Virus record (IMG/VR): IMGVR_UViG_3300032163_000028
Span: 1 to 46,482 of that record
Length of the DNA: 46,482 nt
Direction: 5' to 3' (one strand)
From: a virus
In this document: positions 1 through 46,482 of the stretch, piece by piece
Layout: the number at the start of each line of letters is the position of its first letter
Numbering within the stretch: the first letter of the stretch is position 1
Notes under the pieces: generated by a model
Database searches by the model: none
Told to the model about the DNA's origin: nothing
What the model saw: the letters and a program-made list of their open reading frames with translations, nothing else
Translations under genes and position numbers: made by a program

Positions 1-113
1 AGTGGTGGCTTTCGGAAGATAGTGCAGCAAACACACCACCATTTAAGCATACAAACCCTAGACATATCAACCACCGTGTTCGCTACGTAGGAAACAGATA
101 CGCTGGACTATAG
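1..113 (+). CDS. 3' end of class II glutamine amidotransferase-like gene (partial)
   Basis: This is the last part of the gene that starts at 45477 near the right end; base 1 falls inside a codon and the TAG stop is at 111-113. The encoded C-terminal tail is identical in both copies and ends in residues NRYAGL. It lies downstream of the C-terminal zinc ribbon of the full protein and carries no recognisable motif itself. The complete gene is described at 45477-46418. Confidence 0.85.
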   Translation, partial: WWLSEDSAANTPPFKHTNPRHINHRVRYVGNRYAGL

Positions 114-126
114 CTAAAGGAGGTGT
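1..126. repeat. Left copy of terminal direct repeat (genome closure)
   Basis: Bases 1-126 are identical to 46306-46431. From base 127 on the two copies diverge (a to t at 127, then several substitutions up to 177). The repeat covers the 3' end of the amidotransferase-like gene and the ribosome binding site of the next gene, so it joins the two ends of the contig into a circle of about 46,305 bases. An exact overlap near 126-127 bases is what a de Bruijn assembler with a large k-mer leaves on a circular contig; true short terminal repeats are the alternative. Confidence 0.85.
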
Positions 127-129
127 AAC

Positions 130-564
130 ATGGATGCAATCACAATGACTAAGGCAGAGTTGAAGGCAATACCGTTTGTACCTATACCAACAATTAGAGG
201 TAGTACCATTGAGGGAGTAATTATTGTCCCTTCAAGAAGGGTATGCCGTGATGCTGGGTATCGTGAGATGGATTATGTTTTGTATACTTCAAGTGGAGAC
301 GGGCTACCAAGTGTTTCATCTCTATGTAAAGTGCGAGGTAATGCTTTAATAAACATACGTGGTGGGGCTGGTGACGGATACCTCGTTGATACTCTAAGTA
401 GTGGTTGTATACGAATATTCTCCAATACTGGTTTCGTAGTGACACAGACTTACCCTAACTTGGAATTAGAAGCACTAGGGAGAAGAAACAGTCAGCAATC
501 TCGTACTTTGACAGCTCTCTCCCCATTGTGGCAGACGAGTACAGCAGAGGTTCATGAGGTATGA
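130..564 (+). CDS. Hypothetical early protein, 144 aa
   Basis: The start is fixed by a strong ribosome binding site (aaaggaggtg) eight bases upstream. The protein is soluble, with many Gly, Ser and beta-branched residues in the first 110 residues, suggesting a small beta-rich domain (for example IRGSTIEGVIIVPSRRVC near residues 23-40), followed by a polar tail. I do not recognise the family. It directly follows the amidotransferase gene after circularisation and overlaps the next gene by four bases (ATGA), so it is part of the same early operon. The right end of the window carries the first 48 bases of a slightly different version (AELNAVPL instead of AELKAIPF), which means strain variation or a second paralogous copy. 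Confidence 0.75.
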   Translation: MDAITMTKAELKAIPFVPIPTIRGSTIEGVIIVPSRRVCRDAGYREMDYVLYTSSGDGLPSVSSLCKVRGNALINIRGGAGDGYLVDTLSSGCIRIFSNTGFVVTQTYPNLELEALGRRNSQQSRTLTALSPLWQTSTAEVHEV

Positions 565-803
565 GTGCGATACCATCGTGTAAGTGTTGTAAGTTACCGT
601 TGCCACTATGTAATAACCGATATGGTGCAGAGTATGGCATAACTTCAAGCAACAAAGTTCATGTACGTTACAAAGTAGCAGCAGGTAAAGTTCACATGAG
701 CAGTCCAAATGAGGGATTGGCTGCCCAGTCCACTTGGTCAGCTATGTCCGTGAGAGGCTGGTACTCAGAAGCATGGTCAGACTCTGACTCAATAGATACT
801 TAG
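561..803 (+). CDS. Small Cys-rich hypothetical protein, 80 aa
   Basis: The start codon overlaps the preceding stop (ATGA), which indicates translational coupling. The N-terminus has a cysteine cluster, CKCCKLPLPLC (residues 8-18), that could bind zinc. The rest is polar, with two tryptophans and an acidic C-terminus (DSDSID). No family recognised. It sits in a run of small zinc-finger-like early proteins, which are typical host-takeover or nucleic-acid-binding candidates in phages, but no function can be assigned. Confidence 0.6.
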   Translation: MSAIPSCKCCKLPLPLCNNRYGAEYGITSSNKVHVRYKVAAGKVHMSSPNEGLAAQSTWSAMSVRGWYSEAWSDSDSIDT

Positions 804-830
804 CTTAAAGTAGAAAGGTAGATGTAAGAT

Positions 831-1148
831 ATGATACCATGTAGAAATTGTGGTATAAGCATCGGAGAAGAGTATTACGAGACAAGGGTTAAGGATGGAC
901 TCTGTGCCTCCCATAAATCATCATGTGCGACTGTCTTAAAGGAACGTGGTTTCCTCCTAGACAGTGTTACAGGGGTACTTGATGTTTTCCGAGTTGAGTT
1001 TATTGATGGAACAATTATGGGCAGCATTCCAGAGGAAGTTTTCATCTACGCTTTAGATGGGTGTAGTAACTGGCGAGACTTGAAGCGTAGTCTCATGCGA
1101 TTTAAGCAAATAAAGAAGCTGGTTGCTTGTAAGAAAAGGAGGTATTGA
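831..1148 (+). CDS. Small zinc-finger-like protein, 105 aa
   Basis: The protein begins with CRNCGISIGEEYYETR and has further Cys/His residues (C25, H28, C32) within the first 32 residues, the spacing of a small treble-clef or zinc-ribbon finger. The C-terminal third is basic (a run of Lys/Arg ending KKRRY), compatible with nucleic acid binding. The start has a moderate Shine-Dalgarno sequence (aaaggtag). It is followed by a non-coding gap with a palindromic element. No specific family recognised. Confidence 0.65.
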   Translation: MIPCRNCGISIGEEYYETRVKDGLCASHKSSCATVLKERGFLLDSVTGVLDVFRVEFIDGTIMGSIPEEVFIYALDGCSNWRDLKRSLMRFKQIKKLVACKKRRY

Positions 1149-1149
1149 T

Positions 1150-1214
1150 AGCACTTTCATCTATTAGTTATAGTATATATCTATATGATATAACTAATAA
1201 TCGCAAGTGAAGCT
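1150..1214. repeat. Palindromic intergenic element, copy 1 of 3
   Basis: The element begins gcactttcat, contains an AT-rich inverted repeat (ttagttata ... tataactaa) and ends tcgcaagtgaagct. The same layout recurs at 11444-11507 and 41755-41819. The outer flanks are themselves complementary (CACTT / AAGTG, and in copy 2 AGCTTCACTT / AAGTGA). It lies directly upstream of the ribosome binding site of the gene at 1230. As RNA or single-stranded DNA it would fold into one long hairpin. Function unknown; candidates are a MITE-like element, a regulatory hairpin or a protein-binding site. Confidence 0.75.
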
Positions 1215-1229
1215 AAAAGGAGGTGTACC

Positions 1230-1394
1230 ATGACTAAGAATGACGTCAAGTTTATCGCTGACGTGATAGCGTCTCTACCTGCTGCATCATGCAGCAAGAC
1301 TCTGGTTATTGTAGCTTTCACTAAAGCATTGATTCACGCCAAGACTAGATTTAACTCAGATAAGTTTATGGCTGCTTGTATGGGATTAAAGTAA
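1230..1394 (+). CDS. Small hypothetical protein, 54 aa
   Basis: A 54-residue reading frame with an excellent ribosome binding site (aaaaggaggtg, 5-6 bases before ATG) and typical codon use for the neighbourhood. The product is predicted to be helical, with a central hydrophobic stretch (TLVIVAFTKALIHAK, residues 24-38) and a C-terminal MAACMGLK. It sits between the palindromic element and the next small gene; the next gene's ribosome binding site overlaps this stop codon (taaggaggtg). Family not recognised. Confidence 0.65.
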   Translation: MTKNDVKFIADVIASLPAASCSKTLVIVAFTKALIHAKTRFNSDKFMAACMGLK

Positions 1395-1408
1395 GGAGGT
1401 GTGTTATA

Positions 1409-1834
1409 ATGAAAGAGAAAAAGGAGGTAACTGGTATGGAATGGATTAACAACTTATCCCTAGAACTTCAGATGATTAAGGATGACGAGCTTATTAACCC
1501 TACTGAAACTAAACAGATGGGGGACAACTCTGCGGGCTTTATGAGTGAGCAATTGAAGAGGCTCTACACGCTGGGGAGAGAGCTTAGCTCTAAGTCTACC
1601 CGATGCCAAGCTGATTATGAAATAGCCTCAACTGATGAGAAACGTCATGAGGCTATGAAGAACGGTCTTAGGTTTGCAGACAAGGCTAATATAATACGTG
1701 AGATACTGTATTATGAGCTTGCTGAAGACTTTGACCTATGGGACAAGCCCTCTGTCGCTATCCGTTCTAACTTCGAGGTAGTCTGGCATGAAGATACTAA
1801 CCCTTTCAGAGCACTATTCGGAGGACTTCAGTAG
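1409..1834 (+). CDS. Hypothetical helical protein, 141 aa
   Basis: Two in-frame starts each have a strong ribosome binding site: ATG at 1409 (after taaggaggtgtg) and ATG at 1436 (after aaaggaggtaa). The first is taken, giving a protein starting MKEKKEVTGMEW. The product is mostly helical and charged, with no transmembrane segment, and ends in a tryptophan/proline-rich region (VVWHEDTNPFRALFGGLQ). No family recognised. The TAG stop overlaps the first LexA-like operator box, so this is the last gene before the helicase promoter. Confidence 0.7.
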   Translation: MKEKKEVTGMEWINNLSLELQMIKDDELINPTETKQMGDNSAGFMSEQLKRLYTLGRELSSKSTRCQADYEIASTDEKRHEAMKNGLRFADKANIIREILYYELAEDFDLWDKPSVAIRSNFEVVWHEDTNPFRALFGGLQ

Positions 1835-1880
1835 AACAAATGTACTAATACTCCAAGCTAATTACTAGCACAAATGTTCG
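1833..1880. promoter_or_regulatory. Two LexA-like operator boxes upstream of the helicase promoter
   Basis: Two 14-base imperfect palindromes of the form NGNACA-N2-TGTNCN are seen: AGAACAAATGTACT (1833-1846) and AGCACAAATGTTCG (1867-1880). They match the Gram-positive SOS box type (GAAC-N4-GTTC) with one mismatch each. The second ends 12 bases upstream of the -35 hexamer of the promoter at 1893. Nearly identical boxes occur at 43495-43588 upstream of the other early promoter. The binding protein could be host LexA or a phage repressor; none of the CI type was seen here. Confidence 0.6.
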
Positions 1881-1892
1881 TCATAGACTTCC

Positions 1893-1921
1893 TTGACAAG
1901 CAGTAATGGGTATGTTATACT
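1893..1921 (+). promoter_or_regulatory. Sigma70-type promoter for the helicase operon
   Basis: The -35 TTGACA is at 1893-1898 and the -10 TATACT at 1916-1921, with a 17-base spacer and a TGT extended -10. The predicted transcription start is about 1928, exactly at the GTG start codon of the helicase gene, so the mRNA would be leaderless. An ATGTTCGTCA element is shared, at the same distance upstream, with the promoter at 43631. Confidence 0.8.
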
Positions 1922-1927
1922 GGCATT

Positions 1928-3670
1928 GTGAGACTATGGGCTGAGAACCTCGGTGATGCCCTAGATAAACCCCCTGCACCTATGAGTACAATCATATCTG
2001 GTGGTGTCCTGCCAGATGATTGTAAGGGGGTACTGTACGGCATCTTTAAGGCTGGCAAATGCTTATCTCCAGACACTCTTATAGCTATAAGAGGTAAGGG
2101 TATCTTGAAATTAAAGGATGCCAAGGTGGGGGACTACTGCGTAAATAAGGGAGGCAGGAGAGTAATGTCCCTAGTAACATCTTATGTGCCTGAAGCTCTA
2201 AAGATTAGATTATACAATGGATTGGAAATCATTTGTTCCCCAGGACACAGATTTGAGATGACTAACATTAAGGGTAGTAAAATTCATTGGTCTCAGGCTA
2301 AGAATATTATTCCCAATCGTCATCAGTTAAGAGTGATGACAGGAACTAATTGTTTTGGGGATACTCATATTCCCAATGCTTACTGGCTGGGTCTATTATT
2401 GGGTGATGGCAGTCTTGCAAATGAGAAACTTGTCAGTTTCACTAATAAGGATGAAGAATTAGTTACTGCTTTTACTGCTCCCTTAGCATCCTATACAGTA
2501 AATGATAAGAATGGATGCACTCAGATTAGGTGTTATCAAATGCGGGGCGAGTTAGACAGGATATACGGAATACCAGCTATAAGGATAACTTCAGGGGATA
2601 AGGCTGTTCCTGATTGTATATTACAAGCTACAAAGGATTCACAGATTGCATTCCTTCAAGGTCTATTTGATACTGACGGCTCTTGTAGCCCTACGAAGTA
2701 CGGTACTGTAGAGTTCTCATCTAAAAGTGAGAATTTAATACATCAGGTACAGATAATGCTTATCAACCTTGGAGTACCTTGTCGCTTAACTCAAAAGATT
2801 GTAAAGGGAAACGTTTATTATAGATTATCTGTCTCTCCCATGTTTCATTCAGTCGTTGGATTTAGGTTAGGAAGGAAGAGATACACGAGACATTCGGATA
2901 GACCAATGAGACAAAGACGCAGATGGGGTGACTGGTCTAAGGTGGTAGAGATAACCCCGACAGAAGGTGGGGAGTTTATTGATTTACAAACTAATGGGGG
3001 GACACTAACAGCTAATAGTATATCTACTCACAATAGCACACTACTACGCTATATAGGGTTATGCTGTGCTGGGGGTATTCCTCTATTCGGTGACTCAGAG
3101 TTCAACACACGTGAAGTACGTGTCCTTAGTATTCAACTTGAGATACCAGAGAAGGGGTATATGACGAAGCTACGAGAGAGTAGTTTGTCTCAGGTTGAAG
3201 AGATTAAAGAGAACTACTTTTTCTGCTCATCGTTCTGGCTAAAGCTAGACACTGCTGAGGGCTTAGGCAGGTTTGAGGAGGAGATTAACATCATCAAGCC
3301 AGAGCTAGTTATCGTTGACCCTCTATACAAGTGCTTATCTGGTAGTGAGAATAGCGGTCAAGACCTCACAATTCTATTTGATATAATTGATAGGCTCATT
3401 GAGAAACATCACTTTGCATTTCTATTCTCATCACAAGCTAGGAAGTCCGTCATACTGTCTAAGGTAGGTAAGGTAGACTTTGGTGATGAAGAGATAAGAG
3501 GTCATACCGCAATCCCAGGCTGGGTTGATAGTATCATAGGACTGAGACACGCTGGGGAGTCTCCCACAGAGAGGGTTCTATCATTCACTTTAAGACATGG
3601 TGATAAGGAAGCCTTCAGCAAAGTCATCGTGTTTGATAAAGAGAATGGGTTATATAGACTAATAGCATAA
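1928..3670 (+). CDS. RepA-like AAA/RecA-fold replicative helicase with an intein in Walker A
   Basis: The precursor has 580 residues; removal of a 325-residue intein (residues 45-369) leaves a 255-residue ATPase. The spliced P-loop reads GIFKAGK|STLL, with Lys44 and Ser370 joined. Walker B is PELVIVDPLY, and a sensor-like block (GDEEIRGHTAIPGWVDSI) follows, as in RepA/AAA_25 hexameric helicases and related DnaB-like proteins. The likely role is unwinding DNA at the phage replication fork. No Shine-Dalgarno sequence is seen: the GTG start at 1928 coincides with the predicted transcription start. An internal ATG at 1982 is possible and would keep the full ATPase core. It is the first gene after the promoter at 1893 and is followed, overlapping TAATG, by an HTH gene. 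Helicase assignment is firm at superfamily level; the exact subfamily is inference. Confidence 0.88.
   Translation: MRLWAENLGDALDKPPAPMSTIISGGVLPDDCKGVLYGIFKAGKCLSPDTLIAIRGKGILKLKDAKVGDYCVNKGGRRVMSLVTSYVPEALKIRLYNGLEIICSPGHRFEMTNIKGSKIHWSQAKNIIPNRHQLRVMTGTNCFGDTHIPNAYWLGLLLGDGSLANEKLVSFTNKDEELVTAFTAPLASYTVNDKNGCTQIRCYQMRGELDRIYGIPAIRITSGDKAVPDCILQATKDSQIAFLQGLFDTDGSCSPTKYGTVEFSSKSENLIHQVQIMLINLGVPCRLTQKIVKGNVYYRLSVSPMFHSVVGFRLGRKRYTRHSDRPMRQRRRWGDWSKVVEITPTEGGEFIDLQTNGGTLTANSISTHNSTLLRYIGLCCAGGIPLFGDSEFNTREVRVLSIQLEIPEKGYMTKLRESSLSQVEEIKENYFFCSSFWLKLDTAEGLGRFEEEINIIKPELVIVDPLYKCLSGSENSGQDLTILFDIIDRLIEKHHFAFLFSSQARKSVILSKVGKVDFGDEEIRGHTAIPGWVDSIIGLRHAGESPTERVLSFTLRHGDKEAFSKVIVFDKENGLYRLIA
2060..3034 (+). 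mobile_element. Intein with LAGLIDADG homing endonuclease
   Basis: The intein starts at Cys45 (block A CLSPDTLIA), has a block B histidine in CSPGHRF (His107), two LAGLIDADG motifs (WLGLLLGDG at 153-161 and LQGLFDTDG at 243-251, acidic residues D160 and D250), and ends THN|S at residues 367-370, with Asn369 as the last intein residue and Ser370 as the +1 nucleophile. All the residues needed for protein splicing and for nuclease activity are visible, so it looks intact. Insertion exactly between the Lys and Ser of the P-loop is a classic conserved homing site: the ATPase is inactive until splicing. Confidence 0.93.
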
Positions 3671-3690
3671 TGAACGGAAAGGAGGTGATT

Positions 3691-3930
3691 ATGTTCATAC
3701 ATGATGTAGCAGACGAATGGGGAATCTCGTATCGTTCCGTCTATCGGATGGTGAAGGATGGTACACTTCCCGCATCTATGAGGTCTAGGGACAGACCCAT
3801 AACCGTCACAGAGGAGCTGTTAGATGTGGACGATTCTCTAGTGCTAGATGTTAAGACTAGGATATTGGGGAAGTCTACACCAGCAAGAATCAAGCGTATC
3901 ATTAAAGAATTAAAAGGAGGTAGGTTATAA
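3691..3930 (+). CDS. Excisionase/MerR-like helix-turn-helix protein, 79 aa
   Basis: The ATG at 3691 is chosen because aaaggaggtg precedes it by five bases; an upstream in-frame ATG at 3670 overlaps the helicase stop and lacks such a site. The N-terminal half (HDVADEWGISYRSVYRMVKD) is a helix-turn-helix of the excisionase/MerR type, followed by a short wing-like segment (SRDRPITVTEE). The C-terminus is basic (RIKRIIKELKGGR). The protein likely binds DNA, perhaps as a transcription regulator or replication accessory factor. True excisionases work with an integrase, which is absent here, so excision is unlikely. Confidence 0.7.
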   Translation: MFIHDVADEWGISYRSVYRMVKDGTLPASMRSRDRPITVTEELLDVDDSLVLDVKTRILGKSTPARIKRIIKELKGGRL

Positions 3931-4592
3931 TGGAATTACCAGACATTAAATCAAAGCGTATCAAGGGTGGTGGTTTGTATACCACTCCACTAAAGAAGTT
4001 CAAGGGAACATTGGAGAAGTATGAGGTCATCAAGAGGGCAGGACAGTATGCCAAAGAAGGTGATGTAGATGTGGTGCTTGACTTTATAGACCTGCAAGTC
4101 ATTGAGACAGACACACCATTCCCCTATAACGTAGCTAGGTTTGCACTCAAGTTCTCCAACGCTGAAGGTAGCTCATGGACTCTGTTAGAGGACAGTATTG
4201 CTACTGCTCTTGGCACATCTGTTGAGGATGTAAGGATACAGGATATAGTGGGCAAGCAGTCTACATGGGAACGTGAAGACAACCATGTGTACTCCATGAA
4301 GAAAGTAAGAGATGCCACTACTGGTCTGACGGTTGAACAACCGATGGCTGGTACGGTGTGGCGTGTAGTTGACGTGGTTGGTGGCTCAGGTGGGACAGCT
4401 TCTGCGTTAGACCAAGCTCTTACTCTATTAGAGGGTAAGAAGAGGACTGACTTCATCGGTGTAGCTGCTGGGGATGCTGCCATACGCAAGGATGCTGCTC
4501 TCTTGAAAGAGATTATGAGCAAGAAGTTCTTTGAGAATCCCATCGTTACCGCTATGTACACCGAGGTCGCTGGTGTGTTCACCAAGATATAA
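3930..4592 (+). CDS. Hypothetical protein, possible ssDNA-binding (OB-fold) candidate, 220 aa
   Basis: The gene overlaps the preceding stop codon and has a strong ribosome binding site (aaaggaggtag). Residues about 25-150 are rich in beta strands (KYEVIKRAG, VDVVLDFIDLQVIETD, YNVARFALKFSNAEGSSW, TVWRVVDVVGG), and a small helical domain follows (ALTLLEGKKRTDFIGVAAGD to the end). The layout of a beta domain plus C-terminal helical module, and its place between a helicase and the recombination genes, would suit a phage ssDNA-binding protein, but the usual acidic tail is missing. This is inference from context; the family is not recognised. Confidence 0.7.
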   Translation: MELPDIKSKRIKGGGLYTTPLKKFKGTLEKYEVIKRAGQYAKEGDVDVVLDFIDLQVIETDTPFPYNVARFALKFSNAEGSSWTLLEDSIATALGTSVEDVRIQDIVGKQSTWEREDNHVYSMKKVRDATTGLTVEQPMAGTVWRVVDVVGGSGGTASALDQALTLLEGKKRTDFIGVAAGDAAIRKDAALLKEIMSKKFFENPIVTAMYTEVAGVFTKI

Positions 4593-4603
4593 AGGAGGTG
4601 AGT

Positions 4604-4729
4604 ATGTCTAAGAGGAAGAAGTTAAGTATAGGTGATAGGTTTGACATTCTATTCTCAGGTACGTTACCTAAGAAGTCCAAGCCTAAGCCCAAGAGGAAGC
4701 CCAAGAGGGCTAAGCGTAAAGCTCATTAA
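4604..4729 (+). CDS. Very basic small protein, 41 aa
   Basis: A strong ribosome binding site (aaaggaggtgag) precedes the ATG. The 41-residue product starts MSKRKKLSIGDRFDIL and ends in a Lys/Arg/Pro-rich tail (KPKPKRKPKRAKRKAH), so it is likely to bind nucleic acid. It is the last gene before the structured RNA candidate, which begins about 13 bases after its stop. No family recognised. Confidence 0.6.
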   Translation: MSKRKKLSIGDRFDILFSGTLPKKSKPKPKRKPKRAKRKAH

Positions 4730-4741
4730 CAACTGAATAAT

Positions 4742-4990
4742 GCTTGCTCGGTGTCCAGCATATCGGAACGCCCCTTATGGGGTTGGTGAAACTGGTTTGA
4801 TTCACGCCAGCTACCCTGAAAAGGGAGCAACCTGCTTTAATCACTCGAAAGAAGTAGCAGAACGGATTTAGTCCCGTAGTGGCTACCTCTGGCTGGCACA
4901 AAGTCCCTGTTGGTGCAGAACTTATCCTGAAAAGGATGCCAAAGAGATATGCTAAGTGGACTGTTAAAAACCAGCCAGCAGGGACAAAGT
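4742..4990 (+). ncRNA. Candidate structured, pseudoknotted non-coding RNA
   Basis: This 250-base gap has no credible gene but dense base pairing. Three hairpins are capped by GAAA tetraloops: CCCT-GAAA-AGGG at 4814-4825 (extended by GCT/AGC across a bulged A), a CTGCT/AGCAG stem (4832-4860) ending in C-GAAA-G, and ATCCT-GAAA-AGGAT at 4924-4937. A CCCC-TTAT-GGGG hairpin is at 4771-4782. A long-range stem pairs AGCATATC (4757-4764) with GATATGCT (4946-4953), flanked by GTCC/GGAC. A second, GTCCCTGTTGG (4903-4913) with CCAGCAGGGAC (4975-4985), crosses it, forming a pseudoknot. CTGGCTGG (4889-4896) can also pair with CCAGCCAG (4971-4978), competing with that second stem. It ends about 30 bases before the gene at 5021, so it could be a cis-regulator or a free RNA. 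No known family was recognised. Confidence 0.65.
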
Positions 4991-5020
4991 AAAAGAATAG
5001 TTTAAGGAGGAGAAGTAGAG

Positions 5021-5287
5021 ATGAAAGCAATAGTTAAGGAAATACAAGTCGGTGGCGGTCTTTGCTTTAAGAATTTGGAAGATGCCTGTAAATGTTATAC
5101 CGACATGCTGAAACAAGAAGTTGCCAGAACCAAAATGCTGTTCGCCATTGAGCTTCCGTCAGGCGAAGTTAAGCAGATAACTATTCGGGACGAAGATGGT
5201 GAAACGGTAGCCTATGGTGATTTTGAAGGATTACCGAGTTTTCTGGATTACTCAAAGACAGTCTTAATGGAGAATTCTCATGGATAA
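5021..5287 (+). CDS. Hypothetical protein, 88 aa
   Basis: The ATG is preceded by taaggaggagaagtagag, a good ribosome binding site. The product is soluble, with alternating helix and strand segments (GGLCFKNLEDACKCYTDMLKQ, then FAIELPSGEVKQITIRDEDGE). No family recognised. It begins just downstream of the structured RNA candidate and overlaps the next gene by eight bases. Its codons (frequent GCC, CGG, CCG) look different from the AGA/AGG-rich neighbours, suggesting that the pair 5021-5603 was acquired more recently. It could be controlled by the RNA upstream. Confidence 0.65.
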   Translation: MKAIVKEIQVGGGLCFKNLEDACKCYTDMLKQEVARTKMLFAIELPSGEVKQITIRDEDGETVAYGDFEGLPSFLDYSKTVLMENSHG

Positions 5288-5603
5288 AGAAGCGGTAGAG
5301 AAGAAAGAATATATTGAGCATACTGAGCAACTCATATCATTCTGGCAGGGTAAACTTGACCATGATGATGCCAACTTGATTGAGCCGACTGCAAGATTGC
5401 TCATTCAGCATACTATACAACGCTTAAAAAAGGTAAACGATATACTCTCCCTCGGCTATGTCCAGTTAGATAAAGACCAAAGTATGCCAAATGAGAATGA
5501 AACAAATACTTGGTACAAAGATGATTTAGGTGAGGCTGGTAGAATCGGTTACAGATTAGGGCAAAAAGATATGCGCAATGCTGGATTTAAGAAGGTGAGA
5601 TAA
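5280..5603 (+). CDS. Hypothetical helical protein, 107 aa
   Basis: The start lies inside the 3' end of the previous gene (eight-base overlap) with ggaga as ribosome binding site. The protein is charged and mostly helical, with a likely coiled-coil pair in residues 5-60 (KEYIEHTEQLISFWQGK, then ARLLIQHTIQRLKKVND) and a Gly-rich C-terminus (DDLGEAGRIGYRLGQKD). No family recognised. It is translationally coupled to the gene before it and ends in an overlap with the next gene. Confidence 0.6.
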   Translation: MDKEAVEKKEYIEHTEQLISFWQGKLDHDDANLIEPTARLLIQHTIQRLKKVNDILSLGYVQLDKDQSMPNENETNTWYKDDLGEAGRIGYRLGQKDMRNAGFKKVR

Positions 5604-5869
5604 TGAATAAAGACACTACACGTATATACACAGGTGAAGTCCAAGAGTGTGACAGGACAATAGAGTCAGATACAGAGATGTACCTTATACTGCCAAGGGG
5701 GTATGTTAGGGTAGATGATATATTTCGCATGTGTGACTCAGGTAGGAAGTACAGGATTATCATTGAACCTCTTGGTGAAGAAACGCTGGAGGAAGCTCTT
5801 GATGAACTTGAGGATATTGAGCCTAGTTACTCTGACAGACACCTTTTCTGTCGCTCAGTATCCCACTAG
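5603..5869 (+). CDS. Hypothetical acidic protein, 88 aa
   Basis: The start overlaps the preceding stop (TAATG) with aaggtgag as ribosome binding site. The protein is acidic: residues 55-75 hold a Glu/Asp-rich helix (GEETLEEALDELEDIE). The first half looks like a small beta sheet (MYLILPRGYVRVDDIFRM). It has no transmembrane segment or Cys motif. Family not recognised; context is the early replication and recombination operon. Confidence 0.55.
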   Translation: MNKDTTRIYTGEVQECDRTIESDTEMYLILPRGYVRVDDIFRMCDSGRKYRIIIEPLGEETLEEALDELEDIEPSYSDRHLFCRSVSH

Positions 5870-5893
5870 GAGCGTCAACATGAGGAGAGGAGA

Positions 5894-6082
5894 ATGATGT
5901 CTAAAGAGACAGAAACCTTGGTGCGGGTGCTAACTAATAAGGGCATGACAACTTCTGATATAGCTGAAGAGTTATCCTTAGAAGTAGAGATAGTAGAAGA
6001 AATACAAAGGAGGTTACAGCCATATGATTATTTCAAAGGAAAGACCAGACGTAGTAGAGACACTACTGGCAGACATCAATAA
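5894..6082 (+). CDS. Small helix-turn-helix protein, 62 aa
   Basis: Two adjacent ATGs (5894 and 5897) follow aggagagg. The central part (LTNKGMTTSDIAEELSLEVE) reads as a helix-turn-helix of the sigma-70 region 4 or TrfB-like kind: a Gly-turn, then a recognition helix. The last 59 bases overlap the next gene in another frame, and the C-terminus is basic (KTRRSRDTTGRHQ). It is likely a DNA-binding regulator. The overlap is unusually long for this genome, so the true stop region may be subject to strain variation. Confidence 0.5.
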   Translation: MMSKETETLVRVLTNKGMTTSDIAEELSLEVEIVEEIQRRLQPYDYFKGKTRRSRDTTGRHQ

Positions 6083-6644
6083 ACGCTATGGACTTGACCA
6101 CGGTAGAGAGGGTATCCATGCAACAGACTTGATGTATTGTCTCCGCAAGGCTCATTGGGCTAAGACCAATCCACTCCCGCCTACTCCTACTGAGACATTA
6201 TATTATATTAGAGGATTAGGATTGCAGGACATGATACTTAATAAAGAGACTGTGCCTGTAGAGAAGGATGGTATTGTTGCGTCCCCTGACTATCTGGTGG
6301 ATGGGAAGACACCGTTGGAGTTGAAGACTACACTTATAGGTAAGAAGCGGTTAGACAACTATGACTTCCCTGGTGGGTGGATTAAGCAGATGAAGACTTA
6401 CTCCTACATACTAGGAGTCAAACAGGCTGTTCTCTTAGTCTTTACCATGTCCACTCCCACAGAGTTGTTATCCTACATCCTCACATTCACAGATGAGGAA
6501 CTCCTAGCTAACTGGAATGAGTTGCTTGGTAAGAAAGCTGAGTTAGAGTTGGCATTGGAGAGTAATATACCACCACGTCCATTCAACGAGGACTGGGAGT
6601 GCCGTGACTGTAAGTATCGTTTAAGATGTATGGAAATAAAATGA
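6024..6644 (+). CDS. Cas4/RecB-like PD-(D/E)XK exonuclease with Fe-S cluster
   Basis: The ribosome binding site aaaggaggt sits nine bases before the ATG. The 206-residue protein has the nuclease core of the Cas4/RecB family: GLGLQD (residues 64-69), the metal-binding Asp89 in ASPDYLVDG, Glu99 and Lys101 in LELKT, and the QxxxY motif (Gln122, Tyr126). Four cysteines suited to a 4Fe-4S cluster are at C39 and C193, C196, C202, the Cas4 arrangement. Such proteins degrade or resect DNA ends. No other CRISPR gene is present, so it most likely acts in phage recombination together with the Sak4-like ATPase at 6947, as in many phages. Confidence 0.88.
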   Translation: MIISKERPDVVETLLADINKRYGLDHGREGIHATDLMYCLRKAHWAKTNPLPPTPTETLYYIRGLGLQDMILNKETVPVEKDGIVASPDYLVDGKTPLELKTTLIGKKRLDNYDFPGGWIKQMKTYSYILGVKQAVLLVFTMSTPTELLSYILTFTDEELLANWNELLGKKAELELALESNIPPRPFNEDWECRDCKYRLRCMEIK

Positions 6645-6655
6645 AAGGAGGTAGT

Positions 6656-6940
6656 ATGACCAGACCAAAACCAGAGAGACTTGGAGGTATGATACTTACT
6701 CCTAGCGGTACATGGTGGGATTTAACTTTATCACAGAAAGTTACACGTTGGTTAAAAATAGTACCAGCAGCTTGGGTTAAATCCTTACTCCATGCTGTTC
6801 CCTGCTACAAAGCAAACAGGGAATTTGAGTTGTCTCTGAAAGAGACACAGAAATTATTGTTCTCTCTTTACACGTCTAAACTTGACAGACAGTATGCAGT
6901 TGCATTTGTAAAGAATAAGTCTAAAGTAAGAAGGAGGTAA
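6656..6940 (+). CDS. Hypothetical basic protein, 94 aa
   Basis: The ATG at 6656 is chosen because of the strong site aaaggaggtag upstream; longer in-frame starts fall inside the nuclease gene. The protein is basic at both ends (MTRPKPERLGG and KNKSKVRRR) and contains several tryptophans (GTWWDLTLSQKVTRWLK). No transmembrane segment is certain, and no family was recognised. Its placement between two recombination genes suggests a DNA-metabolism accessory role, but that is only context. Confidence 0.6.
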   Translation: MTRPKPERLGGMILTPSGTWWDLTLSQKVTRWLKIVPAAWVKSLLHAVPCYKANREFELSLKETQKLLFSLYTSKLDRQYAVAFVKNKSKVRRR

Positions 6941-6946
6941 TGTAAC

Positions 6947-7687
6947 ATGGGTATTCAGGCTATTTCAGTAGTTGGTAAAATGAAAACTGGTAAAAGTACT
7001 TTTGCTGTGTCTGCTCCTAAACCTCTCATCGTGTTTGATTTTGAGTTAGGTATGCAGAGGGTAGAGCCACGCTTCATCAAAGACCTGAGCAAGATTCGTA
7101 TCCTACCATACGCAGATGCTCTTATCATAGATAAGAAGAGGCATCCGCAGCAAGCCATGGAGTTATGGGATAAGATAATCCAGGATTACAAGGCTGCACT
7201 TGAAGACCCTAAAGTGAAGACTATCGTATTCGATACCTTTACAAGTGTGTGGGAGGCTAGACGCATGGCATACCTCGCTGAGTTAAAGGAGAGAGACCCA
7301 TCACGTATCTCTCTTATGCCACAAGAGTACTTCGTACCTAACACAGACATGAAGACTCTCCTAGTTCAGGCTAGGTTACACAATAAGATACTTATAGTTA
7401 CTCATCATACTAGAGAAGTATACATTGAGGGTAAACCTAGTGGTATGGAAGAGGCAGATGGGTTCAAGTACACAGGAGACTTGGTTGATGTGGAGCTATG
7501 GATGACTAAAGCTGGTGGTAAACCTATTGGTAAGATAGTCACATGTGGGCTGTCTATGACCGCAGAAGGACTAGAGATACCAGAGCCTACGTTTGCACAG
7601 TTAGAGGCTATGGTAGACAGCTTCCGCAGCATTGGTGAGTCTGAGGATGTTGTCGAAGAGCCTAAGCCTAAGAAAGATAAGGAGTGA
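6947..7687 (+). CDS. Sak4-like RecA-fold ATPase (AAA_24), recombination
   Basis: The 246-residue protein has a Walker A motif at its N-terminus (GKMKTGKST, residues 11-19) and a Walker B strand (KTIVFDTFTSVW). Between them lies FDFELGMQRVEPR, typical of the AAA_24/Sak4 group of phage ssDNA-annealing ATPases. A conserved histidine pair (VTHHTREVY) occupies the sensor position. Sak4 proteins are short RecA-like recombinases that pair homologous DNA, usually with a phage ssDNA-binding protein and a Cas4-like nuclease; both kinds of neighbour are found here (3930 candidate and 6024). Ribosome binding site aaggaggtaatgtaac. A 56-residue gene follows immediately. Confidence 0.85.
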   Translation: MGIQAISVVGKMKTGKSTFAVSAPKPLIVFDFELGMQRVEPRFIKDLSKIRILPYADALIIDKKRHPQQAMELWDKIIQDYKAALEDPKVKTIVFDTFTSVWEARRMAYLAELKERDPSRISLMPQEYFVPNTDMKTLLVQARLHNKILIVTHHTREVYIEGKPSGMEEADGFKYTGDLVDVELWMTKAGGKPIGKIVTCGLSMTAEGLEIPEPTFAQLEAMVDSFRSIGESEDVVEEPKPKKDKE

Positions 7688-7688
7688 G

Positions 7689-7859
7689 ATGCTTAAACAA
7701 GACATCATCAAAATCCTACAAGAGTCTCTAACAGATGACCAAGAGGAGCATGAGATACTAGCTCATATAGCTGACCGCATTATCGCAGAGGTTGTGTTAA
7801 AAGAAGTTGCTAAGGCTGTGAGTAGTGCCATCACAGTGTACGTAGAAGGAGGGAAGTAA
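7689..7859 (+). CDS. Small helical protein, 56 aa
   Basis: The ATG is one base after the stop of the ATPase gene, with ggagtgag as ribosome binding site. The product is an amphipathic helical protein (MLKQDIIKILQESLTDDQ, then HIADRIIAEVVLKEVAKAV) without Cys or transmembrane features. It may be a subunit or regulator of the recombination proteins between which it lies. No family recognised. Confidence 0.6.
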   Translation: MLKQDIIKILQESLTDDQEEHEILAHIADRIIAEVVLKEVAKAVSSAITVYVEGGK

Positions 7860-7862
7860 ACG

Positions 7863-8567
7863 ATGATAATCGTTGACACATTCGAGCCTCCTGAGATAGG
7901 TTACATCCTCAAGCAGAAGATAGAGACCACTACCGCAGACTTGCAGCCTCTTGGATTTCTTGACTATCTCTGGTATGGTTGTGATAACCACAGCATCACA
8001 GTGGAACGTAAGGAAGTCCATGACTTTGTTAATAGCTTAGATAGGCTAGAGTTGCAGTTGAAGAAAGCACTGGGCAGGGCTGACGAAGTTATCCTGCTTA
8101 CTGAGGGTATCTTTGAACCAATAGAGAGTTCTACTATAACCTATAGAGAGAAGAAGGATGGTGGTGTCTTCTTCCGTGACCGTGTGAAGAACATGCCCTA
8201 TGCTTACTTCATGGGTTTCCTGTGGAGAATTGATAAGCTGGGTGTATCCTACTTCTCTACAGCAAGCATGAAGGGTACAGCAGTAGCCTTGCTTGAGTTC
8301 TACAAAGCCAGCCAAGACTCAGAGTACACTACCTTTAAGAGATATATCAAGCGTAAGCCTACTATCATGCAGCCTAACCCGCAAGTTACAAAGCTGATGG
8401 GATTAGGTGTGGGCGAGATGAGAGCTATTGCTCTTATCAAGAAGTTCAAAACAGTGTGGGCGGTATTACACGCTGATATTGATGACCTCCTGCAAGTCGA
8501 GGGGGTTGGTAAGAAGACTATAGAAGAGTTAATGAAAGGAATAGGTAAAGAATGGCCACCCTGTTAA
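7863..8567 (+). CDS. ERCC4-type structure-specific nuclease with helix-hairpin-helix
   Basis: The first 150 residues carry the ERCC4/XPF/Mus81 nuclease core: IIVDTFE (residues 2-8), DYLWYG, and the signature VERKEVHDFVNSL with the ERK-x3-D catalytic triad. The C-terminal 65 residues hold tandem helix-hairpin-helix motifs (MGLGVGEMRAIALIKKF and LQVEGVGKKTIEELMKG). Such proteins cut branched or flapped DNA in recombination and repair. The last five residues (EWPPC) appear to be a replacement: a sequence matching the end of this gene but continuing GKSNE-stop lies 500 bases downstream at 9039-9077, so a cassette inserted here changed the terminus. Confidence 0.88.
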   Translation: MIIVDTFEPPEIGYILKQKIETTTADLQPLGFLDYLWYGCDNHSITVERKEVHDFVNSLDRLELQLKKALGRADEVILLTEGIFEPIESSTITYREKKDGGVFFRDRVKNMPYAYFMGFLWRIDKLGVSYFSTASMKGTAVALLEFYKASQDSEYTTFKRYIKRKPTIMQPNPQVTKLMGLGVGEMRAIALIKKFKTVWAVLHADIDDLLQVEGVGKKTIEELMKGIGKEWPPC

Positions 8568-8668
8568 TTTTAGCCCTGTGTTTCTTCACCATCGGAGTTA
8601 TGGTTGGTTTTCATGCTGGTAAATATTACTGGCGAGACTATTGGATGAACCACGGGAAAAGTGGGTAA
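8552..8668 (+). CDS. Small single-pass membrane protein, 38 aa
   Basis: This short gene overlaps the end of the ERCC4 gene in another frame. The product is MATLLILALCFFTIGVM followed by VGFHAGKYYWRD: one N-terminal transmembrane helix and a polar, aromatic C-terminus. The ribosome binding site (aaagga) is weak and slightly far. It belongs to the inserted cassette 8552-9039, so its start may have been created by the insertion. A moron-like or lysis-modulating role is possible but unsupported. Confidence 0.5.
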   Translation: MATLLILALCFFTIGVMVGFHAGKYYWRDYWMNHGKSG

Positions 8669-8689
8669 CAATTTATCACGGAGGTAAAA

Positions 8690-9013
8690 ATGAGTAAGTA
8701 TATTTTACAAGCACCACCCAAAGACATGAGTTGGGAAGAATTTCTTGCGAAGAGTGCTGACTGGTTGGATGGCTTTAGTGCAGGTTATGACAAATGTGCG
8801 GGTGACAGAAGAATTTATGAACTTAGCAGATACCCCCGAAAGCAACAAACGCTGGAAAAAGATATTTTGAAGGTATTGGATAAAATCACAAAGTCTAAAC
8901 ACAAAAAAGAATCGAATGCGTTTTCCTTGATTCTTGCAATTCACCTAACGGATTTAGGTTATAAAAAGGGAAGGTTGCCTAAATCTGATTTTGTGCAGGC
9001 AGATACAGAGTGA
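8690..9013 (+). CDS. Hypothetical protein in inserted cassette, 107 aa
   Basis: A good ribosome binding site (cacggaggtaaaa) precedes the ATG. The protein is helical and basic (for example RKQQTLEKDILKVLDKITKS, residues 50-70) with two aromatic N-terminal segments (MSWEEFLAKSADWLDG). Codon choice (TTGCGAAG, AATGCG, CCCCGA) differs from its neighbours. It lies between the two copies of the ERCC4 3' end and so is probably a recently acquired gene. No family recognised. Confidence 0.65.
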   Translation: MSKYILQAPPKDMSWEEFLAKSADWLDGFSAGYDKCAGDRRIYELSRYPRKQQTLEKDILKVLDKITKSKHKKESNAFSLILAIHLTDLGYKKGRLPKSDFVQADTE

Positions 9014-9038
9014 AATAGCAGCCAAACGCTGTAGTCAA

Positions 9039-9077
9039 GAGGAGTTGATGAAAGGAATAGGAAAGAGTAATGAGTAA
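9039..9077 (+). pseudogene. Remnant of the original ERCC4 gene 3' end
   Basis: Reading in frame from 9039 gives EELMKGIGKSNE then TAA at 9075-9077; the intact ERCC4 gene ends EELMKGIGKEWPPC at 8567. At the DNA level 9039-9067 matches 8523-8551 at most positions. The remnant overlaps the start of the next gene (ATG at 9070), the tight spacing typical of this operon. The simplest reading is that the cassette 8552-9038 inserted near the 3' end of the ERCC4 gene and duplicated or replaced about 28 bases. Confidence 0.65.
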
Positions 9078-9483
9078 ACCAATGAGAATCTACATCGCTG
9101 GGGCGTTGTCTTCTAAGGAAGATGGCAAGCGTAACCCGTCAAAGGTCGTTACAGACTATATTACTAATGTACATAAGATGTGCAAGGCTGCATCCATTGT
9201 GCGTAAGAAGGGGCACTACCCGTTCATACCCTGCCTTGACTTTTTAGTGGGAGTAATAGCAGGGGACTGGGATGAGGAAGACTATCGTGGTGGTAGTGAT
9301 GAGTTCCTTGTAGTCTGTGATGCAATTCTTATCCTCAGTCTTAGTTATGGCGTGAGGAGAGAACTTGCATTGGCAACTAAACTGGGTATTATCATATATG
9401 ATGATATAGATAAGATACCAGACATCTCAGATGTTAGTAAAGATGCAGCTGAGGATTTGTTAGAGGGAGTGAGAAGAGGATGA
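9070..9483 (+). CDS. Nucleoside 2-deoxyribosyltransferase-fold protein (DUF4406-like)
   Basis: The 137-residue protein begins MRIYIAGALSS, the nucleotide-binding turn of the deoxyribosyltransferase/LOG-like Rossmann fold. A helix follows (NVHKMCKAASIVRKKGHYPF), then a conserved acidic region and a strand VCDAILILS followed by GVRRELALATKLGIIIY, the place where family members carry the catalytic Ser/Glu pair. Phage members are thought to handle nucleosides or nucleotides, or to sense them; the substrate is unknown. It overlaps the following gene by four bases (ATGA). Confidence 0.75.
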   Translation: MSKPMRIYIAGALSSKEDGKRNPSKVVTDYITNVHKMCKAASIVRKKGHYPFIPCLDFLVGVIAGDWDEEDYRGGSDEFLVVCDAILILSLSYGVRRELALATKLGIIIYDDIDKIPDISDVSKDAAEDLLEGVRRG

Positions 9484-9647
9484 AATTCAATGAGCAACAT
9501 TTGGTTATCATAAATACCTTGTCTAAAGACGAGGGCACAGCATTCATCAAGTTTCTGCAGAGTGAGATTATCAGGCACTTGGATGATATTCAGAATGCAG
9601 AGGAGCTAATAAATACAGTAAAGAAGGAGATATTAGATGCCAATTAA
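9480..9647 (+). CDS. Small helical protein, 55 aa
   Basis: The start codon overlaps the previous stop (ATGA) and is preceded by gagaagagg. The product is entirely helical and charged, with a leucine/isoleucine heptad pattern (FIKFLQSEIIRHLDDIQNAE) compatible with a coiled coil. No family recognised. Confidence 0.55.
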   Translation: MKFNEQHLVIINTLSKDEGTAFIKFLQSEIIRHLDDIQNAEELINTVKKEILDAN

Positions 9648-9659
9648 GGAGTGTAAGTA

Positions 9660-10631
9660 ATGCCATTACCAAATGATTTAGAACAAGAGGCAAAAGATTA
9701 TCTAACAGGTGACATAGACTGGAGAACTAAGAGGGCAGGGGAGTTGGGATTCAATAATAGGGAATCTTACCAAAGAGCTATGAGAAAGAAAAGCATTAAC
9801 TTGGTCGTGCCTGCTGGTGGGACTATCCCACTTGTAGTCGGTGAGAACAGTGGTTGGGAAGCGGAGGAGGTGAATATACCTCTTAAGATTAAGACTGGTG
9901 CAGAACCTAAGACTGTTGCGATAGTCCAAGACCTACATGTCCCTTACCACGATGCGACAGCATTGGCACTTGTAGAGGGTTTTCTTGGAGAGATCCAACC
10001 AGATTATCTTCTATACCCTGGTGATGTATACGACTTCTATGCGATTTCAGATTTTGATAAGAATCCCAATAGACTTGGTAAGATGCAGGAAGAGTTAGAT
10101 ATAACCAAGATGATTCTTGAAAGACATAATGCTCTCCTACCTAAAACAATAAAGAAACTCCTGCTGGGTAATCATGAGGATAGACTTAGACGTTTCCTAT
10201 GGACAAAAGCACCAGAACTGGCTACCTTACGATGTCTTACTATAGAAGAACTATTGGGGCTAAAGAATTTAGATATTGAGCTTATCGCCTACGAACAAGG
10301 ATTGATGATAAATGATGTCTTCCTTGTTTTACACGGTAACATAGCTAGTATCCATTCAGGTTATACTGCCAAGAGAATGTATGAGAAGCATGGTGGCTGT
10401 GGTATATGTGGTCACTGTCACCGACTAGGATCTTACTATAAGAGGGATAGATTTGGCATTTGGGGATGGTGGGAGAATGGATGTATATGCCATCTCAATC
10501 CTGATTGGATTAAGAATCCTAATTGGGTGCAGGGGTTCTCATTAGTCCATTTCCAAGATGATAGATTCTGGGTGGAGCAAGTACCTATAATAAAAGGTAA
10601 ATTTATGTATGGAGGTAGAATTTATGGATAA
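9660..10631 (+). CDS. Calcineurin-like metallophosphoesterase, 323 aa
   Basis: All core motifs of the metallophosphoesterase family are present: DLHVPYHD (about residue 93), the GDxxD-like PGDVYDFY, GNHEDR, a LHGN histidine, and the C-terminal GHCHRLGS. The first 60 residues form a small helical domain with a helix-turn-helix look (TKRAGELGFNNRESYQRAMR) that may bind DNA. Family members in phages hydrolyse phosphodiesters or phosphomonoesters in DNA or nucleotides with two metal ions. Ribosome binding site aaggag. Here it probably acts in DNA processing next to the polymerase; the substrate is not predictable. Confidence 0.85.
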   Translation: MPLPNDLEQEAKDYLTGDIDWRTKRAGELGFNNRESYQRAMRKKSINLVVPAGGTIPLVVGENSGWEAEEVNIPLKIKTGAEPKTVAIVQDLHVPYHDATALALVEGFLGEIQPDYLLYPGDVYDFYAISDFDKNPNRLGKMQEELDITKMILERHNALLPKTIKKLLLGNHEDRLRRFLWTKAPELATLRCLTIEELLGLKNLDIELIAYEQGLMINDVFLVLHGNIASIHSGYTAKRMYEKHGGCGICGHCHRLGSYYKRDRFGIWGWWENGCICHLNPDWIKNPNWVQGFSLVHFQDDRFWVEQVPIIKGKFMYGGRIYG

Positions 10632-10663
10632 CCTAGAAGTATTAGAGGAATTAGGAGGTGAAC

Positions 10664-10825
10664 ATGAATAGTGATTTAGTCAAGTGCTACAGATGCAAGG
10701 CTGAGTTCAAACCTCGTAAAGAGTGGAGAGAACGCTGTCCACGCTGCGGTACAGAGTGGTGGATGACTCCCTCTCTAATAGAGAGAATAGAGAGTGCATG
10801 GTGGGGGTTCATCAGACCATGGTAG
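10664..10825 (+). CDS. Small zinc-ribbon protein, 53 aa
   Basis: A strong site (ttaggaggtgaac) precedes the ATG. Two CxxC knuckles are seen, CYRC (residues 8-11) and CPRCG (25-29), with basic and aromatic residues between them: a rubredoxin-like zinc ribbon. The C-terminus is Trp-rich (AWWGFIRPW). It overlaps the next zinc-ribbon gene by seven bases. Probably nucleic-acid or protein binding; no specific function. Confidence 0.7.
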   Translation: MNSDLVKCYRCKAEFKPRKEWRERCPRCGTEWWMTPSLIERIESAWWGFIRPW

Positions 10826-11022
10826 TTAAACCTAAGCAATACAAAGTGAAATGTTTTCACCGTACTGAGCCTTTTCCTTATACTAAATGCCCTAACTGTG
10901 GGACAGAGGGACAAATGGTAATATGCGATGAGATGGGAGAGACCAGAATGTGTGCTAACTGTGATTATACAACAGACACTCATGAAGCTATAGAGCAATA
11001 TTATAATTATCACAAGAAGTAA
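10819..11022 (+). CDS. Small zinc-ribbon protein, 67 aa
   Basis: The start at 10819 lies inside the end of the previous gene; a longer in-frame start at 10723 would overlap it by 100 bases and lacks a ribosome binding site. The protein has CPNCGTEGQ (residues 24-32) and MCANCDYTT (43-52), two knuckles of a zinc ribbon, and a helical C-terminus. It resembles small phage zinc-ribbon proteins that bind nucleic acid or RNA polymerase. Confidence 0.65.
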   Translation: MVVKPKQYKVKCFHRTEPFPYTKCPNCGTEGQMVICDEMGETRMCANCDYTTDTHEAIEQYYNYHKK

Positions 11023-11023
11023 A

Positions 11024-11152
11024 ATGAGGAAACCTGTTGATTGTTGTGTAACCCCTTGGGCATGGGCTTTACCTTTAGAGATAGAGTATATGGAGAATAT
11101 TCACATTATCTGGATTAAGATACTCTGTATCTCTATTGTTATATGGGTGTAA
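11024..11152 (+). CDS. Small membrane-anchored protein, 42 aa
   Basis: This 42-residue frame begins two bases after the previous stop and ends in a hydrophobic stretch (IHIIWIKILCISIVIWV) that could be one transmembrane helix. The N-terminus has a Cys pair (VDCCVTPW). The ribosome binding site is weak (aagaag), so expression would rely on coupling. Family not recognised. Confidence 0.45.
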   Translation: MRKPVDCCVTPWAWALPLEIEYMENIHIIWIKILCISIVIWV

Positions 11153-11167
11153 AGGAGGTGATGTAAA

Positions 11168-11227
11168 ATGAACCCGCCGTATACGGGCGACCCCCTAGTG
11201 CAACATTCGGGACTCGGAGCGAATTAA
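11168..11227 (+). CDS. Possible 19-aa peptide gene
   Basis: One of the strongest ribosome binding sites of the region (taaaggaggtgatg) stands before an ATG that opens a 19-codon frame (MNPPYTGDPLVQHSGLGAN). The DNA is GC-rich compared with its surroundings and contains the palindrome CCGTATACGG. It may be a leader peptide, or the start of a gene shortened by mutation. Low confidence because of its length. Confidence 0.35.
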   Translation: MNPPYTGDPLVQHSGLGAN

Positions 11228-11443
11228 AATAACGATACCAGTTTATTGAGCATATACTCAGAATAATGAGTGGTGGTGTGAGTTTTATAATGCGTCTTTT
11301 TGCGGTAGGTGGTACTGTATTTCTGCGTACAACATGGCTCACACCACTACTTTTCATGTTGTCAGAAAAGGGGGGGGTCTTGGTCTTGGGGTCTTGGGGT
11401 GTGGGGGTATACACAAGTAACTGTAATGTATATAAGGAGGGTT
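11228..11443. other. 216-base region with inverted repeat and G-quadruplex motif
   Basis: No convincing gene is present. A 59-codon frame from ATG 11266 to TAG 11445 exists but has no ribosome binding site and an odd composition. Two structures stand out: a perfect 10-base inverted repeat, GTGGTGTGAG at 11273-11282 and CTCACACCAC at 11338-11347, and a G-rich strand at 11370-11407 with G runs of 8, 4, 4 and 5 separated by short loops with repeated TCTT. The four G runs fit a G-quadruplex on the plus strand. The segment might be a control element before the polymerase genes. Confidence 0.5.
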
Positions 11444-11507
11444 AGCTTCACTTTCATTTAATAGTTATATAGTATATATATACTATATACATAATAATCG
11501 CAAGTGA
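11444..11507. repeat. Palindromic intergenic element, copy 2 of 3
   Basis: Begins AGCTTCACTTTCATT, has a perfect 22-base AT palindrome at 11467-11488, and ends ATCGCAAGTGA. It is the most symmetric of the three copies (others at 1150 and 41755). It lies immediately upstream of the gene at 11516, whose ATG is only nine bases beyond the repeat; no separate strong ribosome binding site is seen there. Confidence 0.75.
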
Positions 11508-11515
11508 GAGTAATT

Positions 11516-11995
11516 ATGAAACCGTACTACCCCAAGCGTAGATGCAAGTGCAGAGCATGGTGCGGTAAGCCTATCGAGAAGGGTGAGCCAACCGTCCTGC
11601 TGTACTTCCGTAGTAAGAAGGGGTACTATCTGAAAGCGTACTTCCACTGGAGTTGTCTGCAAGCCAAGACGGACAGGTGGTTTGCTAAACATGCTCCGTC
11701 TACAGAGAAGCGTAGGAAGAAGTCTGTCAATCCCAACACAGTCCACAGGCTTAAGGCATTGCGTAGTTATCATAAGAAGATGGGTAACGTGCAGCGTGTA
11801 GCAGAGATAGATGCTACACTTGAGACTCTGGCTGTTAAGAAGAAGCTAGTGGTAGAGACAGGAGCATCCTTCCCATCACCTATATTCCCATTGAAGGATG
11901 AGACACCTAAACCTAAGAAGACAGCGAGAGAGAGATTCCCCAATCTCTACAAGAATAGGACAGAAGATGGTGAGGGAGAGTTTGTGAGTAGGTAG
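11516..11995 (+). CDS. Zinc-finger protein, 159 aa
   Basis: The ATG at 11516 is preferred over an in-frame GTG at 11504 that lies inside the palindromic element. The first 45 residues carry CKCRAWCGKPIEKGEP and a later HWSC, the metal-binding pattern of a treble-clef or PARP-type finger seen in many phage proteins. A basic linker (TEKRRKKSVNP) and a helical middle follow, with a proline/lysine-rich tail. It ends three bases before the polymerase gene, so it is probably co-transcribed and may be a polymerase accessory or DNA-binding factor. Confidence 0.7.
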   Translation: MKPYYPKRRCKCRAWCGKPIEKGEPTVLLYFRSKKGYYLKAYFHWSCLQAKTDRWFAKHAPSTEKRRKKSVNPNTVHRLKALRSYHKKMGNVQRVAEIDATLETLAVKKKLVVETGASFPSPIFPLKDETPKPKKTARERFPNLYKNRTEDGEGEFVSR

Positions 11996-11998
11996 AAT

Positions 11999-13603
11999 AT
12001 GTTATATTACTTTGGTAAACAGAAATTCACAAGCAGAGATGAAGTCCTAACAGCCCTCGCTCAAGCTACTAGAGTAGCCATTGATACAGAGGTAGCTGAG
12101 GATGGTAGGCTTATCGGGGTAGCAATGGCGTGGACACCAGAGGATGCTGTGTTCTTTCCTAGAGACTCTGAAGAGATGCCACTGGAGTTCCTCTCTAGAG
12201 TACCTGTTGTGTTCCATAATGCTTTATACGACATAGCCGTACTTAGAGATAACTACAACATTCTAGTAAATTGTATAGGTGACACTATGCTCCTAGCTCA
12301 GTCTTGTGGCTATCCACCCGCTCTTGGAGACCTCTCATTTGATTTCAACTTCAACCATTCCCACATCACCTCGCTTATACGTGGTGCGACAGGTAAGAAG
12401 ATAGCTAAGAAGAAACTGGGTGATGCTCCTATTGAGGATGTAGCCAAGCTCTGTTCTCAACACGCTGAGGGCACTATCAAGATATGGGATGCTCTACGTG
12501 AGTCTGCTCCTATGGCATATCACTTAGACTTTAGCCTGATCCCTGTTATACAAGCCATGCACGACAGGGGTATCAGAGTTGACCCGCAGAACGCAAACAG
12601 GAGATATGCTGTTATAAAGGATGAGATGGATGGCATCAAAGATGTCTGCAAGGATATGGGATTCAACCCAGGCTCGACTAAACAGGTAGGTATAGCCCTT
12701 TCCAATGCTGGCATCATTACTGGGTTCACAAGGAAGGGACACATGGAGACAGGTGAAGAAGCACTCTCTCCCTTCCAAGAGATGACTCCCATTGTCCCTC
12801 TAGTGTTAGCCTATAGAGACAGGCAGAAGACTGCATCTACATATCTCAAACCGTTACTTGAAGTAGAACGTGTGTATCCACACTATCATATAGTAAGAAC
12901 AGGAAGGTTTGCATCCCATCCTAATATACAGAATATACCAGAGGGTATCAGAGATTTGTATCTACCAGAGGTAGGAGAATGGTTCTGGGATGCAGATGCC
13001 TCGCAGATTGAACCTCGTCTTATGGCATGGTTTAGTGGAGACCAGAAGATGTGGAGGGATGTGAGTACAGGGGATGTCTACCAGCCTATAGCTACTCGTA
13101 TGAGAATATCACGATACACAGCCAAGCAACTTGTACTGGCTGCAAGCTATGAGGCTGGTGCAGATATGCTCGTATCAGCAGCACATAGACGTGGGGACAC
13201 TATTAACAACGGTGATGCCCAGAATTTAATTGATTTGTTCTACAAGGAATACCCACGGTTTAAGGCATGGAAGCAAGAAGTAAGACAAGATGCTGAGAGA
13301 GACGGATATGTCTATACTCTATTAGGTCGTAAGCGTACACTACAAGATATGGTATATGATGAGTACACTGGTTATGACCCTCTTAAGAAGACAGTCAACA
13401 CTCTCATTCAGGGTAGTGCAGCAGACCTGCTTAAACTGGCTATGTGGGAACTTAGGGGGGAGAAGTTATCGGCTACTATACATGATGAGATACTTATAAG
13501 TACAGACCATGATATAGACATTGCTCCACTACTCAGTCTGGGTGGGATACCTCTAGCTTGGACAGTATCAAAGGGTGAGAACTGGAAAGAGGTTAAACAA
13601 TGA
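11999..13603 (+). CDS. polA: Family A DNA polymerase with 3'-5' exonuclease
   Basis: The 534-residue protein has an exonuclease domain with DxE (Asp29, Glu31 in AIDTEV), HNALYD (Asp78) and GDTML (Asp95). The polymerase domain has motif A DADASQIEPR (catalytic Asp333), motif B RYTAKQLVLAASYEAG (Arg372, Lys376, Tyr384) and motif C IHDEIL (Asp496, Glu497). No 5'-3' exonuclease domain is present, as usual in phage enzymes, and it is shorter than T7-type enzymes (about 700). Leu380 aligns with E. coli Phe762, and the usual Tyr-Gly of motif B is Tyr-Glu. It is the phage replicative polymerase. It is last-but-one in the plus-strand arm and overlaps a 32-residue gene. Confidence 0.95.
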   Translation: MLYYFGKQKFTSRDEVLTALAQATRVAIDTEVAEDGRLIGVAMAWTPEDAVFFPRDSEEMPLEFLSRVPVVFHNALYDIAVLRDNYNILVNCIGDTMLLAQSCGYPPALGDLSFDFNFNHSHITSLIRGATGKKIAKKKLGDAPIEDVAKLCSQHAEGTIKIWDALRESAPMAYHLDFSLIPVIQAMHDRGIRVDPQNANRRYAVIKDEMDGIKDVCKDMGFNPGSTKQVGIALSNAGIITGFTRKGHMETGEEALSPFQEMTPIVPLVLAYRDRQKTASTYLKPLLEVERVYPHYHIVRTGRFASHPNIQNIPEGIRDLYLPEVGEWFWDADASQIEPRLMAWFSGDQKMWRDVSTGDVYQPIATRMRISRYTAKQLVLAASYEAGADMLVSAAHRRGDTINNGDAQNLIDLFYKEYPRFKAWKQEVRQDAERDGYVYTLLGRKRTLQDMVYDEYTGYDPLKKTVNTLIQGSAADLLKLAMWELRGEKLSATIHDEILISTDHDIDIAPLLSLGGIPLAWTVSKGENWKEVKQ

Positions 13604-13698
13604 AGAAATCAGATGTGTGGTTTCTAGTCCGATTGGTGCTAAGAACCTTACTCGGTATCTTAGAACAGTGGTATATGAGATTGAAGAGACGGGTGTGA
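13600..13698 (+). CDS. Small basic protein, 32 aa
   Basis: The ATG overlaps the polymerase stop (ATGA) and lies behind aaagaggtt. The 32-residue product is basic and amphipathic (VWFLVRLVLRTLLGIL, then RLKRRV), possibly membrane-associating. It ends ten bases before the convergent late arm; no strong bidirectional terminator is visible there. Low-to-moderate confidence because of its size. Confidence 0.4.
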   Translation: MKKSDVWFLVRLVLRTLLGILEQWYMRLKRRV

Positions 13699-13708
13699 AC
13701 TGGCTCGT

Positions 13709-13966
13709 CTACCTTCTATTGTTGTGTCTTTTCCTCTCATACTTTATCCCAATCCCTACCTTGTCTTTAGCCATCTGTTCCAGTACCCACACCCACGCCA
13801 TCCCGTCTACGAATGTAAGGATTACCTGGATTACTATGATTAGGAGTGCTAACTTGTAAACTTCGTTCGCCAACAAAGACCCTGCCCAGACATCGAGAGG
13901 GATAGTTAGTGCTCCGTATAAAATAGTTAAGTTCTTTAGCAGTTTGTATTTCACCTGGAGGCTCAT
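13709..13966 (-). CDS. Small two-helix membrane protein, holin-like candidate, 85 aa
   Basis: The protein has two hydrophobic segments (about residues 12-30 and 37-60, with LALLIIVIQVILTFVDG) and a charged, Lys/Arg-rich C-terminus, the layout of a small holin or antiholin. It is the last gene of the late minus-strand arm, beside other membrane proteins of a lysis cluster. The GGAG ribosome binding site and start codon lie in a hairpin (13954-13980), so translation may be restrained by RNA structure. No signature family recognised. Confidence 0.6.
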   Translation of the reverse strand: MSLQVKYKLLKNLTILYGALTIPLDVWAGSLLANEVYKLALLIIVIQVILTFVDGMAWVWVLEQMAKDKVGIGIKYERKRHNNRR

Positions 13967-13980
13967 CGTCCATCTCCAGG
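13954..13980 (-). promoter_or_regulatory. Hairpin covering ribosome binding site and start of the 13966 gene
   Basis: CCTGGAG (13954-13960) and CTCCAGG (13974-13980) are perfectly complementary with a 13-base loop. On the minus-strand mRNA the first arm holds the GGAG ribosome binding site and the loop holds the ATG, as well as a second ATG in another frame. Such sequestering hairpins are known for phage late and lysis genes; its effect here is inferred. Confidence 0.5.
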
Positions 13981-14008
13981 CATCTTTGTCTCCACATCAT
14001 GTTCCTAC

Positions 14009-14668
14009 TTATTTAACATGTTCCATTACACTTAATCTTGCCCACTCTGGCATGTTATTCCACTTAACACCTTGTAGGAGATAACCCAATCCACCAAGTT
14101 GATAACCCATTGAACGATTCTTTTTGATAGCAGTTACCATGTCCTTCTGTATTACCAACTCACGTTGACTGTGGTACAGCCATCTGCTCTCGTAAGTCCA
14201 GTCACCTGTTCGGCAGGGGTCTTCTATGCCCTGTTCAGGATAATAACCCCTCTGCTCTTCAAACATCCTCTTGGCCAGTTCTAACACAGTCTCAAAGTGT
14301 CCAACATAATCCGCTTCCACTTGTGCAGGATTATCGGTATTAGTTAGTATGTAAGGTTTGCTCCACTCAGCCTTAAAAAGCATGGTAGCAGTTGTTGGTT
14401 TAGGCATCTGTTCATCTACTGTTGGTTCTGGGATGACTACAGTGTCACTAACACTTGGCAGACCCATTGATGGTTGAGGTAAAGCCAAGCCTATCTTTTT
14501 ACTATTAGCTAGACCAACACCAACATCGGCTATACCTTGACCCACGATGTAGGATATGATAACCCAGAGTATTTCCTCTGGAATAGCAATCCCATAAGCC
14601 TTAGCAAAAGCTACAACCGCACCGATGACGGCTGCCCACAACTTCTTTGAAGTGTAAAAATGTTTCAT
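14009..14668 (-). CDS. Holin-like N-terminal domain fused to a soluble C-terminal domain, 219 aa
   Basis: Residues 6-55 (KKLWAAVIGAVVAFAKAYG, then EEILWVIISYIVGQGIADVG) closely resemble small phage holins with two short membrane helices. A Pro/Thr-rich linker (residues 65-95) follows, then a soluble domain of about 120 residues with conserved-looking Trp/Tyr residues (EWSKPYILTNTDN, GDWTYESRWLYHSQ) that I do not recognise. It may be a holin with an attached cell-wall or regulatory domain. Good ribosome binding site (aggaggttcaatt). It is in the lysis cluster behind the promoter at 15480. Confidence 0.65.
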   Translation of the reverse strand: MKHFYTSKKLWAAVIGAVVAFAKAYGIAIPEEILWVIISYIVGQGIADVGVGLANSKKIGLALPQPSMGLPSVSDTVVIPEPTVDEQMPKPTTATMLFKAEWSKPYILTNTDNPAQVEADYVGHFETVLELAKRMFEEQRGYYPEQGIEDPCRTGDWTYESRWLYHSQRELVIQKDMVTAIKKNRSMGYQLGGLGYLLQGVKWNNMPEWARLSVMEHVK

Positions 14669-14679
14669 AATTGAACCTC

Positions 14680-15210
14680 CTATTTAGCAATGCTTGCTTT
14701 ATACTCAGGTTTAGTACCAAACACCCAGACCTCACCAGTCTGGGGTTCTAGCTCGTACATACCATCATCTGTCATCATAGCATTCCACGCATGACCACCC
14801 TGCGGTGTATCACCCCATACTTCCCAGATAGCATTGACACCGTAGAACATCTTAGACCATGCTGGAAGAGCATCAGCGAAGTCGTCACAATCGAACCCCA
14901 CCTCTTCTGCCGAGTTAGATGTATAAGGCGGACAGTTATCAAGACAATCATAGGCTATTATAAGCCAGTTAGAGATGTCTAGTGGATAGAAGAAATATTC
15001 ATCTTCCATCCCGAATTGGGATTGGTCACAAGCCCATACTATCTTATGGCTGTTCCAAAAGTTAAGAACATCAGTAGCTACACATCTACCCAGCTTCAAG
15101 TCCAACTCATCATCTCCATCATTATCGTCTTCGTTATCACCCTTACCAAACAGTAATGCCAACAGTTTGTTGAGTGCGTCTATGCAAGTCACTTTATCAT
15201 ACTCCTTCAA
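14680..15210 (-). CDS. Transglutaminase-like cysteine peptidase fold protein, 176 aa; lysin candidate
   Basis: The C-terminal half has the order expected for a transglutaminase/papain-like catalytic triad: Cys in GFDCDDFADAL, His in QGGHAWNAM about 35 residues later, and an acidic residue in YELEPQTGEV. It starts with an acidic, low-complexity stretch (GDNEDDNDGDDELDL). No amidase, lysozyme or CHAP gene was found elsewhere, and this gene lies between membrane proteins in the lysis cluster, so it may be the endolysin or a peptide-processing enzyme. Ribosome binding site aaaggagag. Fold assignment moderate; the lysin role is inference. Confidence 0.65.
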   Translation of the reverse strand: MKEYDKVTCIDALNKLLALLFGKGDNEDDNDGDDELDLKLGRCVATDVLNFWNSHKIVWACDQSQFGMEDEYFFYPLDISNWLIIAYDCLDNCPPYTSNSAEEVGFDCDDFADALPAWSKMFYGVNAIWEVWGDTPQGGHAWNAMMTDDGMYELEPQTGEVWVFGTKPEYKASIAK

Positions 15211-15212
15211 GG

Positions 15213-15455
15213 TTACTCTCCTTTTATTTTCTCCTCAATTCTATTTAATGTTTCCTTTATATTCTCAAGTAAACCAATTTGTGTCACATGTTCCTTGCTA
15301 CAATCTACAATAAAGTCATGTAGACTGATAGGATTGCCAGCTTTACCATTTCCATTCCTAGACTTCCTATCCAACATTGACCTAATAAAGAGTGTAAGAA
15401 CAGCGATGACTGTTACGAGTGCCGTGATTATGCTGATAATGGTTTGCTCGGACAT
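15213..15455 (-). CDS. Single-pass membrane protein with coiled coil (holin/XhlA- or spanin-like), 80 aa
   Basis: Residues 5-24 (TIISIITALVTVIAVLTLFI) form one transmembrane helix, followed by a basic stretch (RSMLDRKSRNGNGK) and an amphipathic C-terminal helix (GLLENIKETLNRIEEKIKGE) likely to form a coiled coil. Small holin-associated XhlA proteins have a similar size but usually the opposite order. It is the first gene behind the consensus promoter at 15480-15508, with aaggagtg as ribosome binding site, and starts the lysis cluster. Confidence 0.65.
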   Translation of the reverse strand: MSEQTIISIITALVTVIAVLTLFIRSMLDRKSRNGNGKAGNPISLHDFIVDCSKEHVTQIGLLENIKETLNRIEEKIKGE

Positions 15456-15466
15456 CGGGACACTCC

Positions 15467-15601
15467 TTAATACGTTCTAAGTATACACGGGTTAAGAACC
15501 TGTGTCAACCATGTAATCAACCAAATGGTTAGAAACCACAGAATCTGAGAAACAAAAAGTCCGACTGCAAAGGCTGTCATTAACTTAAACCATTTGCTCA
15601 T
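15467..15601 (-). CDS. Small membrane protein, 44 aa
   Basis: The gene has an ATGA overlap with the stop of the gene upstream (15598) and a clear ribosome binding site (aaagggag). The product is mainly one or two membrane helices (LMTAFAVGLFVSQILWFL, then TIWLITWLTQVL) with a short polar tail. Its 3' end contains the promoter for the following lysis genes. It could be a holin or pinholin-type protein; family not recognised. Confidence 0.6.
   Translation of the reverse strand: MSKWFKLMTAFAVGLFVSQILWFLTIWLITWLTQVLNPCILRTY
15480..15508 (-). promoter_or_regulatory. Consensus sigma70 promoter for the lysis cluster
   Basis: On the minus strand the -35 TTGACA (15508-15503) and -10 TATACT (15485-15480) are separated by 17 bases. 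The predicted start is near 15473, with the next gene's ATG at 15455. It lies inside the 3' end of the 44-residue membrane-protein gene, so the lysis genes can be transcribed independently of the long late transcript. Confidence 0.75.
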
Positions 15602-15765
15602 ACTGCTACTCCCTTTATATGAGATATACTGGCTACTGCTACACCTTTCTTATGAGAGATACTGGCAGCAGCGATACCTTTGACTTGTGATATGTTTGCC
15701 CAGCCTGATATGACTGCTTTGACAGCACGTTGCTGAGGCTGAGGTGGTGGTCTCCAGATAGCCAT
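15598..15765 (-). CDS. Small repeat protein with three 11-residue repeats, 55 aa
   Basis: After a Pro/Gln-rich N-terminus (MAIWRPPPQPQQ), residues 25-55 consist of three tandem 11-residue units: ISQVKGIAAAS, ISHKKGVAVAS and ISHIKGVAV. The DNA shows matching 33-base tandem repetition. Small beta-strand repeats of this type suit a fibrous or beta-solenoid virion part. It lies at the end of the tail-fibre cluster. The start codon follows aaggagtttag. No family recognised. Confidence 0.6.
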   Translation of the reverse strand: MAIWRPPPQPQQRAVKAVISGWANISQVKGIAAASISHKKGVAVASISHIKGVAV

Positions 15766-15774
15766 CTAAACTCC

Positions 15775-16275
15775 TTAGTAGATTTCTTCGAAGTTTACTG
15801 TGCAGTTCCAACCAGTTAGAGTACCAGGGTCAGCTAAGAATCTCACTACAAATGCTACTGCTCCGGTCAGAAATATTCTTTCTGCAGGAGTTGGAATCCA
15901 AAGCCAGCCGTTAAGTGCATTGAAAGCAGCTTCTACCAACGATACATAACCTGGAGTTGCATCTGCCGAACCAGTAATTCCGCACTTGCCTGCGGCTAAC
16001 GTTCCTGCGACACCAGCGATGGCGGAAGCTGCCCCGCCATACATTGCTGCCGATGGCGTAACAGTAGCAACAGTTAGATTGCCACCAGTTCTGGCAGCTA
16101 AAGATGCCCTCACCATAGCAGATGTAGCATTGGCTCCCTGAGTAATCTCCACTCTGTTAATCGCCAGCACAGAGCCAGCAGCAGGCGGTGTAGCGACTGG
16201 ATAGATACCGACCAGGACATTGACTGCTGTTACCATTGTTGCGTTGGCTGCGACTATGTTGTAAATTCTTCCCAT
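15775..16275 (-). CDS. Probable virion/tail-fibre-associated protein, 166 aa
   Basis: The protein is rich in Ala, Thr, Val and Gly with alternating hydrophobic residues, as in beta-rich phage structural proteins (MVTAVNVLVGIYPVATPP, then FLTGAVAFVVRFLADPG). No catalytic motif or transmembrane pattern is evident. It lies in the tail-fibre region directly after the DUF2341 protein gene, with a strong ribosome binding site (aaaaaggaggtttaac). Function inferred from context only. Confidence 0.6.
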   Translation of the reverse strand: MGRIYNIVAANATMVTAVNVLVGIYPVATPPAAGSVLAINRVEITQGANATSAMVRASLAARTGGNLTVATVTPSAAMYGGAASAIAGVAGTLAAGKCGITGSADATPGYVSLVEAAFNALNGWLWIPTPAERIFLTGAVAFVVRFLADPGTLTGWNCTVNFEEIY

Positions 16276-16293
16276 GTTAAACCTCCTTTTTAT

Positions 16294-17274
16294 TTAATGT
16301 GCTAAAATATGCGGATAAAATCCTCTTGTCGGAATATACATTAACTCTTCACTTCCCCAACTTCCCCAAGTTGGCTCTGTGGCAGTCCACTTGCGGACTA
16401 TGTAATCATCAAAATAGGGCAAGTTGGCAGTGCCCCCAGAAAGTACGCCAATAGTCCCATTACTTCCAGTTGTTGTCTGCATCCCAGCAGCCGCCTTAAT
16501 CTTCACACCATTGAGCCAGATGTCGTAAGTTTTTGCTGTCCAATCAATATTATTTATTTCAAATAACTGCCAAGCTGCTGCACCTGTTATGTTTACACCA
16601 GTATCTCTATAGTCAGTATCATAGTAGTAAACACTACCATCTAATGTAGTCCCCGCACGGTCAATTAGCACGGTTATACGGTTAGTGCCATTACCCTGTA
16701 GGGAAACATATACCTCCTCATTATTGGTAAAAGCATTTATGTAAGCTCGATTACGGATAGCATAACCCGTACCAGCAGCATAGGGTATTGTCGACCAAGC
16801 CGCAGAGTTGGCTAGTAACTGGCTTCTGGTAGTGCTATAAGCTACGGCAGTAGATATATGACAATGGGCTGCAACCTCAGTCCAACTTCCTCCGACAGTA
16901 TCTCCATTGTTGCCTCTCTCAAAGTTATCAAACAGTAAAAAGGTATTTGCCCCACTACTTACTGCCGTTGCATCAGCTTTGCCATAGTACATATAGAGAG
17001 TGGTGTCGGGCGTGGCATTGTTTTCAACCCAGATTGTAGCTAATTGATTAGGCGTTGTGTCTGTTATTGACTCTATCCAGTAGTCGAGTAAAGTTGTGCC
17101 ATCTGCTCCTGTAAACCTTAAATCATCAAAGTCTGTTTGGCAATGTGAATTACAGTCAACCTCTTCGCCAGTTGCCCCAGACGATTCACCAACTAGGATT
17201 TTAGTCTGGTAACTAGCAGAGGCGTTTGTGACTGTTACTTGTTTTCTGTAAGTCCAGCCTGTCAACCATCCCAT
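16294..17274 (-). CDS. DUF2341-containing receptor-binding or tail protein, 326 aa
   Basis: The N-terminal 110 residues match the DUF2341 pattern: GWTYRKQVTVTNASASYQ, CQTDFDDLRFTGADGTTLLD, YWIES, IWVEN and a YMYYGK end. The C-terminal 200 residues look like a concanavalin/laminin-G-type beta sandwich (LLFDNFERGNNGDTVGG, then a repeated beta pattern ending DDYIVRKWTATEPTWGSWG). Such architecture is typical of proteins that bind surface sugars. Placed among tail fibres, it probably helps receptor binding. Its start overlaps the stop of an 18-codon frame. Confidence 0.75.
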   Translation of the reverse strand: MGWLTGWTYRKQVTVTNASASYQTKILVGESSGATGEEVDCNSHCQTDFDDLRFTGADGTTLLDYWIESITDTTPNQLATIWVENNATPDTTLYMYYGKADATAVSSGANTFLLFDNFERGNNGDTVGGSWTEVAAHCHISTAVAYSTTRSQLLANSAAWSTIPYAAGTGYAIRNRAYINAFTNNEEVYVSLQGNGTNRITVLIDRAGTTLDGSVYYYDTDYRDTGVNITGAAAWQLFEINNIDWTAKTYDIWLNGVKIKAAAGMQTTTGSNGTIGVLSGGTANLPYFDDYIVRKWTATEPTWGSWGSEELMYIPTRGFYPHILAH

Positions 17275-17330
17275 TAATTTACCTCAGTGGGCAGACCTAA
17301 GCCTGCCAATAGTTTCTTAATGTCTGTCAT
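17274..17330 (-). CDS. Possible 18-aa peptide gene
   Basis: A frame of 18 codons (MTDIKKLLAGLGLPTEVN) fills the gap between two tail genes and ends TAATG on the start of the DUF2341 gene, which would couple their translation. The ribosome binding site is weak (taggatg). It may simply be a coupling leader. Confidence 0.3.
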   Translation of the reverse strand: MTDIKKLLAGLGLPTEVN

Positions 17331-17342
17331 TTGTTTTGCATC

Positions 17343-18455
17343 CTACACGAGTTTCAGCCAGTCATTTTCGGGACAGAAAAAGAGTTCGTCTGCTGTATTG
17401 CCATAGCCCATGATGCGGACTATGTCAGTTGTTCCCGTTGGGGCAGCCACTTGCACATCACCTGCGGTGGTACTCATAAAGACTGGAGCACCTATGGTCA
17501 GGGTAGGGAAGGCAGTAGCAGCATTTACCTTACCAAACAGTAGAACTTTACAGGCTGCATTTTCTGCTACTGCTGATAGCATTATCCCTAGTTTGAAATT
17601 ACATCCCGCAGCAGCGTTATCTGCACTGGCAAGTTCCCATTTACTATCATTTGTTTGAAAATAAACCAAATCCCCAAAGACGGTTGTTCCATATCCTGCC
17701 GTTCCTGCCTCTGTAATACCAGAATATTTACCATCTGCACTTGGAGCAGCAGTTAATTGTATCTCTACATTCTCTGTCAAGGCTAGTGAGAATAGTAATG
17801 CCTGTAATTCTGCTACAGATAAACCTTTGATAGCACCACCTGTTATTCTCCCTACTACTTGCTGTGCAGCGATTGTGATTGCTTCAGGAGTATCATTAGA
17901 GGTTGCCATCAGTACCGTATAGGCATCATAAAGTGCCTTGGCAACATAATTTGTGGCTGTCTCGGCAGCCATTGTGCCAATCCCATGTGCAGCCGCTCCT
18001 GAAGTGGCAACATAATGATCCCGAAAGGCATTGGAGGTAATTGCTTTAGTTATTAAGGCATCTGTACCACCTGCTGTATCATCAAGAAATAACCCTGTAT
18101 CTATAGTTTCAACTAATCCGCCAGCAGCGGTTAAAACATGACACTTCCCACCTTCAAAGTATAGAGCATACCCCGATTCAAGTTGTAGGTCTTTCGGTAT
18201 TAATCTCCGAGAAGTTCCGCCTGTTGGTTTATGATATAGATTGACATGATTGTGTGCAGCACCAGTATTAACAAGAATGATTGCAGTAACAACGTCTGTG
18301 CTGTTGGCTGTGTACAGAGTGCCTATTGAATTGGCTAGTTGCCCATCGGCAAGGTTAGCCAGAGCATTGTTGTCCAACCCATATATCTGAAAATCTACTT
18401 CTGCCGCTACGGTAGCATCGCCTTGGATTAAGTCTGCATTTTCAATGACTATCAT
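17343..18455 (-). CDS. Probable tail-fibre/virion protein, 370 aa
   Basis: The sequence is beta-rich and repetitive in style, with many Ala/Thr/Gly residues. Segments such as AELQALLFSLALTENVEIQL, SADGKYSGITEAG and AACKVLLFGKVNAATA are typical of phage tail spikes and fibre shafts or capsid decoration. The early part (NTGAAHNHVNLYHKPTGG) resembles modules that decorate virions. No enzyme motif was seen. It is in the tail cluster with a good ribosome binding site (cggaggatagact). Function by context. Confidence 0.65.
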   Translation of the reverse strand: MIVIENADLIQGDATVAAEVDFQIYGLDNNALANLADGQLANSIGTLYTANSTDVVTAIILVNTGAAHNHVNLYHKPTGGTSRRLIPKDLQLESGYALYFEGGKCHVLTAAGGLVETIDTGLFLDDTAGGTDALITKAITSNAFRDHYVATSGAAAHGIGTMAAETATNYVAKALYDAYTVLMATSNDTPEAITIAAQQVVGRITGGAIKGLSVAELQALLFSLALTENVEIQLTAAPSADGKYSGITEAGTAGYGTTVFGDLVYFQTNDSKWELASADNAAAGCNFKLGIMLSAVAENAACKVLLFGKVNAATAFPTLTIGAPVFMSTTAGDVQVAAPTGTTDIVRIMGYGNTADELFFCPENDWLKLV

Positions 18456-18458
18456 AGT

Positions 18459-18689
18459 CTATCCTCCGAATACGATTGCCCAGACTAGAGCCATCGGGTC
18501 AGTGTTTCCCCCAGTAGCCCATATAGGGTCTGCACCATGCCCCTTAGAAGTCAATACCTGCAAATCATCCCCATGCAGTAACTCAGCAGGTACTGTGGCA
18601 TTACGATAGATGATACTACCTCTTTCTGTTAGAAGGGAATTAAGCATCACATCAGTTTCATAGGCTAATTTCTTCCACGTAGCAGCCAT
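18459..18689 (-). CDS. Tail-fibre module protein, paralog A, 76 aa
   Basis: It starts MAATWKKLAYETDVML and continues LLTERGSIIYRNATVPAELL and DDLQVLTSKG, the same order as the two proteins at 18861 and 19240. The shared module (a GDIIYAS-type strand, then a VL-hinge and a W) is the repeat found in many phage tail fibres. It lacks the longer C-terminal half of its paralogs. Its start overlaps the upstream helical gene by context only (one base apart). Confidence 0.6.
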   Translation of the reverse strand: MAATWKKLAYETDVMLNSLLTERGSIIYRNATVPAELLHGDDLQVLTSKGHGADPIWATGGNTDPMALVWAIVFGG

Positions 18690-18690
18690 A

Positions 18691-18852
18691 TCATTCTTCC
18701 TTCAAGGTCTTACGCCAGTATCGGAATATATCATCTGTCAACTTAACCAATACCAGATAGAGTTCATAAGGCTTGAGGGTAGTCATGTGTTTATCCACGA
18801 CTTCCCCCAAGTCGTTATTAAACTCAGCCATGAGTTCTTCCCTATCTTCCAT
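18691..18852 (-). CDS. Small helical acidic protein, 53 aa
   Basis: The 53-residue product (MEDREELMAEFNNDLGEVVD, then KPYELYLVLVKLTDDIFRYW) is helical and acidic. The ribosome binding site is taggaagttga. It fills the gap between two tail-module paralogs, where small helical proteins such as fibre chaperones or assembly factors are common. No family recognised. Confidence 0.6.
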   Translation of the reverse strand: MEDREELMAEFNNDLGEVVDKHMTTLKPYELYLVLVKLTDDIFRYWRKTLKEE

Positions 18853-18860
18853 TCAACTTC

Positions 18861-19229
18861 CTATATGGCTGAACACAAATACAGATGCAAGTCTCCACCT
18901 GTAGTGTCAAAGTACCACTTTCCAACCGCAGCACTTGGCGGAGAGGCTTCGTTCTGTACTTGTAGGTCTTTTGCTTGTTGGCCGTCAAAGTCCATAGCAG
19001 CATCAGGTGCTGTGTGGTCATTGAGCTTATGAGCTCCTACAGCAAAACCAGAGGGGTCTACCCAATCGGGAGTGTCGGTTGCTACGTTGAGTACATGGGT
19101 ATCATGTCCTGCTATTGCAACTAACGCTGGTGTTGACGCAGCGGAAGCTGTAATCAAGTCACCTGTTGTTGCCAGATAGGATTCTAGTATTGCATCATCT
19201 TCAAAAGCTACCTTTTTCCACGTTGCCAT
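18861..19229 (-). CDS. Tail-fibre module protein, paralog B, 122 aa
   Basis: Begins MATWKKVAFEDDAILESYL and has TTGDLITASAASTPALV, VLNVATDTPDWVDPSGF and VGKWYFDTTGGDLHLYLCS. It is clearly paralogous to the proteins at 18459 and 19240. The last part is the 'fewer-words' fibre module in which a G-x-W-Y-F-D-T block ends a beta hairpin. Strong ribosome binding site (aggaggtataat). Probably part of the adsorption apparatus. Confidence 0.65.
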   Translation of the reverse strand: MATWKKVAFEDDAILESYLATTGDLITASAASTPALVAIAGHDTHVLNVATDTPDWVDPSGFAVGAHKLNDHTAPDAAMDFDGQQAKDLQVQNEASPPSAAVGKWYFDTTGGDLHLYLCSAI

Positions 19230-19239
19230 ATTATACCTC

Positions 19240-19617
19240 CTATGCTACGACTGTGCAGATATAAGCAGAGAGTTCGTCTGTCTGCCATATAATCTGTCCT
19301 AGTGGCGGTGAAGCTGGTCGTCCTGCAGTGTTAGCTACGGTGCATAAAACCATATCAGTCGCCTCTTGGTCGTTGAAATCTACTGCTCCGTCAGCTGCAG
19401 TATGGTCGTCCAACGCATGAGAACCGACAGGTAGGGTTGTAGGGTCTACCCATGCGGGGACGTTAGTAGCCACCTGCAGTACATACTCATCCGTTCCGAT
19501 TGGTAATGCTGCTGGTGTTGCTGGTGCACTGGCGTAGATAATATCACCAGTTGCTGTTAGTAACGTCTTGAGAATTACGTCATCTGAGAATGCTAGTTTC
19601 TTCCAAGTTGCTGCCAA
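19240..19617 (-). CDS. Tail-fibre module protein, paralog C, 125 aa
   Basis: Starts MAATWKKLAFSDDVILKTLL and continues ATGDIIYASAPATPAALPIG, VLQVATNVPAWVDPTTLPVG and IIWQTDELSAYICTVV. The KGD-type strand, LPIGTDEYVLQV and W-V are the consensus of repeating modules in phage tail fibres. Ribosome binding site aaggaggaaaataaa. Likely duplicated from the same ancestor as the two genes downstream. Confidence 0.65.
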   Translation of the reverse strand: MAATWKKLAFSDDVILKTLLTATGDIIYASAPATPAALPIGTDEYVLQVATNVPAWVDPTTLPVGSHALDDHTAADGAVDFNDQEATDMVLCTVANTAGRPASPPLGQIIWQTDELSAYICTVVA

Positions 19618-19630
19618 TTTATTTTCCTCC

Positions 19631-19819
19631 TTATTGAATACTCTCTAAATCAGCATCCCGTTTCAATACATCATTACGGTATGCCTTAATCTGTTCTTTA
19701 ATGAACTCGACCAACATTGCTCCCGATGTGGAATAATGTAGAGAAGTCGCCATCTTCTCTAGTTCATCAAGTTGCTTGCTGGTAATAGTAATCGAGTAGT
19801 TGCATTTATTATCTGCCAT
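19631..19819 (-). CDS. Ribbon-helix-helix-like protein, 62 aa
   Basis: Residues 7-14 (YSITITSK) form a short polar strand, followed by a helix (QLDELEKMATSLHYS) and a second helix (GAMLVEFIKEQIKAYRND): the strand-helix-helix pattern of CopG/Arc repressors. It is adjacent to another protein of the same plan (19821). Ribosome binding site taaggaggcatagt. Such DNA-binding proteins are unexpected in a tail cluster; they might regulate late expression or act as structural dimers. Confidence 0.6.
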   Translation of the reverse strand: MADNKCNYSITITSKQLDELEKMATSLHYSTSGAMLVEFIKEQIKAYRNDVLKRDADLESIQ

Positions 19820-19820
19820 A

Positions 19821-20015
19821 CTATGCCTCCTTATATCTTAACGTGGCGAGTTTGTGTTGGACAATGCGAGCCACGTACGCATCAACACTATCAAGATTCC
19901 CCATCTCGGCAAGTTTCTCAAGTCCTCCATAATCTTCATTGGACACGGAGAAATTGATTGTCCTGTCCCCAGAGTAGATTGAGTCTTCGCTTTTCTGTTT
20001 CCATTTCTTTGCCAT
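19821..20015 (-). CDS. Ribbon-helix-helix-like protein, 64 aa
   Basis: The basic N-terminus (MAKKWKQKSEDS) is followed by a strand (RTINFSVSNED), a helix (YGGLEKLAEMGNLDS) and a second helix (VDAYVARIVQHKLATLRY): the ribbon-helix-helix plan. It lies two bases from the similar gene at 19631 and has a good ribosome binding site (aaaggaggttat). It may form a heterodimer with that neighbour. Function unknown. Confidence 0.55.
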   Translation of the reverse strand: MAKKWKQKSEDSIYSGDRTINFSVSNEDYGGLEKLAEMGNLDSVDAYVARIVQHKLATLRYKEA

Positions 20016-20025
20016 ATAACCTCCT

Positions 20026-20265
20026 TTATTCGTTTATCCAGACATGAACAGTCTTATCATCTGTCTTAACATACAATTCACCATCTACACCACTCCCAGG
20101 TAATGATGTGCCTGTTAATAGATACGGTCTACGTATCCAGTAAGTACCGTTATAGTATAGAGTATCCCCCAGAGTTTGTCCATCAGCCTCATGCCCATCT
20201 ATCTGGGTATATTCGGCATCTGATTCTAATCCTAGCCCTGCTGATTTGTGCTTAAATTCGTTCAT
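20026..20265 (-). CDS. Small tail-fibre-like protein, 79 aa
   Basis: The sequence reads like the last module of a tail fibre: DTLYYNGTYWIRRPYLLTG and GVDGELYVKTDDKTVHVWIN, ending in the common 'GELYV.TDD..V.VW' beta hairpin. The N-terminus (MNEFKHKSAGLGLESDAEYT) matches virion-linked modules. The start overlaps the previous gene by four bases (ATGA), with only a weak ribosome binding site, suggesting coupling. Probably part of the fibre tip. Confidence 0.6.
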   Translation of the reverse strand: MNEFKHKSAGLGLESDAEYTQIDGHEADGQTLGDTLYYNGTYWIRRPYLLTGTSLPGSGVDGELYVKTDDKTVHVWINE

Positions 20266-21074
20266 CTGTGTTGAAACCCCGTGTGTCCAAGCCAGTTACC
20301 AATATATCTTTTCATCTTAATGCGGGTTTCATGCCCCGCATGATAATGCCACCAATCCTTGTCTGCACTCGCTCTATCACCATGTGCTACATCATTGCCT
20401 GTTACCATGTCACCGATATTCCCCCCTGGATGATGGTGAGCTATTAGTTTGTTAATCTCGATGATATGACCAGTAGCGGGGTCATCTAAAATCATGTCAC
20501 TATGAGTTTCAACAGTTGGGTCGTACCACTCAATAGTAAGTGGAGAACAGAATTTGGTTATGGGGGTTGAATGACCCTGACCTACCAAACCATACACAAT
20601 TTCTCCTGGAGGTTGATGGAAGTTACCTTCCTCTCCAAGCCAGTCATAGAATACAGCGTAAAGTGGATATAAAGTTTCTAATACTAAATCCTCTCCCCAG
20701 GTAATATACGGATAAAGAAGACAACCATCATAAACATAGGATGCAGAAAATATTACACAATCGTTTGCTGGCTGGCTTGGTATGGGGAAAAATAGATACC
20801 CACCATCAGCTTGAACATTAAGTATAAGTCCAAGTTGAGTGGGGAACTGCCACAACCATTCGCCAAAGGCTGTGTTGGTAACTGCGGTTATGTGGTCTAC
20901 GTCCGTGCTTATATTTGTTGTCTCTGGCAGGAGACGGGCAACTTGCCACTGTATTTCGTAACATTCTGCAATATTAGGAACAGTATCCCACGGTGGATAG
21001 TAATTACCCGTTGCTGGCTCTCCGATATAACCCCTTAGATTTTGTCTATGTGGGTAAATTGTTATCGTATACAA
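20262..21074 (-). CDS. Hypothetical virion/tail protein, 270 aa
   Basis: The start is a TTG at 21074 behind gaggga. The first 170 residues are aromatic and beta-rich (YTITIYPHRQNLRGYIG, GEWLWQFPTQLGLILNVQ) without a known domain. The C-terminal 60 residues have a His-rich segment (KLIAHHHPGGNIGDMVTG and KDWWHYHAGHETR) reminiscent of tail-spike or fibre tips that bind metal. It lies downstream of the baseplate-hub-like genes, with which it is probably co-transcribed. Function by context. Confidence 0.6.
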   Translation of the reverse strand: MYTITIYPHRQNLRGYIGEPATGNYYPPWDTVPNIAECYEIQWQVARLLPETTNISTDVDHITAVTNTAFGEWLWQFPTQLGLILNVQADGGYLFFPIPSQPANDCVIFSASYVYDGCLLYPYITWGEDLVLETLYPLYAVFYDWLGEEGNFHQPPGEIVYGLVGQGHSTPITKFCSPLTIEWYDPTVETHSDMILDDPATGHIIEINKLIAHHHPGGNIGDMVTGNDVAHGDRASADKDWWHYHAGHETRIKMKRYIGNWLGHTGFQHR

Positions 21075-21086
21075 TATTATTCCCTC

Positions 21087-22574
21087 TTATCCTGGAGCAC
21101 CCGTAGTGAGACCATAAGTACAAAACCCGCTAACGTAGCAAGCGTCTGTCTCATTCTCATTCTTAATTGTAAAGTCAAACTGTCCGGCATCCGTGACTCC
21201 TACGGCACAAAAAGTCCAGAGTTTATTGTAGACTTGTGCTTCTTTACTCCACTTAACAACACCATTCTGTATTATCCGTATTTTAACATCTTCCACACCT
21301 CCTGCATAGCAGCCGTATGCTTTAACCAATAGATTGTCTGCACCACCGTGCATATGTGGAATAATGTGGAACGTAATATAATCTCCAGGTAGTAAGTAGG
21401 TCTCTGGACAGGATGCTGTTAGCCATGTAGTAGCACTAGCTTTAACTGGTGCTCTGGTTGCAGATACGAACTGTGCTATCTTTCTTCCACTAGCCCATCC
21501 ACCGAATCCTATCTCCATCTGGTAACTGCCAGACTCATATCGTCTGACAATGTATCCTATATTTCCTGTAGCAGAATCACCCTGTCTTGTATCCGTAATC
21601 TGCACATAATCGAACAGTTTAGCTGTGCAGTTGAATGGGACTAATGCTGTACACACACGTCTGCTCATGGAGAAGTTAGAGAGAAGAGCAGCAGCCACAG
21701 CCTGACATTCACCTGTAGATGTAATCCCTGCGAAGGATTCAAACCATGTATCAGAGGGAGCACTACCAGGACTAGAACTCTGAAACTTCCATGTGTCTGT
21801 GTTCTCATCATAAGTACCACCGTAGATTATAACGAAGCTGGGGGTTATCACTCTCCTACTGTCTAACTTGATGAGGAATGTGTGATCTCCACCGAGTTCA
21901 TATTCATAGTCATAACTACCCTGTGCTGGTTTGATGAAGTCTATACTCCCATCACTAGCTGGTCTTGGATAGACATAAGTATGGTCTAGCAGAAGTCTTA
22001 GCATGTCAAGACGATTGGAGTTTAGGAATGCCTGGAAGTTACTTGCTGGTTTGAACAGGTTGACATCAGTACCCAGAGTTACTCCAGACCAGTCTACTGT
22101 ATATGCAGTACAGTGATTATAAGGCAATAGAGTGGAGTCAAGGATGTCTTCTATCAAGTCTGACATAACATCGTCATCACCAGCGGTAAACTCAGCATTA
22201 GCCTTATCATCATTGATACAGGATATTGTTCCCTGACAATGTAATGTGAGAGTAAGTTTACCAGGTCTGGAGTCAAACTCCTGGTCTATGACCCACACTG
22301 GAGGCTGACTGATGTAATCAGGAGTCCCACCTATCACAAATCCAAATCCAAGAGTTATCTGTCGTCCTCTTATATCAAGACTAGAGAGTGCTTTATCTCC
22401 ATTCTTCAACACAATATCAACTATTTCCTTGTACGGCTCTTGGCGTTGATAGACACTCTGAATCCTGTTAACAGCGTCAGTAGTCGTGTATGTATCACCG
22501 CCTGTAACAGCACATCTAATGTATGGAATATAGAATGTTTTCCTCTGTTCAGCTATTATCTCTGCAGTACCCAT
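21087..22574 (-). CDS. Tail hub/baseplate-like protein, 495 aa (paralog of 22663-25419)
   Basis: The order of blocks is the same as in the larger gene upstream: VYQRQEPYKEIVDIVLKNGD, PPVWVIDQEFDSRPGKLTL, CQGTISCINDDKANAEFTAG, DILDSTLLPYNHCTAYTVDW and the final GFGGWASGRKIAQF. This layout (beta-sandwich start, then a hub-like central part) resembles the late-control D/gp27 hub fold, which is inferred, not proven. The C-terminal 110 residues form a beta-rich domain. The role is likely a tail-tip component. Ribosome binding site aagagg. Confidence 0.65.
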   Translation of the reverse strand: MGTAEIIAEQRKTFYIPYIRCAVTGGDTYTTTDAVNRIQSVYQRQEPYKEIVDIVLKNGDKALSSLDIRGRQITLGFGFVIGGTPDYISQPPVWVIDQEFDSRPGKLTLTLHCQGTISCINDDKANAEFTAGDDDVMSDLIEDILDSTLLPYNHCTAYTVDWSGVTLGTDVNLFKPASNFQAFLNSNRLDMLRLLLDHTYVYPRPASDGSIDFIKPAQGSYDYEYELGGDHTFLIKLDSRRVITPSFVIIYGGTYDENTDTWKFQSSSPGSAPSDTWFESFAGITSTGECQAVAAALLSNFSMSRRVCTALVPFNCTAKLFDYVQITDTRQGDSATGNIGYIVRRYESGSYQMEIGFGGWASGRKIAQFVSATRAPVKASATTWLTASCPETYLLPGDYITFHIIPHMHGGADNLLVKAYGCYAGGVEDVKIRIIQNGVVKWSKEAQVYNKLWTFCAVGVTDAGQFDFTIKNENETDACYVSGFCTYGLTTGAPG

Positions 22575-22662
22575 CTATATGCCTCTTTTTCTTCGCTAGA
22601 GCCTGAAATCAGGGTGTCTAGCCCATTTTAGGTGTCCTAGGGCAGGCTACCTCCTTTTAGTG

Positions 22663-25419
22663 TCATGGGAGGGAGCCTCCGAGGTATTGAGTATCGAATG
22701 CAATGGAAGCAGTCACCTTGTCTGCACCCTCTTCACCAGCAAGGACAACGAAGCTAAATGGAGTCCCGCCGCCATCAAAACTATCACATACGTCTATTGG
22801 ACTTCCAGTGTGATAGGAGTCAGCTTCATAAATAAACTCCTCATTAAACACTTCCATACCATCTCCATCTCCTAGGACAAAGAATAGTGTCCCTCCACCC
22901 ATTATAGAGTAATGTTTAACAAACAACCTTCGATAATGGGGAATGATGATAGTTTGTATCACAATGAACTGGTCAGCCTCTAACTTTGTAGCAGGCAGAT
23001 TCACCGTTATCCAGTATGGAAAGTCACGCTGCATTGGTTCTGGTATGTACTGGCTGGTGAACTCCATCAACTTACGTCTATTCAGCCATCCACCCACACC
23101 AAGTACCTGTCTGTACTTACCCTTTATGAAGTGCCAATCTATTGAACCAATATTTCCTATTGTAGATGGGGCAGTCTCAGAGATGGAGACTTCCGTCTCT
23201 AAGTATCTTGCAGTCAATTCAGTCCCAAAAGGATTCCAGGAACACTCACCCCCATATTTGTTTCTGTAATACAATGTCCCACCAGCACCTTCCCCTGATG
23301 GAGACCCATAATTGATGACCAAATATTGCTCCTCTGGCTCAGAATTCAATATTTCAACTAATAAAGCATAAGTCACTCCCTCCGTTAAAGATATGGGGGC
23401 ATCAAATTCAAACTCAATCCAATCACCAGACGGTTCACCAGTGAAACTGCTAAGGCTCACGTCATCGGTGACGAAGACAAAGGCTACTGCTAATTCCTTG
23501 TCCCCCGTGGTAGCCACATCTGGAGCTGAAATGGTTGTACCTGTTCCTGAAACGAAGACACAGGCTTCATAGAAATCAGATGCCTTCACATCGTTAAACA
23601 TGTAAATACGAGCCATCTTGCAACTAGACCCACCAATGGTTACTGTGATTGTTCCTGTTTCTGAGCCTGTGGCGAATTTATAATAAAGCCATTGCTTCCC
23701 TATACCGTTGGAATCCCCCCCATATAATATAGTCCAACCTGCAGGTGTATCTGGTGTATTAACTAAATCCCTCACGGTAACTTGCAGGATAAAAAGGTCT
23801 CCCTCTTGAGGGTATGAAGGATAAGATGGTGTAGGATTCCCCGTTGTTCCTGAACCTGTACCAACATTCCCAGTATTTGCCTGTTCTCCATTCACTGACA
23901 GAAGAGCAAAAGCTCTAATTCCCCAAGAATTTGATGGGGATATTGTTCGACTCCCACCAGTGATAGTGCCCGCCTCGTTTATACTTGCATATTGGCATTG
24001 AATAGCACCATCATCACCCGCAGTTGATGTGAATGTTGCTCGTTGTGCCCAATTTAGATATTGCCTTAGTGTGGAAGCATCAATAGTCTTTGATGTAATA
24101 GCACTTCCAGCAGGAAGATAATCCTCTTCCTCAGAATCATACTCGGTGTTATATATGGATGCCTTGACATTGCCTTTCTCTCCAGAATATGAGTCCCTTG
24201 CAAGATATAATTCAACACCACTCATGTAATATGAAACATCTGGTATGAATGTCTGAGCATCACAATTATACGCATCTTCATCTCCATCCTCATTCCAAAG
24301 ATAATCAAGGCTAGAAGCGTTTGTGTTTTCGTAATGAGTGAATGGGTCTCCTATTGGAGTTATGGTTTGAGTTATACCACCCTCCCTTACATCTGTAATC
24401 TTAATATAATCACATATCTGTGTATAGAAGGATATGGGTACTTCAGCCTCACCATAATCCTCATTCTGTTTGATGTTGTTTAAGATACTCTGAGCTATGG
24501 CAGTAGCCTCATCATTACTTTGTAGGTCATAAGCCCTCTGGAAGAACGTAATATCCTTGTACGAGTTATCCTCAGAAGCCTCCCCTGTATATACACGGTC
24601 ATCCCCCCATTGGTCTGTCATCTCACATCTCACTGAGACACGGTTAGGAATCAATACCTTATCATGTCTGTTATTCCAGAAGAATACGTGTCCATCTAAT
24701 GCAAATGTGTGGTCATAGTCAGTACCAGATGTCTTGGGTATCCTCATGTGAATCTTACCATCCGCCTCTGGACGCATGAAGGAGATGCCGAAGTCAATGA
24801 GTTGTCTAGCAGCGGTGAGTCTATCAGTATTAAGGTCTACAATAAAGGCATCACTAGGAGCATAGATGTTAATTCCATCTAATCCAGTATCACCATGCCA
24901 GATAACATCCCATGTTGCACAGTGACTGTAAGGACTCAATGTAGCATTAAGTATCTCATCTACGATACTCTTAGCATTACCACCACCAGTATATTCTCCA
25001 CTTGCATGTTCATCTGCCAGAGTGCTGAGGATACCCTTAGAATATAACTCACAGGTTAATACACCTTCCTCTGAATGGAATGTCTGTGTTACCACCCACT
25101 GTGGTGCTATAGGTACAGTGTAGTTACTACCGCTAATAGTAAGACCCCAGTTAATCACCATCTTGTAGTCCCGTAAGTCTATATTCTTGAAGTGCTGGTC
25201 ATTGTTTCGTAGGACTACAGTCGCATTATCACTGAAGGGGTCTTGGTGAACAGATACCTCAAGGACTCTCCCTGAGGTATAGTAATTATATGTAGTATAA
25301 CCTGTCTTGGTGAGTTGTATGTGGATGTAAGGAGTATAAGACTTGTCAGCCTCATGGCTTAACAGGTCTGTCTGGATATTGTCCCAGTAGAACGGGAAAG
25401 TGTATGGAAATGGGGACAC
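22663..25419 (-). CDS. Large tail hub/baseplate-like protein with inserted beta domains, 918 aa
   Basis: The N-terminal 345 and C-terminal 165 residues align with the 495-residue paralog at 21087. Between them (about residues 347-750) lies an extra block of roughly 400 residues. It begins and ends as one 'choice-of-anchor' jelly-roll domain (YYMSGVELYLARDSYSGEKG ... WIEFEFDAPISLTEGVTYAL), itself interrupted by a second beta domain (GWGIRAFALL, GWTILYGGDSNGIGKQWLYY, TISAPDVATTGDKELAVAFV). So the extra block is nested. The protein probably sits at the tail tip and may bind a receptor. The start is GTG at 25419. Confidence 0.7.
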   Translation of the reverse strand: MSPFPYTFPFYWDNIQTDLLSHEADKSYTPYIHIQLTKTGYTTYNYYTSGRVLEVSVHQDPFSDNATVVLRNNDQHFKNIDLRDYKMVINWGLTISGSNYTVPIAPQWVVTQTFHSEEGVLTCELYSKGILSTLADEHASGEYTGGGNAKSIVDEILNATLSPYSHCATWDVIWHGDTGLDGINIYAPSDAFIVDLNTDRLTAARQLIDFGISFMRPEADGKIHMRIPKTSGTDYDHTFALDGHVFFWNNRHDKVLIPNRVSVRCEMTDQWGDDRVYTGEASEDNSYKDITFFQRAYDLQSNDEATAIAQSILNNIKQNEDYGEAEVPISFYTQICDYIKITDVREGGITQTITPIGDPFTHYENTNASSLDYLWNEDGDEDAYNCDAQTFIPDVSYYMSGVELYLARDSYSGEKGNVKASIYNTEYDSEEEDYLPAGSAITSKTIDASTLRQYLNWAQRATFTSTAGDDGAIQCQYASINEAGTITGGSRTISPSNSWGIRAFALLSVNGEQANTGNVGTGSGTTGNPTPSYPSYPQEGDLFILQVTVRDLVNTPDTPAGWTILYGGDSNGIGKQWLYYKFATGSETGTITVTIGGSSCKMARIYMFNDVKASDFYEACVFVSGTGTTISAPDVATTGDKELAVAFVFVTDDVSLSSFTGEPSGDWIEFEFDAPISLTEGVTYALLVEILNSEPEEQYLVINYGSPSGEGAGGTLYYRNKYGGECSWNPFGTELTARYLETEVSISETAPSTIGNIGSIDWHFIKGKYRQVLGVGGWLNRRKLMEFTSQYIPEPMQRDFPYWITVNLPATKLEADQFIVIQTIIIPHYRRLFVKHYSIMGGGTLFFVLGDGDGMEVFNEEFIYEADSYHTGSPIDVCDSFDGGGTPFSFVVLAGEEGADKVTASIAFDTQYLGGSLP

Positions 25420-25422
25420 ACT

Positions 25423-25638
25423 CTATTCCCCCTTACCACGACAGCCAGAGATGAAGGGATACTTGGCACACACCTTCTTCTTCACCGCAGCCTTCTCTGC
25501 TGGTGTACCGTGTTGTGCTACCCTAGCAAGAGCATTCCTCCCGTGGGCAGCATCCTCTATAGGATACTTCCTCTCTTTAGGATTCACAAAGGCTGTACTA
25601 GGCAGTTTCTTCCTCTGTTGATAACTTAACTTAGCCAT
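25423..25638 (-). CDS. Small conserved phage protein (DUF6582-like), 71 aa
   Basis: The sequence LPSTAFVNPKERKYPIEDA, AHGRNALARVAQHGTP and AEKAAVKKKVCAKYPF is a well-known short phage-encoded module, usually found near or inside head/tail or prohead-protease proteins. It is helical and basic. Ribosome binding site aaggaggatgat. Function unknown; it might be a virion-associated DNA-binding factor. Confidence 0.7.
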   Translation of the reverse strand: MAKLSYQQRKKLPSTAFVNPKERKYPIEDAAHGRNALARVAQHGTPAEKAAVKKKVCAKYPFISGCRGKGE

Positions 25639-25648
25639 ATCATCCTCC

Positions 25649-26872
25649 TTATCCTGCTGGATAGTCCTTGTAAGCCTTTAGCTTTCTCAGACCACGCAAT
25701 CTAGTCTTGTAGAGCAGCATCTGGTCTTCACTTAAATATCTAAGATTCTCCATCGTTGTAGCGATGTTCACGTAACCAGTAGCAGCACTCAGGTTAGCTG
25801 TAGCCTCCTGTAGCCTAGTAGTAGCAGCCTGTAACTCTGCTGTAGCTACATCAACATAACTTGCATCTTTAGCAGCCTGTTCCAGTGCTCCTCTAGCCTT
25901 CTCCAAGGAACCAGCAGCATTGTTTACCTCTTGCTGTGCGTAGGCAGCATAGTTCTGGGGGACTTCATCAGCTACATTAACAGTAGTGATATAGTCATCA
26001 CCAGAGCCTATCAGAGCAGCTGCATTGGCGAGTCTAGCTGTCATATTATCAATCTCAGCATCAAATGTTACCAATCTTACTGAGATATTACTTCTTGCTG
26101 TGTTAATATCACTGATAGCCTGTGTTACTCTGGCAGATACTAAGGCTATTGCGGTGGCTGCAGCCTCTAGTGATGTAATACCAGCAGCCAGTTTGACTGC
26201 AGCATATCCACTAGCCAGTCTCTGTATAGCGTATGCAACTATACCATCTAGTATGATGTCCTCAAAGTCAGGTGGGAATGTGCGTGTAGTCTCGTCATAG
26301 GTGTGCTTACCCTCATAATAGAGCCGAGCATTCACCCTCTCATATACTGTGTAAACATCACCTGCTACGAATATGTCGTCTGCTACAGATAATATAGATG
26401 TACTGTCCCTAGCAGTAATGTATGTACTTGTTCCATCTGTATCATTAGTAACCAGAGCATAGACCATACTTGTTGTGAACTGTGATAATGTAGCATCTAC
26501 TAACTTGTTGGCTGTAGTACCAGACGCTTTTCCACTAACTCCCACATCCCCTGTTGGAAGAGTAGACAACTCCACTGTTACCGCATTACCAAATATAGTG
26601 AAATTACGGAACTCCCTAGGGTCTTGGTCAACATCATACTCCACTCTGACTACCTTAGATGGGAGTGAGGATAACACACCAAGGTCTAGGTCTCTAGTGC
26701 CTCCTCTGAAATACACAGTACCTGTCTGCTCATAGGGTCTTGCAGCCGATAAGTCACCCACAGCCTGCTTGATATAGTCAGTGAGGTCATTATCAGACCA
26801 GACTACCTTAGAGGCATCTTTGAGATGATACCGTGCTCTAGTAATTAGGTCTGTTATGTAGGTTGTGGTCAT
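25649..26872 (-). CDS. Head-tail connector/adaptor-like protein with long coiled coil, 407 aa
   Basis: Residues 1-60 (YITDLITRARYHLKDASKVV, then WSDNDLTDYIKQAVGDLSAA) match the N-terminus of phage adaptor-type proteins (DUF6682-like). A beta domain follows (residues 70-190), then a long Ala-rich helix (about 210-390) with repeated AAAT, LAAGI, ARLANAA and LQEATANLSAATG, expected to form a coiled coil. It probably joins head and tail. The start overlaps the preceding gene (ATGA). Confidence 0.65.
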   Translation of the reverse strand: MTTTYITDLITRARYHLKDASKVVWSDNDLTDYIKQAVGDLSAARPYEQTGTVYFRGGTRDLDLGVLSSLPSKVVRVEYDVDQDPREFRNFTIFGNAVTVELSTLPTGDVGVSGKASGTTANKLVDATLSQFTTSMVYALVTNDTDGTSTYITARDSTSILSVADDIFVAGDVYTVYERVNARLYYEGKHTYDETTRTFPPDFEDIILDGIVAYAIQRLASGYAAVKLAAGITSLEAAATAIALVSARVTQAISDINTARSNISVRLVTFDAEIDNMTARLANAAALIGSGDDYITTVNVADEVPQNYAAYAQQEVNNAAGSLEKARGALEQAAKDASYVDVATAELQAATTRLQEATANLSAATGYVNIATTMENLRYLSEDQMLLYKTRLRGLRKLKAYKDYPAG

Positions 26873-27096
26873 CGTGTTGTTCCTAGAAACTTGTCAAGAG
26901 CATTGCCAGTCTGCATCTCTTTAACCTTACGGACTCTAATCCTTACAACAGGATTACCAGTATCCCACTGTTGTCTTAACCACACATCCACATCAGGGTC
27001 ATTAGGATTCTGCTCTGCATAAGTCCAGTCTATCTTCTTACCCTTCTTACCTCTCCGACTCTTGAGGAAAGAAAACATATCACCGAATCCGTCCAT
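26869..27096 (-). CDS. Hypothetical protein, 75 aa
   Basis: The start overlaps the preceding stop (TAATG) and the end overlaps the next start (ATGA). The N-terminus is basic (FLKSRRGKKGKKIDW) and the centre acidic/polar (NPNDPDVDVWLRQQWDTG). It is too short for recognisable structure; its place in the head-completion cluster suggests a connector or stabilising factor. Confidence 0.6.
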   Translation of the reverse strand: MDGFGDMFSFLKSRRGKKGKKIDWTYAEQNPNDPDVDVWLRQQWDTGNPVVRIRVRKVKEMQTGNALDKFLGTTR

Positions 27097-27263
27097 TATT
27101 TACTCCTCTGTGATTTTAAGAATGCTGTCTTCTTAGTCTTAACCTCACCAGCATGGCTCTTGCCACTCTTATCCCAACAGATGTGCATGTACTTACCTTT
27201 ACCAACATCTTTGGTACGAATCCTCCCACCTGCTGCACGGCATTCTTCAAATCCCTTAGGCAT
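27096..27263 (-). CDS. Small basic protein, 55 aa
   Basis: An ATG at 27263 with ttaggagaa upstream opens a 55-residue frame ending TAATG on the next gene. The product has a beta hairpin-like pattern (FEECRAAGGRIRTKDVGKGK, YMHICWDKSGKSHAGEVKTK) and a basic tail. Similar short proteins occur in many phage head clusters; no function is known. Confidence 0.65.
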   Translation of the reverse strand: MPKGFEECRAAGGRIRTKDVGKGKYMHICWDKSGKSHAGEVKTKKTAFLKSQRSK

Positions 27264-27273
27264 ATCATTTCTC

Positions 27274-27636
27274 CTAAGTCACTGTTATGGTCACGTTGTA
27301 GGTTCTATCTCCACTTACGTAAGCACCAGTTGAACTGTGAGATAGAACGATGGTTTCTGGTATTAAAATTGAAATAAGCTGACTGAGGAGTCTAGCCACA
27401 TAGGTTGTGCCAACGACTGCCGAGTCCATGATGAGGCGTATGCCGAAGGTTGGTGTGCCTCCAATAGTCAAGGAGGCTTGGTTCTTACTGGTAGTACCAG
27501 CAGAGTATGTTGCAGCATATGCAATACTAAGTGTTTTTGAGGAAGTCACCTGTGCAACATGACCGAGAATCTGTGCTTTCTTATCATCTGATACATTAAC
27601 ATCAGCCAGAATTTCATAACCAACATTGATTGCCAT
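27274..27636 (-). CDS. Hypothetical virion protein, 120 aa
   Basis: A beta-rich sequence with Thr/Ser/Ala alternation (ADVNVSDDKKAQILGHVAQV, SIAYAATYSAGTTSKN) and a helix (TTYVARLLSQLISIL). It lies among head-completion genes. It could be a head-tail stopper or minor capsid protein. Ribosome binding site ataggagtatc. No family recognised. Confidence 0.6.
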   Translation of the reverse strand: MAINVGYEILADVNVSDDKKAQILGHVAQVTSSKTLSIAYAATYSAGTTSKNQASLTIGGTPTFGIRLIMDSAVVGTTYVARLLSQLISILIPETIVLSHSSTGAYVSGDRTYNVTITVT

Positions 27637-27643
27637 GATACTC

Positions 27644-27859
27644 CTATGGTTGCTTCATCTCTGCCCCAATCTGGGAGATTTGACCGTGGATGTATGACTC
27701 ACAAATCTCTTGTATATTCCCCCAGATAGAGCCTATGTTAGAGTTCTCCTCAACACGAACAATAGAAGTATAAGACAATGCTTCTGGTTCTGCTGCTCGC
27801 ATCTCAAAGACCTTCTTGTTTTCCCAATCAAATATGAAAATTAATTGTTTTGCTGCCAT
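27644..27859 (-). CDS. Hypothetical protein, 71 aa
   Basis: The N-terminal half is a beta strand pair (KQLIFIFDWENKKVFEMR), the C-terminal half a helix (IWGNIQEICESYIHGQISQI). It has a good ribosome binding site (aacaggagtaac) and is the last gene before a hairpin at 27875-27899. Function unknown; head cluster context. Confidence 0.55.
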   Translation of the reverse strand: MAAKQLIFIFDWENKKVFEMRAAEPEALSYTSIVRVEENSNIGSIWGNIQEICESYIHGQISQIGAEMKQP

Positions 27860-27874
27860 GTTACTCCTGTTTGA

Positions 27875-27899
27875 TGGGTGAGTATCAAGCCCTCACCCA
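27875..27899 (-). terminator. Hairpin between virion genes (possible weak terminator or processing site)
   Basis: TGGGTGAG (27875-27882) pairs with CTCACCCA (27892-27899), a perfect 8-base stem with a nine-base loop, in the 82-base gap between the beta-helix gene and the next one. There is no U tract after it on the minus strand, so it is more likely an mRNA stabiliser or partial attenuator than a true terminator. Confidence 0.45.
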
Positions 27900-27941
27900 C
27901 GGCTAATTATTCACTTTCCCCTTTGTAAGAGGATGTTTGGT

Positions 27942-28718
27942 TTATGTGGTATCGGCATCATCCGCACAAAGCGTATGGTCATTCGTCTGTGCATCATTCT
28001 CATAATAGCACCCAAAATGACTCGACACGTTTGCACCATCAAATGACTCGCCACTGACTTTAATACCACAATTAACGAAAGTGATTTCGTTCACTATCGC
28101 TCCTGTGACTGTTATCCCACCAATAAGGCGATAACCCCAGAAGCGAACCCTGTCATCAGTATTCTCACTGATGAAGTCAACCAGACCCTCGATGGTGTTG
28201 CCATGCCCATTAGCATAGAGGCGGATAGCATTACCAGCAGCACCACTTCTATTTACATCAATAGCATGGTCAGTTGGAGTTTCAGACTCAATATCAATGT
28301 CATTAAGGTAGAGGTTAATCCTCTTACCAACATTGGTATTATTTACTTGTATACCAACCAACCCATCTCCATGAGAAACGGTCATACCCTGAAGTGTTGC
28401 ACCCCAAGTATGCCCAGCAGCAGCAGGGTCAATGCTTACAGCAAAAGCTGTTACTGCTTCAATGACTACAGTGTTGGGAATCTCGGCAACCAATACCACG
28501 TTAGGTACATCAGTCCAAACCACATCTTCCTGATAAGTACCAGGAGCAAGGATGATGTATTGTTCAGGATGGTCAGTTTTATCAACTATATCATCCATTG
28601 CTTGTTGAATGGTGTAACCAGGGTCAATACGGAAACTATTTTCCCCAGCAGTAACCTTACTGCCAGAGATTATCTCCATATTCTTAAACTTGTGTAAACC
28701 TCTCCAAAACATGCCCAT
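27942..28718 (-). CDS. Right-handed beta-helix virion protein, 258 aa
   Basis: The sequence starts with a short helix, then YTIQQAMDDIVDKTDHPEQY, IILAPGTYQEDVVWTDVPNV and VLVAEIPNTVVIEAV: the pectate-lyase-type beginning of a beta-helix, with repeating short strands after it (ATLQGMTVSHGDGLVGIQV, INLYLNDIDIESE and so on). No obvious pectate-lyase catalytic triad was identified. It directly follows the capsid and cement genes, so it may be a capsid-surface spike or decoration rather than a tail spike. Strong ribosome binding site (aaaggaggtttac). Confidence 0.7.
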   Translation of the reverse strand: MGMFWRGLHKFKNMEIISGSKVTAGENSFRIDPGYTIQQAMDDIVDKTDHPEQYIILAPGTYQEDVVWTDVPNVVLVAEIPNTVVIEAVTAFAVSIDPAAAGHTWGATLQGMTVSHGDGLVGIQVNNTNVGKRINLYLNDIDIESETPTDHAIDVNRSGAAGNAIRLYANGHGNTIEGLVDFISENTDDRVRFWGYRLIGGITVTGAIVNEITFVNCGIKVSGESFDGANVSSHFGCYYENDAQTNDHTLCADDADTT

Positions 28719-28746
28719 AATAGTAAACCTCCTTTAAGAGTTTACT

Positions 28747-28775
28747 AGAGGGGGAGTTCGTTGACTCCCCTCTCT
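28747..28775 (-). terminator. Strong hairpin between cement and beta-helix genes
   Basis: agaggggga-gt pairs with actccc-ctctct around a six-base loop (ttcgttg), a long GC-rich stem at 28747-28775. No U-run follows on the minus strand. Placed right after the highly expressed capsid and cement genes, it would reduce, not stop, transcription downstream, or protect the 3' end of the capsid mRNA. Confidence 0.5.
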
Positions 28776-28790
28776 ATTATCGACTTTAGT

Positions 28791-29192
28791 TTACGGTGCG
28801 TCAAACGCTAAGAACGTTGTAACAGCACCCGCAGCATCATTTGAGCCAGCTAGTACATAGTACATTCCTACATACTGTTTAGCTGTGTTCAATGCGTCAC
28901 CGACAGGCAGCACAATAGCTGTCCTATTAGCAGTCAAGGCAGCGACAGCGATTGCTCCAGTTTCGCACATAATAGAACCACTTGTTACGGTGGTAGTGCT
29001 ATGTGTCCAAAGTTGGAAGTTAATCGAGGTACACGTTGAGAATGCCACATCAACGATGATGACAGCATACATCTGTCTACCTCTTGCCACATTCTTGGCT
29101 GCTCCTAGGTCTATAATGTTCTCAGAAATCTCACTGCCGCTATTTGCCACTACCTGTGTATCACTTAGAAGTAATTGTTTATCTAGATACAT
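28791..29192 (-). CDS. Capsid cement (decoration) protein, Bbp16-like, 133 aa
   Basis: Starts MYLDKQLLLSDTQVVANSG followed by NIIDLGAAKNVARGRQMYAV, the hallmark of Bbp16-family proteins (Bordetella phage BPP-1), which stabilise the capsid. The rest is a beta sandwich (TSINFQLWTHSTTTV, AIVLPVGDALNTAKQYVGMY). It is directly downstream of the major capsid gene, as in BPP-1-like podoviruses. Ribosome binding site ctaaggaggattgaa. Confidence 0.8.
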   Translation of the reverse strand: MYLDKQLLLSDTQVVANSGSEISENIIDLGAAKNVARGRQMYAVIIVDVAFSTCTSINFQLWTHSTTTVTSGSIMCETGAIAVAALTANRTAIVLPVGDALNTAKQYVGMYYVLAGSNDAAGAVTTFLAFDAP

Positions 29193-29203
29193 TTCAATCC
29201 TCC

Positions 29204-30211
29204 TTAGCTTACGGTAGCCTCAGCCACAGTGATTGCGTCACAGACACGAATCGGGGCATCAAGGAAGCTGACCTGTGGCTTGCCCGCAGGCATGTCAATA
29301 GTCAGATTCACATTAGCCCTGCTCTGAGCTTGCTTGTGTAGGAACTTAGCTATCGTCTTGTTGCAATAGATGAATGTCTTAGCCATATTCCCAAGGTCAA
29401 CCGTGGGACGGCTGTAATATGCATCTACCAACGCATCGAGTAAGTCAGCCCCACTAGCAGCATCAGTTGTCAGTGCCGAGTAATCAATGTTAGCTATGCG
29501 GATAACGTAGCGGTAATCTCTGAGACATAGCCCTAGTTTCCACTGGAACTTGGTAACATAAGCTGTGTAGATATTACCAGATGTACCAGCAGCATCGGTG
29601 ACTAGTTGCTTGCCCATATCCTCGGTTGTCAGCCCAGCCTTAGTACCTTTAGGGTAGATAAGACTGCATGTGGCTGGACTCCAGGTAATGAGCCAAATGG
29701 ATGTGTTGTCGTCGCCACTCCCGCCACCATTCACAATCTGACTAGCATAGTCACCACTGAGACTGTTATATCTCGGTGCTAGACCGTGCATCTGTTCTGG
29801 ATTGTCATTCTGGTTACCATAGAACAGGGCTGTAGCAACGGTACTATTCATACCCGCTACGAATGCGTTGTCTTCCGAAGCTCGGAAAGCAGCCTCGTTG
29901 CCACCCAGTGAAGCTACATCAACGTCTATTTTGCTATATGCTTCAAGGATGCCACAGAGGTCGGTTACTTGTTTAGTAGTGCCTTTCTCAGGAACGACAC
30001 CGCCATTTAGTAATCTCCACGCACCTGCGGGTTGACTAGAACGCTGTACACTCCTGTTACCAGTAACCAAGTTACCTTCCATAACATTAGCGTCAGCTAT
30101 GATGGGATTGGAGGCAGCTAGGACTTCGATTATCTCGTCAATACCCCCACCAGGGGCTTCTCTCTTAGCATAATCTAAGAGAGTGAGATAAGTTGTATTT
30201 ATGGTACCCAT
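29204..30211 (-). CDS. Major capsid protein, Bbp17-like (HK97-type fold), 335 aa
   Basis: Residues 1-60 (YLTLLDYAKREAPGGGIDEI, then EVLAASNPIIADANVMEGN) correspond to the N-terminal arm of Bbp17-like capsid proteins, followed by the RRLLNGGVVPEKGTT-type region and the A-domain (NIDYSALTTDAASGADLLDA, PTVDLGNMAKTFIYCNKTIA). Length and gene order (scaffold, MCP, cement) support the call. It builds the icosahedral head. Ribosome binding site aaggagactag. Confidence 0.85.
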   Translation of the reverse strand: MGTINTTYLTLLDYAKREAPGGGIDEIIEVLAASNPIIADANVMEGNLVTGNRSVQRSSQPAGAWRLLNGGVVPEKGTTKQVTDLCGILEAYSKIDVDVASLGGNEAAFRASEDNAFVAGMNSTVATALFYGNQNDNPEQMHGLAPRYNSLSGDYASQIVNGGGSGDDNTSIWLITWSPATCSLIYPKGTKAGLTTEDMGKQLVTDAAGTSGNIYTAYVTKFQWKLGLCLRDYRYVIRIANIDYSALTTDAASGADLLDALVDAYYSRPTVDLGNMAKTFIYCNKTIAKFLHKQAQSRANVNLTIDMPAGKPQVSFLDAPIRVCDAITVAEATVS

Positions 30212-30220
30212 CTAGTCTCC

Positions 30221-30895
30221 TTATTTAGGGAACATACTAGGATAGCGTCTCTTCAGATGTTCTTCCTCAGAGATTCCTCCTGCTCCACCACCCAGACCAG
30301 ATTCAGGTTTAACACCTGCACCTACTAGGGCTGGAGTTCCTGTCCCCTTAGCTATATTAGCTAATTTCTTAGCTATATCTCTCATTTGTTCAGGAGTATC
30401 TGAAGGGAATTGAAGTATCGTCTCAGCATCAACTTTGAACTCCACAGCTAATTCTAAAGCAACCTCTCTCTTACCAACTTCGTTGGCATGTTCAATGTCC
30501 GCTTCAAATTCAGCTATTCGTGCATCAATATCAGTTTCACGGTCAGAAAGAGTCTGTTCCCTCTCATTTAGCTCCCTACGCTTTTTGATAATAGCCTGTA
30601 AATCAGGATTATCATTGGCAGTCGAGAGTTCGAGTTCATCTTTCTCTTCCTGTAGTTTCTTGATAGTGGTGCGGAGAGCCTGAAGTTCTGTAGTCGCAAC
30701 CGTAGTCTTACCCAGCTGTTTAGTGAGCTTATCAATCTCTTTATCCAGCGTGGAATGCCTACTAGCTACAAGTGCATCAACTTCCTGTTGAGTGAAACGC
30801 TTTTCCTCTTCTCCTGAAGGCTTTGGAGCAGGAACAGAAGACTCATCCACTACTGGAAGAGTGTCCTTATTTCCTTTATTCTCGTTAGCGTCCAT
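30221..30895 (-). CDS. Scaffold-like coiled-coil protein, 224 aa
   Basis: A highly charged, mainly helical protein: a Pro-rich N-terminus (VVDESSVPAPKPSGEE), then long coiled coil (about residues 35-150, with LQALRTTIKKLQEEKDELEL and LNEREQTLSDRETDIDARI), and a C-terminal helix plus basic end (EEHLKRRYPSMFPK). Coiled-coil proteins placed before the capsid gene usually act as internal scaffolds that are lost during maturation. The promoter at 30947-30975 precedes it. Ribosome binding site aaaaggagaat. Confidence 0.75.
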   Translation of the reverse strand: MDANENKGNKDTLPVVDESSVPAPKPSGEEEKRFTQQEVDALVASRHSTLDKEIDKLTKQLGKTTVATTELQALRTTIKKLQEEKDELELSTANDNPDLQAIIKKRRELNEREQTLSDRETDIDARIAEFEADIEHANEVGKREVALELAVEFKVDAETILQFPSDTPEQMRDIAKKLANIAKGTGTPALVGAGVKPESGLGGGAGGISEEEHLKRRYPSMFPK

Positions 30896-30946
30896 ATTCT
30901 CCTTTTCTGTATCTCAATGTGGATACAGACACATCGACCTTTACAT

Positions 30947-30975
30947 ACTATAACAGATTAGTTATCTTGTGTCAA
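30947..30975 (-). promoter_or_regulatory. Sigma70 promoter for the scaffold-capsid cluster
   Basis: On the minus strand TTGACA (30975-30970) and TATAGT (30952-30947) are 17 bases apart, a near-consensus pair. The predicted start is near 30940, 45 bases before the scaffold ATG (30895). The -35 hexamer lies in one unit of a 19-base tandem repeat. It gives extra expression to the scaffold, capsid and cement genes and would bypass the HNH gene upstream. Confidence 0.75.
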
Positions 30976-30995
30976 GTTAGTTATCTTGTGCCAAG
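30958..30995. repeat. Tandem 19-base repeat at the 3' end of the HNH gene
   Basis: Two units at 30958-30976 and 30977-30995 differ at one base (TTAGTTATCTTGTG followed by T or C). The second unit encodes the last codons and stop of the HNH gene; the first carries the -35 hexamer of the scaffold promoter. This looks like a short duplication made when the HNH gene inserted. Confidence 0.75.
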
Positions 30996-31435
30996 TCCAA
31001 ATGTTTGAATCTTCTTCCTTGTTCATACTCATAGATAATATTACAATTAGCACAAAGAAGTTCCAAATCCTTCGTAGACCTTTCCCCAGTTAGAATCTTA
31101 CGATAGAATTTCTTTCCCTCCATCTTTAATTCCTTCATTCCCCCACCATTTATATGATTTATTTGTAGAACTCTAGGATCAGAACATCCGCACATTCTAC
31201 AACAACCCCCAAAAAGATCAATAAGTTTAATTTTTAATCCCCAATGTCCTTTTTGACTGCATCTTGCTGCTTTTTCTCTATCTTCCAAATAACGTTTCCT
31301 TCGATAAAGCCTTAACCATTCTCGGTGTTCCTTATAATATTTCTTTTGATACGTTAATACCTCTTCTCTATGTTCTTTACGATATTTTCTACTATATTTT
31401 CTATGATATTCTGTCTGCTTCTCAGTGTTAAACAT
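30977..31435 (-). CDS. HNH homing endonuclease, 152 aa
   Basis: The C-terminal half has the HNH nuclease: CCRMCGCSDPRVLQINHING (His, His of the motif and the two zinc-binding CxxC), then LELLCANCN. The N-terminal 70 residues are a basic, Tyr/Arg/Lys-rich DNA-binding region. It interrupts the late operon between the giant virion protein and the scaffold gene and is AT-rich compared with its neighbours, as expected for a free-standing mobile gene. A TTGACA hexamer lies just upstream of the start but without a well-placed -10. Confidence 0.85.
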   Translation of the reverse strand: MFNTEKQTEYHRKYSRKYRKEHREEVLTYQKKYYKEHREWLRLYRRKRYLEDREKAARCSQKGHWGLKIKLIDLFGGCCRMCGCSDPRVLQINHINGGGMKELKMEGKKFYRKILTGERSTKDLELLCANCNIIYEYEQGRRFKHLDLAQDN

Positions 31436-31486
31436 AATTATAACCTAACATATAGTACTATGTTCTGTGTCAAGTAACGTATTAAG

Positions 31487-34400
31487 TTATTTAAGTTTGA
31501 CGGGTTTCTTTGCAGGCAGAGCACAGTTAGGATGTGGAGTTGTGAATTTACCACTAGCTACACCTTCTTTATCAAACCAGCAGTTGTTCCCTCTGAAAGC
31601 ATATCTTGCTGCAGCGTCTGCCTTACCATCTGGCTTTCTCATCTTATCATAATGGTTATCCCATGCCTCTACGAACTTATCAGAAGGGGGAAGGTTCTTA
31701 TGAACTGTACGTGCATCTGCTCTACCAGTCTCCACATTAAGATACTTGTTCATATCAGGATGCTTCAACAGATACTGCCATTGGTCATATTCTATTTGGT
31801 CATCTCTCTTATTCTGCTTCCCAACAGCTCTCCACTCAGCCCAATCTGCTTGAGTCAATCCATAAGCATCTGCAGCTTTCTTAGGTAGAATCTCCTGTGC
31901 GAAGGCTGGGATTGCGCTCTCAGGATAACTATACTTAGTCATCATCTGACGAACCAGAGGTTCAGCATCAGGGTTCTTAAACGTAGAGACATATCCCCAG
32001 AATACTAATAGAGCAGCAATCTCCACATTCTTAGGGTCTTTCAAGAAAGCCTCTCTAGCTTTCCTGTCAGGGTCTCCATAGGAGTCTTTCAAATCAAAGT
32101 ATGGTTGGAGTTTCTCAACATCCTGGCTCTTTGAAACCATAGCAGGGGACTGTCCAGCATCTAACTGCTTCTGAGCAATAGTCTTCTTAATCTGGTCATA
32201 CAACTGACTTCCATAGTCAGCCTTAAACTGGTCTATTGCCTTCCTTCGTGTCTCATAATCAGGGTCTCCATTCTTATCAAGATACTCTTGAGTTATAATA
32301 CTTGTATATTTACGTACTGCCCTATCATAGAACCAGTCATACTTACCAACAGTCTTCTCTCTTTCAGTGAGGAAGTCATAGATTGTCGTATAAGCAGGAG
32401 TTCTCTCCATTTCAGCTTGGGAAGTACCATACATCTCTCCATCATGACTACTCTCAAGTCTAAGGTCTCTTGTAGTCTTCTCACCAGACTTGACCTGAGC
32501 ATTTAGTGCATTACAAGCATCATAAAATATCTTCTGGTCAGCTTTCCACTGTTCTTCCCACTGCTTCCACACGAGAGAATCACGTATAGTTCTATCAGTA
32601 GACGCAACTTCCCAGAGTTTTGCCAGTTCAGGATACAATGTCTCCGAGATTAGCATGTCCTGCAAGCCACTTGGCAGCATGTCATGTCTTAATTTACCCT
32701 CTGCTTGAGCTTGTAGAATCTTCGGTAACTCATCAGGAGTGTAGAACCTCTCTAGCACATCCACTGGCAACTTATTGGCTACCTTACTTTCTGCATCATA
32801 GAACGCTGCAGAGGAACTCTCTGGGAAAGCTGACAGACCTAGAACTGAGGCTGCTGCAACAGCCACACGTGTTGCACCTTCTGGGGTAGCCCTACCATGT
32901 GATAATTGAGGAATATAAGGATTGATAACATCATCCCCCCAGAACGGTTCAAAGCGTGTCATGATATAAGCAGCATAAGAAGCTGGGTCTTCTATAGGAC
33001 TCTTCCCTTCTGGACTTATTGGATAACCAAAGTAATCTCTTCCACTTGCCAGTTCAAAGCCTAATCCCACTACAGGAGCACTCCCACTATACCATGTCTT
33101 AATCAAAGGATTGTCTAGCCAACTATCTCCACCACCTTTAAGGATAGTGAGCAAGTCAAGTCTATCATTCTCAGCAGCTTCACCTAACTTCTCTAGGGAG
33201 TAGTTAATGGCTGATGCAAGTCTCATAAACTTGAACCAGAATGTACGAGCACCAATATAGGAGTTACCAATTTTAAGAGACATAAAGTCAGCACCAGGTT
33301 TCCAAGATACTTCACCAGTTATGGGGTCTACGAAGACACCGAAGTTGGCTAACACATCGTCTCTTGCCTGCTCCTCTGTCTTACCCTCTATCAATGCCTT
33401 AGAATATTTAATCCCACTCATAAACAGAGCACCAAGTGCCAACATGCCTCCAATAGCTTTCCTAGCCTCTGCGCCAGTGTAACCACCACGGAATAGGTGA
33501 CTGACCGTGGCAAGACAGGCTCTTGTGTAGTTAGGAGCAAAGAATACAAGTGAGTTCTCCAGCTGTCTTATAGTCATAGGTACACCCGCTGCTTCAGAGC
33601 TAAAGACACCAGTAATATTATCAAGTATCTTTGCTAGTTCGTATTCCTGTCCGATGTTCTTACAGCGTGGCTGCATAATCTTCCAGAAGCCGTCTCGTAC
33701 CTCCTCAGTCATAATGCAGAAGGATAAGTTTGCTCTCTGATAAGGAGTGAACCTGCCCATCTTTGCTGCTATTGTACTCTCAGTACTAATAATGTAGTCA
33801 GAGACTAGAACACTACCACCACGATTGGCTCTCTGTGCAACAGATTCAGCATTCTTTGCAATAGCCTTAGCAGCTATTTGAGGATTAAAATATACTCCTA
33901 CTGAGTCACCAAAGGATTTGAACCATATCCCCATCATCTTAGCACCCTCTGTTGGATTCTGGAAACAATGAGCAAATGCTAGTCCGAGTGAGGGTAGACC
34001 CTGAACACAGGCAGCAGAAAGGTCAAGAGATGCGGTTGCAATTCGTAGCATACCTGATGCTTCTGCAGTTATCTTGAGTAGAGTTGAACCCTGCTCAACC
34101 TTAAAGTATTTCTTGAAGACATCAACAAACTCATCTTCATACTGCTTCCCACCAGCAAAGGGCTGTGGCAGGTAATCCATACCAATCTCAGGTTTCCTAG
34201 CCACTTCCATACCCTTAGCATAAGCAGCTTTGGCAGCATCCCATTTAGGTTTCAGGACTTGTAGTTCCTTATAAATATTCTTCTGAAACTTAGTAAGAGC
34301 AAGGGTTCTAGCATTACCTTTCATACCCAAGATATTCTTTAACTCTGCTGCCAGTTTAGGAGCACGGTTCTCAATAGACCTTATAGTAGAATAAGGTAGT

Positions 34401-37400
34401 ATCTCACCTGAGAACTTGGGATTGGCTCTTAGAGTATTAAATGCTTTCTTGGTTTGAGCCACAATATAACCAAGGTCAGCCATGTGCTCCCTAACAGAGA
34501 CTTGTGGGACTGTCCCACCAATCCTAGGTGCAACTCGTCTTTCAGCATAGCCTACCTTACCCCAACCCTTCTTAATCTGGTCAACCATAGTTTTAGCAGC
34601 ATCTTCGGGCATCGCTGCACTTATAAGTTTTATAACATTCTTTACAGGTGTTCCTGCTTTTAACTCCGCAGCAGCCATTGCTCTAGAAGCAGCACTAATT
34701 TCTGGAGTGAGAGCTTCTAGTGCCTTCATACCCTTGGTTGCTGCTACCACTCTCTTCGGTGCAACTTCAACTCCCACACCTTTAGCAACTCTCTCTGCCA
34801 TCGGTCTCAACTGCCAAGCTGCAGCTTCTCTAGGGAACATCTGTTGGAATATCTCACTAACTGGAGTACCAAACTCTTCAGTGTACTTGATAAACCGTGC
34901 ATCAGCTATTCGCTGATAAGCCTGTGTTATGTAGTCCTTTATCAGAAGGACTGGGTTGTTAGCATAAGCCTTATTCAATTCAGGGTGTTCTAGGAAGTAC
35001 CTACGAGCATCTCCCATAGTTTTGAATCTACGAGGCATCTCATAAGTTGGAGTCTTACCAATAGCCTTACTACCACGTTTAAGTCTGGGACTTCCCTTCA
35101 TCTTCTTAACATCCACCACCATGCGATGTATCCACTCCTCTATTACAGCTTCAGGGGGGACACCTTCCTTGATGAGTAATGCAAGCATCTCATCTTCAAC
35201 TTCTTGATACAGGGCAATATATTTCCTTCCCTCTAGTATCCCAGCCCAGTTATACATATCTGGTTGAGTGAAGACATGCTCAATAGTCCCAGCCTCTTTC
35301 AATACATCTGGCATCTTCCTAAACTTAGGTCTCAGTTTCTTATACATAAATTCAGAGAAAGCAGTCTTATCAAAACCATAGTATTTGACAGGGTCGTTGA
35401 TGAGGGCTGTTAGTTCCCATTCCTTTACTGCAGCAGCATTGATGCCACGTCTTGTCATTACTGACCAACCAATAGCACCTCTAGCCACTTTATTCTGCAC
35501 ATCCTGTGCAGTACGTGAGATTAAGACTTTCCATCCTAATACCGCCTCAATCCCCTTTTTAAGAGGTGGAGCTTTAGCCAGAGTTGTCAGAAGACGTTTC
35601 TGCCAGTTATCTACTAAGACTGAAGCAATATCCTCATCCATTGAGGCTAAATTCATAGGATGTTCAAGACTCTTAGATTGTTCAATCATGCGGTTCACTA
35701 TCTTCTGAGTCATGCCTGCAGATGCTTTCTCTACCGCCTTTAGACCACCCTTTATAACCAATTCAACAGGTTTAGTAACGGGGTACATTACACCCCTCTC
35801 AACAGCCTGCACACCTGCTGCGGTATACCTTAATGCTTCACCGATAACGGGTATCTTAGAAGTAATTTTGGCTGCTAGACCAAGTGTTTCCCCAATAGGA
35901 ATAAGATAAATTGGGTTAGCAAATTCATAGGCTGTCTTAAAATACTTTGCACCAGACCAGACCTTCTGCGATTCCCCCCAAGCCGTTTCCCATGCCTCTG
36001 ATACTTCGTCAGAGAAGACCATAGCCCAACCGTACTTCTGAGCAGCCCCTATCAGAATTTTATTTGCTTCAGATTCCTGGTCGTACCCTGTAGGAATCTC
36101 TCTTACCTCCATTTTGAATTTACCCTGACCCTCAAAAGAACGTCTTGCTATTGCTTTATATAATTCATCAGAGAGATACAAACCAGCTAGTTCCCAGGGA
36201 CGACCCACAAACTTTTCTATGAAAGCACCCATTACACCGACACCGCCTTTAAGCCATTCTATGCCGTCCCTACCATATTTCTGTCTGCCCTCTTCGGTTG
36301 ACAGGTCTGTCTTTCTTGAGTTCACTTCAAGGAAGTTTTGTATGGCTGCATCAAGCTGGGTTGGTGCAAGGGGATTTACTGCATAACTGGTAGGACTTAT
36401 TGGACTAGGATTAAATATCTGAGCAAGTTCGTCATCGGTTAGGGTAGGATACACCATCTTTAACACTGCTCTTGCTATGGGACTGTCACCTATCTGATGA
36501 AACATATCAAGGAACTTTGATTGGTTCAGTTCCGCATAAGCCAACAGTTGGTCTACATCCTCAGTCGGGAATAAATTGCCTAGGGCTGTTATTAAAGTCT
36601 TACTGTCCGCTATCTCCTCTGCTGTATATTCCTTTCCTGGTTCTGTAATTGTTGCACCCATTTCATCAACATAAGTTTTAGGTGGAGTGATATAAGTATC
36701 TCTGGTTGTATACACACTACCATCTGGGAAAGTGAGGTTCCCTTCCTTATCTGCTGTTACACCTTCAGGAAGAACTAAGGGAGTAATTAACGTCTCACCA
36801 ATATTAGCAATTCCCTCTAGGTCAGTGGGCATCAAAGGTACTTTTATACCTTCTGGTGAGACTCGATAATAAGTACCATCCTCCTCGACAACCTCTCCCA
36901 GAGAAGAAGATAGAGGGGTGTGGACACCACCTTCACCAACCAAGCCAGCTTGAAGTCTAGCCTCATAGTCACGTTGGAAGAGGTCTCCCAGGGATGATGG
37001 GTCAATACCTAAGACTCTCAATCGTTCTGCAACAGGACTCTCCTCTTCTGGCTGATTAAAAGCATCTTCTACCAGATTCCAGAAGTTAGACCCTCCTCCA
37101 GCAGTCGAAGCATTCCAACCAGCCGTAGCAACATTCACACCACCCATCTGGATGGCTCGGTCAATAACATCCTGCGGTACTCCAGCCCAGAACGCAGCTT
37201 CAGCATTCCATTGATTTATAGGAACTCTGGCTTGAAGTATGTTATGTTGTTCAGATGTAAGTTCATAGGGAGGGATGAAAGCATCTGCCATTCGATAGAA
37301 ACCATCCATGTCGAAGGGTCTTGCCATGCCATAATACTTGGCATACTCTTCAGCTGTAGTTAAATCAGTTATATCAAAGGCTGCTCCCTTTGCATAAGGA

Positions 37401-37927
37401 ATCTTTGAGATTTCTGGTAATACAGGGTCTGGGTCAGGTGGTAAACCCACCTCCTGTCTCCATTCACCATAACTCTGACTCCAAGGGTCTTTCCTCGGTA
37501 CAGCTTTATAAGGAGTGGGCGGTACTGGTGTTGCCCCAGTGTAAAACTCAGAAACTCCAGGAGGCAGATTTGACCATGGGGTAGCTTTCTCAGCAGATGG
37601 TGCAGCCTTCTCAATAAGTGGAGGTAATTTAGAGGTTACAGGTTCTTGAGTAGTCCCCCCTGGCTTCTTAGGGGGAGGACTAACATCAATGTTTTCATCA
37701 ACAGTAACACCTTCAGTTGGTTGGAAGGATGCTTGAAGTCCTGCCCCACTAACAAGTCTGTCAACATCCTGCTCCGCATCTGGGAATTGGTTCTTGACAA
37801 GATTGGAAATCTCTACAGGGGTTATCCCAGGACGTTCCCTAAGCAGTTCCTTAATAAATGCTCTAATGTCTTCTTCAGATGTTTGGAGTAAACCCTCACT
37901 ACCTAAACTTGGAAATTCCAGAGGCAT
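31487..37927 (-). CDS. Giant virion protein, probably internal/ejection protein, 2146 aa
   Basis: The first 450 residues are a proline-rich, acidic low-complexity part (for example TPYKAVPRKDPWSQSYGEWR). The middle (about 540-1500) is predominantly helical, with amphipathic and hydrophobic stretches (ETLGLAAKITSKIPVIGEAL, AIGGMLALGALFMSGIKYSK), and the last 600 residues are helical and charged. No catalytic motif, lysozyme or polymerase signature was recognised. Its place between portal and scaffold fits the large internal proteins that podoviruses eject into the cell with their DNA. At 6.4 kb it is 14% of the genome. Good ribosome binding site (aaggagttagatagtt). Confidence 0.7.
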   Translation of the reverse strand: MPLEFPSLGSEGLLQTSEEDIRAFIKELLRERPGITPVEISNLVKNQFPDAEQDVDRLVSGAGLQASFQPTEGVTVDENIDVSPPPKKPGGTTQEPVTSKLPPLIEKAAPSAEKATPWSNLPPGVSEFYTGATPVPPTPYKAVPRKDPWSQSYGEWRQEVGLPPDPDPVLPEISKIPYAKGAAFDITDLTTAEEYAKYYGMARPFDMDGFYRMADAFIPPYELTSEQHNILQARVPINQWNAEAAFWAGVPQDVIDRAIQMGGVNVATAGWNASTAGGGSNFWNLVEDAFNQPEEESPVAERLRVLGIDPSSLGDLFQRDYEARLQAGLVGEGGVHTPLSSSLGEVVEEDGTYYRVSPEGIKVPLMPTDLEGIANIGETLITPLVLPEGVTADKEGNLTFPDGSVYTTRDTYITPPKTYVDEMGATITEPGKEYTAEEIADSKTLITALGNLFPTEDVDQLLAYAELNQSKFLDMFHQIGDSPIARAVLKMVYPTLTDDELAQIFNPSPISPTSYAVNPLAPTQLDAAIQNFLEVNSRKTDLSTEEGRQKYGRDGIEWLKGGVGVMGAFIEKFVGRPWELAGLYLSDELYKAIARRSFEGQGKFKMEVREIPTGYDQESEANKILIGAAQKYGWAMVFSDEVSEAWETAWGESQKVWSGAKYFKTAYEFANPIYLIPIGETLGLAAKITSKIPVIGEALRYTAAGVQAVERGVMYPVTKPVELVIKGGLKAVEKASAGMTQKIVNRMIEQSKSLEHPMNLASMDEDIASVLVDNWQKRLLTTLAKAPPLKKGIEAVLGWKVLISRTAQDVQNKVARGAIGWSVMTRRGINAAAVKEWELTALINDPVKYYGFDKTAFSEFMYKKLRPKFRKMPDVLKEAGTIEHVFTQPDMYNWAGILEGRKYIALYQEVEDEMLALLIKEGVPPEAVIEEWIHRMVVDVKKMKGSPRLKRGSKAIGKTPTYEMPRRFKTMGDARRYFLEHPELNKAYANNPVLLIKDYITQAYQRIADARFIKYTEEFGTPVSEIFQQMFPREAAAWQLRPMAERVAKGVGVEVAPKRVVAATKGMKALEALTPEISAASRAMAAAELKAGTPVKNVIKLISAAMPEDAAKTMVDQIKKGWGKVGYAERRVAPRIGGTVPQVSVREHMADLGYIVAQTKKAFNTLRANPKFSGEILPYSTIRSIENRAPKLAAELKNILGMKGNARTLALTKFQKNIYKELQVLKPKWDAAKAAYAKGMEVARKPEIGMDYLPQPFAGGKQYEDEFVDVFKKYFKVEQGSTLLKITAEASGMLRIATASLDLSAACVQGLPSLGLAFAHCFQNPTEGAKMMGIWFKSFGDSVGVYFNPQIAAKAIAKNAESVAQRANRGGSVLVSDYIISTESTIAAKMGRFTPYQRANLSFCIMTEEVRDGFWKIMQPRCKNIGQEYELAKILDNITGVFSSEAAGVPMTIRQLENSLVFFAPNYTRACLATVSHLFRGGYTGAEARKAIGGMLALGALFMSGIKYSKALIEGKTEEQARDDVLANFGVFVDPITGEVSWKPGADFMSLKIGNSYIGARTFWFKFMRLASAINYSLEKLGEAAENDRLDLLTILKGGGDSWLDNPLIKTWYSGSAPVVGLGFELASGRDYFGYPISPEGKSPIEDPASYAAYIMTRFEPFWGDDVINPYIPQLSHGRATPEGATRVAVAAASVLGLSAFPESSSAAFYDAESKVANKLPVDVLERFYTPDELPKILQAQAEGKLRHDMLPSGLQDMLISETLYPELAKLWEVASTDRTIRDSLVWKQWEEQWKADQKIFYDACNALNAQVKSGEKTTRDLRLESSHDGEMYGTSQAEMERTPAYTTIYDFLTEREKTVGKYDWFYDRAVRKYTSIITQEYLDKNGDPDYETRRKAIDQFKADYGSQLYDQIKKTIAQKQLDAGQSPAMVSKSQDVEKLQPYFDLKDSYGDPDRKAREAFLKDPKNVEIAALLVFWGYVSTFKNPDAEPLVRQMMTKYSYPESAIPAFAQEILPKKAADAYGLTQADWAEWRAVGKQNKRDDQIEYDQWQYLLKHPDMNKYLNVETGRADARTVHKNLPPSDKFVEAWDNHYDKMRKPDGKADAAARYAFRGNNCWFDKEGVASGKFTTPHPNCALPAKKPVKLK

Positions 37928-37947
37928 AACTATCTAACTCCTTATTG

Positions 37948-38172
37948 CTAAATCTTACCGAGGAATGGGTATTGCTTGCGAGGTGCTCTAGAACCCATGT
38001 ATCCAAGTCCTCTCGTGGCTCTCTTAGCCTCTAATTGCTGGGTGGGTACAATGCGAGGCAGACCTATTCTTGGTTTACCTCTGCCGTAAAGAAACTGGAG
38101 CAGTCTGGGCATCACTGGAACTTGAACAGGAGGGTTCAGCATCCTCTGGAGTTCTCTATTCACATCATACAT
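37948..38172 (-). CDS. Small basic head protein, 74 aa
   Basis: Pro- and Arg-rich (RMLNPPVQVPVMPRLLQFL and RATRGLGYMGSRAPRKQYPF), basic throughout, with a good ribosome binding site (gggaggtgatataa). It is located between portal and giant virion protein. Possibly a head-stabilising or DNA-contacting protein; no family recognised. Confidence 0.6.
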   Translation of the reverse strand: MYDVNRELQRMLNPPVQVPVMPRLLQFLYGRGKPRIGLPRIVPTQQLEAKRATRGLGYMGSRAPRKQYPFLGKI

Positions 38173-38187
38173 TTATATCACCTCCCA

Positions 38188-39879
38188 TTAAGGTTGTCCC
38201 TGCTCAGTTGGAGGAGCACCAGTACTTGTCATGCCGAGAGCCGTGGATAGGTTCTTAGCAGCAGCAGCACTACCTTCCATTGTCCCTGCTGTAGGGGGAA
38301 TAACATTACCACCTCCCTGTGGAGGAGCACCTTGTGGCTGCCCAGGTTGTCCAGCACCCATTGCTAAACCTAACTTCTTGGTTATAATCATAGCTTCAGT
38401 ATCAGGGTCAGGGTCTGTACCTTGTAATCTCATAGCCTCACGATAAGCTCTAAGTTCAGGAACCATAGCTTCAGTAAAGTCCTTATCAAGACCTATCTGA
38501 ACCTGCCCCTCATCCTTCAACTTCAGAATGTCCGTCCTGATTGTTTCTGAATCTAGGAATCCACGTGCAGCAGCAGCTACAGTGTATCTGGAGATATTCT
38601 CTTCGGGGGAGACAACATGAAGTTCTGCCTCTATGTCAAATTGATTGTTCAAGGAAGACACGTCAAGTTCCTCAGCTTTAGGTTTAAGTCCACCCTCAGT
38701 CATTTGTAATTTAGTCATCTCTAAAGCAAAGACATAACAGTCTTGTATTGCTTCCACGATGGGTTGGAATATCTGGTTACGTCCCTCAGTGAGCTTTGCT
38801 ATGGCAATGGCTGATAGAGGATAACGTATGTCACCATATTCAATATCAGGAAAGGTAGCCTGTTGTTTCTCAGCAGAGAGTACCCCATACAGGACTGGGA
38901 GTGACTGTGCTATGTCTTTGAGTGGCATAGGTTCAAATCTGGAATGACCAGCATCTATAATGGTAGCACCACCTGTGTACAGTGTTTTAACTGTCTCATC
39001 TATTTCCTCACCAGATTCCACATTAGGTGGAACAACACGCTGGATTGGGGGTCTGAAACCAAAGGCTGCTGTAGTCATCAAGATGGAGGCTGCCTTATTC
39101 ATGTTAGGGAATGTACCACGTACAGATGAATAGATAGACTCTCCGTCTAGTTTAATCTGAGCAGTCGGGTCTTTATGACGCACAGAGAGTGCTTCACCTA
39201 TAGGGATGATGATAGCAGGGACTTTCTTTGAGGGATTAGAGTCAGTTACGACAGCCTTGTCATCAATGAAGATAACATGGGATTCCTTATCCCAGTACTC
39301 AGTCACCACAGCAAGAGTACCGCTAGTAACTTCATCGTACTCTGACAGTACGGTTGCTTTACTCTTGACTACTTTATAAGAATACCACTCTAAACCGTCT
39401 ATACCCACTTCCCACGCACAGAATCTAGGGTCTAGGGGGAGATAATCATAATAGAATGTACCATCCTTACCCTGCCACAAGAGAGTACGGAGTCCCACTC
39501 TTCCACGAAGGGCAGCAATTTTAACCAAGTTATTGCGGATTCTACCAATCTGCTTACGTTTCAGTAAAGCATCCCCTTTGTTGAGGCAGGTATAAAATAC
39601 TTTCTTGATACCCGTTACTATATCATCAGTTAGTGTATGATTAACAATGTTAATACCCAGTTCAGCACTATTGATGACAGACATGAGACGTAGGGCATAC
39701 ACTCTTGGAGCATTGAGGGTTACACTGTCCACATTCTTTACGGCTTTACCTTCGTAATCCAGCAACTCAAACTTCTTAAGATTGAAGATGTCGAAGTCCT
39801 CATCCATCTGTGTATAGAGGGGACTGAGTTCACCCTCCTTATCACTTATCTGTTGATACACTTTCTTAGTGTCAGCCAT
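38188..39879 (-). CDS. Portal protein, podovirus type, 563 aa
   Basis: The length and the typical portal features are present: a helical N-terminus (YQQISDKEGELSPLYTQM), a beta wing, a conserved central helix-rich stem, and a disordered Gly/Pro/Gln-rich C-terminus (GAGQPGQPQGAPPQGGGNV). The block NNLVKIAALRGRVGLRTLL and YDYLPLDPRFCAWEVG resemble Bbp/podovirus portals. It forms the dodecameric ring through which DNA is packaged and ejected. It follows the terminase large gene. Ribosome binding site taggaggga. Confidence 0.85.
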   Translation of the reverse strand: MADTKKVYQQISDKEGELSPLYTQMDEDFDIFNLKKFELLDYEGKAVKNVDSVTLNAPRVYALRLMSVINSAELGINIVNHTLTDDIVTGIKKVFYTCLNKGDALLKRKQIGRIRNNLVKIAALRGRVGLRTLLWQGKDGTFYYDYLPLDPRFCAWEVGIDGLEWYSYKVVKSKATVLSEYDEVTSGTLAVVTEYWDKESHVIFIDDKAVVTDSNPSKKVPAIIIPIGEALSVRHKDPTAQIKLDGESIYSSVRGTFPNMNKAASILMTTAAFGFRPPIQRVVPPNVESGEEIDETVKTLYTGGATIIDAGHSRFEPMPLKDIAQSLPVLYGVLSAEKQQATFPDIEYGDIRYPLSAIAIAKLTEGRNQIFQPIVEAIQDCYVFALEMTKLQMTEGGLKPKAEELDVSSLNNQFDIEAELHVVSPEENISRYTVAAAARGFLDSETIRTDILKLKDEGQVQIGLDKDFTEAMVPELRAYREAMRLQGTDPDPDTEAMIITKKLGLAMGAGQPGQPQGAPPQGGGNVIPPTAGTMEGSAAAAKNLSTALGMTSTGAPPTEQGQP

Positions 39880-39891
39880 TTACTTTCCCTC

Positions 39892-41337
39892 CTAGTAGGT
39901 ATATACCTTTATCTTATTCTTCTTGTGCTTGTCTACTTCCCTATAAGCTATCATAGCCTTCTCGATAGCTGATATTAAATCATCGTGTGTCCCTTGTCCC
40001 ACTTCAGGAGTCCCCGCATCTGTCCAGTTGAAGTTCATTAGTTCCCTAACTGCTGGCTCATACCTTATTACTGTATTCTTTAAGAATGACTCTAAGTCTA
40101 CAGCGTTCTGCTTCTTATTATCCTTAGTCTCAAGATAGCCTAACTTCTCTCTCTTCTTGTCTGTGCAATATATCTTCTCTTTATGATAGCCTAATCCTAC
40201 CAGATAATTAAGGAATTGTCCACTAAATGCGTCAGCACCACATACCAAATAAGGATTAAAGTATTCACCTAGAAGTTCATAGGACTCGTATGCGAAGGTA
40301 TCTAGAGTCAGGATATTAGTATGAATCACAGCAACGAGTTCAGTACTCACACCTTTACTACCAAAGATTAGCAGGGCTTGGTAATCTCCACCTTTACCTT
40401 CGGAACAGTCAGCACCAGCGGTATAGGTCATACCAATCTCAGGATATTGGAAGATGTAAGTGTTACCATGTCTTACTTCCTTTGGCTTGGATTCCTTACA
40501 AATACTGAATAGACTTTCAAGTATGTTGGTATTTATGATACTACGCTGTCCTGCTAGGCTCAGGGCTTCAACTTCAGTCCGTGGGTACAACTTGTGCATC
40601 ATATAAGACGGATAGTCTTTGGCTGTCCTCTCATACCAATCCTCATCTCTACCAGGTCTAACACTATACGGGAGAAAGAGGGATACGAAGTTATTGCTAC
40701 CATCATGTGCATCTCTATAGAGTTTCTTAAAGTGTGTTAAACCTGCAGTTTCATCAGTGGCAGATACGACTACCATCTTAGAATCACCCGCCTCTACAGT
40801 GGGCTTCACATTACTGAAGTTACGTTCAGCGTAGGTATGAAATTCATTCTCATCACATATAACTAAAGATGCTGTGTAGCCAATACCAGCGTCCTCAGTA
40901 GAAGGAAGGGCAAGGATAGAGGAGTTCTGTTGCTTGAATTTAACATAGAATGTGCCCCAGTTCTCTGCGTCCATTTGAAGGTAAGGAGGTAGGTGTGAGT
41001 GTATGAACTTGGCTTTGCCTAGGAGTTCGGCTGCTTCATCCTTGCCCTTGCTTATCATCAGGACTCTAGCACCTTGTTTGTAACAATGGTGGATAGCGAT
41101 ACCAGCTAATGCCCAGCTAATGCCTATCTGTCTAGCTTTCACTACCACTACAAACTTGTTATTGTAGACTAAGCATATAAAATCCTTGAGATGTTCCCAC
41201 AGTTCAAAGGGGATTATGGAGAAAGTGGTGGCATCCTCTATATGGACATTACTAAACCATGTCAGAGGATTCACCATACACTCTGATAGGACAGCTATTT
41301 GGTCTTCAATGCTGAGTTCAGTCGTTGTAAGGTTCAT
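39892..41337 (-). CDS. terL: Terminase large subunit, 481 aa
   Basis: ATPase motifs: a Walker A-like VVVVKARQIGISWAL (about residue 65), and Walker B LVICDENEF (about 160). The nuclease domain begins with AGADCSEGKGGDYQ (about 310) and has further acidic residues (VCGADAFSG, the late DDLISAIEKA). The enzyme packages phage DNA by ATP-driven translocation and cuts it at headful or site-specific ends. The start overlaps the preceding gene by 20 bases, with aaaggg as ribosome binding site. Confidence 0.93.
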   Translation of the reverse strand: MNLTTTELSIEDQIAVLSECMVNPLTWFSNVHIEDATTFSIIPFELWEHLKDFICLVYNNKFVVVVKARQIGISWALAGIAIHHCYKQGARVLMISKGKDEAAELLGKAKFIHSHLPPYLQMDAENWGTFYVKFKQQNSSILALPSTEDAGIGYTASLVICDENEFHTYAERNFSNVKPTVEAGDSKMVVVSATDETAGLTHFKKLYRDAHDGSNNFVSLFLPYSVRPGRDEDWYERTAKDYPSYMMHKLYPRTEVEALSLAGQRSIINTNILESLFSICKESKPKEVRHGNTYIFQYPEIGMTYTAGADCSEGKGGDYQALLIFGSKGVSTELVAVIHTNILTLDTFAYESYELLGEYFNPYLVCGADAFSGQFLNYLVGLGYHKEKIYCTDKKREKLGYLETKDNKKQNAVDLESFLKNTVIRYEPAVRELMNFNWTDAGTPEVGQGTHDDLISAIEKAMIAYREVDKHKKNKIKVYTY

Positions 41338-41707
41338 TACTATTACCCTTTGGGGATATTAAAAGTGAACGTTGCTCAAATTCTATCTGAGCCTGCCTAG
41401 CTCTAGCAAGTATCTTAAAGGATTGGTCGGCAGACAGAACTATCTTCTCAGTGACACTAATTTCAGTTTGCTGTTTGGGTTTGCCCATGATGCGGTCTAT
41501 GAGATAAGTACATGCCTGTACATCAATATCAGCATGAAAACCAGTGTTCTCCCCACAATGAGGACATAACATGGGAGCACCGCTGGCAACAGCAACTAGA
41601 GCATCAATAATGTCAGAGAGTTCTTCTTTCTCTAACTTCTCTAATCGCTTCTTTAGTTCATTAGTAGCAGTACGCTTACGCCCACTCCTACCTTTCACCC
41701 CACTCAT
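41318..41707 (-). CDS. Terminase small subunit-like protein, 129 aa
   Basis: Starts MSGVKGRSGRKRTATNELKK, the usual beginning of phage small terminases, followed by a helical part and an unusual CPHCGENTGFH motif that may bind zinc. It lies directly upstream of terL and overlaps it. The -10 hexamer of the promoter (41721-41716) ends eight bases before the ATG, so the mRNA would be almost leaderless; no Shine-Dalgarno sequence is seen. Confidence 0.8.
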   Translation of the reverse strand: MSGVKGRSGRKRTATNELKKRLEKLEKEELSDIIDALVAVASGAPMLCPHCGENTGFHADIDVQACTYLIDRIMGKPKQQTEISVTEKIVLSADQSFKILARARQAQIEFEQRSLLISPKGNSNEPYND

Positions 41708-41715
41708 CCGATTGT

Positions 41716-41745
41716 ATTCTATATCTATTCGTACCTGACTGTCAA
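41716..41745 (-). promoter_or_regulatory. Sigma70 promoter for the late (terminase) operon
   Basis: On the minus strand TTGACA (41745-41740) and TAGAAT (41721-41716) are separated by 18 bases. The start would be near 41709, just before the terminase small-subunit ATG (41707). An AT-rich palindromic element lies immediately upstream. A further extended -10 (TGC then TATACT) is seen at 41909-41904, giving a possible longer transcript. Confidence 0.65.
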
Positions 41746-41754
41746 GCAGGCATA

Positions 41755-41819
41755 CTCACTTTCATTTATTATGTATATATAATATATATACTATATACTT
41801 ATTAAACGCAAGTGAAGCT
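41755..41819. repeat. Palindromic intergenic element, copy 3 of 3
   Basis: Layout as in the copies at 1150 and 11444: TCACTTTCAT, an AT palindrome (tatatataatatatatacta...), and AAACGCAAGTGAAGCT. It sits just upstream of the late promoter. Together with the other two copies this places the element upstream of three transcription units on both strands. Confidence 0.75.
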
Positions 41820-42020
41820 ATATACAAGTACTATTCTGTCATCCTTGACAAAGACACCACCTAGTTGCAGTTCTTTCCACAGGACGGGGACTTTCGCACC
41901 CGCAGTATAGCACTATAACTGTCAACCAAACGTTGACACATCAAAAATCTGAGGTTACAGTTCCAAGAGCTACTTTTACCGTATATATATATATTGCAAT
42001 CTATGCTATGCCTCATGTTA

Positions 42021-42466
42021 TCGTATGCGATACAGTCATATACGAATCTTCGTGTAAGACAACGGGTGCTATGGTCACATGCGATGATGCCAGAAACACA
42101 CAATGGTCATGTGCGATGGTCACATGGAGTCACAACCAGATGGGTGATTGTCATATGCGACAATCCTGTGGCTGGTGATGCTCGCATGTGTGTATCACAT
42201 ACAACATACTGATAGAGTAGTAGTATCATATACGATATACACATAAGACGGGACAGATTGCGGTCACTATTCATAGAGCAATCGAAGCTATAACACACCA
42301 GGTGATGATAGGACTATGCGAATGTCGGTTGTGATATTGTGTGAGACTGTCGGATGTGATGTTATGATAGTCGCTAATGATAATCTTAGCGGTAATGTGT
42401 GTAAGAAAATCACCTGCGACACGTGGATAATCGCATATAATGGTATTTTAAGACGGTCATAGACGA
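42021..42466. other. Iteron-like array, cluster 1 (11 sites)
   Basis: Eleven copies of a ten-base motif near TCATATGCGA occur here, in both orientations: 42021, 42036, 42075, 42107, 42151, 42182 (reverse), 42226, 42312, 42410, 42431 (reverse) and 42457. The most constant part is the 3' half, TGCGA or ACGA. The segment is otherwise gene-free and AT-rich near 41980-42000 (tata repeats). It fits iterons of a replication origin, or a partition/regulatory site for a dedicated DNA-binding protein. Confidence 0.65.
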
Positions 42467-42483
42467 TTATTGAGGGGCATAAA

Positions 42484-42511
42484 AGAAGGGGGAAGATATT
42501 TCACTCCCCCC
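42484..42511 (-). terminator. Rho-independent terminator after the winged-helix gene
   Basis: On the minus strand a stem GGGGGGAG/CTTCCCCC (42511-42488) with an eight-base loop is followed by TTCTTTTA (42487-42480). It stands 54 bases beyond the stop of the gene at 42565-42933, so this small gene is transcribed as a separate unit. Confidence 0.75.
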
Positions 42512-42564
42512 TATTCTGTATTCACTTCTGCTACACTATCGCAAGCGTAGCAGTGTCTCAGGTA

Positions 42565-42933
42565 TTACCACTTCAATTTGGTATTGAGTAGCTTAGCTTT
42601 GGCTTGCCTATTGGCAAGTTGACTAAATGCGCTGTCAGGAAGTTCGCCAGGAAGATATATCATGGCGTGTCCACGTCCATTCTTAGAACGTCTATAGACT
42701 CGTATGATAGCCCCCTTCTCGTGTAGACTATCTACCACCTTGATTACATCTGCCTTCGGAAATTGTGCTTTAAAGGCGTCGTTAAAACCGCTAAACACGG
42801 TAGATATACCATTACTGTACTGTTTATCACGGTACGTTTTGATGAACGATACAATATAGCGTGTGTACTCGTTCATGTCTACCGCTTTACTGGTAGTCCT
42901 ACTTGCTACTTTGCTACTTGTTTTTGTTACCAT
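42565..42933 (-). CDS. Winged-helix-like DNA-binding protein in the control region, 122 aa
   Basis: The ATG at 42933 has a good ribosome binding site (acgaggtgtcaaa); a longer in-frame form could begin at 43035, where the promoter would give an almost leaderless mRNA, or at a TTG at 43056. After a Ser/Thr/Lys-rich N-terminus, residues 20-95 read as a winged helix: YTRYIVSFIKTYRDKQYSN, FNDAFKAQFPKADVIKVVDS, LHEKGAIIRVYRRSKNGRG, then a YLPGEL end. It lies alone between the two iteron clusters, with its own promoter and terminator, so it is the natural candidate for the iteron-binding replication initiator or repressor. The role is inference. Confidence 0.65.
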   Translation of the reverse strand: MVTKTSSKVASRTTSKAVDMNEYTRYIVSFIKTYRDKQYSNGISTVFSGFNDAFKAQFPKADVIKVVDSLHEKGAIIRVYRRSKNGRGHAMIYLPGELPDSAFSQLANRQAKAKLLNTKLKW

Positions 42934-43044
42934 TTTGACACCTCGTTTTCGGCTATATTCTACGTTATAGTCTACGTTTGCTCTAGGATTGCCAGTCCCG
43001 TCTAGCTTTGCACCCCCGTTCAATTCAATTTGCATCGTAGCTAC

Positions 43045-43072
43045 ATAGTAGCACAACCACCCCAGGTGTCAA
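43045..43072 (-). promoter_or_regulatory. Promoter of the winged-helix gene
   Basis: On the minus strand TTGACA (43072-43067) and TGC-TACTAT (43050-43045, extended -10) are separated by 16 bases. The start would be near 43038. Confidence 0.6.
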
Positions 43073-43317
43073 TATCACACATACGAGTATCCCAAAGCTA
43101 CGGCATTTCATACATCGTTATACTAGGCTTGAAGCTAACTGAAGCTAACATTATGTCTAATAAAAAATAATTTGTTCTACTTCAGTTATGTAAAGTATAG
43201 ATACAATAACCGTATTATGTAAAGCTAAAGAGATAATCCTATGTGATACTCATATATATAATATTGATGCAGTAGCGGAGATGGTGTATAGATAGCAGTT
43301 AAATAGGCACATAAGGG

Positions 43318-43465
43318 TCGCATAAGACTGAATGGAATTAGATGATGATTGTATGCGACATTCATTAAGGAAGTATGGAAGTATAGGTGTATAGTCTATA
43401 GTGTTATAGGTGTATAGGGGGGTGTGGTATCAGACGAGAGTATCGGCTAAGATGGTCGCATCAGA
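43318..43465. other. Iteron-like array, cluster 2 (three sites)
   Basis: Three more copies of the iteron motif are found: TCGCATAAGA (43318-43327, reverse of TCTTATGCGA), TTGTATGCGA (43349-43358) and TCGCATCAGA (43456-43465, reverse). They flank the winged-helix gene on the other side from cluster 1. The 43073-43490 stretch has no gene; besides these sites it holds short repeats (gaagctaac twice, ttatgtaaag twice, ggtgtatag twice). Confidence 0.55.
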
Positions 43466-43494
43466 TGGTCTAGCTTCAAATAGCTTCGGACTCC

Positions 43495-43588
43495 AGAACA
43501 GATGTTCTACCACAGCACAAATGTTCTGAAAATTTTTTTTATTTTGAACGTGGGCTGAACGTGGCTTCCCAATCCGAACAAGTGTTCT
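43495..43588. promoter_or_regulatory. Three LexA-like operator boxes upstream of the early promoter
   Basis: AGAACAGATGTTCT (43495-43508), AGCACAAATGTTCT (43514-43527) and CGAACAAGTGTTCT (43575-43588) share the 14-base form NGNACA-N2-TGTTCN. The first and third are perfect GAAC-N4-GTTC boxes of the Gram-positive SOS type. The second is identical, except for its last base, to the box at 1867-1880. They lie 43-136 bases upstream of the -35 of the promoter at 43631. Confidence 0.65.
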
Positions 43589-43600
43589 GTTTGAACGTGG
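43545..43600 (+). repeat. Three direct repeats TGAACGTGG
   Basis: TGAACGTGG occurs at 43545-43553, 43556-43564 and 43592-43600, around the third LexA-like box. The GAAC core is shared with the operator half-sites. It probably belongs to the same regulatory array. Confidence 0.6.
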
Positions 43601-43630
43601 AGGTCGGGTACGATGTTCGTCAATGGGGGA

Positions 43631-43660
43631 TTGACAAGCTGTCCGAAGCTGTGCTACACT
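43631..43660 (+). promoter_or_regulatory. Early promoter of the plus-strand arm
   Basis: TTGACA (43631-43636) and TACACT (43655-43660) are separated by 18 bases, with a TGC extended -10 immediately before the -10 hexamer. ATGTTCGTCA lies 18 bases upstream of the -35, as in the promoter at 1893. The first gene begins at 43718. Confidence 0.75.
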
Positions 43661-43717
43661 ATCCCTGGGTTCGGAAATCAGCCGAGCCTAATAAGATATA
43701 AGGAGGAGGTAAGTAAG

Positions 43718-43882
43718 ATGCAGGACTGGCAGATTAAGCTGAGAGAGGTAAGTGGTGAGTTGGTGGGAGTGAAAGTAAAGGTCGAGCCTGTGGCTGTGAA
43801 GAAACAACATAGGTTAGGTGCAGTATCTTGTTATAAAGATAGCAAGGGATTGCATCTGGATTATAGAGAAAGGAGGTACTAG
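43718..43882 (+). CDS. Small basic early protein, 54 aa
   Basis: The ATG at 43718 follows the very strong site aaggaggaggtaagtaag; a longer frame from 43613 would start upstream of the promoter. The product is basic and beta-rich (VGVKVKVEPVAVKKQHRL, then a DYRERRY end). First gene of the early transcript. No family recognised. Confidence 0.65.
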   Translation: MQDWQIKLREVSGELVGVKVKVEPVAVKKQHRLGAVSCYKDSKGLHLDYRERRY

Positions 43883-43883
43883 A

Positions 43884-44177
43884 ATGCACTCCGTAAGATT
43901 GTGTGACCGTGGGGACAAGGCTATCATGGAGGACTGTGACCATGACTGCGAGCATTGTAACATAAACGAACCAACAACTAATAAGGAAGTGCCAGAATTT
44001 ATAGAGATAGAATATGAAGTCATGCAGACCAAGAGTTATGTCCCAGCTGAAAGAGTAGCTAAGGACTACCAAGTAAATGAATGGAGGGATGGCATTATCT
44101 TCATTCATACTCCTGATGGATGGATAGAGGTCGATACTGTCCATAAGAAGTTCCAAGCTGGCGAGTATGAGGGATAG
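43884..44177 (+). CDS. Small Cys/His early protein, 97 aa
   Basis: The ATG at 43884 has a strong site (aaaggaggtactaga) and lies one base after the previous stop. Residues 17-25 (DCDHDCEHC) form a compact Cys/His cluster that can bind zinc. The rest is an alpha/beta domain (EFIEIEYEVMQTKSYVPAE, GIIFIHTPDGWIEVDTVHK). No family recognised; it precedes the amidoligase pair and might be functionally linked to it. Confidence 0.65.
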   Translation: MHSVRLCDRGDKAIMEDCDHDCEHCNINEPTTNKEVPEFIEIEYEVMQTKSYVPAERVAKDYQVNEWRDGIIFIHTPDGWIEVDTVHKKFQAGEYEG

Positions 44178-44191
44178 AAAGGAGGTGAGTA

Positions 44192-45502
44192 ATGCCACCT
44201 GAGACTGACTTGGTAGAAGTGCTTATCCCTTGTAGACGTTGCAACGAGGAGTTCAGTCCTGAAGATAGCGATGACGAAGAGCTGTGTCAGGACTGTTATG
44301 ATAGCAGGTCTCTTTGTGCGGAATGCGATGAGGAACTGTGGGATGAGAGGCATAGCCGACAGAGGGTTTATACTAATAACGATGGGGATACCTACTGTGA
44401 GAACTGCTATTATGAGAAGTACTCACATTGTGCACATTGCAACGAAGAGATTGAAACTGCTTCAACATGGAACGCATGTGGTGACAGTTATTGTGAGGCA
44501 TGTTATGAGGACTTGTATATTTCCTGTGATGGTTGTGGGGATATAATAAGTAGGGATGACAGCTACGGGGGTAGTGATGGTAACTCTTACTGTAGAGACT
44601 GCTATCATGAAGACGATGAGGAGAGTTCATATTCTCCATACATTCGTGAATATCATAGCCGTAGACCAAGACTGCAATTTCACAGGATAGGTGAGCCAAA
44701 TACTCTAATCTGTGAACCTCTACCGTATGGAAGTGCCTTGTATCTGGGAGTTGAGTTGGAAGTAGATGAGTTCGATGGTGATGATATGCCTGCCTGTGCT
44801 GATAAATTGCATCGTTTGTCTCATGATGAGAGGTTGTTTCACATGGAGACCGATGGCTCTATTAACTATGGCTTTGAAGTAATCTCTCAACCATGCACAT
44901 TAGAGTATCACCTTACAGAGTTTGGTTGGAAAGAACTTTCAGAGATAGTGGTGAATTATGGTGGAAGAAGCCATAACACAAGCACTTGCGGACTTCACAT
45001 TCACTTTAATAAAACATTCTTTGGGGTTACTGAGAAGGCAAATGACCTACACTCACTAAAGTTATTGTATCTTTTTGAGAAGTTTTGGGAACAGTTTGTT
45101 ATATTCTCAAGACGTAGAGGTGAGAGTTGGATTCATTACGCTGAGAGATACAACGAAACCTTTGACACTGTGGGTAAAGTGGCTCATCTGAAGAATGGGA
45201 ATTATGGGAGATACTTTGCGGTAAACATTCAGCCAGAGGACACAATAGAACTTCGCATATTCAGAGGGACTCTCAACATCAATACTCTGTTTGCCACATT
45301 AGAGCTTGTAGATTTCCTTGTCCGCTATTGCAAGAGGCACACCATTAGCCTGGTGCAGACTCTAACTTGGGAGAAGCTGGTCGAAGCTATTCCTTCCAAG
45401 TACGAGTATCTGCTGAAGTACCTTGAGAGCATAAACTTAAAACACTCAGAGACAATAATTGAAGGAGGTGTACCGAATGTGTTTGATAGTGAGCAAGCCT
45501 AG
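44192..45502 (+). CDS. Zinc-finger amidoligase (COOH-NH2 ligase, Amidoligase_2-like), 436 aa
   Basis: The first 145 residues contain five or more CxxC pairs (CRRCNEEF, CQDC, CAEC, CENC, CAHC, CEAC, CDGCG, CRDC), LIM/treble-clef-like zinc fingers. Residues about 185-400 are the amidoligase domain of the glutamine-synthetase-like fold: GVELEVDEFDG, FHMETDGSINYGFEVISQP, TCGLHIHFNKTFF and ELRIFRGTLN. Family members join a carboxyl group to an amine with ATP; the phage members have been predicted to modify peptides or the cell wall. The next gene is a class II glutamine amidotransferase-like protein, a known pairing. Ribosome binding site aaaggaggtgag. Domain calls are firm; the substrate is unknown. 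Confidence 0.88.
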   Translation: MPPETDLVEVLIPCRRCNEEFSPEDSDDEELCQDCYDSRSLCAECDEELWDERHSRQRVYTNNDGDTYCENCYYEKYSHCAHCNEEIETASTWNACGDSYCEACYEDLYISCDGCGDIISRDDSYGGSDGNSYCRDCYHEDDEESSYSPYIREYHSRRPRLQFHRIGEPNTLICEPLPYGSALYLGVELEVDEFDGDDMPACADKLHRLSHDERLFHMETDGSINYGFEVISQPCTLEYHLTEFGWKELSEIVVNYGGRSHNTSTCGLHIHFNKTFFGVTEKANDLHSLKLLYLFEKFWEQFVIFSRRRGESWIHYAERYNETFDTVGKVAHLKNGNYGRYFAVNIQPEDTIELRIFRGTLNINTLFATLELVDFLVRYCKRHTISLVQTLTWEKLVEAIPSKYEYLLKYLESINLKHSETIIEGGVPNVFDSEQA

Positions 45503-46418
45503 AAAGGTAAGATTCCCGAAGGGGAAGCAGTTAAAGAGGTGGTTTGATGAGCATGATGATGGCTTTGGTCTTATGTTTCAAGATAAAGATAAAGTTCATA
45601 TCATGAAAGGTGCTATGACCTTGAGTGATATGTTCAAGCTCATCAATAAGGTAAGAGATTACATTAAGCCGACCAAACTGGATAACATACATATCATAAT
45701 GCACTTTAGGCAAGCCACTGGTGGCAAGGTGTGTCCTGAGAATTGCCACCCCTTCCCTGTAGGTGGTTCAGGTTTTGGAGAGCTGGACACATTGGTCGAT
45801 ATGGGATTGGTACACAATGGGATTATCTGGGACTACGGGACATACTCTAAAGGTACATGGGAGTTCGGAGGGGCTGATAGCAAGACTGATACACAAGAGT
45901 TTATTGAGGACTACCTCACTGAGATTGGGGATGCTATCTTTAACCCAAGTGTGCAGGCTATGATAGAGGACTTCTCCAGCAGTAAATTCGCTGTAATGTC
46001 GGGGAACACGGTAGCTCTTATTGGAGATTTTATTAAGGACAAGGGTGGTTTGATGTTCTCCAATGGCGGTTACAAACCTATTCCCAATCCAATACCAGTA
46101 GCAGTAGAGAAAGTGCCTGCTAACTTCTGTCAACTCCCAGCTGGCGTTAAAGCCTTTGGTGATGACTATGAAGAAGACAATGAACTGTTCGGTTCTACTA
46201 GGCGGACAGAACAGTGTGACTTCTGTGAGAAGTTTGATGACGTCGACAAGATGATAGACACTGGAGACTACTTCCTGTGTAGAGATTGTTCACAAGAGTA
46301 TGATAAGTGGTGGCTTTCGGAAGATAGTGCAGCAAACACACCACCATTTAAGCATACAAACCCTAGACATATCAACCACCGTGTTCGCTACGTAGGAAAC
46401 AGATACGCTGGACTATAG
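45477..46418 (+). CDS. Class II glutamine amidotransferase-like (Ntn hydrolase) protein, 313 aa
   Basis: The ATG at 45477 is chosen because it has gaaggaggtg upstream and gives Met-Cys at the start: Cys2 would be the N-terminal nucleophile after Met removal. Conserved class II signatures follow: FRQATGG (about 77-83), ENCHPF (His91), LVHNGII (about 111-117) and DSKTDTQEF. Residues 230-275 hold a zinc ribbon (CDFCEKFDDVDKMIDTG, FLCRDC). It could release ammonia from glutamine for, or hydrolyse the product of, the amidoligase whose gene it overlaps by 26 bases. The 3' end recurs at the left window edge. Confidence 0.85.
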   Translation: MCLIVSKPRKVRFPKGKQLKRWFDEHDDGFGLMFQDKDKVHIMKGAMTLSDMFKLINKVRDYIKPTKLDNIHIIMHFRQATGGKVCPENCHPFPVGGSGFGELDTLVDMGLVHNGIIWDYGTYSKGTWEFGGADSKTDTQEFIEDYLTEIGDAIFNPSVQAMIEDFSSSKFAVMSGNTVALIGDFIKDKGGLMFSNGGYKPIPNPIPVAVEKVPANFCQLPAGVKAFGDDYEEDNELFGSTRRTEQCDFCEKFDDVDKMIDTGDYFLCRDCSQEYDKWWLSEDSAANTPPFKHTNPRHINHRVRYVGNRYAGL

Positions 46419-46431
46419 CTAAAGGAGGTGT
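46306..46431. repeat. Right copy of terminal direct repeat
   Basis: Identical to bases 1-126. Beyond it (46432-46482) the sequence follows the same course as 127-177 with five mismatches, so this end was extended into another variant. Confidence 0.85.
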
Positions 46432-46434
46432 TAC

Positions 46435-46482
46435 ATGGATGCAATCACAATGACTAAGGCAGAGTTGAATGCAGTACCACTT
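46435..46482 (+). CDS. 5' end of variant copy of the 130-564 gene (partial)
   Basis: Starts with the same strong ribosome binding site (aaaggaggtgtt) and codes for MDAITMTKAELNAVPL before the window ends. It corresponds to the start of the gene at 130 (MDAITMTKAELKAIPF), with three residues different in 16. It is either an allele of the same gene from another strain, or a diverged paralog, which would mean the genome is not closed here. Confidence 0.6.
   Translation, partial: MDAITMTKAELNAVPL

Follow-up and report, generated by a model that had tools for sequence, protein, structure and literature searches.

In iteron plasmids, and at oriR-incA of P1, repeats flank the initiator gene on both sides, an arrangement that resembles the array and candidate initiator gene described here. 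At ori-lambda, 19-bp inverted-repeat iterons adjoin an AT-rich tract and are bound by O dimers (PMC7466680). The origin of the PLE satellite contains semi-palindromic iterons in a noncoding region, to which a RepA_N domain that forms dimers binds (PMC7145576). We compared with these systems an array of pseudo-palindromes that lies beside the gene for a 122-amino-acid (aa) protein in an uncultured phage.

The window, a complete IMG/VR virus record of 46,482 bp without a terminal repeat, was identified as a tailed phage by family scans of the encoded proteins. The early operon is located on the plus strand and starts at ∼43.7 kb; it runs out of the record there and would resume at position 1 and extend to 13.9 kb if the two ends are joined. 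It encodes an amidoligase-like protein, a RepA-like AAA_25 helicase, a Cas4-like protein, Sak4, a metallophosphoesterase, and DNA polymerase A. The late operon runs on the minus strand from 41.7 to 14 kb and encodes a TerS-like protein, TerL, a portal-like protein, and the major capsid protein. The region with the array and the gene for the 122-aa protein sits exactly between these divergent operons and contains the two longest stretches of the record that hold no main gene, of 857 and 785 bp. The features in and beside this region are as follows.

41318 to 41707, minus strand: small-terminase-like (TerS-like) gene that opens the late operon; its counterpart at the equivalent place in L032 shares 29% identity
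41716 to 41745, minus strand: promoter-like sequence (TTGACA-18-TAGAAT) for the late operon, preceding the TerS-like gene
41752 to 41811, no strand: 60-bp tract with the lowest GC content of the window (17%; GC scan), a candidate duplex-unwinding element
41933 to 41961, plus strand: promoter-like sequence (TTGACA-17-TACAGT) directed into the array and not followed by a long open reading frame
42017 to 42470, no strand: main array of 12 near-perfect 18-bp pseudo-palindromes, ∼15 counting weaker ones
42487 to 42512, minus strand: terminator-like stem and T-rich tail of the winged-helix gene
42565 to 42933, minus strand: gene for the 122-aa basic protein, a probable winged helix (H-H-H-E-E-H; weak PHROG match and single-sequence AlphaFold [AF2] model) and candidate binder of the array
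43045 to 43072, minus strand: promoter-like sequence (TTGACA-16-TACTAT) for the winged-helix gene
43073 to 43469, no strand: satellite copies of the motif upstream of the winged-helix gene, at 43077, 43237, 43318, and 43349 (≤1 mismatch), with a weaker copy at 43456
43146 to 43257, no strand: region of the 100-bp tract with the lowest GC content of the window (23%; GC scan), which starts at 43158
43631 to 43660, plus strand: promoter-like sequence (TTGACA-18-TACACT) for the early operon

The array motif is an 18-bp pseudo-palindrome, A-N3-TC-N2-AT-N2-GA-N3-T, with the core TCRYATRYGA. Cores in the main array are located at 42021, 42036, 42075, 42107, 42151, 42182, 42195, 42226, 42350, 42410, 42431, and 42457, five of them exact (42021, 42036, 42075, 42151, and 42226), and weaker cores are present at 42325 and 42371. 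The preliminary description had reported a repeated motif clustered beside the gene and had called for its count, in both orientations, to be compared with shuffled controls. The cluster was borne out by this comparison: at ≤1 mismatch the core occurs 12 times in 42,021 to 42,466, versus 23 times in the preceding 41.7 kb, and 1,000 dinucleotide shuffles of the same stretch yielded a mean of 1.09 and a maximum of 6. Four satellite copies at ≤1 mismatch were found in 43.0 to 43.7 kb, where the shuffle mean was 0.42 and 0/1,000 shuffles reached four; another weaker copy lies at 43604. The motif is therefore present on both sides of the winged-helix gene, with satellite 43077 adjoining the −35 element of that gene just upstream, and the gene itself contains no site at ≤1 mismatch. 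A motif-free test, in which the best 12-mer with ≤3 mismatches was counted on both strands per 500 bp, gave 12 copies for the array, compared to 4 to 8 in 300 shuffles and at most 10 in a further 100 shuffles. The main array is the densest cluster of the window by this test, and the next unrelated 500-bp stretch reaches 7, in agreement with the original observation that no comparably dense repetition occurs elsewhere. An 18-bp matrix fitted by expectation maximization (EM) picked out these sites again, with symmetry over a wider span; its best copy is ATTGTCATATGCGACAAT.

Over the 21 listed sites, the paired TC...GA positions were symmetric in 18/21, the outer A...T in 14/21, and the central AT in 16/21. 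In the array, 49% of right halves RYGA are preceded, at a distance of two bases, by a complete left half TCRY, versus 2.8% elsewhere. The sites are also polar, since 11 of the 12 array sites combine one TCA half with one TCG half, compared to 10 of the 22 matches elsewhere in the window that could be classified. The left block (42,036 to 42,226) points mostly one way and the right block (42,325 to 42,457) is mixed. Both orientations occur, the spacing is irregular (11 to 99 bp), and helical phasing was not significant (P = 0.09 at 10.5 bp). Inverted-repeat sites are as expected for dimer binding. Given this symmetry and the irregular spacing, pseudo-palindromic binding sites is a more fitting name than direct-repeat iterons, and the initial account of repeats with a constant GCGA/ACGA end has to be replaced by one of inverted repeats.

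The gene for the 122-aa protein looks real, with an ATG at 42933 and, in line with the promoter and terminator that had been claimed for it, −35 and −10 elements at 43072 to 43045 and a terminator-like stem at 42512 to 42487. No Pfam-A match was obtained for the protein even at an E value of ≤10, and so no RepA_N domain is detected; searches against phage records, plasmid records, and the PDB returned either no match or weak, unrelated ones. Among the PHROGs there was one weak match, to phrog_270 (“replication initiation protein”; E = 0.0036). This match was discounted as evidence for an initiator because the profile matches in 14/14 control genomes, and a match of such low specificity supports a winged helix at most. 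The AF2 model, computed from the single sequence, has a mean pLDDT of 60 and the element order H-H-H-E-E-H. Its Foldseek neighbors are winged helices of many kinds, all with E values of ≥0.045 and with VIA Z scores of ≤7.6; these weak structural neighbors are mostly PadR/MarR-type regulators. The protein is thus probably a winged helix, as first proposed: the predicted order of elements fits this fold, although the model confidence is low and the profile match is unspecific. It is the position of its gene, and only that, which makes the protein a candidate binder of the array.

The locus resembles the lambda origin and its initiator O in that 18- to 19-bp inverted-repeat sites are clustered near an AT-rich tract in a phage, the lambda protein being dimeric (PMC7466680). 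It differs from lambda and the Stx phages, which have 4 to 6 regular sites inside the O gene, in the presence of at least 12 irregular sites that are intergenic, and, unlike O, the 122-aa protein has no detected sequence relative and is encoded in a separate transcription unit. Repeats with inverted subrepeats in noncoding DNA are shared with the PLE satellite and RepA_N replicons (PMC7145576), but the 122-aa protein is much shorter than the proteins of these replicons and lacks a RepA_N match in Pfam, and the sites are not uniform direct repeats. Plasmid iterons are ∼20-bp repeats in the same direction, regularly spaced and bound by Rep monomers, whereas the sites of the array occur in both orientations at 11 to 99 bp; the classic plasmid-type layout suggested in the preliminary description therefore does not hold. 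Palindromic sites are likewise found in the operator arrays of winged-helix regulators of the PadR/MarR type, a likeness whose fold class comes from a low-confidence model, and the locus departs from such arrays in the number and extent of its sites and in lacking a sequence family match. Because defining features of each of the iteron-plasmid, ori-lambda, and RepA_N families were looked for and not found here, the locus was assigned to none of them. The best fit to its anatomy is an ori-lambda-like logic, with dimer-bound inverted repeats close to an AT-rich tract and a phage that has its own replisome. The array plausibly works, at about even odds, like a palindromic-site phage origin, an arrangement already known from other phages.

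The intergenic region at 41.75 to 43.65 kb may well be a phage replication origin with inverted-repeat iterons, a reading in which we place middling confidence. It is the best supported of the readings considered because of the site cluster, the nearby AT-richest tract, the skew minimum, the dedicated small DNA-binding gene, and the phage's own PolA and helicase; the replication genes of the phage comprise those for DNA polymerase A, the RepA-like AAA_25 helicase, and Sak4. The tract at 41,752 to 41,811, which also holds the lowest-GC 30-bp tract of the record, is ∼205 bp from the array. The cumulative GC skew, which had been suggested as a check, has its minimum at 42,051, inside the array, and its maximum at 13,703, and the noncoding skew changes from −0.23 (41,708 to 42,016) to +0.31 (array, with the sites masked; Fisher P = 3e-5). 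However, gene orientation switches at the same places and confounds this signal, and in two relatives (G011 and G014) the minimum likewise lies near the divergence of TerS and the early genes without an array, so the skew lends weak support to an origin.

Several observations count against an origin: an array-bearing relative was not found in the scans described below, the spacing of the sites is irregular without significant helical phasing, the protein belongs to no Pfam family, the skew tracks gene orientation, and there is no excess of DnaA boxes. The DnaA box TTWTNCACA does not occur in the window, and the one-mismatch form TTATCCACA is at chance level; DnaA boxes are not required in all phage origins. 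An AT palindrome at 41,756 to 41,815 was considered as a hairpin and rejected, since it folds no better than shuffles (z = −0.19). Lambda O, moreover, has a helicase-loading domain, for which the 122-aa protein is too short. No known RNA was matched in the region by Rfam. The promoter-like sequence at 41933 to 41961 on the plus strand could drive a possible noncoding or origin-activating transcript toward 42480.

If the region is an origin, the 18-bp pseudo-palindromes would be bound by a dimeric protein that wraps the DNA, either the 122-aa winged-helix protein or another phage DNA-binding protein. The neighboring AT-rich tract at 41,752 to 41,811, and perhaps that at 43,146 to 43,257, would then melt, the phage helicase and a PolA-based replisome would be loaded at the melted tract, and replication would run bidirectionally toward ∼13.7 kb. 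The satellite copies, one of which lies beside the promoter of the winged-helix gene, could autoregulate that gene. A more specific version, in which replication is started by a stand-alone winged-helix protein of 122 aa that belongs to no known family and acts at 12 or more polar pseudo-palindromes (a TCA half plus a TCG half) with the RepA-like helicase of the phage rather than host DnaA, seems rather unlikely to us. An origin at this site would show where replication is controlled in an uncultured phage that, for most of its genome, has no close sequenced relative, and would provide a compact pair of protein and array that is directly testable.

The main rival explanation, less probable but serious, is an operator array, in which dimers of a winged-helix repressor or activator coat the early/late intergenic region and set both the early/late switch and their own expression. 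Operators typically consist of irregularly spaced palindromic sites in both orientations, divergent promoters flank the region, and the weak structural neighbors are mostly regulators; satellite 43077 lies beside the −35 element of the protein's own gene, and that at 43604 is ∼30 bp upstream of the early −35 element. The main array, however, is 270 to 750 bp away from the late promoter and covers neither of the two strong operon promoters, simple repression would need far fewer than a dozen sites, and the AT-rich tract is left unexplained. If this explanation is correct, the array marks the site of the early/late switch of this phage.

Packaging sites are often located near terminase genes, and the array precedes the TerS-like and TerL genes by ∼0.3 to 0.75 kb, so it might be a packaging start (pac/cos) that is bound to choose the DNA cut site. 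The relatives of the phage argue against this role. A scan with the capsid protein identified 35 IMG/VR contigs or loci (identity of up to 81%), and a scan by TerL alignment identified 11 loci (TerL identity of 39 to 48%), most with a related TerS gene upstream (33 to 47% identity). Both the winged-helix gene and the motif cluster are absent from all of the capsid- and TerL-scan relatives. Because phages with related packaging genes have neither the array nor the winged-helix gene, and packaging would not be expected to involve a separate gene dedicated to binding, a packaging start is improbable. Exact-peptide scans of viral contigs with the winged-helix protein, TerL, PolA, and the helicase found no relatives, and a scan of viral contigs for the paired-motif pattern yielded 13 stretches, none of them an array. 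A scan of genome contigs for a host matched a single short MAG contig. Repeat clusters at the ends of contig G027 resemble tandem repeats within coding sequence and were rejected as a comparable array. In the data at hand, the module of array and winged-helix gene is private to this phage. The major capsid protein itself (29207 to 30211, minus strand) shares ∼46% identity with that of Bordetella phage BPP-1, and the IMG/VR contigs with related capsids (up to 81% identity) mostly differ in their terminase and replication genes, indicating strong mosaicism.

The preliminary description had proposed an origin or a partition site, and the second half of that proposal, a centromere of a type III TubRC-like or similar partition system in a plasmid-like prophage, is very improbable: a small winged-helix protein beside a repeat array resembles TubR/tubC, but scans of the encoded proteins with PHROGs, and of some of them with Pfam, revealed neither an NTPase of the ParA, ParM, or TubZ type nor a convincing integrase, in a set that includes divergent proteins of unknown function, and partition genes normally share one operon. 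The origin half is the better supported of the two, as a reading of the sequence.

A second palindrome family, GAACNNNNGTTC, occupies 43494 to 43590 just upstream of the early promoter, with exact copies at 43496 and 43576 and two one-mismatch copies; it resembles a LexA box of the Gram-positive type. AGAACATATGTTCT forms a similar cluster in relative G011 (L054:6220-6390) and is present in two copies in G014 (L057:17001 and 17076), upstream of related early genes. Two further one-mismatch copies of GAACNNNNGTTC lie at 1834 to 1879 (plus strand), directly upstream of the helicase gene. The P-loop of this RepA-like AAA_25 helicase (1928 to 3670, plus strand) is split (GIFKAGK/STLLRY) by an apparent LAGLIDADG intein that starts with CLSPDTLI and ends with STHN. 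The first long early gene (44192 to 45502, plus strand) encodes a LIM-like zinc-finger and amidoligase-like protein and is followed by a class II glutamine amidotransferase-like gene (45,459 to 46,418). Distant relatives of the LIM-like/amidoligase-like protein are found in Mycobacterium phages, where they are annotated as glutamine amidotransferase domain proteins.

Follow-up and report, generated by a model that had tools for sequence, protein, structure and literature searches.

An overlapping gene pair encoding a zinc-finger amidoligase and a class II glutamine amidotransferase in a phage operon

The plus-strand operon of the window (the whole 46.5 kb phage contig analysed here, 46,482 nucleotides) contains two overlapping genes, one encoding an amidoligase with an array of zinc modules (hereafter AL) and the other a class II glutamine amidotransferase (hereafter GAT). 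Both proteins pass the thresholds of their families and keep the residues of their active sites, and considerably more than a hundred further phages and mobile elements are known to have the pair, the two genes being near-obligate companions there. The pair thereby joins an already described, uncharacterised kind of phage pair. We propose that GAT would make ammonia from glutamine and that AL would use ATP to place this ammonia on a carboxylate, a division of labour that we regard as probable.

The two genes and their operon

Bases 1-177 of the window are repeated, with five mismatches, by the redundant end at 46306..46482, so that the contig closes and the operon carries on across the joint into base 1. 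The minus strand carries late genes (terminase, head). The plus-strand operon begins near 43.7 kb and continues over the joint into genes at 130-13859, including those for a helicase, a Cas4-like protein, a Sak4-like protein, a nuclease and a DNA polymerase. As the initial annotation had stated, AL and GAT are the third and fourth genes of this operon. They are preceded on the plus strand by two small ORFs with no function assigned, one of 54 aa with a strong ribosome site (43718..43882) and one of 97 aa, Cys-rich near its start and also with a ribosome site (43884..44177), the latter giving neither a family match nor a relative in the phage records searched. Near-perfect ribosome sites of the AAGGAGGT type stand before all four genes. 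A candidate sigma-70-type promoter with an extended -10 element (TTGACA-N18-TACACT, TG before the -10; plus strand, 43631..43660) is suitably positioned upstream, but promoter-like matches in the operon region were no commoner than in shuffled sequence, and the site is not statistically special. The genes had further been assigned to the earliest transcript; their operon position is confirmed, while from the gene layout we infer that this operon would be the first expressed.

The AL gene (44192..45502, plus strand) encodes 436 aa with the motifs ETDGS, CGLHIHF and ELRIFRG. The protein passes the Pfam cut-offs both for Amidoligase_2 (PF12224; 30.3 bits, cut-off 22) and, in two stretches, for LIM (PF00412; 24 bits, cut-off 22.9), and it matches phrog_16683 at 1.2e-54. 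The zinc array spans residues 14-137 (44231..44602, plus strand) and consists of four LIM-like modules, with Cys pairs at 14/17+32/35, 42/45+69/72, 80/83+101/104 and 112/115+134/137; of 113 relatives, 101-107 retain the last three modules and about 40 have the additional module of the window. A profile of the AL family reached solved LIM proteins at 1.4e-5, and the usual role of LIM-like arrays is protein binding. The remainder of AL is a predicted catalytic domain resembling glutamine synthetase and glutamate-cysteine ligase (GCL) at residues 176-412 (44717..45427, plus strand). In a structure model with a mean pLDDT of 89, built on an alignment of 113 relatives from which five rows of annotated phage records had been left out, the best fold neighbours of residues 176-436 were YbdK-type enzymes (Z 13.6 and 13.5 over ~230 residues) and plant glutamate-cysteine ligase (Z 13.5), with glutamine synthetases at a Z of about 12 and PafA/Dop also among the matches. 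By this model AL is a glutamine-synthetase/GCL-fold amidoligase, as had been read from its motifs. It shares its catalytic-domain fold with YbdK, gamma-glutamylcysteine ligase and glutamine synthetase, which to our knowledge have neither a zinc array nor a separate glutaminase partner. Thirteen residues, among them both Glu of GVELEV, are invariant in 118 relatives; G186, E188, E190, D221, S223, E229, H269, H271, E353 and R355 are kept in 113/113 and 118/118 sequences, and we take the invariant residues to be the metal, ATP and substrate ligands of the superfamily. Judged by these residues, the AL active site is intact.

GAT (45477..46418, plus strand; 313 aa) overlaps AL by 26 bases. Its mechanical ORF opens at a TTG at 45459, while the ATG at 45477 has the ribosome site GAAGGAGGT and gives a protein beginning MCLIVSK, with Cys at position 2. 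The initial annotation had called it an Ntn-type amidotransferase-like protein with Cys2, which agrees with a Pfam GATase_4 score of 25.9 bits (cut-off 23) and with a structure model (pLDDT 82) whose nearest fold is the glutaminase domain of GlmS/GFAT; NCBIfam gave glmS-type matches at sub-threshold scores only. The Ntn glutaminase domain covers about residues 2-200 (45480..46076, plus strand), including C2, R78, N114 and G115. M1-C2, R78 and N114-G115 are kept in 149/149 relatives, and the HPF motif and His113, which precedes Asn114-Gly115, show little or no variation. The whole motif set, including [TS]D[TSP], passed an automated check in 141 of the 149, and several of those that failed merely lack a strict Thr/Ser before the Asp. 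As far as conservation can tell, the GAT active site is likewise intact. The zinc ribbon also ascribed to GAT corresponds to a putative Cys4 zinc-knuckle element near the C-terminus (residues 246-285; 46212..46331, plus strand), but its profile matches are sub-threshold (DUF4428, E 0.024; zf-C4_ClpX, E 0.069). CxxC pairs were seen in 35/75 GATs from phages and hardly ever in chromosomal ones.

Pairing in phages and bacterial genomes

Searches of IMG/VR with the single sequences of AL, GAT, PolA and TerL gave no relatives, so alignment queries were needed. An alignment-based scan with AL found 453 relatives in IMG/VR (79 loci examined) and 272 in species genomes (80 loci examined). A GAT with a Met-Cys start was present at 146/167 AL loci, and at 130 of the 167 it lay within 200 bp of AL (-100..+200 bp), mostly overlapping it or nearly so. 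The pair, whose absence from close relatives would have counted against the original proposal, is thus conserved. When the search started from GAT, in a locus set that partly overlaps the first one, AL was present at 42/47 loci, nearly always immediately upstream; of the five remaining loci, three are cut by contig edges, one is in a record with two AL genes elsewhere, and one is in a record with four GATs and no AL. The divergence of AL and that of GAT are correlated over 70 phage pairs (Mantel r 0.51, reached in 0/2000 permutations, with no control gene in the comparison).

The pair also occurs in many Clostridia genomes, mostly of Oscillospiraceae (L089-L168), often in the order DUF960, AL, GAT and serine recombinase, the DUF960 gene being the 96-aa gene beside the chromosomal pair. 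Several of these genomes hold more than one copy, and the neighbourhoods look like mobile elements. In the flanks, which were examined for a conserved third gene, only the resolvase and DUF960 recur, both mainly with the Clostridia form. In one Clostridia MAG (L106:1674-3845) AL and GAT form a single ORF of 723 aa. We did not count it as proof of a fused complex; its internal ATG and its context suggest that it probably reflects a lost stop or a frameshift, and a Cys buried within such a protein would not be active. In the record of the GAT-first search that has no amidoligase (L193, G073), the four GAT-like genes stand in tandem at 8803-11743, one of them broken by two stops.

There is a suggestive tendency for the zinc array and GAT to be absent together. 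The C. difficile phages, one with a complete circular genome included, have a zinc-free AL and no GAT in the record, and a second zinc-free AL lineage (L029) is likewise without GAT. Over 66 clusters the association between zinc array and GAT gave a Fisher p of 0.087, and a GAT was nevertheless present in seven clusters whose AL is zinc-poor; the array as an obligatory dock for GAT is therefore a suggestive idea only. In the MurT/GatD enzyme, a Cys-rich, probably zinc-binding insertion of MurT takes part in the interface with GatD, and mutating this insertion affected association (PMC6085368); the same zinc-dock idea is thus reached from an independent side.

A lead to the substrate came from the nearest relative that we found, IMGVR_UViG_3300015370_000073 (L010/L170), which shares the helicase, Cas4-like, Sak4 and PolA genes with the window. 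Here the gene order is AL, glutamate racemase (MurI), GAT, each overlapping the next. The racemase (L010:2609-3442) is full length, contains the two Cys motifs and reaches 181.6 bits with TIGR00067 (cut-off 146.65). MurI makes D-glutamate for the cell wall, and its insertion between an otherwise contiguous AL and GAT hints at D-glutamate, as a single case that is a lead and not proof. No racemase was found in the window itself, nor in any other of the 66 AL-bearing records searched; racemase matches occur in 22/50,697 phage records, several of which are evidently host DNA.

Comparison with described systems

Overlapping AL-GAT genes are in print for the Methylophilales phages MEP401 and MEP402 (PMC10580990); that paper cites Marvin, as well as phiEco32 from Iyer 2009 with the superinfection idea. 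As in the window, the MEP401/MEP402 genes overlap and stand ahead of primase, helicase and polymerase genes, but their AL has a long N-terminal region with two CxxC pairs only, in contrast to the full LIM-like array of the window. Marvin gp105/gp106 and their cluster relatives also show adjacent AL and then GAT, Cys2 and zinc motifs in both proteins, whereas identity to the window is 28% over the ligase and Marvin has fewer zinc modules. The GenBank record of Marvin (JF704100.1, L007) gives gp105 and gp106 alike the name 'glutamine amidotransferase domain protein'; gp105 is the amidoligase, and for it the name is misleading. Amidoligase and glutamine amidotransferase genes are further known from LUZ24-like phages (PMC3890496, PMC3517423), whose early genes, like those of phiEco32 as cited in PMC10580990, resemble the window in including Amidoligase_2 and a class II glutamine amidotransferase. 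The UFV-P2 cassette differs by its added ATP-grasp and COOH-NH2 ligase genes (PMC3890496) and by a longer GAT (486 aa). In the literature searched, which covered Iyer 2009 and the Marvin papers via citations, we found no experimental characterisation of phage AL-GAT pairs, in line with the statement of the initial annotation that the phage forms are experimentally undefined. New relative to this literature are the count behind the near-obligate pairing, the racemase gene inside the pair, and the lineages in which zinc array and GAT are missing together.

In MurT/GatD, too, two adjacent genes encode a glutaminase and a ligase that depends on ATP and has a Cys4 zinc-ribbon-like element (PMC6085368, PMC6113224). 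The fold of MurT, however, is that of the Mur ligases, and the glutaminase GatD belongs to class I, with a Cys-His-Glu triad, whereas AL has a predicted glutamine-synthetase/GCL fold and its partner is a class II Ntn enzyme. Because of this fold and this class, the window pair is not a homologue of MurT/GatD, and it is possibly a functional analogue.

Proposed reaction and alternatives

In the reaction that we envisage, AL and GAT would be the two subunits of a glutamine-dependent carboxylate amidotransferase produced early in infection. Removal of Met1 would free the N-terminal Cys of GAT, which would then hydrolyse L-glutamine to give ammonia. Like glutamine synthetase and gamma-glutamylcysteine ligase, AL would use ATP to activate a carboxylate, which would then react on AL with the ammonia from GAT to form an amide. 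The zinc modules may grip the partner, a macromolecular substrate or both. The substrate would most likely be the carboxylate of glutamate or D-glutamate, the best candidate being the D-glutamate of a peptidoglycan precursor, and wall chemistry would then be altered in a MurT/GatD-like way at an early stage of infection. To amidation by such a two-subunit enzyme of a target of the Glu/D-Glu type in particular we assign a little less than an even chance. Peptide or cell-wall modification, as suggested at the outset, is still a prediction, which the racemase of the nearest relative, one case in 66 AL records, tips towards D-glutamate or the wall. The boldest form of the proposal is that of a widespread, convergent phage amidotransferase for peptidoglycan precursors, in which a zinc-finger ligase of the glutamine synthetase fold and a class II glutaminase would rewrite wall D-glutamate early in infection, some phages bringing their own racemase as substrate supply. 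We consider this unlikely as a whole. The hosts are diverse (Mycobacterium, Methylophilales, Clostridia), so that a single shared wall chemistry is not assured, which counts against the amidation proposal in general.

Amidation itself has a competitor, since the fold of AL is nearer to gamma-glutamyl ligases, which join amino acids (YbdK, GCL), than to a pure amidating enzyme. AL could thus be a peptide or gamma-glutamyl ligase whose zinc fingers hold a host or phage protein, to which it would conjugate an amino acid or an amine; GAT would either supply ammonia for a second step or be an amidohydrolase by which the bond is trimmed or reversed. The LIM-like array would suit such a role, as would the presence among the AL fold matches of PafA/Dop, enzymes that attach and detach a protein tag, and related phage cassettes contain ATP-grasp and COOH-NH2 ligases (PMC3890496). 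Against this, all GATs keep the glutaminase core residues, and no small tag-like partner recurs beside the pair among the flanking genes examined. The window, moreover, contains neither a GSP_synth ATP-grasp gene (PF03738) nor a gamma-glutamylcyclotransferase gene (PF06094), both controls being positive; COOH-NH2_lig (PF14395) matched nothing in the window and nothing in the control genomes either. All in all we hold the ligase interpretation to be rather doubtful, yet worth keeping in mind. A role in phage DNA hypermodification, with the pair acting on a nucleotide or DNA base that carries a carboxylate, would fit the replication genes that follow in the operon and a nucleoside deoxyribosyltransferase-like gene at 9070-9483. 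It appears very improbable, as a base-modification enzyme is absent from the genes scanned and bacterial chromosomal islands also hold the pair.

Two further explanations strike us as more improbable again, and about equally so. The pair might serve auxiliary nitrogen metabolism by raising host glutamine/glutamate flux, as proposed for Phage-ZRK32, which has amidoligase and glutamine amidotransferase genes and, in the excerpted text of its report, promoted growth on nitrate or ammonium; the tests in that excerpt concern the whole phage and not the genes (PMC10945688). A glutaminase, however, consumes glutamine and does not make it, and docking or a macromolecular role would account for the zinc-finger array of the ligase better than bulk metabolism would. 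Alternatively, GAT could work apart from AL, their adjacency reflecting only the shared ancestry of an early-gene cassette. AL without GAT in the C. difficile phages and the record with four GAT copies and no AL are what such independence would predict, whereas the gene overlap, the correlated divergence and the recovery of AL beside GAT in the GAT-first search argue against it.

Glutamine-dependent amidation makes a concrete prediction, namely that glutamine nitrogen would pass to a carboxylate, with D-glutamate or peptidoglycan as the first candidate, for a pair found with both active sites intact in more than a hundred phage contigs and in many Clostridia genomes. Should the wall be the target, phages would have in this pair a widely used means of altering the chemistry of the host wall, with a bearing on superinfection and lysis. 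Superinfection exclusion and defence evasion, offered as guesses in the initial annotation, would be speculative roles. A PADLOC scan gave no match.

Elsewhere in the window we observed three other genes of note. An AAA_25/RepA-like helicase (1928-3670) carries at residues 239-302 a LAGLIDADG insert that is probably an intein with a homing endonuclease, and the replication operon includes an ERCC4 plus helix-hairpin-helix nuclease resembling XPF/MUS81 (7863-8567). On the minus strand, among the structural genes, lies an ORF of 2146 aa (31487-37927) without any Pfam match.
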